Source: Bolinopsis microptera (taxonomy: Eukaryota > Ctenophora > Tentaculata > Lobata > Bolinopsidae). From it: a DNA stretch of 64,000 nt. Each line of letters opens with the position of its first letter. The stretch's first letter is position 1. Shown one piece after another: positions 1 through 64,000 of the stretch. A model generated the notes under the pieces. That model ran no database searches. It worked only from the letters and a program-made list of their open reading frames with translations, and had not been told where the DNA came from. Made by a program: the position numbers and the translations under genes. Where the stretch lies: assembly GCF_026151205.1 (NCBI RefSeq), contig NC_087081.1:12668340-12732339 (forward strand), given 5' to 3'.

Positions 1-3000
1 TTTGCACCACTTGTTAAACGATTATCTCAAGGTAAAAACTAACCTAACTAATTAATTATATGCTAATATGTTAATTGTATGCTCTAGCTTTCTTCTATAT
101 ATACTGGATTTTATTTTAGATATAATATTACCATGGTTACAGGTGACTGGTTCACGTCCCGTACCTCTGCCTGTGGTCTGTACGCAGCGTGTTACCCTCA
201 TGTCAGTGTGGCACTGAAAACTGAACTCAGAATGTGAGTAGTACTCTAGTTTTATAAATTATCAAAATATATCTTGAAATTTATCATGAGTTATACAACT
301 AATTACAAAGTAAAACTGAAAACTCTTGTCCTAAAATTGTATTTCTACAGGATGTTTAAGTGTCTGTGTACTGACGATACTCCAATGGTGAGACGAGCTG
401 CTGCCAGTAAAATAGGGGTGAGTTTTAGTACCTTATTGTCACTTAATGATGTGGATTGTGGGTGCTGCCAAACATCCCACGATACATTTTTTTCTTGTTA
501 AGATTACTGTGACTGCAATAATCTTTACTTTCTTTCTTCAATTGGACAGTGTTTAGCATTACCTACCGTTGACTCAGCAATATCAGAGCTACATTACATC
601 TGAGTTATGTAGCGAGTGAACGGCCTGAACGCACAAGTTATATTTAAATTATCCACCAGGAGTTCGCTAAAGCAGTCGAGATGGAACATTTAAAAGGAGA
701 AGTAATTCCACTATTCAACTCTCTAGCTAACGATGAACAGGTAACACTAACAATTAACATATTCCTATATAGGGTATATAACAATTGTTTAAAACGAAGC
801 TATACTTTCTTACCATAAACTTCCAAGAGAATGCTTATTGCTTATGTAGCACAAGTTTATTTGATTTTGAAACTTTCGTTATCCTATTAAACGCCTAACC
901 ATCGTGTGATGATTTAATACCTCTTTCTAGATAATTTGTTGTTAACGCCCTCAAAGTTTTCTCAGGACAGTGTCAGACTGTTAGCAGTAGAAGCAGGAAT
1001 AACGATAGCTGGTCTACTTACAGAGAGTGATATTGAGACCCTTCTCTTACCCATGTTCAGGTATGTTGAAACTTTGGTAACATTCTACTCACTACTTGTT
1101 GGTGGGAATCATAGCCAGCTTGGTAGAGTCGCGTAGAAACCATGTTTTGGTTATTTTTTTTCAATTGTAATATTTTCAACCAAGATGACAGTACTAGACT
1201 AGTTTTCTAAACCTGCTAAGAAACTATTTAGTGATATCACCAAACGTCTCTGGTCACTAACAGTTAACTTCTTAGGAGTGCAGCGTCAGATAAGAGCTGG
1301 AGAGTGAGGTTCATGATAGCAGACAAGTTTATCGAGCTACAGAGAGCAGTTGGCCCTACTATTACTAAAAATCATCTTGTATTCCACTTTTCTGGTCTGT
1401 TGAAAGATGTAGAGGCTGAAGTGAGGGCATCTGCTGCTAACAAAATTAAAGGTTTGTTACGGTGTACCACATGTTTTGGATTGATCTTCGTTTTAATAAA
1501 TTTGTACACTTTACTTGAAGTTTGATACATTCGCTGATTTCAGTTATATATAAGCAAACTACCTCTCACTATAACTACATTATACATTCATTTTTATTAT
1601 TTCAGAATTCTGTACCAACTTGCCGGATGATATCCAAGAAGCTGTTATAATGCCTAATATTCTTCCCGCTGTTAAAGTCAGTATATTTCTCTTTAACAAT
1701 TATTTTCTGCCCTATCTTTAATTCAGATATCTTCTTGTTTGAATTAACACGTGACTCGTTAACTGACTAATAAGACCCAATGTTGTTTTACCATGGTAAC
1801 ATAACAATACACCTCTCAGGAATTAGTATGTGATACGAACCAGCACGTGAAAGCCGCCCTAGCCTCAGTGATAATGGGACTTAGCCCCATAATGGGTAAA
1901 GATAACACAATCCAGCACTTACTCCCACTATTCCTGATCCTACTCAAGGACGAGCATTCCGATGTCAGACTCAATATTATCTCCAATCTGGACAGTGTCA
2001 ATAAGGTAACCGTGACTTCCTTTCATGTTAAACAACTTTCTCTAGAGCATTCTTAATAAATCCAATTTACAATTCTAACGTGGAAATTTAAAAGCTCTAA
2101 TATCAAATCGAAAATATCATCCTTAAATCCTAACACGAGCAGCAAAAAATAACCTCCCATAATAAAATGTGCATTGTTCAGGTGATAGGAATTCACCAGT
2201 TGTCACAGTCACTTCTCCCCGCTATTGTGGAACTCGCGGAGGACCCTAAATGGAGGGTTCGATTAGCTATTATCGAACACATGCCTCTTCTCGCTGAGCA
2301 GCTCGGTAAGTTTGGATTTGATAGAGTGCATGAAATGCTGTTGGATATTGTATGCTTGAAATTATCTCCCCGATCTATATTTTGTACTTTTATTGGAGGA
2401 ACTTGTAAAGTCACTCAAAGACAGAATTGCACAGCTATCCGGTGAATGAATTGTTCGTTTTTTGTAAAGTTTGTGATTAATGTGTTTGATAAACTTACCA
2501 AAATGAAAGAGTTACAGAGCAAGTAGAACAATTGACATTCTGCATAAAATCTATGGACTAACCTAATCGATGAATAAAACTGAAGAGGCGATGAGAATAA
2601 AGCATTTATACGTAACTTGTTAGTGACCTCTTAGTAGCTTGTTAACGACCTGTTAGTATTTTAGTAGCTAGTTAGTAATCTGTTTGTAACTCATTAGTAA
2701 CTAACTGTTAGTTAATTGTTAGTGACTTGTTTGTAGCTTGTAAGTGCCCTGTTAGCAACCTATTGGTAACTTGTTAGTAACCTGTAAGTAACTTGTTAGT
2801 AACCTGTAAGTAACTTGTTAGTGATCTGTTAGTGATCTGTTAGTAACCTGTTAGTAAGGGGGGGGGGGGGGGGTCCAAGGGGAACTTTGGGAAAGTCCCC
2901 CAAGATTTCTGAAGTTCCCCAAAAAAAAGTTCCCCAAAACTCCCCAAAATTCCCCAAAATTATTCAAAATCATTCAAAATTATTCAAAATTTCTCTAATA

Positions 3001-5748
3001 TACATTAATACCCATTAATGTTAACATGTATGTTATTATAAGGTATAATCTTAACTTACTTGTTGATACTTGCAGCATGATAATTTTTTGGCATGATAAT
3101 TTTTTGGGGAACTTTGGGGAATTTTGCGGAACTTTCTGAAGTTCCCCAAAAAAAAGTTCCCCAAAATTCCCCAAAATTATTTGTTTCATTGATAATTTTT
3201 TGGGGAACTTTGGGAAAGTCCCCCAGGTTTTCTGAAGTTCCCCAAAAAAAGTTCCCCAAAACTCCCCAAAGTTCCCCTTGGACCCCCCCCCCCTAGTAAC
3301 CTGTCAGTAACCTGTTAGTAACCTGTTAGTTACCTGTCAGACGTCAGTAACATGTTAGTAACCTGTTAGTAACCTGTAAGTAACCTGTAAGTAATCTGTT
3401 AGTAACCTGTAAGTAACCTGTAAGTAACCTGTCAGTAACCTGTAAGTGAGTAGTGACCCCACACATAATAACTCGTGTTTTATTTGCAGCCCCACTGGGT
3501 AAGTAAGATTTACAGAATAACGCGAGTAGTGTTACCATGGTAACGAGTAAGTTACACGTATGTACGCTAAACACCCGCTAACAGCACTCCCTCTAGTGGC
3601 CCTGATTTCGGAATTACCTTATTCTTGGAAATTAATTCAGCAGTTTGAAAACTCTACTTTCTTTTCGTTTGATTTCTTCAGGGGTAACATGGTCTATTTC
3701 GATCTGAAATAAACTTGACCGGAGCATTTTTCGCACAATTTTGTTTCTGGGAATAAGGTACTCCAAAAAAGTTTAAAATATGCATGCCAAGTCCCTCCCC
3801 GTCCAGTATAGTGACTATACCCCACTGTTCATTGCAGGTGTTCAGTTTTAATGCAATTAACCAATTAATTAATTTACTGATTAATAAGCTGCTGTTTGCA
3901 GGAGTTGAGTTTTTCGACGAGAAATTGAACTCACTATGTATGAGCTGGTTAGTCGATGGAGTGTTCGCTATCAGGTCCGCTGCTACTTCTAACCTCAAGA
4001 AACTTGTCTCTATATTCGGCCTGGAGTGGGCTCAAGTTAGTTAACCTCAATTTTTTTAAATCTCACACTTCATTTTACTTCTAGAGATCTGATGGTGCCT
4101 AGAAGAGCAGTCCTTTAACTAGCTTCTCCTTCAGAACACAGTAATAACCAAAGTCCTGTCCATGGCCCGAGACCCCAACTACTTGCACCGAATGACGACC
4201 TTGTTCGCTATAAACGTGTTAGCAGAGGTGTGTCCTCCTGATGTAATCTCCAAGTTCATGGTCCCAGTTATCTCCAACCTGGCTGCTGATGCTGTCCCCA
4301 ATGTCAGGTTCAACGTCGCTAAAACTATGGCGCTCATTGTTCCGAGTCTTGATGCGCAGTGAGTATTAGTAACCATAGTTACCTGTTACAGTTACCTGTT
4401 ACAGTTACCTGTTACAGTTACATGTTACAGTTACCTGTTACAGTTACCTGTTACAGTTACCTGTTACAGTTACCTGTTACAGTTACCTGTTACAGTTGCC
4501 TGTTACAGTTACCTGTTACAGTCTAGGACTTCGCTCTACCTTTAATACCCCTGCAGATCTTTCTGACTCCTTTATGTTTACATGCTCCTTAAATAATAAT
4601 AATAATAATTTTTAACTCGTATATTGGGTAGATTGAGTATTTATTATGGATTTTATATTGTTGTTAGCCCTGCTGATTTGTGTATTAGTAATGATTACCT
4701 ATCTGATGGACTACGGTATATACAGTTGATGGTAGTTTTCTCTTATTTTTCTTCTCTTGCTCTGCAAGCCCTGATTCTTGTATAAACATATTGTTTGATA
4801 TAATATTGTATATTTTTGTATTGATTGTGGTATTTTGTGTGCCAGATTCAGCAATGGGTTCTTGCTGAATCACTGTATATTACACTATGTGACTAGTCCC
4901 TTTGATCCATCTCTTGCCCTGCAAGCCCTGTTTCTTGTCTATACAGCATATAATTATCATGTATCACATTGTAGTATGTAATAAACATTTGTAGTAGAGT
5001 AGGATTGTTTGAATTTCTTTTTGCTATGTTTTATAATATTTATTTGTATAATTTGTGAGTGTTTCTCCCGCTTTTCTTCCCTTGTGCAGCAAGCCCTGTC
5101 TCTTGTAAAAACAACCTTGAAAGTTTTGTAGATACATATAGTTTCTACACCTTTATCCTCTGGTCCCTAGGGTCAGCTGATCCCGGGCCAGAGGAAAACT
5201 ACCGACTGCCAAGGTCTGACGCCTAGGCAGTCGAGACCTCTTATTGAGACCCTTTATAATAATAATAAATACAACTTTTATAAACCGCCTTATAGCTAAA
5301 TCATATAACTCGATATAATTTAATCCTGGAGATAAACTCCAGTGCTTTCTAAAGCGGCTCTTACATTAACTGAGCTTAGTTTAATTGAAAATTAGACATG
5401 ACAAGTTCATTTTACCTATGTAAATGCAAAATCAATCAAATGCTAGAGAAAAGAAGTATGTTTTGACTGTACACTTTAATTTAATGTATCCCAGGACTGT
5501 AGAGTTCCAAATCAAGCCCTGTCTTTCCAAGCTATATGACGACGAGGATATGGACGTCAAATATTTTGCCCATGAAGCATTAGGTGAGTAATATCATGCA
5601 TTTACTGTTCATTTGGTGGATTTCAGCTAATTAACTTCCATTATAAGTTCTTGTTTTAAACCAGACACTAAGTACATTTTACATTGCTTCAAGAAATGAT
5701 AGCAGGATTGAACACTAACTGTTTGTACCTTCAGTTCTCTGCCACTAA
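1..5748 (+). CDS. PPP2R1A: PP2A scaffold subunit A (PR65), 5'-partial, 13 exons in window
   Basis: Structural A subunit of protein phosphatase 2A, a HEAT-repeat solenoid that holds the catalytic and regulatory B subunits. Exons: 1-31, 143-233, 351-417, 660-740, 966-1060, 1276-1451, 1606-1676, 1820-2005, 2182-2305, 3902-4035, 4135-4358, 5495-5583, 5735-5748. All junctions are GT..AG and phases agree, giving about 460 residues and a TAA stop at 5746. The family is about 589 residues, so roughly the first 129 lie left of the window. Hallmarks seen: [123 protein letters not shown] and [10 protein letters not shown] near the C-terminus. The tail reads EALVLCH instead of the vertebrate EALTVLSLA. 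The introns hold repeats listed separately. The gene looks intact, and the identity is near certain; the choice between A-alpha and A-beta is not meaningful outside vertebrates. Confidence 0.97.
2597..3470. repeat. Degenerate TTAGTAACCTG minisatellite in PR65 intron
   Basis: The intron between exons 2182-2305 and 3902-4035 is full of an 11-bp unit close to TTAGTAACCTG, with variants carrying GTAAG or GTGATC. The array runs from about 2597 to 2857 and resumes from 3294 to about 3450. The poly-G-ended element at 2858-3293 interrupts it. Confidence 0.85.
2858..3293. mobile_element. Poly-G-ended inverted-repeat element (MITE-like), 436 bp
   Basis: Both ends are the same sequence in opposite orientation: a run of G, then TCCAAGGGGAACTTTGGG. 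It closes with CCCAAAGTTCCCCTTGGA and a run of C. Inside are several copies, in both orientations, of short GAAGTTCCCCAAAA-type motifs, so the whole element can fold on itself. Flanks read ..TAGTAA before and ..CTAGTAAC after. A duplicated target (about TAGTAA) is possible but cannot be told apart from the surrounding TTAGTAACCTG array. No coding capacity was seen. The open frames crossing it on both strands are artefacts of the repeats. Confidence 0.75.
4381..4522. repeat. 13-bp minisatellite at a PR65 donor site
   Basis: About 11 head-to-tail copies of ACCTGTTACAGTT with few mismatches. The array starts about 22 bp past the donor of exon 4135-4358. Confidence 0.92.
4730..5130. repeat. Three diverged copies of a ~160-bp intronic repeat
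   Basis: Blocks containing CTGCAAGCCCTG or GCAGCAAGCCCTG, followed by TTCTTGT or CTCTTGT and an AT-rich tail, recur near 4763, 4916 and 5087. This is a spacing of roughly 155-170 bp inside the PR65 intron between 4358 and 5495. No coding potential was seen. Confidence 0.6.
5155..5275 (+). mobile_element. SINE-like structured element with (TAA)n tail
   Basis: A GC-richer block in an AT-rich intron. It has two strong stems (CCTCTGG with CCAGAGG; GACTGCC with GGCAGTC) and ends in repeated TAA. A compact structured body with a short 3' microsatellite tail is typical of SINEs. No clear pol III A box was found, so the class is a guess. Confidence 0.4.
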
Positions 5749-5823
5749 GAGGAGACACGAACTTCATCCTGACGACACCACACTGCTGATCATCTCAGTT
5801 TAGAACTAGATTCCCCCTCAACT

Positions 5824-5909
5824 GAGAGTCACGTGTCCGCCCACGTGTCTGCCCACGTGTCTGCTGACTGGTCACGTGGTACCTGATAACAGTATATTGT
5901 GTGCACGTG
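5824..5909. promoter_or_regulatory. Five CACGTG E-boxes in the PR65 3' UTR
   Basis: CACGTG occurs at 5830, 5842, 5854, 5873 and 5904. The first three lie in a 12-bp repeat of the form CCACGTGTCTGC. They sit 80-160 bp past the stop codon and before the poly(A) signal. CACGTG is the core bound by bHLH-zip factors such as USF, MYC/MAX and TFE. Whether this is an enhancer, a downstream promoter or chance expansion is unknown. Confidence 0.6.
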
Positions 5910-5958
5910 TGTAACTAGCATAACTGTTTCCATATCATTGTGAAGAAATGGAGACATT

Positions 5959-5964
5959 AATAAA
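5959..5964 (+). terminator. Polyadenylation signal AATAAA of the PR65 gene
   Basis: A canonical AATAAA lies 211 bp past the TAA stop at 5746, the first good candidate on this strand. Confidence 0.75.
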
Positions 5965-5989
5965 GAGACAGGACGATCCGGGATTTGCT

Positions 5990-7230
5990 GTTTTTCATTA
6001 AAACTTTTTTAACAAACTTAAAATAGAAAAAATGCGCGCTGTATAATATGTTTGCTGCACCTCTAGGGCGGGGTGACCCCTCTTCTCCTCCCCAAATCCG
6101 GGGTGGGGGACCGGGGTGCCTCCAAAATCTAATGTTTTGAAACAAGTTGCAACATTGAAATACCTACGTTGTAAGTCAATGTTTAATGTTTACTAGCCTC
6201 TCATTTAGTTTCTATTTTCGATATATTTAAGCACTAAGCAGCTTTACCCCCGAGAGAGCGATATAATTACTTTTCTACTATTATAAGTTAATTAGTATAG
6301 ATGATTAATTAATCGCTTAATTAATCTACTTTGAAAGCCAGTCTGTTTTTTGAATTTCCTTAACTTGTGCTGAAGGCTATATAACCAAAGAGTAGTCACG
6401 TGACTAGAATGCAGCCCTTAGCTTTGATTGGTATGTTTGAGTCACGTGTTCGAAAAACAGTTCTCTGATTGGCCGTATTAACTTACATACCAAATTGATC
6501 GCTGTTCACATATTTATATCAAATTGATGTTTGGAAATTAACTTGAGTCTACAATATTACTTGTTTAAAAGAATATGTGCTATTTTACTGAATTAAAAAA
6601 TCATTCGCGAACTAATTACAATTCCGCTATACTCTCTTGGAGTTGAAGGAAAGTCAAAATAATTACCATGAAAAAGAGTGTGGGGCTCTTAAAGGGGCCG
6701 GGGGGGGTCTTCATCAAAATTCTCTCGAAATCGACTTTATAGTTGTTTCTGATAGATGGGAGTGATATCTATCAGCTGCTTTTGGTCCCATGGAAAAATA
6801 TTGTTCCTAGCCGAAATGATCGCCGGTTTAAGGTCAGCGCTTATGTGTAATTGTATTGCGCGAGCGATTTTCAATCGCAAATTCTGAATATTGAGTCTAA
6901 AAATCTATCTTCTCCCACATTTTTTGAGCAATCACCCTGAAACTTTTAGGATATGTTCTAGGGACCATTTAGAAGAGATCAATCATACAAAATTTTGAGA
7001 TAGGCCTTTAAATATTTTTTATTCAATTTTGAAAATCTTGGACCTCAAAAAATCGTAAAAAAACGTTAAAAAACGGCCCCCTTAAAAGTCATGTCAATAA
7101 TGCCGCCACTTTAATACTGGGCTTAACTGTTGCTGTAATCCTCGTCTTTAAAAGCAACATGGCCCTCCACGAGCTATTTGCAGATTCTACACAGAATAGA
7201 ATCATGATCGGGAAACATAATAGGGCAACA
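5990..7230. other. Intergenic region with E-box/CCAAT pair and one MITE
   Basis: No convincing coding region. It includes CACGTG at 6397 (inside GTCACGTGAC) and 6443, with inverted CCAAT boxes (ATTGG) near 6427 and 6466. That looks like a promoter, but no gene follows on either strand before the satellite. The probable MITE is at 6686-7088. Confidence 0.5.
6686..7088. mobile_element. Probable MITE with CTYTTAARGGGGCCG ends
   Basis: CTCTTAAAGGGGCCG at 6686-6700 is matched at 13 of 15 positions by the reverse complement of 7074-7088. The interior is noncoding. No clear target-site duplication was seen. Confidence 0.45.
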
Positions 7231-10200
7231 TTTGACAACAGCTTTCTGCTGTGAGCTTCCTCCGACCGAAATCAAACTTCCAGCACCTCAATCGTGTCAA
7301 ATAGGGTCTAATAGACTGACTAAATGGTTGCGGGTGAGATATTCATTCAAAATTATAAAATTTCGGTCCTGGAAATTTCATCTTCAAAAACTGAAATGGG
7401 ACAGAAATTGGGACAGTATGATTTTTCAATTTTCATCCGGATTTTGACTTCCAATACCCCAATTTGGTTTCGAACCATCATCAATTAACTGACCAATTGG
7501 TCTCTGAGCAAAAAATCCACCCAATCTGTCAAATTTGTGTTCAGAAAGTTTCATATTTTAAAATGGGACAGAAGTTGGAAAATATGAATTTTCGTTTTGT
7601 TAAGCTTTCTTCAGTGAGCTTCCTCCGACCGAAATCAAACTTTCAGCAGCTCAGTTGTGTCAAATAGGGTCTATTGTTGACTGACTATAACTAATTGGTT
7701 GCAGGTGAGAAATTCAGTCAAAACTGTAAAATTTCGGCCCTGGAAATTTCAGCTACAAAAACTGAAAATGGGACAGAGTATGGGACAGTATGATTTTCCA
7801 ATTTTTTTAGAGATTATGACTTCCAGTACCCCGATTTGGTTTTATACCATCATCAATTAACTGACTAATTGGTCTGTGGGCAAAAATTTCATCCAATCTG
7901 TCAAATGTGTGTTCAGAAATTTTCATGTCTGAAAATGGGACAGAGTTTTGAAAATACAACTTTTCGTTTTGTTAAGATTTCTGATGTGAGCTTCCTCCGA
8001 TCCGAATCAAAATTCTAACACCTCAATCCTGTCATTTGGGATCTATAGTTGACTGACTAATTGGTTGCAGGTCAGAAATTCGGTCGAAACTGTAAAATTT
8101 CGGCCCTGGAAATTTCAGCTTCAAAAACTGAAAATGGGACAGAGTATGGGACAGTATGATTTTCCAATTTTCTTCGAGATTTTGACTTCCAGTACCCCAA
8201 TATGGTTTCATACCATCATCAATTAACTGACTAATTGGTCTGTGGGCAAAAATTTCATCCAATCTGTCAAATGTGTGTTCAGAAAGTTTCATATTTTAAA
8301 ATGGGACAGAAGTTGGAAGATATGAATTTTCGTTTTGTTAAGCTTTCTTCTGTGAGCTTCCTCCGACTGAAATCAAACTTTCAGCACCTCAGTTGTGTCA
8401 AATAGGGTCTATTGTTGACTGACTAATTGGTTGCAGGTCAGAAATTCGGTCGAAACTGTAAAATTTCGGCCCTGGAAATTTCAGCTTCAAAAACTGAAAA
8501 TGGGACAGAGTATGGGACAGTATGATTTTCCAATTTTTTTAGAGATTTTGACTTCCAGTACCCCAATTTGGTTTCATACCATCATCAATTAACTGACTAA
8601 TTGGTCTGTGGGCAAAAATTTCATCCAATCTGTCAAATGTGTGTTCAGAAAGTTTCATATCTGAAAATGGGACAGAGTTTTGAAAATACAACTTTTCGTT
8701 TTGTTAAGATTTCTGCTGTGAGCTTCCTCCGATCCGAATCAAACTATCAGCGCCTCGATCGTGTCATTTGGGGTCTATAGTTGGCTGACTAATTGGTTGC
8801 AGGTCAGAAATTCGGTCGAAACTGTAAAATTTCGGCCCTGGAAATTTCAGCTTCAAAAACTGAAAATGGGACAGAGTATGGGACAGTATGATTTTCCAAT
8901 TTTTTTAGAGATTTTGACTTCCAGTACCCCAATTTGGTTTCATACCATCATCAATTAACTGACTAATTGGTCTGTGGGCAAAAATTTCATCCAATCTGTC
9001 AAATGTGTGTTCCGAAATTTTCATATCTGAAAATGGGACAGAGGTTTAAAATACAACTTTTCGTTTTGTTAAGATTTCTGCTGTGAACTTCCTCCGATCC
9101 GAATCAAACTTCCAGCGCCTCAATCGTTTCATTTGGGGTCTATAGTTGACTGACTAATTGGTTGCAGGTCAGAAATTCGGTCGAAACTGTAAAATTTCGG
9201 CCCTGGAAATTTCAGCTTCAAAAACTGAAAATGGGACAGAGTATGGGACAGTATGATTTTCCAATTTTTTTAGAGATTTTGACTTCCAGTACCCCAATTT
9301 GGTTTCATACCATCATCAATTAACTGACTAATTGGTCTGTGGGCAAAAATTTCATCCAATCTGTCAAATGTGTGTTCAGAAATTTTCATATCTGAAAATG
9401 GGACAGAGGTTTAAAATACAACTTTTCGTTTTGTTAAGATTTCTGCTGTGAACTTCCTCCGATCCGAATCAAAATTCTAACACCTCAATCCTGTCATTTG
9501 GGATCTATAGTTGACTGACTAATTGGTTGCAGGTCAGAAATTCGGTCGAAACTGTAAAATTTCGGCCCTGGAAATTTCAGCTTCAAAAACTGAAAATGGG
9601 ACAGAGTATGGGACAGTATGATTTTCCAATTTTCTTCGAGATTTTGGCTTCCAGTACCCCAATTTGGTTTCATACCATCATCAATTAACTGACTAATTGG
9701 TCTGTGGGCAAAAATTTCATCCAATCTGTCAAATGTGTGTTCAGAAATTTTCATATCTGAAAATGGGACAGAGTTTTGAAAATACAACTTTTCGTTTTGT
9801 TAAGATTTCTGCTGTGAGCTTCCTCCGATCCGAATCAAAATTCTAACACCTCAATCCTGTCATTTGGGATCTATAGTTGATTGACTAATTGGTTGCAGGT
9901 CAGAAATTCGGTCGAAACTGTAAAATTTCGGCCCTGGAAATTTCAGCTTCAAAAACTGAAAATGGGACAGAGTATGGGACAGTATGATTTTCCAATTTTT
10001 TTAGAGATTTGGACTTCCAGTACCCTAATTTGGTTTCATACCATCATTAATTAACTGACTAATTGGTCTGTGGGCAAAAATTTCATCCAATCTGTAAAAT
10101 GTGAGTTCAGAAATTTTAATATCTGAAAATGGGACAGAGTTTTGAAAATACAACTTTTCGTTTTGTTAAGATTTCTGCTGTGAGCTTCCTCCGATCCGAA

Positions 10201-13200
10201 TCAAACTTCCAGCGCCTCGATCGTTTCATTTGGGGTCTATAGTTGACTGACTAATTGGTTGCAGGTCAGAAATTCGGTCGAAACTGTAAAATTTCGGCCC
10301 TGGAAATTTCAGCTTCAAAAACTGAAAATGGGACAGAGTATGGGACAGTATGATTTTCCAATTTTTTTAGAGATTTTGACTTCCAGTACCCCAATTTGGT
10401 TTCATACCATCATCAATTAACTGACTAATTGGTCTGTGGGCAAAAATTTCATCCAATCTGTCAAATGTGTGTTCAGAAATTTTCATATCTGAAAATGGGG
10501 CAGAGGTTTAAAATACAACTTTTCGTTTTCTGCTGTGAACTTCCTCCGATCCGAATCAAAATTCTAACACGTCAATCCTGTCATTTGGGATCTATAGTTG
10601 ACTGACTAATTGGTTGCAGGTCAGAAATTCGGTCGAAACTGTAAAATTTCGGCCCTGGAAATTTCAGCTTCAAAAACTGAAAATGGGACCGAGTATGGGA
10701 CAGTATGATTTTCCAATTTTTTTAGAGATTTTGACTTCCAGTACCCCAATTTGGTTTCATACCATCATCAATTAACTGACTAATTGGTCTGTGGGCAAAA
10801 ATTCCATCCAATTTGTCAAATGTGTGTTCAGAAATTTTCATATCTGAAAATGGGACAGAGTTTTGAAAATACAACTTTTCGTTTTGTTAAGATTTCTGCT
10901 GTGAGTTTCCTCCGACCTGAATCAAACTTCCAGCGCCTCGATCGTGTCATTTGGGGTCTATAGTTTACTGACTAATTGGTTGCAGGTCAGAAATTCGGTC
11001 GAAACTGTAAAATTTCGGCCCTGGAAATTTCAGCTTCAAAAACTGAAAATGGGACAGAGTATGGGACAATATGATTTTCCAACTTTTTTAGAGATTTCGA
11101 CTTCCAGTACCCCAATATGGTTTCATACCATCATCAATTAACTGACTAATTGGTCTGTGGGCAAAAATTCCATCCAATCTGTCAAATGTGTGTTCAGAAA
11201 TTTTCATATCTGAAAATGGGACAGAGTTTTGAAAATACAACTTTTCGTTTTGTTAAGATTTCTGCTGTGAGCTTCCTCCGATCCGAATCAAAATTCTAAC
11301 ACCTCAATCCTGTCATTTGGGATCCATAGTTGACTGACTAATTGGTTGCAGGTCAGAAATTCGGTCGAAACTGTAAAATTTCGGCCCTGGAAATTTCAGC
11401 TTCAAAAACTGAAAATGGGACAGAGTATGGGACAGTATGATTTTCCAATTTTCTTCGAGATTTTGACTTCCAGTACCCCAATTTGGTTTCATACAATCAT
11501 CAATTAACTGACTTATTGGTCTGTGGGCAAAAATTTCATCCAATTTGTCAAATGTGTGTTCAGAAATTTTCATATCTGAAAATGGGACAGAGTTTTGAAA
11601 ATACAAATTTTTCGTTTTGTTATGATTTCTGTTGTGAGTTTCCTCCGACCTGAATCAAACTTCCAGCGCCTCGATCGTGTCATTTGGGGACTATAGATGA
11701 CTGACTAATTGGTTGCAGGTCAGAAATTCGGTCGAAACTGTAAAATTTCGGCCCTGGAAATTTCAGCTTCAAAAACTGAAAATGGGACCGAGTATGGGAC
11801 AGTATGATTTTCCAATTTTTTTAGAGATTTTGACTTCCAGTACCCCAATTTGGTTTCATACCATCATCAATTAACTGACTAATTGGTCTGTGGGCAAAAA
11901 TTTCATCCAATCTGTCAAATGTGTGTTCAGAAATTTTCATATCTGAAAATGGGACAGAGTTTTGAAAATACAAATTTTTCGTTTTGTTATGATTTCTGTT
12001 GTGAGTTTCCTCCGACCTGAATCTAACTTCCAGCGCCTCGATCGTGTCATTTGGGGACTATAGATGACTGACTAATTGGTTGCAGGTCAGAAATTCGGTC
12101 GAAACTGTAAAATTTCGGCCCTGGAAATTTCAGCTTCAAAAACTGAAAATGGGACAGAGTATGGGACAGTATGATTTTCCAATTTTTTCGAGATTTTGAC
12201 TTCCAGTACCCCAATTTGGTTTCATACAATCATCAATTAACTGACTTATTGGTCTGTGGGCAAAAATTTCATCGAATTTGTCAAATGTGTGTTCAGAAAT
12301 TTTCATATCTGAAAATGGGACAGAGTTTTGAAAATACAACTTTTCGTTTTGTTAAGATTTCTGCTGTGAGCTTCCTCCGACCCGAATCAAACTATCAGCG
12401 CCTCGATCGTGTCATTTGGGGTCTATAGTTGACTGACTAATTGGTTGCAGGTAAGAAATTCGGTCGAAACTGTAAAATTTCGGCCCTGGAAATTTCAGCT
12501 TCAAAAATTGAAAATGGGACAGAGTATGGGACAGTATGATTTTCCAATTTTTTTAGAGATTTTGACTTCCAGTACCCCAATTTGGTTTCATACCATCATC
12601 AATTAACTGACTAATTGGTCTGTGGGCAAAAATTTCATCCAATCTGTCAAATGTGTGTTCAGAAATTTTCATATCTGAAAATGGGACAGAGTTTTGAAAA
12701 TACAAATTTTTCGTTTTGTTATGATTTCTGTTGTGAGTTTCCTCCGACCTGAATCAAACTTCCAGCGCCTCGATCGTGTCATTTGGGGACTATAGATGAC
12801 TGACTAATTGGTTGCAGGTCAGAAATTCGGTCGAAACTGTAAAATTTCGGCCCTGGAAATTTCAGCTTCAAAAACTGAAAATGGGACAGAGTATGGGACA
12901 GTATGATTTTCCAATTTTTTCGAGATTTTGACTTCCAGTACCCCAATTTGGTTTCATACAATCATCAATTAACTGACTTATTGGTCTGTGGGCAAAAATT
13001 TCATCGAATTTGTCAAATGTGTGTTCAGAAATTTTCATATCTGAAAATGGGACAGAGTTTTGAAAGTACAACTTTTCGTTTTGTTAAGATTTCTGCTGTG
13101 AGCTTCCTCCGACACGAATCAAACTATCAGCGCCTCGATCGTGTCATTTGGGGTCTATAGTTGACTGACTAATTGGTTGCAGGTCAGAAATTCGGTCGAA

Positions 13201-16200
13201 ACTGTAAAATTTCGGCCCTGGAAATTTCAGCTTCAAAAACTGAAAATGGGACAGAGTATGGGACAGTATGATTTTCCAATTTTTTTAGAGATTTTGACCT
13301 TCAGTACCCCAATTTGGTTTCATACCATCATCAATTAACTGACTAATTGGTCTGTGGTCAAAAATTTCATCCAATCTGTCAAATGTGTGTTCAGAAATTT
13401 TCATATCTGAAAATGGGACAGAGTTTTGAAAATACAACTTTTCGTTTTGTTAAGATTTCTGCTTTGAGCTTCTTCCGATCCGAATCAAAATTCTAACACC
13501 TCAATCCTGTCATTTGGGATCTATAGTTGACTGACTAATTGGTTGCAGGTCAGAAATTCGGTCGAAACTGTAAAATTTCAGCCCTGGAAATTTCAGCTTC
13601 AAAAACTGAAAATGGGACAGAGTATGGGACAGTATGATTTTCCAATTTTTTTAGAGATTTTGACTTCCACTACCCCAATTTGGTTTCATACCATCATCAA
13701 TTAACTGACTAATTGGTCTGTGGGCAAAAATTTCATCCAATCTGTCAAATGTGTGTTCAGAAATTTTCATATCTGAAAATGGGACAGAGTTTTGAAAATA
13801 CAAATTTTTCGTTTTGTTATGATTTCTGTTGTGAGTTTCCTCCGACCTGAATCAAACTTCCAGCGCCTCGATCGTGTCATTTGGGGACTATAGATGACTG
13901 ACTAATTGGTTGCAGGTCAGAATTTCGGTCGAAACTGTAAAATTTCGGCCCTGGAAATTTCAGCTTCAAAAACTGAAAATGGGACAGAGGGGACAGTATG
14001 ATTTTCCAATTTTTTCGAGATTTTGACTTCCAGTACCCCAATTTGGTTTCATACAATCATCAATTAACTGACTTATTGGTCTGTGGGCAAAAATTTCATC
14101 CAATTTGTCAAATGTGTGTTCAGAAATTGTAATATCTGAAAATGGGACAGAGTTTTGAAAATACAACTTTTCGTTTTGTTAAGATTTCTGCTGTGAGCTT
14201 CCTCCGATCCGAATCAAAATTCTAACACCTCAATCCTGTCATTTGGGATCTATAGTTGACTGACTAATTGGTTGCAGGTCAGAAATTCGGTCGAAACTGT
14301 AAAATTTCGGCCCTGGAAATTTCAGCTTCAAAAACTGAAAATGGGACAGAGTATGGGACAGTATGATTTTCCAATTTTTTTAGAGATTTTGACCTTCAGT
14401 ACCCCAATTTGGTTTCATACCATCATCAATTAACTGACTAATTGGTCTGTGGGCAAAAATTTCATCCAATTTGTCAAATGTGTGGTTAGAAATTTTCATA
14501 TCTGAAAATGGGACGGAGTTTTGAAAATACAACTTTTCGTTTTGTTAAGATTTCTGCTGTGAGCTTCCTCCGATCCGAATCAAAATTCTAACACCTCAAT
14601 CCTGTCATTTGGGATCTATAGTTGACTGACTAATTGGTTGCAGGTCAGAAATTCGGTCGAAACTGTAAAATTTCAGCCCTGGAAATTTCAGCTTCAAAAA
14701 CTGAAAATGGGACAGAGTATGGGACAGTATGATTTTCCAATTTTTTTAGAGATTTTGACCTTCAGTACCCCAATTTGGTTTCATACCATCATCAATTAAC
14801 TGACTAAATGGTCTGTGGGCAAACATTTCATCCAATTTGTCAAATGTGTGTTCAGAAATTTTCATATCTGAAAATGGGACAGAGTTTTGAAAATACAACT
14901 TTTCGTTTTGTTAAGATTTCTGCTGTGAGCTTCCTCCGATCCGAATCAAAATTCTAACACCTCAATCCTGTCATTTGGGATCTATAGTTGACTGACTAAT
15001 TGGTTGCAGGTCAGAAATTCGGTCGAAACTGTAAAATTTCAGCCCTGGAAATTTCAGCTTCAAAAACTGAAAATGGGACAGAGGGGACAGTATGATTTTC
15101 CAATTTTTTTAGAGATTTTGACCTTCAGTACCCCAATTTGGTTTCATACCATCATCAATTTACTGACTAATTGGTCTGTGGGCAAAAATTTCATCCAATT
15201 TGTCAAATGTGTGTTCAGAAATTGTAATATCTGAAAATGGGACAGAGTTTTGAAAATACAACTTTTCGTTTTGTTAAGATTTCTGCTGTGAGCTTCCTCC
15301 GATCCGAATCAAAATTCTAACACCTCAATCCTGTCATTTGGGATCTATAGTTGACTGACTAATTGGTTGCAGGTCAGAAATTCGGTCGAAACTGTAAAAT
15401 TTCGGCCCTGGAAATTTCAGCTTCAAAAACTGAAAATGGGACAGAGTATGGGACAGTATGATTTTCCAATTTTTTTAGAGATTTTGACCTTCAGTACCCC
15501 AATTTGGTTTCATACCATCATCAATTAACTGACTAATTGGTCTGTGGGCAAAAATTTCATCCAATTTGTCAAATGTGTGTTCAGAAATTGTAATATCTGA
15601 AAATGGGACAGAGTTTTGAAAATACAACTTTTCGTTTTGTTAAGATTTCTGCTGTGAGCTTCCTCCGATCCGAATCAAAATTCTAACACCTCAATCCTGT
15701 CATTTGGGATCTATAGTTGACTGACTAATTGGTTGCAGGTCAGAAATTCGGTCGAAACTGTAAAATTTCGGCCCTGGAAATTTCAGCTTCAAAAACTGAA
15801 AATGGGACAGAGTATGGGACAGTATGATTTTCCAATTTTTTTAGAGATTTTGACCTTCAGTACCCCAATTTGGTTTCATACCATCATCAATTAACTGACT
15901 AATTGGTCTGTGGGCAAAAATTTCATCCAATTTGTCAAATGTGTGTTTAGAAATTTTCATATCTGAAAATGGGACGGAGTTTTGAAAATACAACTTTTCG
16001 TTTTGTTAAGATTTCTGCTGTGAGCTTCCTCCGATCCGAATCAAAATTCTAACACCTCAATCCTGTCATTTGGGATCTATAGTTGACTGACTAATTGGTT
16101 GCAGGTCAGAAATTCGGTCGAAACTGTAAAATTTCAGCCCTGGAAATTTCAGCTTCAAAAACTGAAAATGGGACAGAGTATGGGACAGTATGATTTTCCA

Positions 16201-17172
16201 ATTTTTTTAGAGATTTTGACCTTCAGTACCCCAATTTGGTTTCATACCATCATCAATTAACTGACTAAATGGTCTGTGGGCAAACATTTCATCCAATTTG
16301 TCAAATGTGTGTTCAGAAATTTTCATATTTTCCTCCGACCCGAATCAAACTATCAGCGCCTCGATCGTGTCATTTGGGGTCTATAGTTGACTGACTAATT
16401 GGTTGCAGGTAAGAAATTCGGTCGAAACTGTAAAATTTCGGCCCTGGAAATTTCAGCTTCAAAAATTGAAAATGGGACAGAGTATGGGACAGTATGATTT
16501 CCAATTTTTTTAGAGATTTTGACTTCCAGTACCCCAATTTGGTTTCATACCATCATCAATTAACTGACTAATTGGTCTGTGGGCAAAAATTTCATCCAAT
16601 CTGTCAAATGTGTGTTCAGAAATTTTCATATCTGAAAATGGGACAGAGTTTTGAAAATACAACTTTTCGTTTTGTTAAGAATTTTGCTGTGAGCTTCCTC
16701 CGATCCGAATCGAAATTCTAACACCTCAATCCTGTCATTTGGGATCTATAGTTGACTGACTAATTGGTTGCAGGTCAGAAATTCGGTCGAAACTGTAAAA
16801 TTTCGGCCCTGGAAATTTCAGCTTCAAAAACTGAAAATGGGACAGAGTATGGGACAGTATGATTTTCCAATTTTTTTAGAGATTTTGACTTCCAGTACCC
16901 CAATTTGGTTTCATACCATCATCAATTAACTGACTTATTGGTCTGTGGGCAAAAATTTCATCCAATCTGTCAAATGTGTGTCCAGAAATTTTCATATTTA
17001 AAAGTGGGACAGAAATTGGAAAATACGAATTTTAATTTTTTTTTCTTTAGCTTTCTGCTGTGATCTTCCTCTGACCGAAATCAAACCTCCAGCACCTCGA
17101 TCATGTCAAATGGGGTCTATATTTAATACTAACTAATTGGTTGCAGGTGAGAAATTCAGTCAAAGCTGTTGT
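7231..17172. repeat. ~366-bp satellite array, about 27 copies
   Basis: The anchor TTGGTTGCAG recurs at 8061, 8427, 8793, 9158, 9523, 9889, 10255, 10610 and 10976, then onward with the same step, giving a unit of 365-366 bp. Each unit is a diverged dimer: a ~174-bp half and a ~192-bp half both begin CTGACTAATTGGT and both contain CTGAAAATGGGACAGAG. Inner copies are very similar. The copies at both edges (7231-7690 and 16970-17172) are diverged. Some units have indels: one is shortened near 10525, a 6-bp loss occurs near 13989 and again near 15083, and a larger loss joins the two halves at 16327. All open frames inside are incidental. Confidence 0.97.
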
Positions 17173-17737
17173 CATTGTCAAATAAAATCCATATAACTGT
17201 TTACACTACATAGTTCAGAACTAGATGATTAAGAGAAATTAGAACATAACTGATTATGACCAGCTAGCGGGCTTTTTGTGATAAATAATGGCAATGTTGA
17301 ATATATTCCGAGCCTGCAATAAAAAGCATTGGAACAAGACATATGTATTTTGTCTCCTCGTCAGCGTTAGACTAATTTTATGTCCCTGCTAAATTCGATT
17401 TTCATTGCCTAAAATTGAAAACTTACAAACGTTTATATATGAATCCCCAGTTATCCCATACAATATATAATAGCCAACAATATTATGTCCGATTTTAGGG
17501 CCTAGAAATAGACGAATGAAATGAAACGTCAAGGTGCAAAGATTCCGGAAGAGTTTCTGATCTAATGAGACCAAAGAGGCGACACAGAACTGCATCAGAA
17601 ATGTAAATCGGATTAATGTTTCAGCGTATCATTTTATTTTTATGCAAACGTTGATCAGCCTATTGATTTTATTCATTATTCTCGGACCGAACAAAATGTT
17701 AAATTGATCTTTTGCTCTTAGCCTGTGACCAATTACC
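17173..17737. other. AT-rich spacer between satellite and secreted-protein gene
   Basis: No recognisable gene. It probably contains the promoter and 5' UTR of the gene beginning at 17738. A 68-codon open frame on the minus strand (17389-17595) has no supporting feature. Confidence 0.4.
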
Positions 17738-20425
17738 ATGTTGTTTTTTATTTGGTCGGTAATTTCCCTGTCGCTGTTACTACCAGGAACTACAGGTTCA
17801 CTTATTTTATTTCAGTGTTATGTTCAATGAAACGTTTAATTTGGTTATCTTTACTCAGGCTAAATAAGAAGGGGATCTTTTTTGTCGTTGTTAATTCACA
17901 CTTCTAGAGTCCCATTAAATTAATACCTGTTGATAACATTAGTTTTTTGTCGAATTTGAAAAAGTTGTGCAAAAACTTAGCTACGTACAGATGGACTACC
18001 TGGTTAAAACCCACATATTTTCTCTTAATTACGAATGAATGGATAGTATCATACCGCCTGAGACAGTAAACTCCAGAAGTTTACCGTGAAGCATCTACTC
18101 AGTCAGCTCTCTGTCTCTATTCTGTCTCTTTATTAAATTAGTTTGTCTTTCAGAGGAGTACACGCCTCCAACAATTCTAACAACTCTAACTCATGCTGAT
18201 ATTGAACATCTGCCGAGCTCCACCTACTCCACCTCCTTCACCTACGCTCATACTTCCACTCCTCTTCCAGACAATGTTATACTCGGTATTACAAGCTCAC
18301 TAATTTAGTTATATAATGTCTGGCGGTGGTATAGTTCTATTTTACACATAATTACATATTCTATCCTATAACTGCTTCTTATTTCTTTATTTGACGTACA
18401 ATATGATTATTTTTCTCTTTCAGGTTGCTTCGTATAGTGAAAATATTTACGATTACTTTATATCGAGCCGAATGAAACACATCTGGTCAAATCGTTTTTA
18501 TATACGTGATCTTACGAACGGAACCGTTGTCAAATAAGCTTGGTATTTGAACTTGAAGGTGCATCCCTCAGATGAGACAGAAGATGACGAGGAAGATGTT
18601 TCTGAAGTAGATCAGGAGGGAGAAACGGAAGAAGGTTTAAAAGTTGATGTCTGGAAATTTGTTTCATGCCTCATACCAGTTGCAGTACAAAATTTATATT
18701 ATAAATACTACAATCATTTGAAAAACATGAAATAAAAGCATAAGGACATAAGTAGTATTGAAAGCTGAGAATTGAAGAAGAATGATTAAATAGCTCTTTA
18801 TTGCAACTAGTTGTATTGATTTTAGATAATTATTATCAATATTCCGAGAAAAGGCGAAGAAGATATTGACGATTTATCAAAGAAGGCCAAGAAAAAGGCT
18901 ATGAAGGACAAAAAGAAAAAAGGGAAAAAAGAGAAGAAAGAAAGAAAGAAAAAAGACAAAGGGGAAAAAGAAAATGGTATTTATGATTTTATGATTTAAC
19001 CGTCTATTTGAGGGTTCCTTTTCACTTAATTTGAGAAGTATTTTTAAGTGTATTAGGGTCTTCAATGAAATTCTTCATTCGTTCAGTTTTTTTTAATCAT
19101 TTCTATCTTTGTTTGAAGCTGGTAACATTGTAAATGTAACAGGGACCAAAAAAGAAAAAAAGAAGAGCAAAAAGAAAGGAAAAAAGAATAAAGGGAAAGG
19201 CAAAAAGGATGGTAAGAATAAAAGTGGCCCTGATGGCTCCGGCTAAACTTTATAATCTAATATTTCACAATTGTAACTTTAATGCTGCATGTATATTGGA
19301 TATCATGAGAAATGTCTAAATGTTGCAGTTATGCGATAATGTAAGTGTACTTTGTTTTTGAGTAAATTGTTGACTATTTTATATTAAGCAAAATATTAAA
19401 CTATCGAACATCGCAGCTAATTTGTGCAAGGCTGGAAGCTTCAGTACAAAAAAAGGATGTGAGCAATGCTCTGAAAATACTTTTAGTGGGAATGAAGATT
19501 CTGCATGTACACCATGCCCGAACGGATTAGTATCTGCAGTCGGATCAACATCAGAGGATGACTGCTCCTATGGTAATTATTAACCCCCATCCCCCTCCGT
19601 AATCAGCTTTACACATAGCTACTATGTTGAAACTACACAAGCGTTTTTATTTAGAAACCCCCTCCCACCACGCCTCAATGATTACGTAAGATGTGAACGA
19701 CCCCTTAGTCTTTATACAAGTATCAGAACTTTTGTGGCACCGGGCAGATGACAGATCTGTAACTGTTATCATCACTTTAATTAATAAACTTATTTTCATC
19801 AGTCACCTGGTCTACTGTCAGTAGACCAGGTGACTGATGAAAATAAGTAGTACTGATATTAATAAGTGTTTCTTAACGTTAAGATTAAACTCACACTCCC
19901 GCAGACCAATACCCGACCTGTAACTGTTGGACTGCTGAGTGTGGGTATTGTTCCAGTATCGATTGTACCGTCAAACAAGACCTCTTCAACTCCAACAACG
20001 GAATTGAGGTCCACTCCACACCAGGGAGAAGAAGAAAGGAACTAGATACAGTTATTCTCTATAACGAGGAGGGGGAGCAGCTTGGTCAGTTTCAGTGGAA
20101 CGTGAAAGGGATATATTTGTCGGGGTGTGTGAGGTGCCAAACACCTCCAGCTCTGAAAGAGGCGAGGATCAAAGGCGGACTTGAGGAGCCGTGGACCTTC
20201 TCTCTTGCTGGGGGTGTGGTCCAGATACGGATGGGTGGAGAAGTGATGTATACAAATCCGTTGAAAGGGGAGTGCTTTGATAGATACGTTAAAGTAAATC
20301 GGTTCGCGTTCTACAAAATGACCTGTGGGAATTCATTCTCTTTTATACCTAATGAAATGGTGGCTGGAGAACAAGTTTCGTCTAACTGTCCTGTTGCTTG
20401 TCTACTGAATCAGAGCTTGAGTTGA
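17738..20425 (+). CDS. Secreted Cys-rich protein with acidic and Lys-rich repeats, 7 exons
   Basis: Proposed exons: 17738-17795, 18154-18285, 18572-18634, 18854-18976, 19143-19211, 19417-19572, 19905-20425 (about 373 residues, TGA stop). Every intron is phase 1. Exon 1 encodes a good signal peptide (MLFFIWSVISLSLLLPGTT), cleaved before EEYTPP. Next come a Ser/Thr/Pro-rich stretch, an acidic exon (DETEDDEEDVSEV) and two exons of Lys runs. The 52-residue Cys-rich exon resembles the ephrin-receptor-like/GCC2_GCC3 fold (CKAGSFSTKKGCEQC, then ACTPCPNG). The last exon starts CNCWTAECGYCSSIDC and continues as a ~140-residue domain I do not recognise, with six more Cys. Exons from 19143 on are firm. 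Exon 1 and the acceptors at 18572 and 18854 are inferred from phase and weak splice signals, and exon 18154-18285 could instead run into a stop through 18424-18437. Function unknown; extracellular or adhesive roles are only a guess. Confidence 0.7.
19788..19848. repeat. Perfect 30-bp inverted repeat with 1-nt centre
   Basis: 19788-19817 is the exact reverse complement of 19819-19848, with one T between. It lies in the last intron of the secreted-protein gene and ends 56 nt before the acceptor at 19904. Confidence 0.95.
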
Positions 20426-21214
20426 GTTGTTAGCCGTTAGGACTGAGCTACTGGCTACTGAAACACGATTTATATACTATAGGACATAGGTATATAGTAC
20501 CTAGTTATAACTTTATAATTATGTTTATTTCTAATAATGCAAATATTCAAATGGTGTGTTTTAATGATTAATATAATGTATGATTCTCTACCTCCTTGCT
20601 TCCCCTGCTTAGTGCCTCGGTGATTGTTTATTTGCTTGGCTTTCTTCGGAAGCTTTCTCCAGGAACCAGGCTTCCTGTACCTCAGTATAGTCTTTTACCA
20701 TCCTCATTTATTGGTCGCTGGACAAAATTCACAAAACAGTGAACAGTGAAGTTTTGGTCCAGGAAACCATTACCTGGGGACCCCAGGCTATAATATTTAT
20801 GTTCATAATCGAATAGAGATTTGGCGGTTTGACAGGCTGAGCGCCGCCCAGTAAGGAAACCAAGGAAGTTTATATTTGAAAACGGTTGGCAGAAGTGTCT
20901 CCTTGCCTCTTTAACCCCTGCCTTAAAGTGCCTCCCATCCCAGATTGTATTTGTATCACAGCTAAAGGTACAATTTCAGAACAGAAAGATTTAGCTTAAT
21001 ACATCATATCAATAACTTAATAATCATATTAATATGCTAACATGCTACACCGTTGCCAGGGTAACCTAATCACATTTTAGTTTGTGTCACCGAGCTATAC
21101 TTCTACGGTTACAAGTGTGGGACTGTGAGAGGTTGCTTTGCTGTTGTTAAAGTCAGTTGCTTAAAAATCGAATATCGTATTTTTGCTTCAGTTGTGCTTT
21201 TAACATTTAACAAA
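20426..21214. other. Spacer between the secreted-protein gene and the next + exon
   Basis: It holds the 3' UTR of the upstream gene and the presumed promoter and 5' UTR of the exon at 21215. No other gene was seen. Confidence 0.4.
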
Positions 21215-21464
21215 ATGAGGCACCCTTGTGAGCCTTCAGAATATCAGTTTCACTACGACAGATCATACCTCAGAACTTCTTCCAAGTCCGGGGCCGGGAA
21301 CAGTGCTAAGCAATCAGTAACCAATGGCAACGCATCCTCTAGGTCAGCGTCAGCTGGTCCCCGATACCCAATGCCAAATAGAGATCTGGACATTTTATTT
21401 GAAGTGAATAAATCCAGAAAACCGGGGGAATGTTTGGCAAACATCCAGTACGATAAATACACAG
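21215..21464 (+). CDS. Putative first coding exon of an unrecognised gene
   Basis: The start ATG has acceptable context (AACAAAATGA). It opens 83 codons (MRHPCEPSEYQFHYDRSYLR..., then a Ser/Gly/Asn-rich linker, then PNRDLDILFEVNKSRKPG) that end at a phase-1 CAG|GTCACT donor; without splicing it stops seven codons later. The upstream frame stays open to 21125, so a start there is possible. Phase 1 matches the exon at 40231, which would make a ~19-kb intron filled with repeats. The linkage is only inferred. The family is unknown; the short hydrophilic sequence with many Tyr and Arg reminds me of ciliary microtubule inner proteins, but that is an impression only. Confidence 0.45.
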
Positions 21465-22500
21465 GTCACTATCTTTACATTTAGTAGCTTAATTATCGGG
21501 TTTTATATATTTGTTTTTCATGCGATTAGGGAGCATTCACATATGACGTCAGCAAGATTTTGGCCAATTTTACCCCCCGGCCCCCTCCCTTAGTAATACA
21601 TAATAGTATAGGGAGTGTGCTCAATGTTCATAATCATTGCCCATGAAAAATGAAACAAATGTTGGCTACCCCTATCAAGATTCTAAAAAAAGTGCGATGA
21701 GATTGGATTTTGACACCCTGCGGTTTCTTTGCGTTCGCGACTATACCCATTTGTGATTCTCCTGTGTGGACGCAGGTATGACAAATCATATATCATCTTA
21801 AAGTACACACTCAGACTCGGAGATCACAACCTTAATCAGTTCTAGGGACTGTTCCTGGGTAGAGTTATGAAGGTTTAAAGCTTTCGTGCCGCGCAATCGC
21901 CCCAAAATGGCTAAAAATGTGTACTGTCGAAGAATAACTTTGCGCAGGGAGTGCGCGAGCACGTCAATTTGATAGTTAAAATTGTACCTTGAGTATCTAA
22001 TTAACAGCTAAGTTCGCTAAGCGTAATGTCTTCACATGATCACCCGAGACTCGAATCGAGTTCGAAACCGACCCAGACCCATATTCACATTTTTTATCCG
22101 AAACAAGTATTTAAACAACTTTTTAGTGGTAATACAATAAAAATGGCTAACCGTAGGATGACTTGTTAGAACAACCATGTGGAGGTATCATTTTGTTAAT
22201 AGTAAGTTCAAGTCATTTTGTACTCATAGTTGGATAATATCCGGTTGGAAGAGACAAGGACAAGTGAAACAAGGAAATTAGGAGTGAGGGCAAATTTTCA
22301 TTTTCTTTGAAAAATAAAACATTTTAATTTAAGGTTCTAATCTCACATAAAAACAAATTAACATTTTGATCTGATATCAGAGAATTGTTCGAGAGGTAAG
22401 GTCTAGGTATTCTTATCTCATCGTAGAAAATCTTTGGCAGAACTTCACTGCAACTCCCAATCTGAAAGAAATTGAATTGTCTTAAAAAGTCTCATATAAA
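21465..22500. other. Noncoding, AT-rich; no gene seen
   Basis: No recognisable gene or clear repeat, apart from a GACTCGAATCGAGTTCG palindromic patch near 22050. Confidence 0.4.
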
Positions 22501-23880
22501 AACGATTACAGGGGTAGGGGTTTCCAGATTTTAGCTATTTTCATTTCACCTTGAATTCAGTAATTTTAGAATGGATATGGCCTGAGTTCCACCTACCCCG
22601 GAACATAAAATCACTACAATGGGTAAAGATTCTCGGTCTGGATTTTACCTGAATTTCAGTAATTTTGGGATGGGCGTGGCCCCTAGGAGTGGCCTGAGTG
22701 GGTTGAGAAGTCGAAACTTAATTTTTATGATGGTTTGGGACAAGTACTACCTATTTAAACACTAAAACATGTGCCACCTACTCCGGAACAAAAAGCATCA
22801 CAGGGGTAAAGATTCTCGGTCTGGATTTTACCTGGATTTCAGTAATTTTGGGATGGGCGTGGCCCCTGAGAGTGGCCTGAGTGGGTTGGGAGGTCGAAAC
22901 TTGATTTTTATGATGGTTTCGGATAGGCAGTACCCATTTTTATGCTAAAACATGGGCCACCTACCCTGGAACATAAATCGCATACGGGGGTAAAGATTCT
23001 CAGTCTGGATTTGTATGGGATTTGGCCTGGATTTCAGCTATTTTGGGATGGGCGTGGCCCCTGGGAGTGGCCTGAGTGGTTTGATAGGTCGAAACTTGGT
23101 TTTTTAATGGTTTGGGATAGGCAGTACCCATTTTTATACTAAAACATGGACCACCTACCCCGGAACATAAATCGCATACGGGGGTAAAGATTCTCAGTCT
23201 GGATTTGTATGGGATTTGACATGGATTTCAGCTATTTTGGGGTGGGCGTGGCCTGAGTGGTTTGAGAGGTGGAAACTTGGTTTTTATGATGGTTTGGGAT
23301 AGGCAGTACCCATTTTTATACTAAAATATGGGCCACCTACCCCGGAACATAAATCGCATACGGCGCGGGGGTAAAGATTCTCAGACAGGATTTGACCTGG
23401 ATTTCAGCTATTTTGGGATGGGCGTGGCCCCTGGGAGTGGCCTGAGTGGTTTGAGAGGCCGAAACTTGGTTTTTATGATGGTTTGGGATAGGCAGTACCC
23501 ATTTTTATACTAAAACATGGGCCACCTACCCCGGAACATAAATCGCATACGGGGGTAAAGATTTTTAATCCTGGATTTCAGCTATTTTGGGATGGGCGTG
23601 GCCCCTGGGAGTGGCCTGAGTGGTTTGAGAGGTGTAAACTTGGTTTTTTTGATGGTTTGGGATAGTCAGTACCCATTTTATACTAAAACATGGGCCACCT
23701 TACCCCGGAACATAAATCGCATACGGGGGTAAAGATTTTCAATCTTGATTTTACCTGGATTTCAGCTATTTTGGGATGGGCGTGGCCCCTGGGAATGGCT
23801 TGAGTGGGTTGAGAGGTCGAAACTTGATTTTTATGATGGTTTAGGACAGGTACTACCTATTTCACCACCAAAACATATTC
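22500..23880. repeat. ~185-bp tandem repeat, about 7 copies
   Basis: The phrase CCACCTAC (C/T)CCGGAACATAAA recurs at 22579, 22774, 22957, 23151, 23333, 23522 and 23695 (steps of 173-195 bp). Each copy continues with GGGGTAAAGATT and GGATGGGCGTGGCC. Copies differ by small indels and the outer ones are more diverged. The open frames inside are incidental. Confidence 0.93.
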
Positions 23881-24286
23881 CAAAATCCTCTTCATAAACC
23901 AAGCGAACGCGTGTGCAGTTATAAATTGTGCGCGCGCCAGCCTTTCTGTCAAAGTGTGGCTAAACAAATTTTTTTTCAACACGAAAATCTTGAAATTTGC
24001 TAGTTTCAGAAGATAAATCCATCAGTTTCCATGAATTTGGGACATTGGGACATCGAAGTGTTTGCTGTATTTAAGTGCTGGGAATTGGGTTAAGCCTCCA
24101 TTCGATTTTCTAAGATGGATATAGTTATACTTATAAGCTAGGCTCACGAGTCATCAAAAGTCGCGTAAAATTACCCAGTTTCATGGAATGAACCGAAATG
24201 AACGAAAATGAATATTCTCCTAAAAGTGCTCAAAGCTCCCGTGTTTGACATGGTAAAAAACCGAAATATCTCTGAGGGGATATTTC

Positions 24287-24412
24287 GGGGGGGGGGGGGG
24301 GGGTACCAATGACATAAATTGCATAATGGAGAATTGGACAATAAAAATTTCCATTTATGCCATAAAACGTATGCCATTTTATGCCATTGGTACCCCCCCC
24401 CCCCCCCCCCCC
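24287..24412. mobile_element. Poly-G-ended MITE-like element, 126 bp
   Basis: It begins with 17 G then TACCAATGACATAAA, and ends TTATGCCATTGGTA followed by a long C run, so the ends are inverted repeats. This is the same layout as the element at 2858-3293 with a different terminal sequence. No coding capacity. Confidence 0.7.
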
Positions 24413-24499
24413 TGATATAAACCCGCAAAAGTGTTATTTAACAAGGGCAGTTACCTGCTCTGTCCAAGCGGGCCGGGCAGGTTGTTCAGAGGGTCTTTG

Positions 24500-24790
24500 T
24501 TATGGTTGCCGGGCAACATGTTGTTCTGGTTGCCTGGTCACAGGTTCCTCTTCGTCACAGACCATGTGCATGGCCTCCACAGACTGAGTACTGGCGCTCC
24601 GTTCTCTCACACACTGCTGCTTATCAGAGGGGCGGGCTGGTTGGGAAAGTACTGGTGACCATCTTTCGAGGGAGAGAGTGGCATGGTGGGTCATGTGGTT
24701 CAGGCTCACCATATCAACGGGGCCCTCCTCTTCTCCCTCTCGTAGTCTCGTTCCTTGTTCCGCATCATAACTACTACAGTCACGTCTCCA
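24500..24790 (-). CDS. Possible coding exon on the minus strand, unrecognised
   Basis: A GC-rich island in AT-rich sequence. On the minus strand an open frame runs from near a CACTAG acceptor (about 24802) through DMVSLNHMTHHATLSLERW and a Ser/Gln/Glu-rich stretch to a TAA near 24500. Just below, CAGAGCAG|GTAACT at about 24435 looks like a donor, but in a different frame. The composition resembles a cytoplasmic tail. It could be a last exon, a gene fragment or a pseudogene. No partner exons were found. Confidence 0.25.
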   Translation of the reverse strand, partial: WRRDCSSYDAEQGTRLREGEEEGPVDMVSLNHMTHHATLSLERWSPVLSQPARPSDKQQCVRERSASTQSVEAMHMVCDEEEPVTRQPEQHVARQP

Positions 24791-24859
24791 CCCTAGTGAG
24801 ATATAGTGTTAATTGAGGAATAATATTTCTTTCTGAACTTCATAATGTGGTGAAATCAG

Positions 24860-25175
24860 CAAGTAACATCAAACAGGCAATTTTTGGTGAACATGATGAG
24901 TAAGGTACATGGAAAATGGTAACTTTTGGTGAACATGGCGAGTAAAGTACATTAAAATTGGGAAATTTTGTTAGATATGGCGAATGAGATACCTCAAAAC
25001 TGGTAACTTCTGGTGAAATTAGCGAGTAAGCTACACTAAAACTGGTAACCAAATAGGTAACTTTGGGGTGAAAATGACAAGTAAAGTACACCAAAACTGG
25101 TAACTTTTAGTGACCATGGCATGGTGCGAACTAGGTACATAAAAACTGGTTACTTTTAGTGAACATGGCGAGTAG
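24860..25175. repeat. ~55-bp imperfect minisatellite
   Basis: About six diverged copies of a unit containing ACTGGTAACTTTTGGTGAAC, then ATGGCGAGTAA and GTACA. It abuts the LINE fragment that starts at 25179. Confidence 0.8.
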
Positions 25176-25178
25176 AAC

Positions 25179-25324
25179 GGGGACCCTAATGATCCAAATA
25201 CTTATCGACCAATATCCATATTCCATACTCCCCTTACTTGGGAAATGTATAGAATACTTTGTTAACCAACAGCTTACCGAGAACATTGAAACAAATAAAC
25301 TGCTCACCAACCAGTTATGGAAGT
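25179..25324 (+). pseudogene. LINE reverse-transcriptase fragment
   Basis: GDPNDPNTYRPISI, then after a frameshift LGKCIEYFVNQQLTENI and NKLLTNQ. This is the NYRPISIL block of LINE reverse transcriptases (CR1/jockey-like). It is truncated on both sides and frameshifted, hence dead. Confidence 0.8.
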
Positions 25325-25325
25325 G

Positions 25326-26012
25326 ACAATGACTTGGTGAATGTTGTCCAGAAATACGAAGGTCACTTGAGACGAACTCGTAGTTTTAGTGAAAGTGAGA
25401 GTCAGCAAGCCACAAACTCCACCACAGCACCGAAAGGAAAAAATAGACTGTTTCAGTTTGTGAAGAAAACGGGATCTACGCTTAGATCTCGCCTCGTTAC
25501 ATCTAAACAGCTTGCCTTAGGTGCTAAACATGGTAAAACTGAACCCTGTCACAGAAGAAACTGCAAGTGTTGTAAAATGATCATGAGTAAGGACTCCATC
25601 ACATCAAATGGCAAAAAGATCAAATCAGCCCCTGGTTGTTGCAAGACCTATAACATCATCTATCTTGTACAGTGTTCGATTTGTAAGAAAAACTATGTGG
25701 GTAGGACTATTAATAGCTTGCATAAAAGGATGGACGGACACAGGTCCAAATTTTATGAAATCATTGATGGTAGAACATTTGATATTACTAGTGATGAGTA
25801 TAGCCTAGGAGTTCACTTGATTGACTACGGTTTAGGAGTACATTATACATACAGATTTTAATGAAACTTTTATAACTTTTATTTTAGAGAATTGCAGTCC
25901 CAGTACACTTGAAGTAAAAGAAAATAACTACATACATTTGCTTAATTCTCTTAGACCTTTTGGCCTTAATACTGTCAATCCCTTTGGATTACCTATATTC
26001 CATAAACCTTAA
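25326..26012 (+). pseudogene. GIY-YIG endonuclease domain of a Penelope-like retroelement
   Basis: About 180 codons encode a basic Ser-rich linker, a zinc-binding-like cluster (CHRRNCKCCKM), then YNIIYLVQC and YVGRTINSLHKRMDGHRS. These are the two strand motifs of the GIY-YIG nuclease fold followed by its conserved Arg and His. The frame stops at 25859. A shifted frame continues with NNYIHLLNSLRPFGLNTV, the usual C-terminal block, to about 26012. In Penelope-like elements this nuclease follows the reverse transcriptase. Here only a fragment from a different (LINE) RT precedes it, so two elements are probably nested or joined. Confidence 0.75.
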
Positions 26013-26399
26013 TATGATCTTTTTACCTTTTTCGGATTCTTAGTTTCACTAACCTTTTAACATTTTTTAGGTTCAATGTCACTGGAGATGACTACAATCG
26101 AAATATATTTGGCAAGAATCTGAATGTTTTCAGTGTTGAAAGTTTAGTTTCTTAAATCCTGGAGTAGTCATTCGTGTCCCTGATATGTGGGTTAATTCTC
26201 ACTCTCCTGCTCACCAACCATCAGTTTGGATTTAGGAATAATCAAGGAGTTGAGAATATTCTTCCGCCCCGAGGTTCGAGACCTGGAACGGCCCCAAGGA
26301 ACAAATTTGGCTTGGGTAGACTTTCTGAATACGAGGCTTTCTGAATATGAGGCAGTTTTGCGCAATTGACCACGCCTTTTTTGGCACTTTCGCGATATA

Positions 26400-27260
26400 T
26401 AAACCCACATATCTCAATTTCTGATTGGAGAAAGGAGATCAATGCAAAATGGGTATGAAAATGACCAGAATCATCACATTTAGGGGGTAGAACCTGGTTT
26501 CAAAGTCCTCACGCTTAAGGTTGATGAGTTATGTGACCACGCCCTTCTACGCGTACGCTCTCGCGAGTAACAATTATCACACTTATTTCATGATATGATC
26601 TCAGCTTCTGATGGGAGTAAAGGGCTCATCTTTGGCATACAAATGGTCAGAATCATCACATCGAGTGGGGTAAATCATGGTTTTAAAGTCTACAGACTTC
26701 AGGTTGTTGAACTATTAGGTCAAAACGTAACTTAAGGCTCTCGCGAGCCGAAATTTATGTACTTATTACAAGATATCTCAGCTTCTAATGGGAGCTAAGG
26801 GCTCATCTTTGGCATACAAATGGTCAGAATCATCACATTGAGTGGGGTAGATCATGGTTTTAAAGTCTACAGACTTCAGGTTGTTGAATTATTAGGTCAA
26901 AACGTAACTTTAGGCTCTCGCGAGCCGAAATGTATGTACTTATTACAAGATATCTCAGCTTCTAATGGGAGCTAAGGGCTCATCTTTGGCATACAAATGG
27001 TCAGAATCATCACATTGAGTGGGGTAGATCATGGTTTTAAAGTCTGCAGACCTTAGGTTGTGGAGTTATAAGGTCAAAATGTAATTTTAGGCTCTTGCGA
27101 GTAGTAGTTAATTTACTTATTACAAGATATCTCAGCTTCTGATGATAGCTAAGCGCTCATCTTGGCCATAAAAATGGTCAAAATCATCACATTGAGTGGG
27201 TAGAGCACGATTTTAATGTCTACAGACTTCAGGTGTACGAGTTATTAGGTCAGACCCCAT
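26400..27260. repeat. ~177-bp tandem repeat, about 5 copies
   Basis: AGATATCTCAGCTTCT recurs at about 26771, 26948 and 27125, with more diverged copies before. Each is followed by GGGCTCATCTTTGGCATAC and GGCTCTCGCGAGC. The two central copies are nearly identical. GGCTCTCGCGAGCC is itself palindromic. Confidence 0.92.
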
Positions 27261-28179
27261 TTTTACCCATGTATACAAGCACAATATACATTATACATTA
27301 CAAGCACTATGTACTAGCAATAACTCCGATAAAAAACTTATAGAGAAAGTTCTGACTTTTGCACTTTAAAACAACTGATCGGTATAAGTTATAACGTAGG
27401 ATGCCACGACCATTGATGAAAGTGTTACTCGCAGCCCAAATTGGCACTGGGTGTGAAACTCAGTCAAGAATAGGTACCAAATTGTCAGCCTTAAAGGCGA
27501 TTCCGGAAATGTACCTTGAAGGCTTTGAGTAGAACTAAATGAAGCTCAGATCAAGAAATTTGAGGAATACTTGGTGAAAGTTTTTAAAGCTTACAACAGA
27601 GTTTGTCACATTTGACATGTTGAGAGCCTATCAATATAGTAATATTGATTATATATTTGACTTGCCACCAACATCGCACTCTATTGTAAAGGGGACACAT
27701 CCCAAGATTACCGGTCTTTCGTCAAAGACCAGTCCAATATGTTCATGTTGGTCACATGTTTCTGTAAGAACAAAGATATCGACAACAGATGTGGCGGGAG
27801 ATGTAAATTCTCAAAGAAAGGTGTGCTTAGCTATGCTTATTGTGTCTGCCAAAGACAGATCAGGCCCACCTAACTCAACCTAAGACTCTAAGAGATAGAA
27901 GCCATTAAAACCTTCAAGAAATACACGTAAAAAGGCTAACAAAGAGTAAGTTTATATATTTCGGTATTGATCAATCATTGCATATGAATGATGAACTGTT
28001 ACTTGAATATCCTGTAAAACGAAAATCTGACTATTTTATTTGTTATCAAGGGAAAGTTTAATGCTATTATATATTCATCAAATAGATTATCATCCTATAT
28101 TGAGTTGTGATCTCATGTTTCAATTTTGAAAATGTATGTCCATTTACTACATAACAATAGATTAGCAGAACAGTCTACT
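27261..28179. other. Noncoding or decayed; no gene supported
   Basis: An 88-codon frame at 27617-27883 shows no recognisable motif. The part nearest 28180 may be more of the decayed LINE that follows. Confidence 0.4.
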
Positions 28180-28610
28180 GCTTGTTTATTTGCAGATGAC
28201 AGTGCACTATATTTTGATAATATCACTTGAGGCTCGTCTGACAATGTAGTAGAAGTAGTATAAAGATTTTATATGAATGGCTTAGAATTAACAAGCTGAG
28301 ATTAAATGTTTCAAAATCCTCATTCATAGTATTCGACAAATGTCCTAATCTTGATGGACTGTCGATCCCTCTTGATTTGGAACATGGCAGTCTTCACATA
28401 AATCCCAGAAATACCTAGGTCTGGTAATAGACAACCTGTTAAACTTTCAGGACCATATAATATTGATTATGTAAGATCATGTTACTAGGAGAATAGGAGC
28501 ATTATTATAATCTAGGTTTTAAAAAACTACATACTTCCACTGAAATATAGAAAAATGTTTGTAAACGCTCTTATGCTTCCTCAATTTGATTACATGGATA
28601 TTATAGCTGA
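28180..28610 (+). pseudogene. Decayed LINE reverse transcriptase with FADD box
   Basis: Short in-frame pieces in correct order, broken by stops and frameshifts: CLFADDSALYF (catalytic box, normally Y/FADD), WLRINKLRLNVSKSSFIVF, YLGLVIDNLLNFQDHI, then LPLKYRKMFVNALMLPQFDY. This is the standard order of palm, thumb and post-thumb blocks of CR1/jockey-like LINEs. Confidence 0.85.
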
Positions 28611-30370
28611 TTTTACATTTTGAATGCTTTCGACTAGTTTCTAGTACAATTGCCCAAAATTTAATACTCTGTACTTAGATTACAAACTAACTCACCTAGC
28701 AAAAGGGATCGGAGAGAGCGAACAGGACTGTTGTGTTATTATCCCATAACGTCAGAATGTATAGTAGTTCATCTTGAGAAGAAAACATTTCCACTTATAC
28801 TCTTCATCACATTCTGACAAATATTTATCATTGATATATAGTATAATTACACAGCAGACTTCTATTTTGATTTGAACGGGTCATGTTTCAAGCAAATTAG
28901 GAGCCCTTACCACTGCCGTAGATTATAAGTCCATATTTTAGCAACCATATTTTAGGAATGCTGCATTCTGGACGGCATTGTTTTTCAGATCAATTCACCT
29001 GGACAAAAATAGTAATTGAGTAGTTACCCTGTCTTCACTGCAAAAATTATTCGGTGAATAAAAGATTATTATTCCCATTATTATCACTTATCAAACGAGA
29101 TAGCTACAACAAATATCATCAAGTGTCTAGACGAAAGGTCTTACCTCTATTCTCTGGTTGCTACTTGCGGGTTGGTTGAACATTTTAAAGTCAGCGAGTG
29201 CCAGCGGTAATCGATTACAATTCAACAATTAAAGATACCAGCTTACGTGCATTGCATGACTCAATAACAAGTAACCTTAAACTCAGTTTTAATTCTCAAA
29301 ACGAAAATATTTACTCCGCAAACGTTTACAAAGTTTGCAATTTGGATAAAGCTTGGATGCGCGGCTTGACTACTTGACTAGAATTACATAACATTTTTAA
29401 AAAAATTTCTAATGTAATGTCTTATTTCAATTTTTTCTCCAACCAATGTTAATGACCAAAACTCTATTAAGCATACCATATACTAGTGTAGCGTAAGAAT
29501 TATACTTATATATTAATCATACCAATACCATAATTATCAACACTGAACGGTATATTTTGTATTTGTCATGAGCAAATAAAATAAACTACCGTCAATCATT
29601 AATTACGAACAGTGGATCCATTAAATAAAAATTTAATCGTTTATGAAATGACCACTTGTATTTTTCAATGACAATTATTGCCAAATTTGGAAAACTAAAG
29701 TTTAAATTGATAATGAAATATAATTTGCAATTAGTCGTTGTTGCATTGCGCGCGGCGCGAGTGACCGTCCGTTTGACACACTCGCTGCTAATAGTAGAGG
29801 CTCTTACGGGCAAATAAGGCACTCTTCTGCTGGAGCCCCTAGGCTCCTGGGATGATCGTTTAAAGGACTAGTAAGTAGTGCCGCATCGATAGCCGATCTC
29901 AGATGCCACTATGGAGGCTGTATAGCCATGTGCTGACGGTTATTTGCTTTTTTCCGCGCACCTCGCTAAATCACAAAATACCCGCTCGAATTTGATTTCA
30001 AAATATTCACAAAACTCCTAGATACCTACTTGACGATATTACGTAGCCAGATTTACCTCTGTTGCCTATCTCTTGGTGTTATGACTATTCAAAGTTTCAG
30101 ATTGTCACGTGACACATTATGTCACAGTAAATGCGCGCAAGAAAAACTTTCACACATATTTTTGATTCGGCGCAAGCGCGTTCCGCACAATTACTACAAA
30201 AAGAACCAGGGTTTTTCCCGACGAGTAATACTACTATACGTAATTTATTACTATGTGTGATACGAATGGTAACGAAACTTGTATCATAAGAAACAGTGAT
30301 TTAAAAACAAGCTGCTATGATAAATGTTGCTATAAATCAGTAAGCACTACCTCGATGTAAGCATATTAGC
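28611..30370. other. Noncoding, AT-rich; no gene seen
   Basis: Likely further decayed LINE sequence at the start, then unique AT-rich DNA. There is no supported exon on either strand. Confidence 0.4.
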
Positions 30371-30464
30371 GGTCGTTCACATAATACGGAATCACCGAGA
30401 GGGGGGGGGGGGGGGGTCAAATTAAACGTTGTTCAGGACGTGATTACGTAATATGTCAACGATC
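30371..30464. mobile_element. Short MITE with internal poly-G
   Basis: The left arm TCGTTCACATAATACGG..AATCAC (from 30373) is matched in reverse complement by GTGATTACGTAATATGTCAACGA (30440-30462). A 17-bp G run lies between. About 94 bp, noncoding. Confidence 0.5.
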
Positions 30465-31131
30465 CTGTAAGAACATTACATTAGCCGTTACATAACATAC
30501 ATTGAGTTTTACGGGGCTAAATTTGAACTTTAACAAGTTCTCTGTTTGTTCTGGTGTTAGTTGGCATAACAAATACACCATTTGCAGCTTTAAATGTGAC
30601 AGTGATCAGTGACGGGGAAGATGTAAAATAACATTTAGTGATTTAGTCCGCCGCATTTCCCTAACACCCAGTTTGGAATTTGGATCTTATGTCATGGTCA
30701 GTGTAATAAATTCCAACGAATCTTTAGACTAATATCCACCAGGTTCTGAAAATAGCACTTTCAGCTGCTTTAAAAAATAAGCTATTTCTAATTTTCGATC
30801 TGACTGTAACTTCGTCGATTAGGCGAGGTTTTACAAGATAAAAAACTTTCATATGCCCCGTTTTAAACATCAAACTGTATTTTAATGTAATTAACAATGT
30901 AATAAAAACCATTTGTTTAATCAGAACTAAAAATGTCATAGCTGAAATCGATGGATCAGTCTGATAAAAGTTGAAACTGGTATAACGTGCTTCAAACCCC
31001 GGGTTGACACTTGGCCGTAAATCTGTGTTTGACATCTAGAGTTCTAAAGCTTACACACAAGAATTTTAGCAAACGCAATGTATTAAGAGAATACAACGTC
31101 AGAGAATTAAATTACAAAGAATACAAAAGTA

Positions 31132-31186
31132 ATGTCCACAATCATTGATATAAACAAGATGGATGTTGACGTCTTATTCGCTGAAG
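31132..31186 (+). CDS. Possible short first exon, unlinked
   Basis: ATG opens 18 codons (MSTIIDINKMDVDVLFAE) ending at a phase-1 GAAG|GTACTT donor. The D-x-D-x-LF motif is like DLDILFE in the exon at 21215-21464, and the phase also fits 40231. It could be an alternative first exon, a duplicate, or chance. Confidence 0.22.
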
Positions 31187-33867
31187 GTACTTTTGTAGAG
31201 TATAGCTGTGAAGTAAGCTTAATTCCTTTATCCTTCCCTAGACCGTCCTCCAATCTGAAGTTATACAATTGTTATGCAATCTGAATTCTGAAGTTGTAGC
31301 AATTCGACTTCTAAACACCTTTCCTTTCTGTCAATATTTCAACAGCAGGATAATTCTGTGATATAATAGTATGAAACACTCAGAATTGTAACCACAAGTC
31401 TATATTTATGAAAAGAATCTAGACTTGTGGTTAAAATTCTGAGTCTCTTTCTGTCCTCTGAAGCATGTCGGTACCACGTGACCTCACCTATTATGTTTTA
31501 AAGACCCGAGGGCCACACTAAAGGGCTTTGAAACCGGTTTATTGAATACAATATAATATAAAAATAAATAAAACTGCAATCGTAACATTCATGTCGATAC
31601 TAACTGAAATAATATAATCTGTAGTTAAAATAATAATACTGTCACTTAATTAAGATATATGATATAGGTAATAAAATAAATATCTCTTTTATTTCCACAC
31701 TAATTCTCACACCAAGCTTTAATTCACACACCAAAACTTTAAATTTTATCAGATTACAAATGTCCTAATATATACGTCTCTTATCTTTAGTTAAAAAGTC
31801 AGGGGTGCAGCCGTTGTACTTCAATTAAAATAATTGATCACGCCGGATCACGATGTTATTTTATCAAAATCAGCTAGCCGTTTAGAATTGATTGCTGAGC
31901 TCTGTGCAGGCTGTGTGTGGTACTGTGTAGTGGGTGTGTGTGTGTGTGTCTGAAGTGAGCGGTAACAGTCCTTGTGAGTGGTTGTTATTATGATGCGCTG
32001 AGATCAAGTTGATGATATATTATGTGATTGTGCGTGTTGTGCTGATAAGGCTTTGATTGAGCGATGTTACAGTTTTTGAAAATAAACACATTGCACGAGC
32101 ACATAAAAGTGTTTTATAAACATTACAGTAATGTGTATCTTTTTTCGCTCTTGTGAGTGGGTCCATCATATTTCATTTTTGGGGACGAAGTGAGAGTCTC
32201 CTACAATCAAATATTAGCATATCGCATTGCACTAGATGATATCAGAGTTGAAGTATTAAATCAGATTTCGGAGCGTACAGACTACAGGGTGTTCAAAAAT
32301 ATTGCAAGGATGTACTTTTGAATAACTCTTTATCCACTAGGATTGCCGACTAGGATCAGCTACTACAAAAGTAAACTGCAGTTTAGACAAATGACTTGTC
32401 TAAACTTGATTTTGTGAAAAGTTATTGGTAGTTCTAAGGTTTAATGGCTAATTTTGAGTTATGTTTTTCTCGAAGAAATATGGGCAATTTATTCCATGGT
32501 CCTATATGGCTGATGGCACACCAAACCATAACTTTTTCCTTGGAATTTACTTTGGAAAGACCTGCATAAACAGTGAGCTAGTGAATTGACGATGATTAAA
32601 ATTGTGAAACAGTACCAAGGATTAGTTAGGTAAATCAACCAAATTTGCCTCGGTTGCTAGGGCACTGATTGTGGTTGCTATGGGGCCATGGCAACGTGTT
32701 ATCGAGTTATAAGACCTTGATTTTAGAATTTAATCCCACCAAACCTGCATAATATCGAAGATCCCCTGTACTTTAAAGTAATGCTTACGACGTTTGTGAA
32801 ATCATTCTTAATTGTGAATAATGGAAAAATCAAATAAATGGAATGGAAAATGGTTTCAAAAAGTCGAAAAATGTGACTAAAATTGTTGTAGACTAAAAAT
32901 TTTCAAAATTATGGTGACCAAATTTATTGTCAACCAAATTTATTGGCCCTAAGGTAATACGAGCACAAGGCTCAGTCTGTTCAATAATAAAAAATACTGA
33001 CAATAAATCATTGCTTCTAAGTTGGTTGTAATTGTGGAGGAAAGCTTGAAGGTACACAATTAAGAATAACTAATATTAACTAACCAGGTTACAAGTAAGA
33101 CAGTCAGTTTGTTGCAGAGGTACATCAGTCACAGTCATAGTGTGAACTAAAGCATCTGGCTCTGGTGTCCATCACACTTGTCCACCGACCACTGTAGATT
33201 GTAGCACCGCTTCAAATCATCTCCTAAACAGTTTAAAGCTAAAGTAGTTTAAACGAAGAGTAGCGCAATATATTTTTATCAAGAATAGACCACATTAAAA
33301 TCAATAAAATCTTGGGCTGCAACTTCAAATTGCCACCTCAATCAAAATGAGCACTTGATTCCTACGTGGATAAGAACAATATCCTTTGAGGAGCTATAAA
33401 ATAATGACATTATACATCTTTCAATATCATACATTTAAAACACTGCGTGGGGAAGTTAAACATAACTTTCGAGATACAAATCGAAAAGTTCAAACATCCA
33501 GACAAGATATATTACTATTAAGTATCTGTGCTCCCAAAAATCTTAACAACCCTCTAACACCAGGTTAGTAGCCAGCTGTTACGGTAATAGCCCAGTCCTC
33601 TAACAACCCTCTAATAGCCATAACACCACCAGTAGTTATCAGGTATAATCCACGATTCTGCCTTCACTGATTATCAGCCAGTGTCCACAATTATTTAATA
33701 AAGGATAACACTACACAGTGTAACTGTATATATATATGATATGATATTTATGATAAATACAATGTATTTAAACATAAAATCGAGGGTTTAGCTGACACCT
33801 ATATTTCCCTGGTATCATAAGCCACAATTATTTTTTTACATCACACCAGTTATCCCCAATCGATGAA
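31187..33867. other. Noncoding; hairpin and (GT)n only
   Basis: Contains an imperfect 25-bp inverted repeat (31378-31402 with 31420-31444, 17-nt loop) about 190 bp after the candidate exon, and a short GT repeat near 31930. No coding region was supported. Confidence 0.4.
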
Positions 33868-33960
33868 GATCATTTTCCAGATGTCTTGAAAAACTACAGA
33901 CCAGTGTCAAACCTTGGGAAAACTAATTAAAAGAGAAGGCTACAGGAGCAATGAGCATGT
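33868..33960 (+). pseudogene. Tiny LINE reverse-transcriptase fragment
   Basis: DVLKNYRPVSNLG, then shifted LIKRE, matches the NYRPVSNL block of LINE reverse transcriptases. It is too short to classify. Confidence 0.5.
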
Positions 33961-34450
33961 AATGATGACCTCAATTGTCCTGGACAATATGCTTACAAAA
34001 GAGATCATATTTCACTTGTTATTAAGATAGTGTTCATGATATCTTCATAGCAGCTGATGAAAATATGAACATATTTCTGTTCTTCAGATTAAGTCAAAAC
34101 CTTCGTCAACCGACCGAGAAATTATTTCTTGAGGACAAAGAACTGGATGTTTAAATAGGTACCGCGACAATTGACCCCCTGACAATTGACTTCCCGACAA
34201 TTGACCCCCTAGGTAGTTAAACTGGGGTCAATTGTCTCGAAATCTAGGGTTTAGTACGACAATTGACCCCCGACAATTGACCCCCTATGTAATTACACTG
34301 GGGTCAATTGTCACGAAATTTAGGGCTTAGTACGACAATTGACCGCCCGACAATTGACCCCCCAACAATTGACCGCCCGAAAATTGACCCCCCGACAAGT
34401 GACCCCCTGACAATTGACCCCCCATGTAATTACACAGGGATCAATTGATT

Positions 34451-36243
34451 GGGTCAGGGTCAGGGCCAGGGTCAGGGTCAGGGTCAGGGTCAGGGTCAGG
34501 GTCAGGGTCAGGGTCAGGGTCAGGGTCAGGGTCAGGGTCAGGGTCAGGGTCAGGGTCAGGGTCAGGGTCAGGGTCAGGGTCAGGGTCAGGGTCAGGGTCA
34601 GGCTCAGGGTCAGGGCTCAGGGTCAGGCCTCAGGCCTCAGGGTCAGGCCTCAGGGTCAGGCCTCAGGGTCAGGGTCAGGGTCAGGGTCAGGTTCAGGGTC
34701 AGGGTCAGGGTCAGGGTCAGGGTCAGGGTCAGGGTCAGGGTCAGGCCTCAGGGTCAGGGTCAGGGTCAGGGTCAGGGTCAGGGTCAGGGTCAGGGTCAGG
34801 GTCAGGGTCAGGGTCAGGGTCAGGGTCAGGGTCAGGGTCAGGGTCAGGGTCAGGGTCAGGGTCAGGGTCAGGGTCAGGGTCAGGGTCAGGGTCAGGCCTC
34901 AGGCCTCAGGGTCAGGCCTCAGGGTCAGGCCTCAGGGTCAGGCCTCAGGCCTCAGGGTCAGGCCTCAGGGTCAGGCCTCAGGGTCAGGGTCAGGGTCAGG
35001 GTCAGGCCTCAGGGTCAGGGTCAGGGTCAGGGTCAGGGTCAGGGTCAGGGTCAGGGTCAGGGTCAGGCCTCAGGGTCAGGGTCAGGGTCAGGGTCAGGGT
35101 CAGGGTCAGGGTCAGGGTCAGGGTCAGGGTCAGGGTCAGGGTCAGGGTCAGGGTCAGGCTCAGGGTCAGGGTCAGGGTCAGGGTCAGGGTCAGGGTCAGG
35201 GTCAGGGTCAGGGTCAGGGTCAGGGTCAGGGTCAGGGTCAGGGTCAGGGTCAGGGTCAGGGTCAGGCCTCAGGCCTCAGGGTCAGGCCTCAGGGTCAGGC
35301 CTCAGGGTCAGGCCTCAGGGTCAGGCCTCAGGGTCAGGCCTCAGGGTCAGGCCTCAGGGTCAGGCCTCAGGGTCAGGCCTCAGGGTCAGGCCTCAAGGTC
35401 AGGCCTCAGGGTCAGGGTCAGGGTCAGGGTCAGGGTCAGGGTCAGGGTCAGGGTCAGGGTCAGGGTCAGGGTCAGGGTCAGGGTCAGGGTCAGGGTCAGG
35501 GTCAGGGTCAGGCCTCAGGGTCAGGGTCAGGGTCAGGCCTCAGGGTCAGGGTCAGGGTCAGGGTCAGGGTCAGGGTCAGGGTCAGGGTCAGGGTCAGGGT
35601 CAGGGTCAGGGTCAGGGTCAGGGTCAGGGTCAGGGTCAGGGTCAGGGTCAGGGTCAGGGTCAGGGTCAGGGTCAGGGTCAGGGTCAGGGTCAGGGTCAGG
35701 GTCAGGGTCAGGGTCAGGGTCAGGGTCAGGGTCAGGGTCAGGGTCAGGGTCAGGGTCAGGCCTCAGGCCTCAGGGTCAGGCCTCAGGGTCAGGCCTCAGG
35801 GTCAGGCCTCAGGGTCAGGCCTCAGGGTCAGGCCTCAGGGTCAGGCCTCAGGGTCAGGCCTCAGGGTCAGGCCTCAGGGTCAGGCCTCAGGTCAGGCCTC
35901 AGGGTCAGGGTCAGGGTCAGGGTCAGGGTCAGGGTCAGGGTCAGGGTCAGGGTCAGGGTCAGGGTCAGGGTCAGGGTCAGGGTCAGGGTCAGGGTCAGGG
36001 TCAGGGTCAGGCCTCAGGGTCAGGGTCAGGGTCAGGGTCAGGGTCAGGGTCAGGGTCAGGGTCAGGGTCAGGGTCAGGGTCAGGGTCAGGGTCAGGGTCA
36101 GGGTCAGGGTCAGTAAAGGGTCAGGGTCAGGGTCAGGGTCAGGGTCAGTAAAGGGTCAGGGTCAGGGTCAGGGTCAGTAAAGGGTCAGGGTCAGTAAAGG
36201 GTCAGGGTCAGTAAAGGGTCAGGGTCAGTAAAGGGTCAGGGTC
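34451..36243. repeat. (GGGTCA)n satellite with GGCCTC variant blocks
   Basis: About 1.8 kb of GGGTCA hexamers, equal to TCAGGG. Blocks of a 12-bp variant (GGGTCAGGCCTCA) appear in at least three clusters (about 34620-34680, 34890-34990, 35260-35410 and again 35755-35905). The last ~130 bp change to GGGTCAGTAAA-type units before the TTAGGG tract. Confidence 0.97.
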
Positions 36244-36420
36244 AGTAAAGGGTTAGGGTTAGGGTTAGGGTTAGGGTTAGGGTTAGGGTTAGGGTTAGGG
36301 TTAGGGTTAGGGTTAGGGTTAGGGTTAGGGTTAGGGTTAGGGTTAGGGTTAGGGTTAGGGTTAGGGTTAGGGTTAGGGTTAGGGTTAGGGTTAGGGTTAG
36401 GATAAGGGTTAGGGTTAGGG
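36244..36420 (+). repeat. Interstitial telomeric repeat (TTAGGG)n, about 28 copies
   Basis: Uninterrupted TTAGGG from 36253 to 36420, except for one degenerate pair near 36400. The G-rich strand is the + strand. Single-copy sequence follows directly, so this is internal in this assembly and not a chromosome end. Confidence 0.97.
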
Positions 36421-36701
36421 TTAATTGTATTAAATTATATTGTCGGGGGGCTAATTGTCGGGGGTCAATTGTCGGGGGGTCAATTGTTGCCCACCCGTTT
36501 AAATACTATCTGCAGCTAATGTACATGATTCTAAAACTAATATAAATAATTCTAAAACTCAAATTAAAGTCTTTCGGTTTAATATAGTATTGCTCAATGA
36601 GATGGTGTGGAAATCGCTCATAAAACATTAGTAATGTTTGTGCCTACTATTAAAAGCCAGGGAGTGTTTTAGATGAGATTTGTAGTGAAATCAACAAGAA
36701 A

Positions 36702-37442
36702 ATGTACGAGGAAATTCAATCTTGCAATTTGATGAACAAGAGATCAGTAACGAAAGAGAAACCATGCGAATGCTTGGAAACTGTTTGTTGTATATTGGAC
36801 CAGTTCAGTATCACCTGGCTAAGGAAGGCGATACCTCTTGCAGAAGAAATTGACAAGTTGAAAAGTGAGAAGATTTCAGATCAGAGTATTATCATCGATC
36901 TTCAGAATAAGGCTATTGAAAGAAGCAACAAACAGCTCAAATCAATGCAGAATACCGTGCAAACGGAGATGAAAAGCTACTCTTCAGTCGTTAGAAAAAG
37001 CATCAATCCTGCTTTCGCCCCGAAGAAGATCCACGCTGCAGTTAAAAAAGTAGAAAACCAGATTGAGTGAAGCAAGAACGTAATCATTTATGGTCTATCA
37101 GAATCAGAGAACGAGCAACTGCTGAGTAATGTTGAGGAGGTTCTGAATGAAATTAGTGAGAAGCCTTTAGTCAGGGACTGCTGCTGTATTGGAGCTCCGA
37201 AAGAAAATGTATCCAGACCAGTAAAGTTCACATTGAGCAGTTCTGACCATGCAACACCAGAGATCAGAAACACCAGTACACTACGCTCAAAGGAGGGGAA
37301 CAGCTCAGTTTACATCTGCCCTGATAGGACTGCCACGGAACGAAAAGCTTATAAAAAGCTTGTAGAAGAACTGAGACTGAAACGAACTACAGAGCCTGAC
37401 AAGTTTCATAGTATTAGGAACAATAAGATAGTCAGCTTGTAG
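36702..37442 (+). pseudogene. LINE ORF1-type protein with one premature stop
   Basis: One reading frame of 246 codons interrupted by a single TGA at 37068. The first half is a coiled-coil-like region (heptad-rich ..LKSEKISDQS.., with Gln/Lys/Glu). The second half reads SKNVIIYGLSESEN, RPVKFTLSSSDHA and SVYICPDRTATERKAYKKLV. This matches the RNA-binding ORF1 proteins of CR1/L2/jockey-like LINEs. It is almost intact, so insertion is fairly recent. Confidence 0.8.
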
Positions 37443-37637
37443 AGAGTATAACTAGAGGCGAGACTGGCTAAAATTATTATTCCTACTTATCTAAATTTAA
37501 ACATTATTATTGATTTTGATCTTGAAGGGACCATAATTTTTGAGGCCATTACTTGCCAATGATGTCAATGTTTATTTCAGGATTACCACTTTTGGAACTC
37601 AATAAATGTATCCTTGTATCCTTGTATCCTTGTATCC
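37443..37637 (+). mobile_element. LINE 3' UTR ending in TGTATCCT microsatellite
   Basis: The ORF1 stop is followed by about 150 bp of noncoding sequence, then four tandem TGTATCCT units. A short 8-bp 3' repeat instead of poly(A) is the usual end of CR1/L2-type LINEs. The enzyme-coding ORF2 is absent between ORF1 and this end. Confidence 0.7.
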
Positions 37638-37638
37638 T

Positions 37639-37928
37639 ATCAGGTCCAGTTACTACAAAATGCCGTAGCCAAAGCTGTTGATAGGCAATATAAACATTAC
37701 CATCTTGAGGATGAACTGATCAATCTTTACTGGTTGGATAATGGATATAGAGAAGAGGATTGAATTCAAAATCTCACTACAAAATCTCACAAATCCATAC
37801 TAGGATTGGCTCCAACTTATCTGCAAGATATGTTCGGATTTATGTTTGGTGTAGGTAGCCTCTCTGTAGTAGCTTCTAAGATGTACAATCAATTTGCTAA
37901 TTCTTTGAAATCATTAAAGCTCTTCTAA
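37639..37928 (+). pseudogene. LINE ORF2 C-terminal fragment
   Basis: QLLQNAVAKAVDRQYKHYHL, then LINLYWLDNGY, one stop, then ILGLAPTYLQDMFG in the same frame. This is the post-RT block (LQNAAARLV..LHWLP..GLAPXYL) of CR1/jockey-like LINEs. It begins right where the TGTATCCT tail of the previous element ends, so that element may have inserted into it. Confidence 0.75.
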
Positions 37929-39224
37929 AAACTTTGTCGAAAAACTATTCAAGTCATATTTGGTGAAAGACCTTCAATTTAAAAAATATAACCTCATCGA
38001 ATATTTTGAAATGGCCACAACCCATTTAAATATTTTAGTTTCTCTTATTCCGTCACATCTTACTATACATTTCTAACAAAGTAATCGTATAGTATCAATT
38101 AAACCAATTCAGTATCAACAAACCACGATAAACTATGTAGAAGATAAGAGGTATGTCACAAATAGAGCCGACTCTAGAGGAAAAAGCATATGATAAAAAC
38201 GATAGGAAATAGTATGAATGGGTACTCCACATCAAAGAGAATACATGAAAACATAGTTAGTAATCAAATTACACATCAAAAAGATAACCAAATAGGGTGA
38301 AAAGGAGTTTCGAAATGCGACAATAATACTGAAAAACAACCTAGGTATTATTGTGAAAATATGACATTATTTGCTTTAGCGCTCGATTTTCATACCACGG
38401 TGTAAATATTCGAAAATATGCGCGGCGCACCTAAAATTTTGGTTCCATTAAACATGAATTTTTTGGTCAAAATTATATTAAATATACTTTAATTAATTGT
38501 TATTACAAGATATAAGTTTAAAAATTTTCAAAATATAGCATATAAGTACCAAAAATAAATTGCGCGCAAAAAAGTCAAAATTTTTACCACTTTTTTGGAT
38601 TTTTACCTCAGAACAAATAGAGGGATTTGTTTTATTTTTACACAATCTTGTGCGGCTGTCTTTTAGCTATCTTCATGCAAGTTTTGCCGACATACCAACA
38701 AAATTAACTTGCTCAAAATATCAAAAAACATGGTTTTTTGGCCTATTTTTGGCCCAAAAATCGGTTTTTTGCAATTTTACCCCAGAACAATCAGTCCAAT
38801 CATTTTAAAACCACTTTCAATCGATTCTACGGTCAAAAATACGTCTAGTAAGGTGTATCTGGGGTCCCTAGCGTATCGAGCAGACAATGCCCGTAAGAGC
38901 CTTTACTATAATAATGTATGCGTCTAATTCATCATAAATGGAAGGCGCGCCGGTGTAATTTTTGCGCGCGAATTTACGATTTAAACGAAAAGAAACTGCA
39001 GGGCACTAGAAGTGCGATTTTCACGAAATGTACTCCCCACCCCCCCCCCCCCACCTCCAGCCTGCAAGATTTCTTGCCCCACAAATTATTTTCTATTTAA
39101 AAAGATTTCGCGAATCCCTTTGTAAGCGAAAAGTATGTCACTGTTATTGGATCCATAAATAACGAAAAATTTACGTGCGTATTTTCATGAATTATATTAT
39201 GTTACATATTGTAATTATGGTAAG
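37929..39224. other. Noncoding; shares a motif with 54.24 kb
   Basis: The phrase TAGCGCTCGATTTTCATAC at about 38378 recurs at about 54245, and both are followed within 50 bp by a GCGCGG-rich patch. That suggests a dispersed repeat. There is a C-rich run near 39045. No gene was supported. Confidence 0.45.
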
Positions 39225-39296
39225 CCTCACGTAGCACGATGGTTGAGGGCGCGCTCGTCAAGCAGTTGTCTCGGGTTCGAGTCTCGTCAGCGGTCA
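39225..39296 (+). tRNA. tRNA-like sequence (pseudo-tRNA or SINE head)
   Basis: TAGCACGATGG (39232) resembles a pol III A box, and GGTTCGAGTCT (39274) a B box. The 42-nt spacing is that of a tRNA gene. The cloverleaf stems do not pair well, so it is more likely a tRNA-derived SINE head or a pseudogene than a working tRNA. No anticodon was assigned. Confidence 0.45.
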
Positions 39297-40230
39297 TTCT
39301 TTTGGCAATTATTAATTATTTTACTAAAATTATCATCAAAGCACCTTGTAATATACGTTATCCGATAGATTATACTGTTCGTACTTCATCTAGAGAACTA
39401 AGAGACTGAGAAGACCGGCATTTAAGGATTTGTCCGGGGAAGGCCTCGTTCACACTGGAACATGTCAAATTATTGTAAACGGAGTTATCTGGTAATGTTT
39501 GTTTTGTTTATGGCTAGAATTTAGAATGGAATCAATGTGATGAGGATCCAGAGTTAATTACCTGCTAGGATTAATAAGTCAGTTCTCCAGTTGAAGAGAC
39601 CCTTTCTCAAACTTTTAATGAAGAAATATTCACTATGCCTATGGCAGTATCAAGTATATTCTGAGAAAGAATATAGCCAGGAATAGTACCTCCTTTAATG
39701 GTAACCATGGTAACTATAGTAACCACTGTGAATCTTGATCTTATAACAACTAGTATCCTTTAAGACTTAGACAGTACAGTGAATAAACACGCTGAAAAGC
39801 GATGAAAATGCAAGCGCGCGACCGAATATGTAGTGCTGAAAGAGGGTGCCGAAATCTCGCGGAGAATCTCACGATATTGTGAGCCTAGCTATGGGATTTA
39901 AACGAAACTCGCAAAAATCTGGCAAAAATCTCGCGCGCGTTACGTCGAAGTTTTCACGCTATAAACAAGTGATAAAATACACGTTAAGAGTATAAAATAC
40001 ATGTTAAGTTCCTAATTCCCTCAACTTTTAAGTTAAACTTTTTCTGTTTCCTCATTTATTTACAAATTTTGTGCGATGAGTCCGGCTGCAAAAGGTGGTC
40101 TGCGGAGAATTACTACGCAGTGATGAAGTAATACTAATGCTACCTCTGCCAACTGTTATCTTATCTGTTCTGATTGTTATTCCAATTTGATCGCTGTAAC
40201 ATTAGCTGATAAGCTATTACACTCTAACAG
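39297..40230. other. Noncoding upstream of the exon at 40231
   Basis: No coding region seen. It would be intron if the exons at 21215 and 40231 belong together. Confidence 0.35.
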
Positions 40231-40768
40231 GTGAGGTGTTATCAATAAAGCCTCTCTCAAGCGTTAGTGACGGTGGAAGTAACAGTGAACAAGAGCCGAG
40301 GGAAAAGGACAAGAAAAAGGAGTCTCTAGCGACTCAGCTGACTCCAAACTCTTTTACCAGACATGGATATAACGTTGAGCATCTCAGAGGGACCATATGT
40401 GGGCCTTTGCCCGGTTAGTAGAGTGAATAGAACAAATAATGGTCTGTTAACTTTATGATTCTCATGCTGAATCATCTCGACGTTTTTTTTTCATTCAATC
40501 TCCCATTAAAAATTCAGTTAAAATAACGAGTAACAGCGTTTTTCTGACAGCTCCCAGCAGCAAGAGACATGCCATTCCTGTATCCTTACCAGTGGCCTCA
40601 AGTTATCTTCCAAGTCTAAAAGCTGATAAAATCTATCCTCTGACATTAACTCGTTACAAGTTTTACACAACTTATTCTCCAGGTATGGTGACCAAAGAGG
40701 GACGAACTGGAAAACACAGACACGACCCCACCAAAACCACTGTTCAAGATCATTACAGACATCAGTAA
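40231..40768 (+). CDS. Last two coding exons of an unrecognised gene
   Basis: Exon 40231-40413 (acceptor TCTAACAG, donor CCG|GTTAGT) and exon 40551-40768 (acceptor TCTGACAG, TAA at 40766). Both introns are phase 1 and the frame runs through to the stop. The first encodes a Ser/Glu/Lys-rich stretch (SDGGSNSEQEPREKDKKK), then NSFTRHGYNVEHLRGTICGP. The second gives RHAIPVSLPVASSYLPSLKA and ends TTVQDHYRHQ. It is soluble with no membrane segment; I do not recognise the family. Upstream exons may be 21215-21464 or 31132-31186, both with phase-1 donors. It is convergent with the transporter gene at 41918. Confidence 0.55.
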
Positions 40769-41917
40769 AGACTTTACTAAAGTGGGAAACAAGTAGTGTG
40801 TGCAATGTTAGGGAATCTAAACGATATATGAGCGATGATCAGTTCAGTAGTGGTTAAATATCAACTGAATTATTAGCGAAACAGTATCATAGATTTCCCA
40901 ATTTCGCCAAGTGAGGAGTTACTGAGCAATCTCTTTGCCGTTTTCTCAAATTATGTGTGAAGTGCATACCTGAGCATTAGTTTGTGTTATGAATAATCAA
41001 TACCGGTTAACATTTCATTTATACTGGAGTTTTACAAGTGTTTTTTGTTTTTAAATGACACTGACAAATCAGACTCGATTATAGATGCGTCAAGAACTTA
41101 GGTCTAAAAAGGGCCACAGGAAGAATCTTGTATAATATTTGCATATTGGTACCTATGTCGTGTATAACATAATTTATCTGCGGTTTAATTTATAACAATT
41201 CAGATAAGAGTGGTATTTTATCTTTTATTTTGATAGACATCAACTAACAATTCTTGTGGGACCATCAATATTTATTATCTCTCTCTAATCTAATTCATCA
41301 GTCTTATTAGTCTAATATAAAGTAGACAATAAAATACAACCTTCTTCAGCAAAGAAATTCAAACTAAAATAACCCCTATACTAAGTAAAAATTAATAACA
41401 AAATCGTGAACGAAAATTTATTTTCAGCACGTATCAGGGCAATATTCTGCGATCTACTCAACCTTTTTAATAATTTAACAATAGCTTTCGTCTGATTGTT
41501 CCGTATTAAACCAGCAACTTCGAAAGATCTGAAAGTTGAGAAACAAAAACATTTGTATCTTCATCAAGCAATATTTTAGTGGACGCCAACAAAGACTTTT
41601 AAAACAATACACATATTCAAGCCACTGCTCACGTGCAGTAATCCGTTATCAACATCAGAATAACTAAAAGTGTCATGACTAACATCATCATTCAAATATA
41701 GCAGATTTAAACATAAAGTTTCTAAAATTAACCAACATTACAGCTATACCTACTTCTAGTCCTATATCTACACTGATCTTAAACACCACTTATTTCTGTG
41801 GTCTCTGGTTTCAAGTTTTTGAGATTTTATCACACTTTTGACTTTGAGCTTCTCCGCCAGAGCTGGCATGTCTTCTAATTTACTCTCTTTATGACGTCAC
41901 GTGACCGGAAGATAACA
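40769..41917. other. Convergent intergenic region (two 3' UTRs)
   Basis: AATAAA on + at about 41331 could serve the upstream gene. TTTATT (AATAAA on -) at 41271 and 41417 could serve the transporter. No gene was seen. Confidence 0.5.
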
Positions 41918-42041
41918 TTATGTGAATATTTCTGCGTTAAGAATCTGGATCCTCCTATCAAACGAGTGCATGTGTCTAGATCCGAATAACACTAAGATTG
42001 CTCCAGCCAAGCACACTGTTAACATTACTACCGCGATCACC
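41918..42041 (-). CDS. MFSD8: Alternative last exon B of the MFSD8-like gene
   Basis: Acceptor ATATTTCAG, 124 nt, phase 2, TAA stop. It encodes VIAVVMLTVCLAGAILVLFG then HSFDRRIQILNAEIFT. It shares tail pattern (..F..R...L...F T) and exact length with exon A. Only one of the two can follow 43632-43726 in a given transcript, because each ends in a stop codon. Confidence 0.85.
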
Positions 42042-45000
42042 CTGAAATATATTGTATCACGTGGTGACCCCCACTGTCGCTTCACTATAGTGTAGAGTTT
42101 CAACGATACAGGCGGGTCAATATATATATATTTCTTGTCATACGTTGTATGACCCGCCGGGTCATACAACGTATGACAAGAAATATATGGGAATGTTCAA
42201 CCACCATGTAATTGCTAGGGTTAGCATTTTGGACCTATGGGAAACTAGACAGTAGACATTAGAAACGCTTGGATCTAGTCTAAACAGTTAAATCCACTCA
42301 ATTTCAATGCTTCTTAAATTTTCATTTGCGGTACACTTGTTTTATTGATTTGGTGTTCGTGTGAATACGGTTAAATGTTGGGCCTTGAAGAAAAAAATAG
42401 AAATATTTGGAAAACTACAGAAAATACATATACAAATTTTATTCTAACAATAACAAATCATTTAAAAAATCCGAACTGAAAATTTCTAGAATCCGTTGGA
42501 ATACATCAGTAACACAAATATCGAACGACGAAAAATCAACAGGCTTTAAAAAATGCCCTGAAATTAGCAGGTTCAATTAACGGTCGATTACAAACAATCC
42601 AAAACTCACAACGACGCCAAAAAATCAAAAAAGCACGCTTGGCATATAACAATAAATATAATAGCAGAGTTTTGTCCTGCGGGTGCTTAACGTACACCTC
42701 ATGAAGATCTGAGATCTCACCCAGTTTGTGACTACCCGATTAAGTAGCTCTTTCAGCCACGATTCACTCCCCCGTGGGACTTGTTTTGTCAACATTCCCC
42801 CCAGTTATCCGAGTGTAGAGGCTACAAAACAAATGGTTTCTCCGCAATTAATCTCAGGTGAACAGATCACGTTGAAGTTTCTCGTGGCGACTCTCAAATG
42901 TTTCGAGATGATTACTACCAAGAAAAACAAGGATAGGAGCAATGGAAAGAGCAGGTGCTAGAACGTACACCATCGCCCTGAAATAACGGAAATTAAAACG
43001 AGAAAATAACGGACATTAAAACGGGGAAATAACGGACATTAAAACGGAAAAACGAAAATCAAAACGGTAAAACACGACCAGTAAGGGACAACGAATATCT
43101 GCGAAAACTATTCAAATTGAAAACGTATCAAACGGATCAAACACACGGTACAGACATAATATATTACAGAGATTTTTCCAGAACCCCCTCCAGATTTTAC
43201 AAGTGATCAAATACTAATTATTAACATATGTATATTGCAACGAACATGAAAGGAGTATTTCAGATATTTTAATTGAAAGTAAACGTGATAGGAATACATC
43301 GTTGTTACCATCGAAATATTAAAATGTTGAGAATTGCTGTGATTTAATGTTTTATTTTCAACGACCACCTATAGTGACCTATTTTCAACTTTGCCGGCAT
43401 ATTGGTAAATGTATCCCTAAAAGCCTCTCATTGTGTCTCCTTATTATATACATTTTAAAATTAATTCGATTGCAGTTGTGATTAAAAATACATATTAATT
43501 TCCTGACGTAACCTAAACCTCTAATAAATTTATTATATAATACTTTAACCACATGAAATTTCGCTTTTTAATCACAAAAAATATCAAAAAGAACTTGTAC
43601 TTGTAATCAAAGACAGATAAACGTTACTCACGGCGGCCCGAAGGCTTGAAAGAGAGAAGTGAAGATAGCGGGACCGACAGCGCGTGAAAATGAGCCAACT
43701 GCGGTGAGTATTCCCATCACCGTACCCTAAACAGTTGCAACGTGAGAGATTGAGAGTGGTGAATTAATTAAGGGAAAGTAAACAAAAGAAATGTTAATTT
43801 TCATCAAATAATCACTACACAACAGATAACAGGAGCTGTAATAATAATACAGATTATTTTATATTTACTGATAAATTATATGATACCTGTGGATGAGGTC
43901 CCAGAATCTTAGAAGTTCGGCTCAGTAACAGAACTACTCCAAGAGGGTAGCTGAACAGTAGTATGCTATCTGGGGAGAAATTTCAGTCTTATTAAGTGAA
44001 TCGTGGTCGGTATTTTTTAAATCGGTTATTTGCCTGCTTAAGTCACAGATAGATAACGCAATTCAATTGTAATCTAGCTGTATTTCTCCCACTTTCCCAT
44101 CAATTTTCATGTGTGAAGTGTCCCCAAGTTTTTATCCGTGTATTTTTTACCACGAGAACTAATTAAATCCAATATTATATGAAGTTTTTATGGACGAATG
44201 AATTTATCGCTTACAATTTTAGTTGGATCGATTAAATCTGAGTTTTTAGTAATACAGCTCATAAGACAGTCATGAGTCAGGCGTCAGTCCGAATGCCCAT
44301 GTAATAGCGTTACCGTGTGTAAAGTAAATGATTATAACTATGCATGAGTATGAATTTTCGAGTTTTAACTTTATAGATGATTGTGAACACGATGAAAACT
44401 GTACGACATACGACATGCCAACTCAGTTGGCAGTCTTGGCACGTGTTCACAATCATCTAAAAGACTTGCCAGACTGACTTTTTTACGATGTACGTACGCG
44501 CGTACGGGACTGCCTACAACGCGCGCTCAAAATCGACGCGGGCGCGCGCAATCTTAGTTTGGAAAACGGCCAGCATTCTATAAAATCGTTACCGCGCGCT
44601 ACAAACACTACCGAAAAAAGGCATCACAATTTGAGATTCCTTTTGAGAGATTGCCACACGAACAAGCAACAACAAAGTACAAACAAACCAAAAACATAAA
44701 CAACAAATTCTGAAATCCGAAAAGTTCCTTTAACATTTATGTCTCGAATATGTTTCGATTGACTGCAGGTTTTATTATTACTAGATAAAAATACCTCATT
44801 GAAAAACAGTAGTCAGGAGTGTAAAGCTACTTGACACGAGACTGTCACGCAGTGGCGTAACGTTGCCTGTTGGCGCCTCCGCCGAATATGCACTCCCCTG
44901 TTGGCGCCCCTCCCCTTTTGGCGCCCCTCCCTAAAATTGAACAAATTAAGTGATTTTAGAGGATACGCCGGTAAAATCTCTAAAAAAGTGTGTTTCTAGA

Positions 45001-48000
45001 TCAAAACGCGCAGTTTTGCTAATACCTCAGTTAAATTTTTCAAAATTGTCCCACATTCAAACGCCCCCCCCCCCCCCCCCCCCCCCCCCCCGCACAGCGA
45101 GGTCAGCGGGGCCCTTAGTTACGCCACTGCTGTCACGTGTCTAATTGTGGCTAAGATCAAACAGTATTAGAAGAAAATACAAAATAACGAGGAAAATGGT
45201 ACTTGAAACTTACTGGCAACGAGAAACTGAGCAATGTTGAGACGATGCTGAGTGTGACACCATTTGTTCTGCCAGTTACACCCTGTTACCTCCGTATTAT
45301 TCTGAGGAAAACAATTAGTTGTAAGTTAGTTAATTAACTAATTAACACAATATAACCGTTATCCTGAAATTACAAACCGGATAATTGATAGGGCTTTTTA
45401 ATGACTTCAGACACTATTTTCAAACCAGTATTAAATGGGTATACTCATATTGGCAGAAACAATTTGATTAAAGAATCCGGAGTGAATAAGTTAAAAAAAC
45501 AAGTTCTTTACCGGATTAGAAATGGAAACATTGCTGAGAGGAGTCCACTGTATCCGGGGTATATAGCCTGGTCCTACTGGATAGAAGAGAATGTACGCAA
45601 ATGCGCTCATTGAGAACGCAATCCCCATCATCTTGCGCTCACCAAACCTCTTTCCTGTAATTATTTACGCTAAGTAACTGCGTTTTCAAGTTACCTTACA
45701 ATCTGATATAAATAAGAGCAATTTTTGAGGGAAGGAAGTAGAATAATCCCAACATAAATAACATTCTTTTCGCCTCACATAAAACGAGGTATTTTCAGAG
45801 AAGGAATGTAGATAGTAGAATGTAGTAGTAGTAGTTGTCAAATGTCGACCAATTCGTAGAAATGTGATAATGGGAAAATACCAAGAATATGTTCATACGA
45901 CTCACTAAATATGCGAAAAAAGTCATTACAACGAACAATAAATTCGGACAAAGTTCAAATAACACTAATAAATCTATGGCATTATCTTACCGAGAGGTGT
46001 AGCAATAGCAAAAGTCATGAAGGAGAACACGGAGGTGCAGGTTAAGAATATGCTGCTGTATTTGATAGCTTCTGTCTGGGACAACCTGGGTAATAAGAGG
46101 GGTTTTGAGTGATTAATTAATTAATTATAGGTATTAGTTATGTGATTATAGGCATTAATTATGTGATAATAGGCATTATTGAATTTCCAGATAGCTTATT
46201 TGTAAGAAGTCTAGTCTATGCAAGACTCAAGGGAACTGAAGGAATCTTAAAAACAAAGTGACACTGTAGTCTATAAGTGAAACTTGGAAATAAAGTGAAA
46301 TAAAGGTGATAGAGGGACTAACCCGAGTTCAGCCTGTATAATGGGAGTATTGAGTGTCTCCATAACAGTGAAGCTGAGCATTGCAATGTAAAACAGAGCG
46401 TTACAAATCACAATTCCAGACCATTTGACCCTCAGAGCTGAAATTGTACGGTTATTAAAACTTATTGCTGGACGGAGAATAAGGAAAAACAGATACACGT
46501 ATTTCCATTCGTCTCTCTGAAGCGTAATGACCTGATGATCTCTGAACTCTTTAAGGGTCTTTAACTGAAACTATGAAAGAAAGGGAAGTTGAAAAATAAA
46601 TTAGAAGTGAAAGTGAAAGTGAAAGTGAAAGTGAAAGGGACTAACTGGCCATTTCGGAGCTCTGAACAATGGAGTTGACCATGAACTCTGCTGGGGTTGC
46701 GTCCTCTCTGAACCACACAGCCACAATCACCATGTTTACTGTTATCAATATTGCTGAAATAGAGTGAAATGTAAAATTAAATTCTAAAATATTTAATTAT
46801 GTACTTTTGTTTTACTGAAATTTGTGTCTAGACTGAATAATGTGTTAGTATCATGAATACCGAGGTTAGCTACATCAGAATCATTGTTTTTATTATGTGA
46901 ACAAAGGACACGGCCAAAGTCAGGTAGGCTATAATTAAACAACTGCATTCGTCAAATACACAGAATGTGCGTACATTCTTATGTGACAGGATATGATGTT
47001 ATTCTAACCTTACAAATATCCCCCCTGAAATGACATGGAACTATTGTGGAACTTCCAACTTCCTCCTTGTCCTTGAAGTCTAAATATCTAAACAAAGCTT
47101 CAGACTCCCTGGACTAATCTAATCCACAATTAGATATCCAAAGTGATCTTATATTACATTTTACTGTAAAGCTGTAACTAGGAATGAAAGGATAATAATC
47201 CGATGTATACTAGCTACCAATACAGTTTCTAATTTTGTCCAAATCCACCGTGTCAAGTCTGGATTACAGTATTTTACTGTGAAGGGAAGTTACAAAGTAT
47301 TATAGTTATAACTTATACCTGACAGATAGGCAGGGAGAGTGTACTGTGATACCTCCCAGCTCTCATAACAGAACCCTTTCTGTACCAGTGACGTCACCAA
47401 AGCAGTGACGTCACAGTATTATAGTTATAACTTATACCTGACAGATAGGCAGGGAGAGTGTACTGTGATACCTCCCAGCTCTCATAACAGAACCCTTTCT
47501 GTACCAGTGACGTCACCAAAGCAGTGACGTCACAGTATTATAGTTATAACTTATACCTGACAGATAGGCAGGGAGAGTGTACTGTGATACCTCCCAGCTC
47601 TCATAACAGAACCCTTTCTGTACCAGTGACGTCACCAAAGCTAAACCTGAACAAAATCTCGTGTTAGTGAAACACACTATCAGTCTGTGCACTTGATAAG
47701 CAGATAAGTGATTATTATTTGTGGAGAAATGTTATCTTGTAACGTGATTCAATTAGAAATCAAACAGGTGCTGTACATGGACACTGGATAGGTCCTAACT
47801 CCTATCCTTGTTAATACACACCAGCCTGAGCTTACCTGGACCTATGATGAAACCAGCAGCCTGAGCTAACCTGAACCTATAATGAAACCAGCAGCCTGAG
47901 CTAACCTGGACCTATAATGAAACCAGCAGCCTGATCTTACCTGGACCTATAATGAAACCAGCAGCCTGAGCTAACCTGAACCTATAATGAAACCAGCAGC

Positions 48001-51000
48001 CTGAGCTAACCTGGACCTATAATGAAACCAGCAGCCTGAGCTAACCTGGACCTATAATGAAACCAGCAGCCTGAGCTTACCTGGACCTATACTGAAACCA
48101 GCAGCATGAGCTTACCTGGACCTATGATGAAACCAGCAGCCTGAGCTTACATGGACTTATAATGACACCAGCAGCCTGAGCTTACCTGGAGCTATAATGA
48201 AACCAGCACCCTGAGCTTACCTGGACCTCTAATGAAACCAGCAGCCTGAGCTAACCTGGACCTATGATGAAACCAGCAGCCTGAGCTAACCTGGACCTAT
48301 AATGAAACCAGCAGCCTGAGCTAACCTGGACCTATAATGAAACCAGCAGCCTGAGCTTACCTGGACCTATACTGAAACCAGCAGCATGAGCTTACCTGGA
48401 CCTATGATGAAACCAGCAGCCTGAGCTTACATGGACTTATAATGACACCAGCAGCCTGAGCTTACCTGGAGCTATAATGAAACCAGCACCCTGAGCTTAC
48501 CTGGACCTCTAATGAAACCAGCAGCCTGAGCTAACCTGGACCTATGATGAAACCAGCAGCCTGAGCTTACCTGGACCTATGATGAAACCAGCAGCCTGAG
48601 CTTACCTGGACCTATGATGAAACCAGCAGCCTGAGCTTACCTGGACCTATAATGAAACCAGCAGCCTGAGCTTACCTGGACCTATAATGAAACCAGCAGC
48701 CTGAGCCATGGAACCTTTGCTAACCACAGCAGTCCTCTCGTCTAATGAGGTAACTGTACCAAGATGCGATCTTGCTAGAGCGATACAACCTGAAATATAT
48801 GGAGATGTTAACTGTTAAGTCATATCAGCTACATCAGTAACGTGCTAAACTCAGCATAACTCTGACGAGTAAAGTGGCGGATATGTAGTGATGTGACAGT
48901 GGAGGAATGGTGTACGTGATGTATAGTTTGTATACATACCACATGTGTTTAAAATACATATAATCTAGTTCATTATGTACGTGATGTATACATACCACAT
49001 GTGTTTAAAATACATATAATCTAGTTCATTATGTACGTGACAATAAATGACATGTATTTTGTGATTCTGTAACAGTTTCAGATTTCCGGTTGTGTCATGA
49101 ATCACGTGATAGTAAATCTATGATAGGAACACAGTGTGCTGATCACTGAGCTAGATAATAACAGATAATACCAGATATATAAGTTAAATACGTATCGGGA
49201 AATGTGACCTAATACTGCAAATTCATAGAGTCCGCTGCTTTAATGGTATTTACACTGAGAGTCAAAATGTTGCAAAATTGTATCAAGTTCTCTTCTTTTT
49301 TTCTAGGAAATCGAACTGTTATGAATTCTACAGTAAAGTTTTGGAGAGGTTAATCTACGTTATAATATATTGAGCTCCTATTTTACATGCTTGAGATCAT
49401 AATTTACACGTGACGGCTATAAACCAATCAGTCGTTATCAATAACATTTAAGCTCTTCTCTGAGGAGTTTTCGCCTAAAACCAAGCAGAAAAGTTGATAC
49501 TTTAACTTGATAGTGCTTTAACGCACACCAGAAAGCAAGAAGCCCTAGATCATATCTATGTTCTATATATTGTTAAGATTACATTTACAAATATTTTGAA
49601 TTTTCAGTTTTGACTGTCAGTAAGGATGTAGAACTTTCTTAGCTGTTCGATAACAAGCGTAACAACCAATTTCTTATCAGTTACCTATCACCAAATAAGG
49701 TTACAAACTGTTCCATCTACAAAACTGATATTAAAACTAGCACCAGGAATGTACCGGCTTTATCGGATATAACAGAGAAGAAATGAGGGACTCAGGAATT
49801 CTTAATGATGATGTATTATTGAATAATTATCATGAAATATTTGTTATTCATAATGACTTAATAATGAGCTTAACGTATCTTGAGGGTCTTCTGTTTTACC
49901 AAGCTGGGTAATTCAAAACCATCATGTCTCTCATGAACAAATGAAGTTATAGGCATTAAATGAAACGTATCATTTGCATGTGATAACAAACTTAACGGCT
50001 ATTTTAAAAGCAAGTTCAAAAATCACCTCTCCACCATTACCCTTCCTCACAACTAATAAACTAATTAACTGATTAACATACTAATTGATTAATTACTAAC
50101 CAGCACCCCCGCCGCTGATGACACGCCCAATCACCACAACCCATAAAGCTCCAGTAGGAGATGAGTCCTTTACCAGACACGCTAGGGCGTAGAGAAGATT
50201 ACCAACTACTCCAATGAACATGGTAAGTTGAACTGGCAGTGTTATTTTACCCCTGAGAAGAACGTAAGTTGAACTGGCAGTGTTATTTTACCCCTGAGAA
50301 GAAGGTAAGTTGAACTGGCAGTGTTATTTTACCCCTGAGAAGGTAAGTTGAACTGGCAGTGTTATTTTACCCCTGAGAAGAAGGTAAGTTGAACTGGCAC
50401 TGGTGTTATTTTATCTCTGAGAAGAAGGTAAGTTGAACTGGTAGTGTTATTTTACCCCTGAGAAGAAGGTAAGTTGAACTGGTAGTGTTATTTTACCCCT
50501 GAGAAGAAGGTAAGTTGAACTGGTAGTGTTATTTTACCCCTGAGAAGAACGTAAGTTGAACTGGCAGTGTTATTTTACCCCTGAGAAGAACGTAAGTTGA
50601 ACTGGCAGTGTTATTTTACCCCTGAGAAGAAGGTAAGTTGAACTGGTAGTGTTATTTTACCCCTGAGAAGAAGGTAAGTTGAACTGGCACTGGTGTTATT
50701 TTATCTCTGAGAAGAAGGTAAGTTGAACTGGCAGTGTTATTTTACCCCTGAGAAGAAGGTAAGTTGAACTGGTAGTGTTATTTTACCCCTGAGAAGAAGG
50801 TAAGTTGAACTGGTAGTGTTATTTACCCCTGAGAGACTGGGTAAGAGGTAAGTTGAACTGGTAGTGTTATTTTACCCCTGAGAAGAAGGTAAGTTGAACT
50901 GGTAGTGTTATTTTACCCCTGAGAAGAAGGTAAGTTGAACTGGCAGTGTTATTTTACCCCTGGGAAGAAGGTAAGTTGAACTGGTAGTGTTATTTTACCC

Positions 51001-52868
51001 CTGAAAAGATGGTAAGTTGAACTGGCAGTGTTATTTTACCCCTGAGAAGAAGGTAAGTTGAACTGGTAGTGTTATTTTACCCCTGAGAAGAAGGTAAGTT
51101 GAACTGGCAGTGTTATTTTACCCCTGGGAAGATGATATAATATTAGTATTTATAGTAGGGTACAATTACTGCGCTGTGTACGTGACTTCTTTAAGTGTAT
51201 TGTAGGTTTGCAGCGATTACATTTAATTAGTTTATGGAATGTGTTTAACGTTTATCACATTTAGAAGTGTTACTGTTGGACAAGTGGTATGAAATTTTAG
51301 TGGGAAGGAATTTAATATAGGATGATAGATTACTCAGCAGAAACAGAGCCAATCAAATTACAGGGTGGGCCAAAAGTCGGTGGGCATGTGTTGGCCTTGA
51401 TAGCTCCGCCGTGTTTTATATTTGAGAGCTGTTGCTTTGCAGATGGCATACTGTACCTTCTGGTTCGAGGATTCCGTCGTCAAAATTTGAAAATTCGAAT
51501 ATTTAAAACCACGCCCATTCAAAATTAAAACACCTATATTGTTCTCTCTGAACATGCTGGACGCCTGATTTTTTCAGAAACGGTAGATTAGTAAATGTTG
51601 CATCTGTTCTGAAAAAATGCATTTTGTGTATCTCGTTAACAAAATTGACTGGGTGATTATGTGACACCGTGACACGACACCTTAACTGGGCAGCCTTAAC
51701 GATTCCCATAATGTTTAATGGGGTGGTTAACGGGGTGACCTTATCACGTGATTAGGTAAGCCAATCACCTGATCACACGTAATGAATTAACTCGTTATGC
51801 TTCGTATCTCGGCCATACGAGAAGCTACAACTGTAATTTGTTCAGGACAAACGTAATTCGAATGGCCAAACACAATTCAATAAAATTTAGCTCGTTCCGA
51901 CTATCCAAACTATCAAATAAATGTAAAAATGAACCTTCATTTGAAAAAAAATGTACTCTAATATTTTTCGATTTGATAAATTCCCCGAACCAGTGGTGGT
52001 AGTAAGTCGTACCAGAAAGAATTATTTCAATTAGTCACTCAGTGACTGAGCTATTAAGGCCAACGTATGCCCACTGACTTTTGGCCCACCCTGTATTTGC
52101 TACACAGCACTAGTTTGAAAGTATCAGCTACTTTTTATGATGTCAACACTACTATATTTAGACAAGGATTAAGTCAGGTGTGGCTGCAGCCAGAGTTATT
52201 ATTTATAACAAATAACTTGGGTTACAGCCTAACCTGCATACCTGATATCTGACTCACAAATCAGAGCAGTTCTAGGTCATCTACAGATTAGAAATTACCC
52301 ATTATCAAGGGAAATTTGGATTAAGTTTTTTGAGAAGCAGTTTCCTACCTTACTGTGGACCATTTTCCTACGAGAGGAGAAGCAAGAAGTTGACCGAATG
52401 AATACCCAGCTGCTGCAAACCCCAGAAATGAATAGTTAACAGATGGGCTGATGTGTTGTAAATAGGGCCAAAGCGAGGGCAGCAGAATTGAAAACCCTGA
52501 AAATATAATTATTAACTGATTTTAGGACAGGTTGCCAAATAATCTAATAAACTTTCAAGTAACTTCGCAAAGTTTCGATCGCACTACCTTCCTATAAATT
52601 GCACAATAGTACTGAACTTTACCTCCTGTTTCTCTATGAACATTATCGATTTAACTCATTATTATTACCTGTGCTGTTTAGAAATAAAACGAGGTACATT
52701 ATTCTGATACTCCTCCATCTTTTCTGCTCCGCTACCATGAAATAACTGCAGAGTTTACAGGATTATTTTACATAATTGTATGCAAATACATTCAGAGAAG
52801 ATTTTGTGAATTGTAAGAATTAGAAAAAATTAGTAGACTAACCTGCTTTCTTCGCCATTCATTGTCAT
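41918..52868 (-). CDS. MFSD8: MFSD8/CLN7-like lysosomal MFS transporter, 14 exons, complete
   Basis: Twelve-helix major facilitator. In vertebrates MFSD8 is a lysosomal membrane protein whose loss causes CLN7 disease. Exons in gene order: 52868-52843, 52745-52669, 52496-52349, 50252-50101, 48789-48676, 47640-47557, 46753-46646, 46437-46323, 46085-45991, 45654-45512, 45301-45214, 43969-43887, 43726-43632, then either 42977-42854 or 42041-41918. All phases agree, giving 483 residues (human about 518). Landmarks: KRWRSIRIMYL, GFSILLPSLWPYLQ, GYSFGQLLASPLVGKWS, VIGRVISGGGA, ARSHLGTVTSLDERTAVVSK, AAGFIIGP, TVMETLNTPIIQAELG, GKRFGERKMMG, GCNWQNKWC, SYPLGVVLLLSRTSKILGP and GILTAVGSFSRAVGPAIF. The luminal loop keeps NVS and NNT glycosylation sequons. 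The start is the first ATG (MTMNGEES). Introns carry junction-derived minisatellites, a mariner-type and a hAT-type MITE. It is an ortholog or close paralog. Confidence 0.95.
42126..42188. repeat. Perfect 31-bp inverted repeat, 1-nt centre, between alternative last exons
   Basis: 42126-42156 is the exact reverse complement of 42158-42188. Each arm itself holds a smaller palindrome (GTCATACGTTGTATGAC). On the transporter strand it ends 84 nt before the acceptor of last exon B. Confidence 0.95.
42854..42977 (-). CDS. MFSD8: Alternative last exon A of the MFSD8-like gene
   Basis: Acceptor TTATTTCAG, 124 nt, entering in phase 2 and ending in TGA. It encodes the last helix and tail (VYVLAPALSIAPILVFLG, then ETFESRHEKLQRDLFT). 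It is the same length, phase and layout as exon B at 41918-42041. TTTATT (AATAAA on -) near 42341 and 42437 could polyadenylate it before exon B. Confidence 0.85.
42979..43066. repeat. ~21-bp minisatellite beside last exon A acceptor
   Basis: About four copies of a unit like AAATAACGGACATTAAAACG, starting at the acceptor of exon 42854-42977 and running into the intron. Confidence 0.8.
44374..44459. repeat. 18-bp inverted repeat enclosing a second hairpin
   Basis: TAGATGATTGTGAACACG (44374-44391) pairs perfectly with 44442-44459. The 50-nt loop contains TGCCAA CTCAG TTGGCA, a nested stem. It is in the intron between exons 43969 and 45214 of the transporter. Confidence 0.85.
44850..45129. mobile_element. 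hAT-type MITE, 280 bp, with 31-bp poly-C
   Basis: Perfect 12-bp terminal inverted repeats CAGTGGCGTAAC / GTTACGCCACTG flanked by the 8-bp direct repeat CTGTCACG (44842-44849 and 45130-45137). Both features are diagnostic of hAT transposons. The interior is noncoding, with two GGCGCC(C)CTCC units and a C run from about 45063. It lies in a transporter intron. Confidence 0.9.
46598..46640. repeat. (GTGAAA)n tract beside transporter donor
   Basis: About six GTGAAA units lie right next to the donor of exon 46646-46753 in the intron. Confidence 0.85.
47298..47641. repeat. 119-bp triplication covering a transporter exon
   Basis: Three almost identical 119-bp copies (the donor side CTGACAG starts at 47319, 47438 and 47557). 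Each contains the whole coding part of exon 47557-47640 plus its donor and some intron. Only the 5'-most copy (47557-47640) is preceded by a real acceptor (GGTTTAG). The other two are preceded by GACGTCACTG and cannot be entered the same way. Confidence 0.95.
47825..48710. repeat. 35-bp minisatellite made from an exon-donor junction, 25 copies
   Basis: On the transporter strand each unit equals the last ~24 nt of exon 48676-48789 (coding AAGFIIGP) plus the donor CCAG|GTAAGC or CCAG|GTTAGC and a few intron bases. The array starts in the exon itself and extends into the downstream intron. A 280-bp block (8 units) is duplicated inside it (compare 48091 with 48371). Confidence 0.95.
48905..49045. 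repeat. ~65-bp tandem duplication in transporter intron
   Basis: TGTACGTGATGTATA..ACCACATGTGTTTAAAATAC is present twice, with the start of a third copy at about 49030. No coding role. Confidence 0.8.
50223..51133. repeat. 41-bp minisatellite made from an acceptor-exon junction, ~22 copies
   Basis: On the transporter strand each unit holds the pyrimidine-rich acceptor CTTCTCAG|GGG and the first ~30 nt of exon 50101-50252 (coding GKITLPVQL). The array extends upstream into the intron. Only the copy nearest the exon keeps a usable frame: entering at the next one brings TAA within the following unit. Confidence 0.95.
51361..52093. mobile_element. Mariner/Tc1-type MITE, 733 bp
   Basis: 38-bp terminal inverted repeats (CAGGGTGGGCCAAAAGTC at 51361; matching reverse complement at 52056-52093) flanked by TA on both sides. 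TA target plus CAGGGTG-type ends indicate the Tc1/mariner superfamily. No transposase frame. It lies in the intron between transporter exons 3 and 4. Confidence 0.88.
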
Positions 52869-53770
52869 TCTGATAGTTTTAAAACAAGTCTATCTTAGAT
52901 GTAAATGCCAAACCACAGCTTTCACTTATCCTCCTTTCGTATGCATCTTGTTTGATTTGATGCTAGTTTGAGAAATATATTTAAAGCTTCACGCTGGAGA
53001 GGTGTCGGCCGTAATGTGATGCATATTCAAAACCACAATCTTAGTTGTATACAGCCAGAAATATTTGACATGTTGTATTTATAAAGTATTACAAGGTGAT
53101 GAAGTTTTATCTCAGAGTGGCAACTTGACAGAGAAATTCCCTACAATCTGATACACATTTGATGGACCACTCTGAATTATCAGTATTTAGCAGTGCTTAC
53201 CCTCGCAGCTACCCTCGTTTTAAAGTACCTGATTCCATCAGGTACAGGTATTGTTCAGTTACATCTCAAAGAAAAGAAAGGATCTTAAATTTGAGAAAAT
53301 ATATTTAATTTTCTAATGACCCAAATCATTGACCCCCAACAGCTCAGAGTTCCCTCAAACAATGTGTGGAATAGCACTGTGCAGTGGAAAAGCGAGATTT
53401 TAACCATCAGAGGACACAAAGTAAAAACACACCTCTGGTAACATTTCACCAAATTAATAGATACAGAAAGTCAGAAATGAGAAAGAAAAGTCGTATAAAT
53501 ATCAAAACAATCAATAAATTATTAAATCTAAGCATTAATCCTATCATTTATACTTTAAAAGCGATCTTCCTTATATTATCTCCATGCAATTTAATACAAG
53601 TTGAAGTGACTAAATCTGGTTAACAATGATAAGTTAGTTTACACAGAACAGTCTCTTCAGCGACATGTGTGACTTATTCGTAATAGTGTCCATCCTCTGA
53701 TGGGTTGCAATTTGTGGGGAACGAAGATCTTGTATCACTATTATTTTTGGAAATGCAAATGAGCAAAAAC
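52869..53770. other. Short intergenic region; transporter promoter side
   Basis: Holds the 5' UTR and promoter of the transporter and the 3' UTR of the small minus-strand gene. A 79-codon + frame at 53384-53623 has no supporting feature. Confidence 0.4.
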
Positions 53771-54094
53771 TCATATTCCTTCTGATTTATCTTTTATTAG
53801 TTCCAAATCAAGTTTGTAATCAGGATCTTTGTTGAAACCGGTATCGAACTGATTTGTCATGACTTGAAAACTGTTTCTCAGATTATCTTCCAACACTGTC
53901 GTCTCCTTTAACATTCCAGGAATACCTTTAGATACGTTTTCTAATTCAGTTCTAACGGACTGCAGATCCTGAACAAGCTTGAACAATTCCTCTCCTCCAT
54001 CAACTTCATCAACATGAGAAACCAGGTCGCAGTGTCTGGTGTCCAAGGTTGTCAAGGTATTTTCAAGATCTGTAAAAGTACTTTCAACCTCCAT
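53771..54094 (-). CDS. Small acidic coiled-coil protein, 107 aa
   Basis: Starts at MEVESTFTDLENTLTTLDT and ends LELIKDKSEGI with TGA. It is helical throughout, with heptad-like Leu/Val spacing (LFKLVQDLQSVRTELENV, then LKETTVLEDNL). No membrane segment is predicted. Size and character fit small helical subunits of trafficking or scaffold complexes (BLOC-1, BORC, MED), but I cannot assign one. The frame stays open upstream to 54226 with a hydrophobic stretch. However, TTGGTACAG right before the ATG looks like a splice acceptor, so I take 54094 as the start. It is divergent from USF, about 0.7 kb away. Confidence 0.6.
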   Translation of the reverse strand: MEVESTFTDLENTLTTLDTRHCDLVSHVDEVDGGEELFKLVQDLQSVRTELENVSKGIPGMLKETTVLEDNLRNSFQVMTNQFDTGFNKDPDYKLDLELIKDKSEGI

Positions 54095-54776
54095 CTGTAC
54101 CGATTTAGTAAGTGACACAAGACAAAAGAAATAAACAACAAAGCTTCGGTTGATTGGAAGTGGTATATATGATGTAAGATACCGTATAATTGGACAAAGA
54201 GTCACGAGTTCGCTTGGGTAAAACAATTGGTAATAAAGTGCAGTAGCGCTCGATTTTCATACTGCGATATAACAACTCTACGCCGCGCGCGGTATTTAGA
54301 CGGGTTGACAGTTGATCAATTTTGTATAATCATTAAAATTTTTGTACAGAATATTTTATCATAGTACAAATGAACTATTGTAAAACAATAGTATTATGTA
54401 ACAGTTTTTATTAATCTAAACTAATTAATTTTTAATCAACTTTCTTTGTTCAATTTAAACTTTTTAAATTAATAATGAAACTCAATTTCAAAGTTGTAGC
54501 ATAAATTTATTGTGTTTTTCTTCAAATTAAATAAAACAGTTCAATAAAAATATTTTAATATTAATTTTATACTATTATGTATTAAATTTTTTAAAGTTAA
54601 TTTTTAATTTAGGACAGAACTAAACATTTCAGAGATATTGGCGGCGCGCACTTATTAATAGCCGGGAATGGGTAGAAATTATAACGCGTGATTTACTTTC
54701 GGCACTGGATAATGGATTTACTCACATGACACGTCACACACATCACACCACCAGCTGTTGTAGCACATGCTAACAT
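54095..54776. promoter_or_regulatory. Divergent promoter interval between coiled-coil gene and USF
   Basis: An AT-rich core (about 54300-54620) is flanked by GC-rich patches (CCGCGCGCGG at 54283, GGCGGCGCGC at 54641). Both genes point away from it. The 5' end shares a dispersed motif with 38.38 kb. No TATA box stands out. Confidence 0.45.
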
Positions 54777-54806
54777 GTGACTTGTTGCTTTGTGTCGTCT
54801 CCCAGC

Positions 54807-57800
54807 ATGCAGATGGACGCCCCATCAACCAGCCAAGATCTCAAACAAGGTTCTTTGACGACTCTTACTTCCACCAAACGGAACCTTCAATCAAATGTTA
54901 ACAGGCAAATTCAGGATTTCAACATCTCAACTCACATAGAGGATCAACAGAGGGTCCAGACTCAATATCAGCCCATTCAAACAAACAACCAGAGCGTGGT
55001 TGTCGTCTCTGGCGATCAGATATTACACCAGAATAACTCTCCTATCTCGCAATTCTCCGGTATAATACCCTTCGATGGGAGTGGTGCTAGGGTCGTGAAC
55101 ATTGTCTCCAATGACTCTATGCCCATGCTGCTCGGCAATATTAACCAGCCAAACCGCGCTTTAGCTCAAACTATTGCAGCACCAATGCAAGGTAAATTGT
55201 TTTGCTATTACGACACGTCCAGTACATGCACGTAAGCTAATTGTTTTTGAGTTGCTAGCTACCTTCTTAAATTCACTGTCAACACAGACAAGGTCTCAAA
55301 ATCTCGCTAGATATCACCTTAAAAGTTATGCTGCAAACTCTTTACTTTTTATGACTGGATACTTTCACCATCGCATGCAACAACCTGGTTGAACATTGAT
55401 TTCACTCTTTACTCTACTCTGCATGCTGGAAGAACCAAAATACCAGGCTCTGGTTTCTAGGTCAAATGACAGTCACGTGGGCCATTACATGTGGCATGAA
55501 ATGGCACGTGTTCAATTATTGGGCATGTGGCGCTGACACGTGCGGCTAATTGACTAAATTAGTGCGATCACGTGACCAGGTTGACGGAGTCACGTGACGC
55601 ACACGTTGCAGGAACCTTGCATTGGTTGCACCCTCATAGGGACCCCCTGTCTGTTTTCATTGTTTTATTGTTGTTTGGGGCTTTAATATTAAGTGCTTAA
55701 CCGAATAATTGTTTCCAGTTATTACGAGGTTCAGTTTTGAAGTTGTCATTTTGGGTTTTTTCTAGTTCGCACATCGGCCGCCATTGTGGCCACATTGTGT
55801 TCCCGTGTCTTCTTAACATCTCGGGCTTATTTTGTTTTGTTTTGCATTTTATACTTACTCTTTGTACTGAAGTAGCCCATATCAGTTAACCATGAAGTTA
55901 TCACACTAGCTTATTAACCATGAATCTGATGTATACGAACCAAAACCAGCAGCAACAGCAGCAATCCCAGAAACCACACATACAAGAAAAATTTAACGGT
56001 ACGTTTATGTAAAACTTGCAATCAGTGTACTGAATACATTCTTCTTTTTCTCTTGTAAAATTGTGTCGCGCTCTTTAGATTGTTTAAAAATCAATATGAA
56101 TTTTTTCATCCTCTTTTTGCAGATTCAATTTATTTTTGTTTGAAAGTAGGTTGAAAGTAGTAGTATGGTGATATGTTAGGATATTGCCAGCCGAACTCTG
56201 CTCCTTTATCAAGACATGTCTTTTCATTTCAGTTGTGGGAAACACGGTGAACGCTCAGCAGGTCAGATCGACTCTGTCTCCCTCGCTCGTAGCGGGCGTG
56301 ACACCAATGCAAGGTTCTTACTTTGCTGACTTTTCTGTTTATCTACTGTCACACTTTTAATTCTAGATGTCTCTTTCGTTGTGTGATGTGCATGTTTCAC
56401 TTGTGTTCAATGTTTTGTTTTCTTAGCTTCTCTTCCCAACCACATACATTACATCAACGATTATTTCTCTGTCCATGAAATGCACTTTTTCGACTTAACA
56501 TCCGTTTTAATAAATTAGTAAGTCCACCAATATTCATCTGTAACCCCTTCTTTATTTTCAGCGGGACAAATCCTAAACCTAGGAACAGCAAATCACGGTG
56601 TTGGAGGCCAGATTCTAAACTTACCGAACGGCCCGACGGGAGGAGGTCAGTTCTACGTCATGATACCTCAGTCACCAGTTGATGTGAATCATCAGAAGAT
56701 AGCTCCACGTGCACATGGTGCCGCGTAAGTAACTTCATTATAGTTAAATGATTAACAATTGGCACAGTGGTACTGCTTGGCTCACCATTGATGATAGTTC
56801 ATTACACATGGGTCGTTTTAAACATCCCAATGAGGTAGATAGTACAGAATTTGTGGCTAGCCATTTCAATTACCGTTCAGTTGGGCGGTTTCGCAGTGAT
56901 TTACGATGATATCCCCACTATAATTCATCCTGTAAATTACCCGGCAATCGTTATGCTGTATTCTACTCACGTGACTCAAACTAACCAATCAGAGAGCTGT
57001 ATTTTAGTCAAGTGACTCAAACTAACTTATCAGAAATCCGTATAATCCAGTGGCGGGTACTTAACTATAATCTTTAGCAGTAGCAGCAGCGGTTCCACTT
57101 TAACAATACCATAATGGAGTATAGAGCGACTTGGTCGTTAGCTTTAATCTCTTTTGAATACTGCTCTACTTAAATCAATTGTATGCCAGCATTTAATTAC
57201 ATTCATATTGAGAGCTAGTTTACTCTGCAAACTAGCTTACTCTTAGTGAAGTCTTAAGATTGGAATTTAAAAAAAGACTATTATAACCAAGATGGTAACA
57301 ATTAAATATAAAACAGAAATCATTCCTGGTTATCTTCTGATAATCATGAAAAACATTCGTCCATCAATTTAAGCTCCTCGTCATCAAATGGATCTAAGAT
57401 AAAGTTACCCCACTGTGTCGTGGACCCCTTTATTGAATTTACTCATTGTCTCTGTTTATAAGGCCAAGGTTAGGTCTGCTCAACTTGGTAATATTTAGTT
57501 CAAGTACTAATAAGTAAGCACTTAATTAGTACTAATAACATCAAAGAAATACTTATCTCAGAAGTACTCGTATAACAGTAATCACTTAAAGTCTGTTGAT
57601 ACCAACTCCCCAAGACTTTCTCCCTCACTTACCCCATATCCCTCCTTATTTCAGGACATAACCTACCTCACAACGTCTCATTTACTCGCCATTATGCTAC
57701 TGAGAATCAGAGTACTGTACTCAAACAATGTGTTCTGAATACCTATAAATAATAATGGACTTTACTAGACAACCATCCCAATCATTTCAGTTTTGAGGCT

Positions 57801-60800
57801 TTCTGACTTTAATTATAATTAGTTTAAACTAATATTAGTCACTCCAATATTACTATTAGCTAATATAAGTCGTATCTAATATTAACCATGACTATTATTA
57901 TTCATAACTAATATTAACTATGACTATTATAAGTCATAACTAATGTAAAACATATCTAATATTAGTCATATATCTATTATAACACCTACATCTTACACTA
58001 TTGATCTGTTGTATAACCGTCTCATTAAGTCGATAATGTTGATTTAATGAGCTACACGCACAGGGAGGCGGAGGGGGACTTGAATCTCCTGATTTCATGA
58101 TAATAAAACTAATCGAGAATAATGATTCTAGATCTTAACTGAAATCAATTTTTCGTGAAGACTGTAGAAGATTTAATATTGGTAACACACACACACACAC
58201 ACACACCACTAGTTCTAATGGGCCAACCAAAATGTGTTAATCTAACAATAACAACTAACGACCCCTCTGTTAATTACACCCCTTTACACACCCCTCTTAT
58301 TGTACCGCTACCCGCTAAATGTGGGGTTATTCTACTAACCTCCTAATTTACTAAGTGAGAAAATCCTATGTTGATTTGGCTTTAACGCAGGCCCTGTGTG
58401 TGCTGTATATATATCCAGATCAGGCAATTGTTGTGGAATGTAAGGATTAATGTCAGGGTTTTATTACGAAAACATTTACTCTGTTACTTTCTGTTATATT
58501 CTTATTTTCTCCAAGAGATCTGGTAATTATGGGACCTTTTGTGCCTTTTTGTATACTTTTATAACACTTCCATTACATATCTTTAGAGTTTGACTCAACT
58601 TTCTATAGTAACATAGACAAGTAGCTTGCGAACCCTGATGCGGGACAGGGATATATGGAGGGGGTTATCTGGCGTAGATCGGACTTAGCTCCGACATAGT
58701 AGTATGTAGTAGTAGTAGTCCATTACATATTCTCCACTAACCATTTACTTTCATGCCCTTTACTTTCGAAATAACGATTCCAAAATATCTCTTTAGCATT
58801 CGAATTATAGATTTTCAAACAATATCCATTACTTATAAAATATTCATCTCTAAACGATCTTCATAAGTCATGGAATGTAAATATGCCAACAATCTCCATA
58901 ACTTTTGAAATGAAGACTTCCAAACAATCTCTAGTACTTTTGAAATGTACATGTTAAAAATATCTCCATTACTTTTGAAGTGTACATTGCAAACAATTTC
59001 TATAACTTTTGGAATGTTCTTACATTCCACAATACTATGTTCTACTTTTGTATATATCCAAACAATGTACACTACTTTTGAAGTATACATTTGCACACAC
59101 AACTCACACACTTACGTTTCAGGCTAGTACCGGTAATGCCCTTGTTTCACATTCCACAAATTCCTACCCCACCACGCCATACCACCCCACCTCGCCACAC
59201 CCCGCCCAACAAACTGACGGAGAAGTTTACACGTTTAGCCAGAAAACACTTAAAATTGGCGGGAAATTCACAGGAGAACACTCCTCCTGCGAGAAAGAGA
59301 AATATTTCACTCGACTCTCACAACGACATATCACCTGATTCATTATCACGGTAATTCTACAAATATCCTGATTCTAAATAGTTTTAGGAGTGATCGTGAC
59401 TGTGATCAAGAGATTGCTTCTATTTCTTTTTGTCATCTCAAATAGGCGGTCAGTATATATTCCGTGATAAAATGTGGTGTGTTTGCAAAGCTAGGGTGTT
59501 CAATACAGCCTCTCTTATCATCTCTATTTTCAATGGAAGTGCAGGGTGAGTAATTAACATGATATTGTAGGAGTATTAAGAATATTTGTAGTAATAATAT
59601 TCCCGGCACATATCACGAGCTGGCTTGATCAGCCAATGTAGATATCCTCGTGACAAGACAGCCTCAGTGGAGCGGCACAACACGTGTGTGTAACACGGTT
59701 ACACGTGACTCGCTCTCATGTGACTGTCACGTGGTTTGGCCGGCCAATCAACGCGCTGGAATCACGTGTATGGAGGCGGTCACGTGGGCGCACGCACGTG
59801 GGTTGCTACACAACGGCTCTGTCTCATTAGTCGCGTGCACGTGACGTGTCTGGTTAGCGTCACGTGACAAAGATAGCAGAGCACCGATTGGTTGGCACCG
59901 GACCATCTTGTATTCTATTGGCCGGCTCACCCTCACTGATGGCAGAGCACAAGGAAAGTAATTATACCTATCGTATTATGTGTGCGGCTCATGTGCCCCC
60001 CACCTGCCAGGCTAGGTAACCAATCACAGCACAGCTCAGCTGCTGTCCTCCAATCACAGCGCGTCTCCAACGCAGCTGAATGCCTGACATTAGTGTGCTG
60101 GCCTCCTGACAAAAGCTAACCAATCAGAGCTCAGTATTCAGGCACGTGACCTAGCAGCAACCAATCAGATGTCAGCTCTGTGACTCCCACATGTAGCGCT
60201 TAGTAATTAATAAGATGGGAGATCTACTAGTGAGATGTTGGCTAGAAGTAACTGGGTTTAACGTACCAGTAAGTGCGCTGCAGTTCTAGTATATCCCCTG
60301 TACAACCCCTATTCAACGTAACGAAACAGTCAACTTCACGTCTTTTTCCTGATTGTCGTTAAGCTTTGGAGAAAAAGGAAAATATTTTGAGTAATGTGAT
60401 GATGTGCTTGCAGTGAAAAGTTAATGCGCACGCAAATAATTATCTTAATTCCATCATGAATATTCCGCTGTCCGACATCATTCGTCCAAAACATAATCAT
60501 TTAAAACAATCACTCGTGCTTACGAATGAAATTTAGGGAGGTGGAAGAGTAGCGGTAATGCAGTGAGTGCTCTGTGCTAGGCTTGTCTTATCCATTCTTA
60601 CTCATTTTACTGCCCTTTTTAAGGTTCATTCGTTAAAACACGTGACAGTTTCACCAACAAGTCCCTATATAAATTGCTATGTTTTGTATTGGGGAATGTA
60701 TGGTCATGTCGCAGTGCAGATAACATAACTTTCTCTGAAACGAATCACTCGCACACTGCACACTCATGATATACACTCATGATATACACTCATGAGTACT

Positions 60801-63308
60801 CAGTACACGCTTTATGCTTACCCACAACTTAACAGTCGACCCTGTTACACTACAGCTGTGCTTGCTAAGCGACCTAATCTTAAAAACAGCTGTTTGATTG
60901 TCTACTGGTATTGTTAGGGGGGGGGGGGCCGGGGGGGGCCGGGGGGGGGGGGCTTGTTAAGTATTAGGGTGTTATTTTGGCACCTTTAAGTGACGTCTTT
61001 ATCGTGTAAGAGAATTATATGAGATAAATGAAAACAACTTAGGACCAGTATGTAGAGCAATGTTCTATGATCTTGCTCTTCAATACAAAATTACCCGCAG
61101 AATTATAGAGTGGGATGATGCAACAATTTGGACTGGTTGAATCTGGGGAAGCTAGTTCCCATTATATTATAAATGTTGTTTTACATATATAATATGTTTA
61201 AAAACAGGTTCCATTGCGCTCTACCATGTAGACACTCCATGCAAATTGTCTTGCCGTGAAAACATAAGTCAAAGGAAAATCTCTGATTTTAAAGTTCATA
61301 TTGCACATCCGGACTTGAGAGTATTTTGTGTGCAGTGTGCGATTATGTAGGACAAGTATGTGATGTAGGACAAGTATATGATGTAGGACAAGTATGTGAT
61401 GTAGGACAAATATATGTGATTATGTAGGACAAGTATATGTGATTATGTAGGACAAGTATATGTGATTATGTAGGACAAGTATATGTGATCATGTAGGACA
61501 AGTATATCTGATTATGTAGAACAAGTATATGTGATCGTGTAGGACAAGTATATGTGATCATGTAGGACAAGTATATCTGATTATGTAGGACAAGTATATG
61601 TGATTATGTAGGACAAGTATGTAAAACCTTAGTTCGTTCTGATCTGTAATTAAATATTTTCGTATTACAGGGACACGCCCCTCGCTGCTCAGAGAACAGA
61701 AAGGGAGGAGAAACGGAGACAAACCCACAACGAAGGTGAGAATTAACTACATCAAATGTTATTGGGAATGTGATGTAATGTTATACCTAATAATATATAC
61801 GCAATTATTACCTATTTAATTCGCATTTTTGACACCACTTGGGGTACCAAATTTTGGGCTCTAAAACTCCTATTTCTTGGCCAATTTTTTATTTTTTCAT
61901 GCTGATTTGGAGGCCATTGAAGCATTTGACCCAGTCAAAAAAGTTTCAGTTGTATATCTTTTACGGTTTTTGCAGAAATTCGCGTTAAAGTTGATGCCGT
62001 GGTGTCAGTAAAATGGCACAGATAAATATATATATATATCGTCTCGCTTTATATATAGTAAGATGTTATGTGGTACATACCTGGTATTCAATAATCAATA
62101 CAAACAACAAATAGAACACAAGGAAATATTCTGACTCAAAATCCTTACATTTAATTCTCACATTCCCATTATCACAGTGGAAAGAAGACGACGAGATAAG
62201 ATCAACAGCTGGATCCACAAATTAGCTAAGATGGTACCTAACTGTAAGGACGAGCTGGGTACCAAGCACGGTGGACAAATGAGGGAGCAGGTCACATTGA
62301 AGGTACTTTCTCTTTCGGTAATTCACTTTCTCTTTCGGTAATTCACTTTATCTTTCGGTAATTCAGACTTTTAACAAACGTTTATTAGTATTGTTGATAA
62401 GATATTTGAAATATCATCTTAAATTTAGGGAAATGTTGCGCGTTACAACAAACAAATCTCATTTGAAAGTAATCGTAGCTCCCGGTCAGTGTGGAAAGTT
62501 TTAAAATATTACATCGGTCACCCAAAGTATATTACAGGTGGAAAAATATAACATACAATTTGTTTTCATAAAATTTGTTTTCAGAGTAAAGGTGGAATTC
62601 TGCAGAAAACGGTGAACTTCATCCAAGAGCTGCAGATAGCCCACTCGCAGGTAACTACTATCTATGATATTAGGTGCTTTTTCGAGCAACCACTCTCTGG
62701 GTTACTCTGATTTTATTTTAAGTGTTATTTAACTATTTATAACTTGAAATCTCTGCTTGTTTTTTTTTCTGGTTGTTTATTATGAAGTTTCATCTCGCAA
62801 TTTCATTATTCCTTTTGAGAGGTTGACTAGGTAAGTGAATAAAACATGACATGAAATTCTCTTGTTCTCCTTTTCTGGTAGACTAGTAATACTGAATGAT
62901 ATGCTTTATGTTAATATTGTGGTTTGTCGTTGTACATAGTTTATTGTATGCAATGCAAGCAGTATTTTCTTAGAACACAAGTTTTAAGCGCAAACTCTTC
63001 GGAACCTTATTTGGAGTTCTAACCTTTTCTTGGAAATTATCTGTAAGTTCTGAGAAATATCATTAAAACTCCTCATGTGACAGTTCAGGGAAAGCAAGGG
63101 AATCAAGAAACTGCGATTATCTGAAATGTTTTCCTTTTCTTTATTTTGATGTAAATGCTCACTTTCTCAGGTCGTAGAAAGATTACAGGAACAAAATCAG
63201 GTACTTGGAGAAATGGCCAAGGTCAGAGAGAATTTGAAACGCGTTGAGCAGGAAAACTTGCTTCTAAGGAGTCAGCTACAGAGTCACGGCTTCGAACCAA
63301 TCGACTAT
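54807..63308 (+). CDS. USF1: USF-type bHLH leucine-zipper transcription factor, 3' end beyond window
   Basis: Upstream stimulatory factors bind CACGTG E-boxes as dimers. Exons: 54807-55191, 56233-56313, 56562-56724, 59123-59350, 61671-61735, 62178-62302, 62585-62650, 63171-63308, all phase-compatible (about 417 codons so far). N-terminal Gln/Asn/Ser-rich activation region; USF-specific region GGGQFYVMIPQ then IAPRAHG; a Pro/Arg-rich insert (PTPPRHTTPPRHTPP); basic region REEKRRQTHNEVERRRRDKI (His, Glu and Arg that contact E-box DNA present); helix 1 NSWIHKLAKMVP; helix 2 SKGGILQKTVNFIQELQIA; zipper ending ENLLLRSQLQSHGFEPIDY. The frame may start at 54777 instead. The exon ending at 62302 has a second in-phase donor at 62290. 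A short last exon probably lies past 64000. Single invertebrate USF, equally related to USF1 and USF2. Confidence 0.95.
55474..55596. promoter_or_regulatory. Five CACGTG E-boxes upstream of the second USF first exon
   Basis: CACGTG at 55474, 55505, 55537, 55569 and 55591; two are in the extended USF/CLEAR form (ATCACGTGAC, GTCACGTGAC). They lie 320-450 bp before the alternative first exon at 55920, as expected for a promoter. Confidence 0.65.
55920..55998 (+). CDS. Alternative first exon of USF
   Basis: ATG in good context (AACCATGAA) encodes MNLMYTNQNQQQQQQSQKPH and six more codons, to a phase-1 donor AACG|GTACGT that fits exon 56233. In the ATG frame a TGA lies 27 nt upstream, and the only nearby acceptor has the wrong phase for the preceding exon. 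So it works as a separate first exon, not as an internal one. It would replace the long Gln/Asn-rich N-terminus with a short poly-Gln one. Confidence 0.65.
57780..57975. repeat. Degenerate (CTAATATTAGTCATA) repeat
   Basis: AT-rich imperfect repeats of TAATATTAGTC / CTATTATAAGTCATAAC in the long USF intron 56725-59122. Confidence 0.6.
58186..58206. repeat. (CA)n microsatellite
   Basis: About ten CA dinucleotides in the USF intron. Confidence 0.95.
58780..59100. repeat. ~45-bp imperfect minisatellite before USF exon 59123
   Basis: Seven or so diverged copies of a unit containing ATTACTTTTGAAATGTACAT and CAAACAATCTC, ending just upstream of the acceptor. Confidence 0.75.
59681..60165. promoter_or_regulatory. 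Intronic E-box and CCAAT cluster in USF
   Basis: CACGTG at 59681, 59702, 59728, 59763, 59781, 59795, 59838, 59861 and 60143. CCAAT boxes at 59744, 60020, 60050, 60120 and 60161, plus inverted ones at 59887 and 59917. Eight E-boxes fall within 190 bp. The E-box plus CCAAT layout matches USF/NF-Y-type promoters. The open frames here are incidental. Located in the intron 59351-61670, it could be an internal promoter or an autoregulatory enhancer. Confidence 0.7.
60918..60953. repeat. Poly-G tract with two CCGG interruptions
   Basis: Three G runs separated by CC, in a USF intron. The length may be uncertain because such tracts are hard to sequence. Confidence 0.9.
61340..61625. repeat. ~21-bp minisatellite before USF basic-region exon
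   Basis: About 13 copies of TATGTGATTATGTAGGACAAG, some shortened, ending about 45 bp before the acceptor of exon 61671. Confidence 0.93.
62303..62365. repeat. 20-bp triple repeat starting at a USF donor
   Basis: Three copies of ACTTTCTCTTTCGGTAATTC begin in the donor of exon 62178-62302 itself (AAG|GTACTTTC). Each later copy carries a GGTAAT. Confidence 0.92.
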
Positions 63309-64000
63309 GTAAGTTTTCAGTTTTACGATTCTCTTTCATTTTATAACAAAGTTCTATATTCACATATACCGACGACTGAGCAACCTTTTTAGGTTACCCT
63401 TTGTTATCAAGTTTGTGTACCCTTTCCTGTCACTGCTGTGATCTCTGGAGTATTAACTTGACAAAACTCACGTGTTTGAGACTAGAACACATGGACACAC
63501 CTGTCACGTGCGTACTTTCTGTGAGGCAGCGCAGCCGCGGTTATTATATAGATGTACTGACTACATTTTGTCAGTATTCTTGAATGCGCGCGGCGGTACA
63601 GCACAATTTTGCATAACTGCAGAAATGTTTACAATTCCTCTTGATTCTTCACTAAGAGCTCCAACGGCTGATCTAAGGGGTTGGAGTTTGGACTATATAC
63701 TACACTGCCTAACTACCGTAATTCTTTGGGTGTTAGTGATTAGGTGCTGGGTACAGCGGCGTTATGCGGTTTCATTCTGAAGCAGAGCGTACTAGTGACT
63801 GGAAGGGAAACATTTTGCTCTGAAAACCTGCGAACTGCGAAGACTTTACATATCTTCCTTTCTCTATAATGTTCTTTGGCATGTTGGTCACTACATACAA
63901 TTAGAGGCACTAAACAAAGTGTAATACGCCTGTTTAGTATAGTCTCGGAATTGCAGCACTTCCTTGCCCTACCCTTTCCCTTCATCATACTGACAGCACA
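63309..64000. other. USF intron or 3' end; no exon recognised
   Basis: Begins with a good donor (TAT|GTAAGT). Two overlapping open frames (63472-63780 + and 63740-63988 -) show no family motif. CACGTG at about 63506. Confidence 0.4.

Follow-up and report, generated by a model that had tools for sequence, protein, structure and literature searches.

The closest described system is in amphioxus. The available text of PMC3087553 describes "mirages," which are minisatellite-like tandem duplications across an exon-intron boundary, in Adh3, BflGb6, BflGb9, and other genes. Either boundary can be affected, and RT-PCR suggested that splicing is regular. The length of a mirage is unstable, even somatically. 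According to the same excerpt, the units are 150-160, 157, or 10-72 bp long, and BflGb6 has 3-6 units (PMC3087553). In the human gene IFI6 (also known as G1P3 or 6-16), a minisatellite supplies several splice donors (Turri 1995, as cited in the accessible portions of PMC4526556 and PMC2572611). Downstream repeat units of IFI6 are used as donors, which gives three mRNA species (PMC4526556, same portion). In a potato RdRp gene, a tandem duplication across a boundary created a new spliced intron (excerpt of PMC4974935). Human segmental duplications contain internal tandem repeats, with units of around 30 bp, that alter gene structure, and some of these are at an exon-intron boundary. As far as the available part of PMC2812944 covers them, they are found in recent primate paralogues and are tied to novel introns or exon extensions. 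Finally, minisatellites have been linked to splicing before: in C. elegans, CeRep25B shows enrichment close to multiple alternative splicing decisions (PMC4039745, in the passages available).

Here we describe three arrays of this kind in one gene of the ctenophore Bolinopsis microptera. We analyzed a stretch of 64,000 nucleotides (the window), which includes a gene for an MFS transporter (Table 1). All 18 of its inter-exon junctions are AG/GT, and the exons merge into a single open frame. The translated product matches the Pfam family MFS_1 (PF07690) with E=1.2e-22. The open frame and this match indicate that the exon ends and the strand are correct. MFS_1 is the level that Pfam supports; the translation reads like that of MFSD8. 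A search of solved structures with the protein, at E up to 0.001, gave zero matches. We also looked for a paralogue that would give the ancestral state of the gene, and none was among the candidates scored: in a protein search of the genome, 11 of 11 were the gene's own exons. Separately, intron 3 contains a segment of about 730 bp (window 51361-52093) that is flanked by the inverted repeat CAGGGTGGGCCAAAAGTC and looks like a MITE-type insertion.

Table 1. The MFS transporter gene, its arrays, and arrays that span or probably span exon ends elsewhere in the genome. Positions are in the window unless a contig is given; TRF is Tandem Repeats Finder.
Feature	Position	Strand	Structure	Basis or match
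MFS transporter gene	45512..52868	-	ten exons, 354-codon open frame; gene 3' end outside the model	junctions and translation
Exon 4	50101..50252	-	acceptor end arrayed	junctions, unit alignment
Acceptor array	50222..51132	-	41 bp x 22.0 copies	92% matches (TRF)
Exon 5	48676..48789	-	donor end arrayed	junctions, unit alignment
Donor array	47822..48706	-	35 bp x 25.3 copies	93% matches, 0% indels (TRF)
Exon 6	47557..47640	-	84 nt; copy with usable acceptor GTTTAG|CTTTGG	junctions
119-bp array	47296..47641	-	119 bp x 2.9 copies	100% matches (TRF)
L029			donor; urocanase exon	Pfam E=4.7e-14, above cut-off
L027		opposite to motif (motif antisense)	donor; LIM exon	Pfam 1.6e-7, above cut-off
L028			acceptor	adjoining exon Pfam 0.0051, below cut-off; arrayed exon has a chance-level match
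L036			acceptor; MFS-like	adjoining exon Pfam 0.066, below cut-off
L037			acceptor	exon without a Pfam family match
L030			probable; the acceptor AG is common to the units, with 1 exon base at most	no Pfam match
L033			probable	no Pfam match
L031	G000:C1:1624900-1627300		probable; 67-72-bp array	adjoining exon sulfotransferase 0.0005, below cut-off
L047			acceptor; kinesin; 49-bp unit made up of 21 nt exon and 28 nt intron; 4.7 copies or more	
L049			kinesin donor; 21-bp unit	72% matches

A first-pass annotation of the window had claimed that three exon-intron junctions of this gene were independently turned into tandem arrays, which spread only into the intron side and leave the protein frame intact. 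This held up. Tandem Repeats Finder recovers all three arrays, with scores of 692 (119-bp), 1525 (35-bp), and 1521 (41-bp), against a reporting threshold of 50. When we aligned the units to the exon ends, the arrays were found to contain real junction sequence, in the orientation of the gene. Each unit joins exon and intron sequence from a real junction (31+4, 31+10, and 84+35 nt for exons 5, 4, and 6). The three arrays have different units and affect different junctions, as expected if they arose independently, and the 354-codon frame stays open in spite of the expansion toward the intron.

The donor array of exon 5 has 25 full units, as the annotation had claimed, and each comprises the last 31 nt of the exon followed by GTAA or GTTA. 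The annotation had listed GTAAGC and GTTAGC as the donors; these account for 15 and 9 of the 25, and the other one is GTAAGA. In units 8 and 16, CAT|GT is found in place of CAG|GT. The donor at 48675 keeps the frame, and the other 24 are decoys. Units 13-20 are an exact copy of units 5-12, which points to an active minisatellite in which a block was duplicated.

The acceptor array of exon 4 also agrees with its original description, of about 22 units that each carry a polypyrimidine tract, an AG, and the exon start. In the common unit, 10 nt of polypyrimidine tract and CAG are followed by 31 nt from the start of exon 4. Some units are of other sizes (38-49 nt), and there are variants that are specific to individual units. 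The array has 22 AGs, of which 21 are decoys; the last one, just before 50252, keeps the frame.

The claim that exon 6 is triplicated as a complete exon at 119-bp spacing was partly right. The array exists, and its unit is the 84-nt exon plus 35 nt of intron that carries the donor GTATAA, but copies 2 and 3 have TCACTG upstream where the real exon has GTTTAG. These copies are therefore exon-plus-donor segments that lack the acceptor AG, rather than whole exons that are competent for splicing. The perfect identity of the 119-bp copies and the exact eight-unit block in the donor array would fit with active turnover, in the one haplotype that was seen.

What would happen if a decoy were used? We substituted the alternative sites singly into the gene model and translated each result. 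Every decoy brought in a premature stop: all 24 donors at exon 5, all 21 acceptors at exon 4, and both donors at exon 6. Among the tested sites, the frame therefore survives only with those that are exon-proximal. In each array, the frame-keeping site is the most upstream donor or the most downstream acceptor. We also scored the donors of exon 5 using a small matrix that was built from the gene's ten true donors (including the one for exon 5). The true donor scored 11.2, while 22 of the 24 decoys scored 10.7-12.3 and the other two scored 6.6. Cells do seem to face a choice among many decoys, as had been proposed from the first inspection: there are extra donors that score well, and every decoy would lead to a stop. 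The cell presumably uses the site that is nearest to the body of the exon, as exon definition would predict.

Decoy donors and decoy acceptors differ in one respect. Segments that begin with GT and end with AG are present at 22 of the 24 steps of the donor array and at both of the 119-bp steps, versus 0 of the 21 acceptor units. On the donor side only, the duplicated segment carries AG|GT, which is what intron gain by AGGT tandem duplication calls for. In principle, then, a further round of splicing could correct a mis-chosen donor and restore the exact mRNA. Recursive splicing at juxtaposed acceptor-donor sites, as described in the available part of PMC8605326, is a parallel.

The arrays in the MFS gene are real, and their structure already has a name in the literature, so they are not new in kind. 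As in the mirages of amphioxus, insofar as the excerpt of PMC3087553 describes them, the units straddle a boundary, be it at a donor or at an acceptor, and AG or GT is present in many copies. Both types of boundary are affected here as well (the donors of exons 5 and 6 and the acceptor of exon 4). Unlike in amphioxus, the host is a ctenophore, three boundaries of one gene are affected, and there are up to 22-25 copies. Among the matches listed in a search of the open-licence literature, there was no report of mirages in ctenophores. As in IFI6, a minisatellite offers several donors at a single exon end, but here all 24 decoy donors lead to a premature stop. We rejected the idea that the decoys are meant for coding, as in IFI6, given the stops from all of the tested decoys. 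As in the potato RdRp gene, a duplication across a boundary copies the splice signals, and AG|GT is present in most of the donor units. Unlike in potato, an existing intron appears merely to have been lengthened. The internal repeats of human segmental duplications differ in that our gene has no paralogue among the 11 scored candidates, and its exons are unchanged.

To see these arrays in context, we searched the genome (264,652,675 bases in 232 contigs; G000 in our notation). An ionotropic glutamate receptor that it encodes matches the short ML032222a iGluR chains in the PDB (256 aa, 213.5-213.9 bits), where ML probably denotes Mnemiopsis leidyi; these scores are slightly below those of the top-ranked full-length kainate-2 receptors (875-942 aa, 222-228 bits), which fits a lobate ctenophore. 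This genome is minisatellite-rich: in 20 sampled 10-kb pieces, we found 36 arrays with a period of 15-200 and at least 2.5 copies. Three tandem copies of the donor 8-mer (CAGGTAAG) had 859 matches in a genome-wide pattern search, while the reversed motif had 24 matches, which sit at just two places in the genome. The CAGGTAAG triplets are found at seven places or more among the matches listed, which extend only to 1 Mb of contig C2. As single copies, the motif and its reverse had 9406 and 4407 matches, for a ratio of 2.1. In other words, arrays of the donor 8-mer exceed the control far beyond what the single-copy frequencies predict, as judged against one control motif. The acceptor analogue (TTTTCAGG) had 362 matches, versus 91 for its control, and most of the matches listed were from two places on C3. 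In a 200-kb sample, single copies of TTTTCAGG numbered 24, versus 4 for the control. Given this single-copy ratio and the clustering at two places on C3, no enrichment of the acceptor motif is shown. A genome-wide enrichment of acceptor-type arrays was thus not supported, as there was no clear excess once the single-copy frequency was considered.

We read 12 arrays outside the window, which were chosen by motif and are a biased set. They comprise the seven listed CAGGTAAG places, two clusters of single copies, and three of the four listed TTTTCAGG places. An exon end is spanned by five of the 12 (L027, L028, L029, L036, and L037) and probably by another three (L030, L031, and L033), while the other four do not span one (L026, L034, L035, and L038). 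For the seven CAGGTAAG places, the tally is three that span (L027, L028, and L029), one that probably does (L033), and three that do not (L026, L034, and L035). Matches to the urocanase, LIM, and Kelch families were above the Pfam cut-off, while phosphatase, MFS_1, and sulfotransferase were found only below it. Exon calls that lack above-cut-off support from Pfam rest on open frames and splice signals. From reading the translations, we take the arrayed exon of L028 to be synaptojanin-like, and we presume that SLC46 and GAL3ST are also among the products. L034 and L035 (at 25.44 and 25.73 Mb of C1) are in two similar Kelch-gene regions, which are copies of one region. In each, a CAGGTAAGGTTACCTAGGTAA array lies 43 nt downstream of a donor, and the two arrays hold 4 and 9 CAGGTAA motifs, respectively; this appears to be a duplicated region in which the length of the array has changed.

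In the arbitrarily placed sequence, which totals 200 kb, we found no clear case of an array at an exon end, based on reading one flank for 12 of the 36 arrays. The arrays, 53 with those from elsewhere, were ranked by a codon score that is weak and has low sensitivity (known exons score around 0-19, and the 95th percentile of the background is 10.8); the ranking covers the best 30 of the 53.

For a view that does not depend on the arrays, we surveyed genes that were chosen by family. We used the Pfam models for CCT and for kinesins to identify exons in 13 gene regions. The survey includes 59 exons, 92 inter-exon junctions, and 31.8 kb, and it covers 29 of 35 CCT places and 30 of 109 kinesin places among the matches listed. 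All of the regions are compact, which disfavors genes with long introns. Two arrays in the survey span an exon end (L047 and L049 in Table 1); the L047 junction, on the outermost side of the listed exons, is not counted among the 92. Random placement predicts 0.87 spanning arrays, and the array at L049, which our filter had dropped, adds 0.09, for a total of about 0.96 expected versus 2 seen. Arrays at boundaries are not rare in this genome, and the small survey needs no special process to account for them. In a CCT gene on C13, another pair of arrays ends just short of an acceptor. The first reaches the base before CAG; the second (L041:3149-4976), with 61 copies of a pyrimidine-rich 30-bp unit that contains CTAAC, ends 19 nt before the exon. 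The second reads as branch-point-like sequence without an AG.

Within the MFS gene itself, three of the four arrays with a period of at least 15 and at least 2.5 copies span junctions. If arrays were placed at random relative to the 18 junctions, the probability of three or more would be 0.0047, but this value should not be taken at face value because the gene was picked for its arrays.

We think it quite probable that these are ordinary minisatellites, or mirages, in which a splice junction was included by chance and which persist because splicing uses the exon-proximal site. The founding tandem duplication would have happened to span an exon-intron junction, and the number of units could then have grown by unequal exchange or slippage. 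Selection would have removed any array that broke the use of the exon-proximal site, and only growth toward the intron would have survived; the decoys would be tolerated by-products with no function of their own. What can be read directly in the DNA is the make-up of the units, the frame that stays intact, the duplicated block, and the stop for each tested decoy. The presence of the same structure in other genes of this genome, along with its richness in minisatellites, supports this explanation. So do the stops from all of the decoys, the gene survey, the features that fit active turnover, and the mirages published for amphioxus. Several observations count against it: most of the MFS gene's arrays are on junctions, arrays of the donor 8-mer are in excess, and the gene survey was small and limited to compact regions. 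Also, a rule of using the first AG would pick a decoy farther upstream in the acceptor array, which means that exon definition has to be strong. Another explanation is that splice junctions are mutational hotspots that found minisatellites, perhaps via transcription-linked nicks, R-loops, or AGGT microhomology. The excess of CAGGTAAG triplets over their reverse, when the single copies differ by only about twofold, would be explained by this, as would the arrays on junctions in the MFS gene, with the nominal probability given above. However, the excess is relative to a single control motif. At the seven CAGGTAAG places, just three arrays clearly span an exon end and one more probably does; of the remaining three, L034 and L035 are copies of one region, and at L027, which does span, the motif is antisense. 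The acceptor motif's excess is matched by its single copies and comes mostly from the two places on C3, the gene survey found two arrays where about one was expected, and the 12 flanks that we read in arbitrarily placed sequence had no clear case. Overall, we consider hotspots to be unlikely. We give slightly less credence still to a broader proposal: that junctions are the preferred birthplaces of minisatellites, with boundary arrays numbering in the hundreds or thousands, and that splicing at a wrong donor could be put right by a second, ratchet-like splice. Donor-side arrays would then buffer themselves and be a lasting supply of new introns.

The arrays might instead be functional, with decoys that tune the gene's output via nonsense-mediated decay or that sequester U1 or U2AF. 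A dial that works by poison splicing would require that decoys give stops, and every tested decoy does; nearly all of the decoy donors also score about level with the true donor. On the other hand, stops are the expected outcome of frame-shifting insertions that contain stop codons. And the same kind of array, with unrelated units, is found in unrelated genes (urocanase, LIM, and kinesins), as neutral events would predict. We found nothing that favors tuning or a sponge, and a function for the arrays is very unlikely, in our judgment. We see just as little reason to believe that the arrays are artefacts of assembly, with copy numbers that are wrong or arrays that do not exist. The copies of the 119-bp array are identical, which means that its copy number could be mistaken, and at L031 many units have single-base indels, as in poorly polished sequence. 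(The indels at L031 suggest either poor local polishing or decay.) But the donor array has no indels across 25 units and has structured variants, including the exact repeat of an eight-unit block; the acceptor array has its unit-specific variants; and the contigs are chromosome-scale, with lengths of 16.3-26.2 Mb for C1-C10 and C13. Furthermore, structures of this class have been reported independently from amphioxus (PMC3087553, available text).

Each array is a natural experiment, with many near-identical splice sites of which one keeps the protein. Donor and acceptor arrays run in opposite directions in this gene, about 4 kb of which would thus allow first-come-first-served to be told apart from exon definition within the same transcript. 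A ctenophore source implies that mirages are not a peculiarity of cephalochordates. Genomes like this one would allow the birth rate of mirages, their tolerance, and their contribution to intron gain to be measured.

The window has other repeats as well. A gene for a PP2A scaffold subunit (window 1-5600, + strand, identified by tblastn with human PPP2R1A) has short arrays of the GTAACCTG type in its introns, one of which begins 18 nt after a donor. Short repeats of the CAGGTAAC type near donors, both at window 4377-4522 (18 nt after) and at L034 and L035 (43 nt after), are close to junctions and do not span them. A 366-bp satellite with around 25 copies occupies 7243-16328. At 34451-36421, within a stretch that is 62% GC, there is a hexamer array of the GGGTCA type that spans about 2 kb, and in three frames this stretch runs for hundreds of codons without a stop. 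Last, an ORF at 25253-25861 on the + strand reads like the GIY-YIG end of a Penelope-like element.
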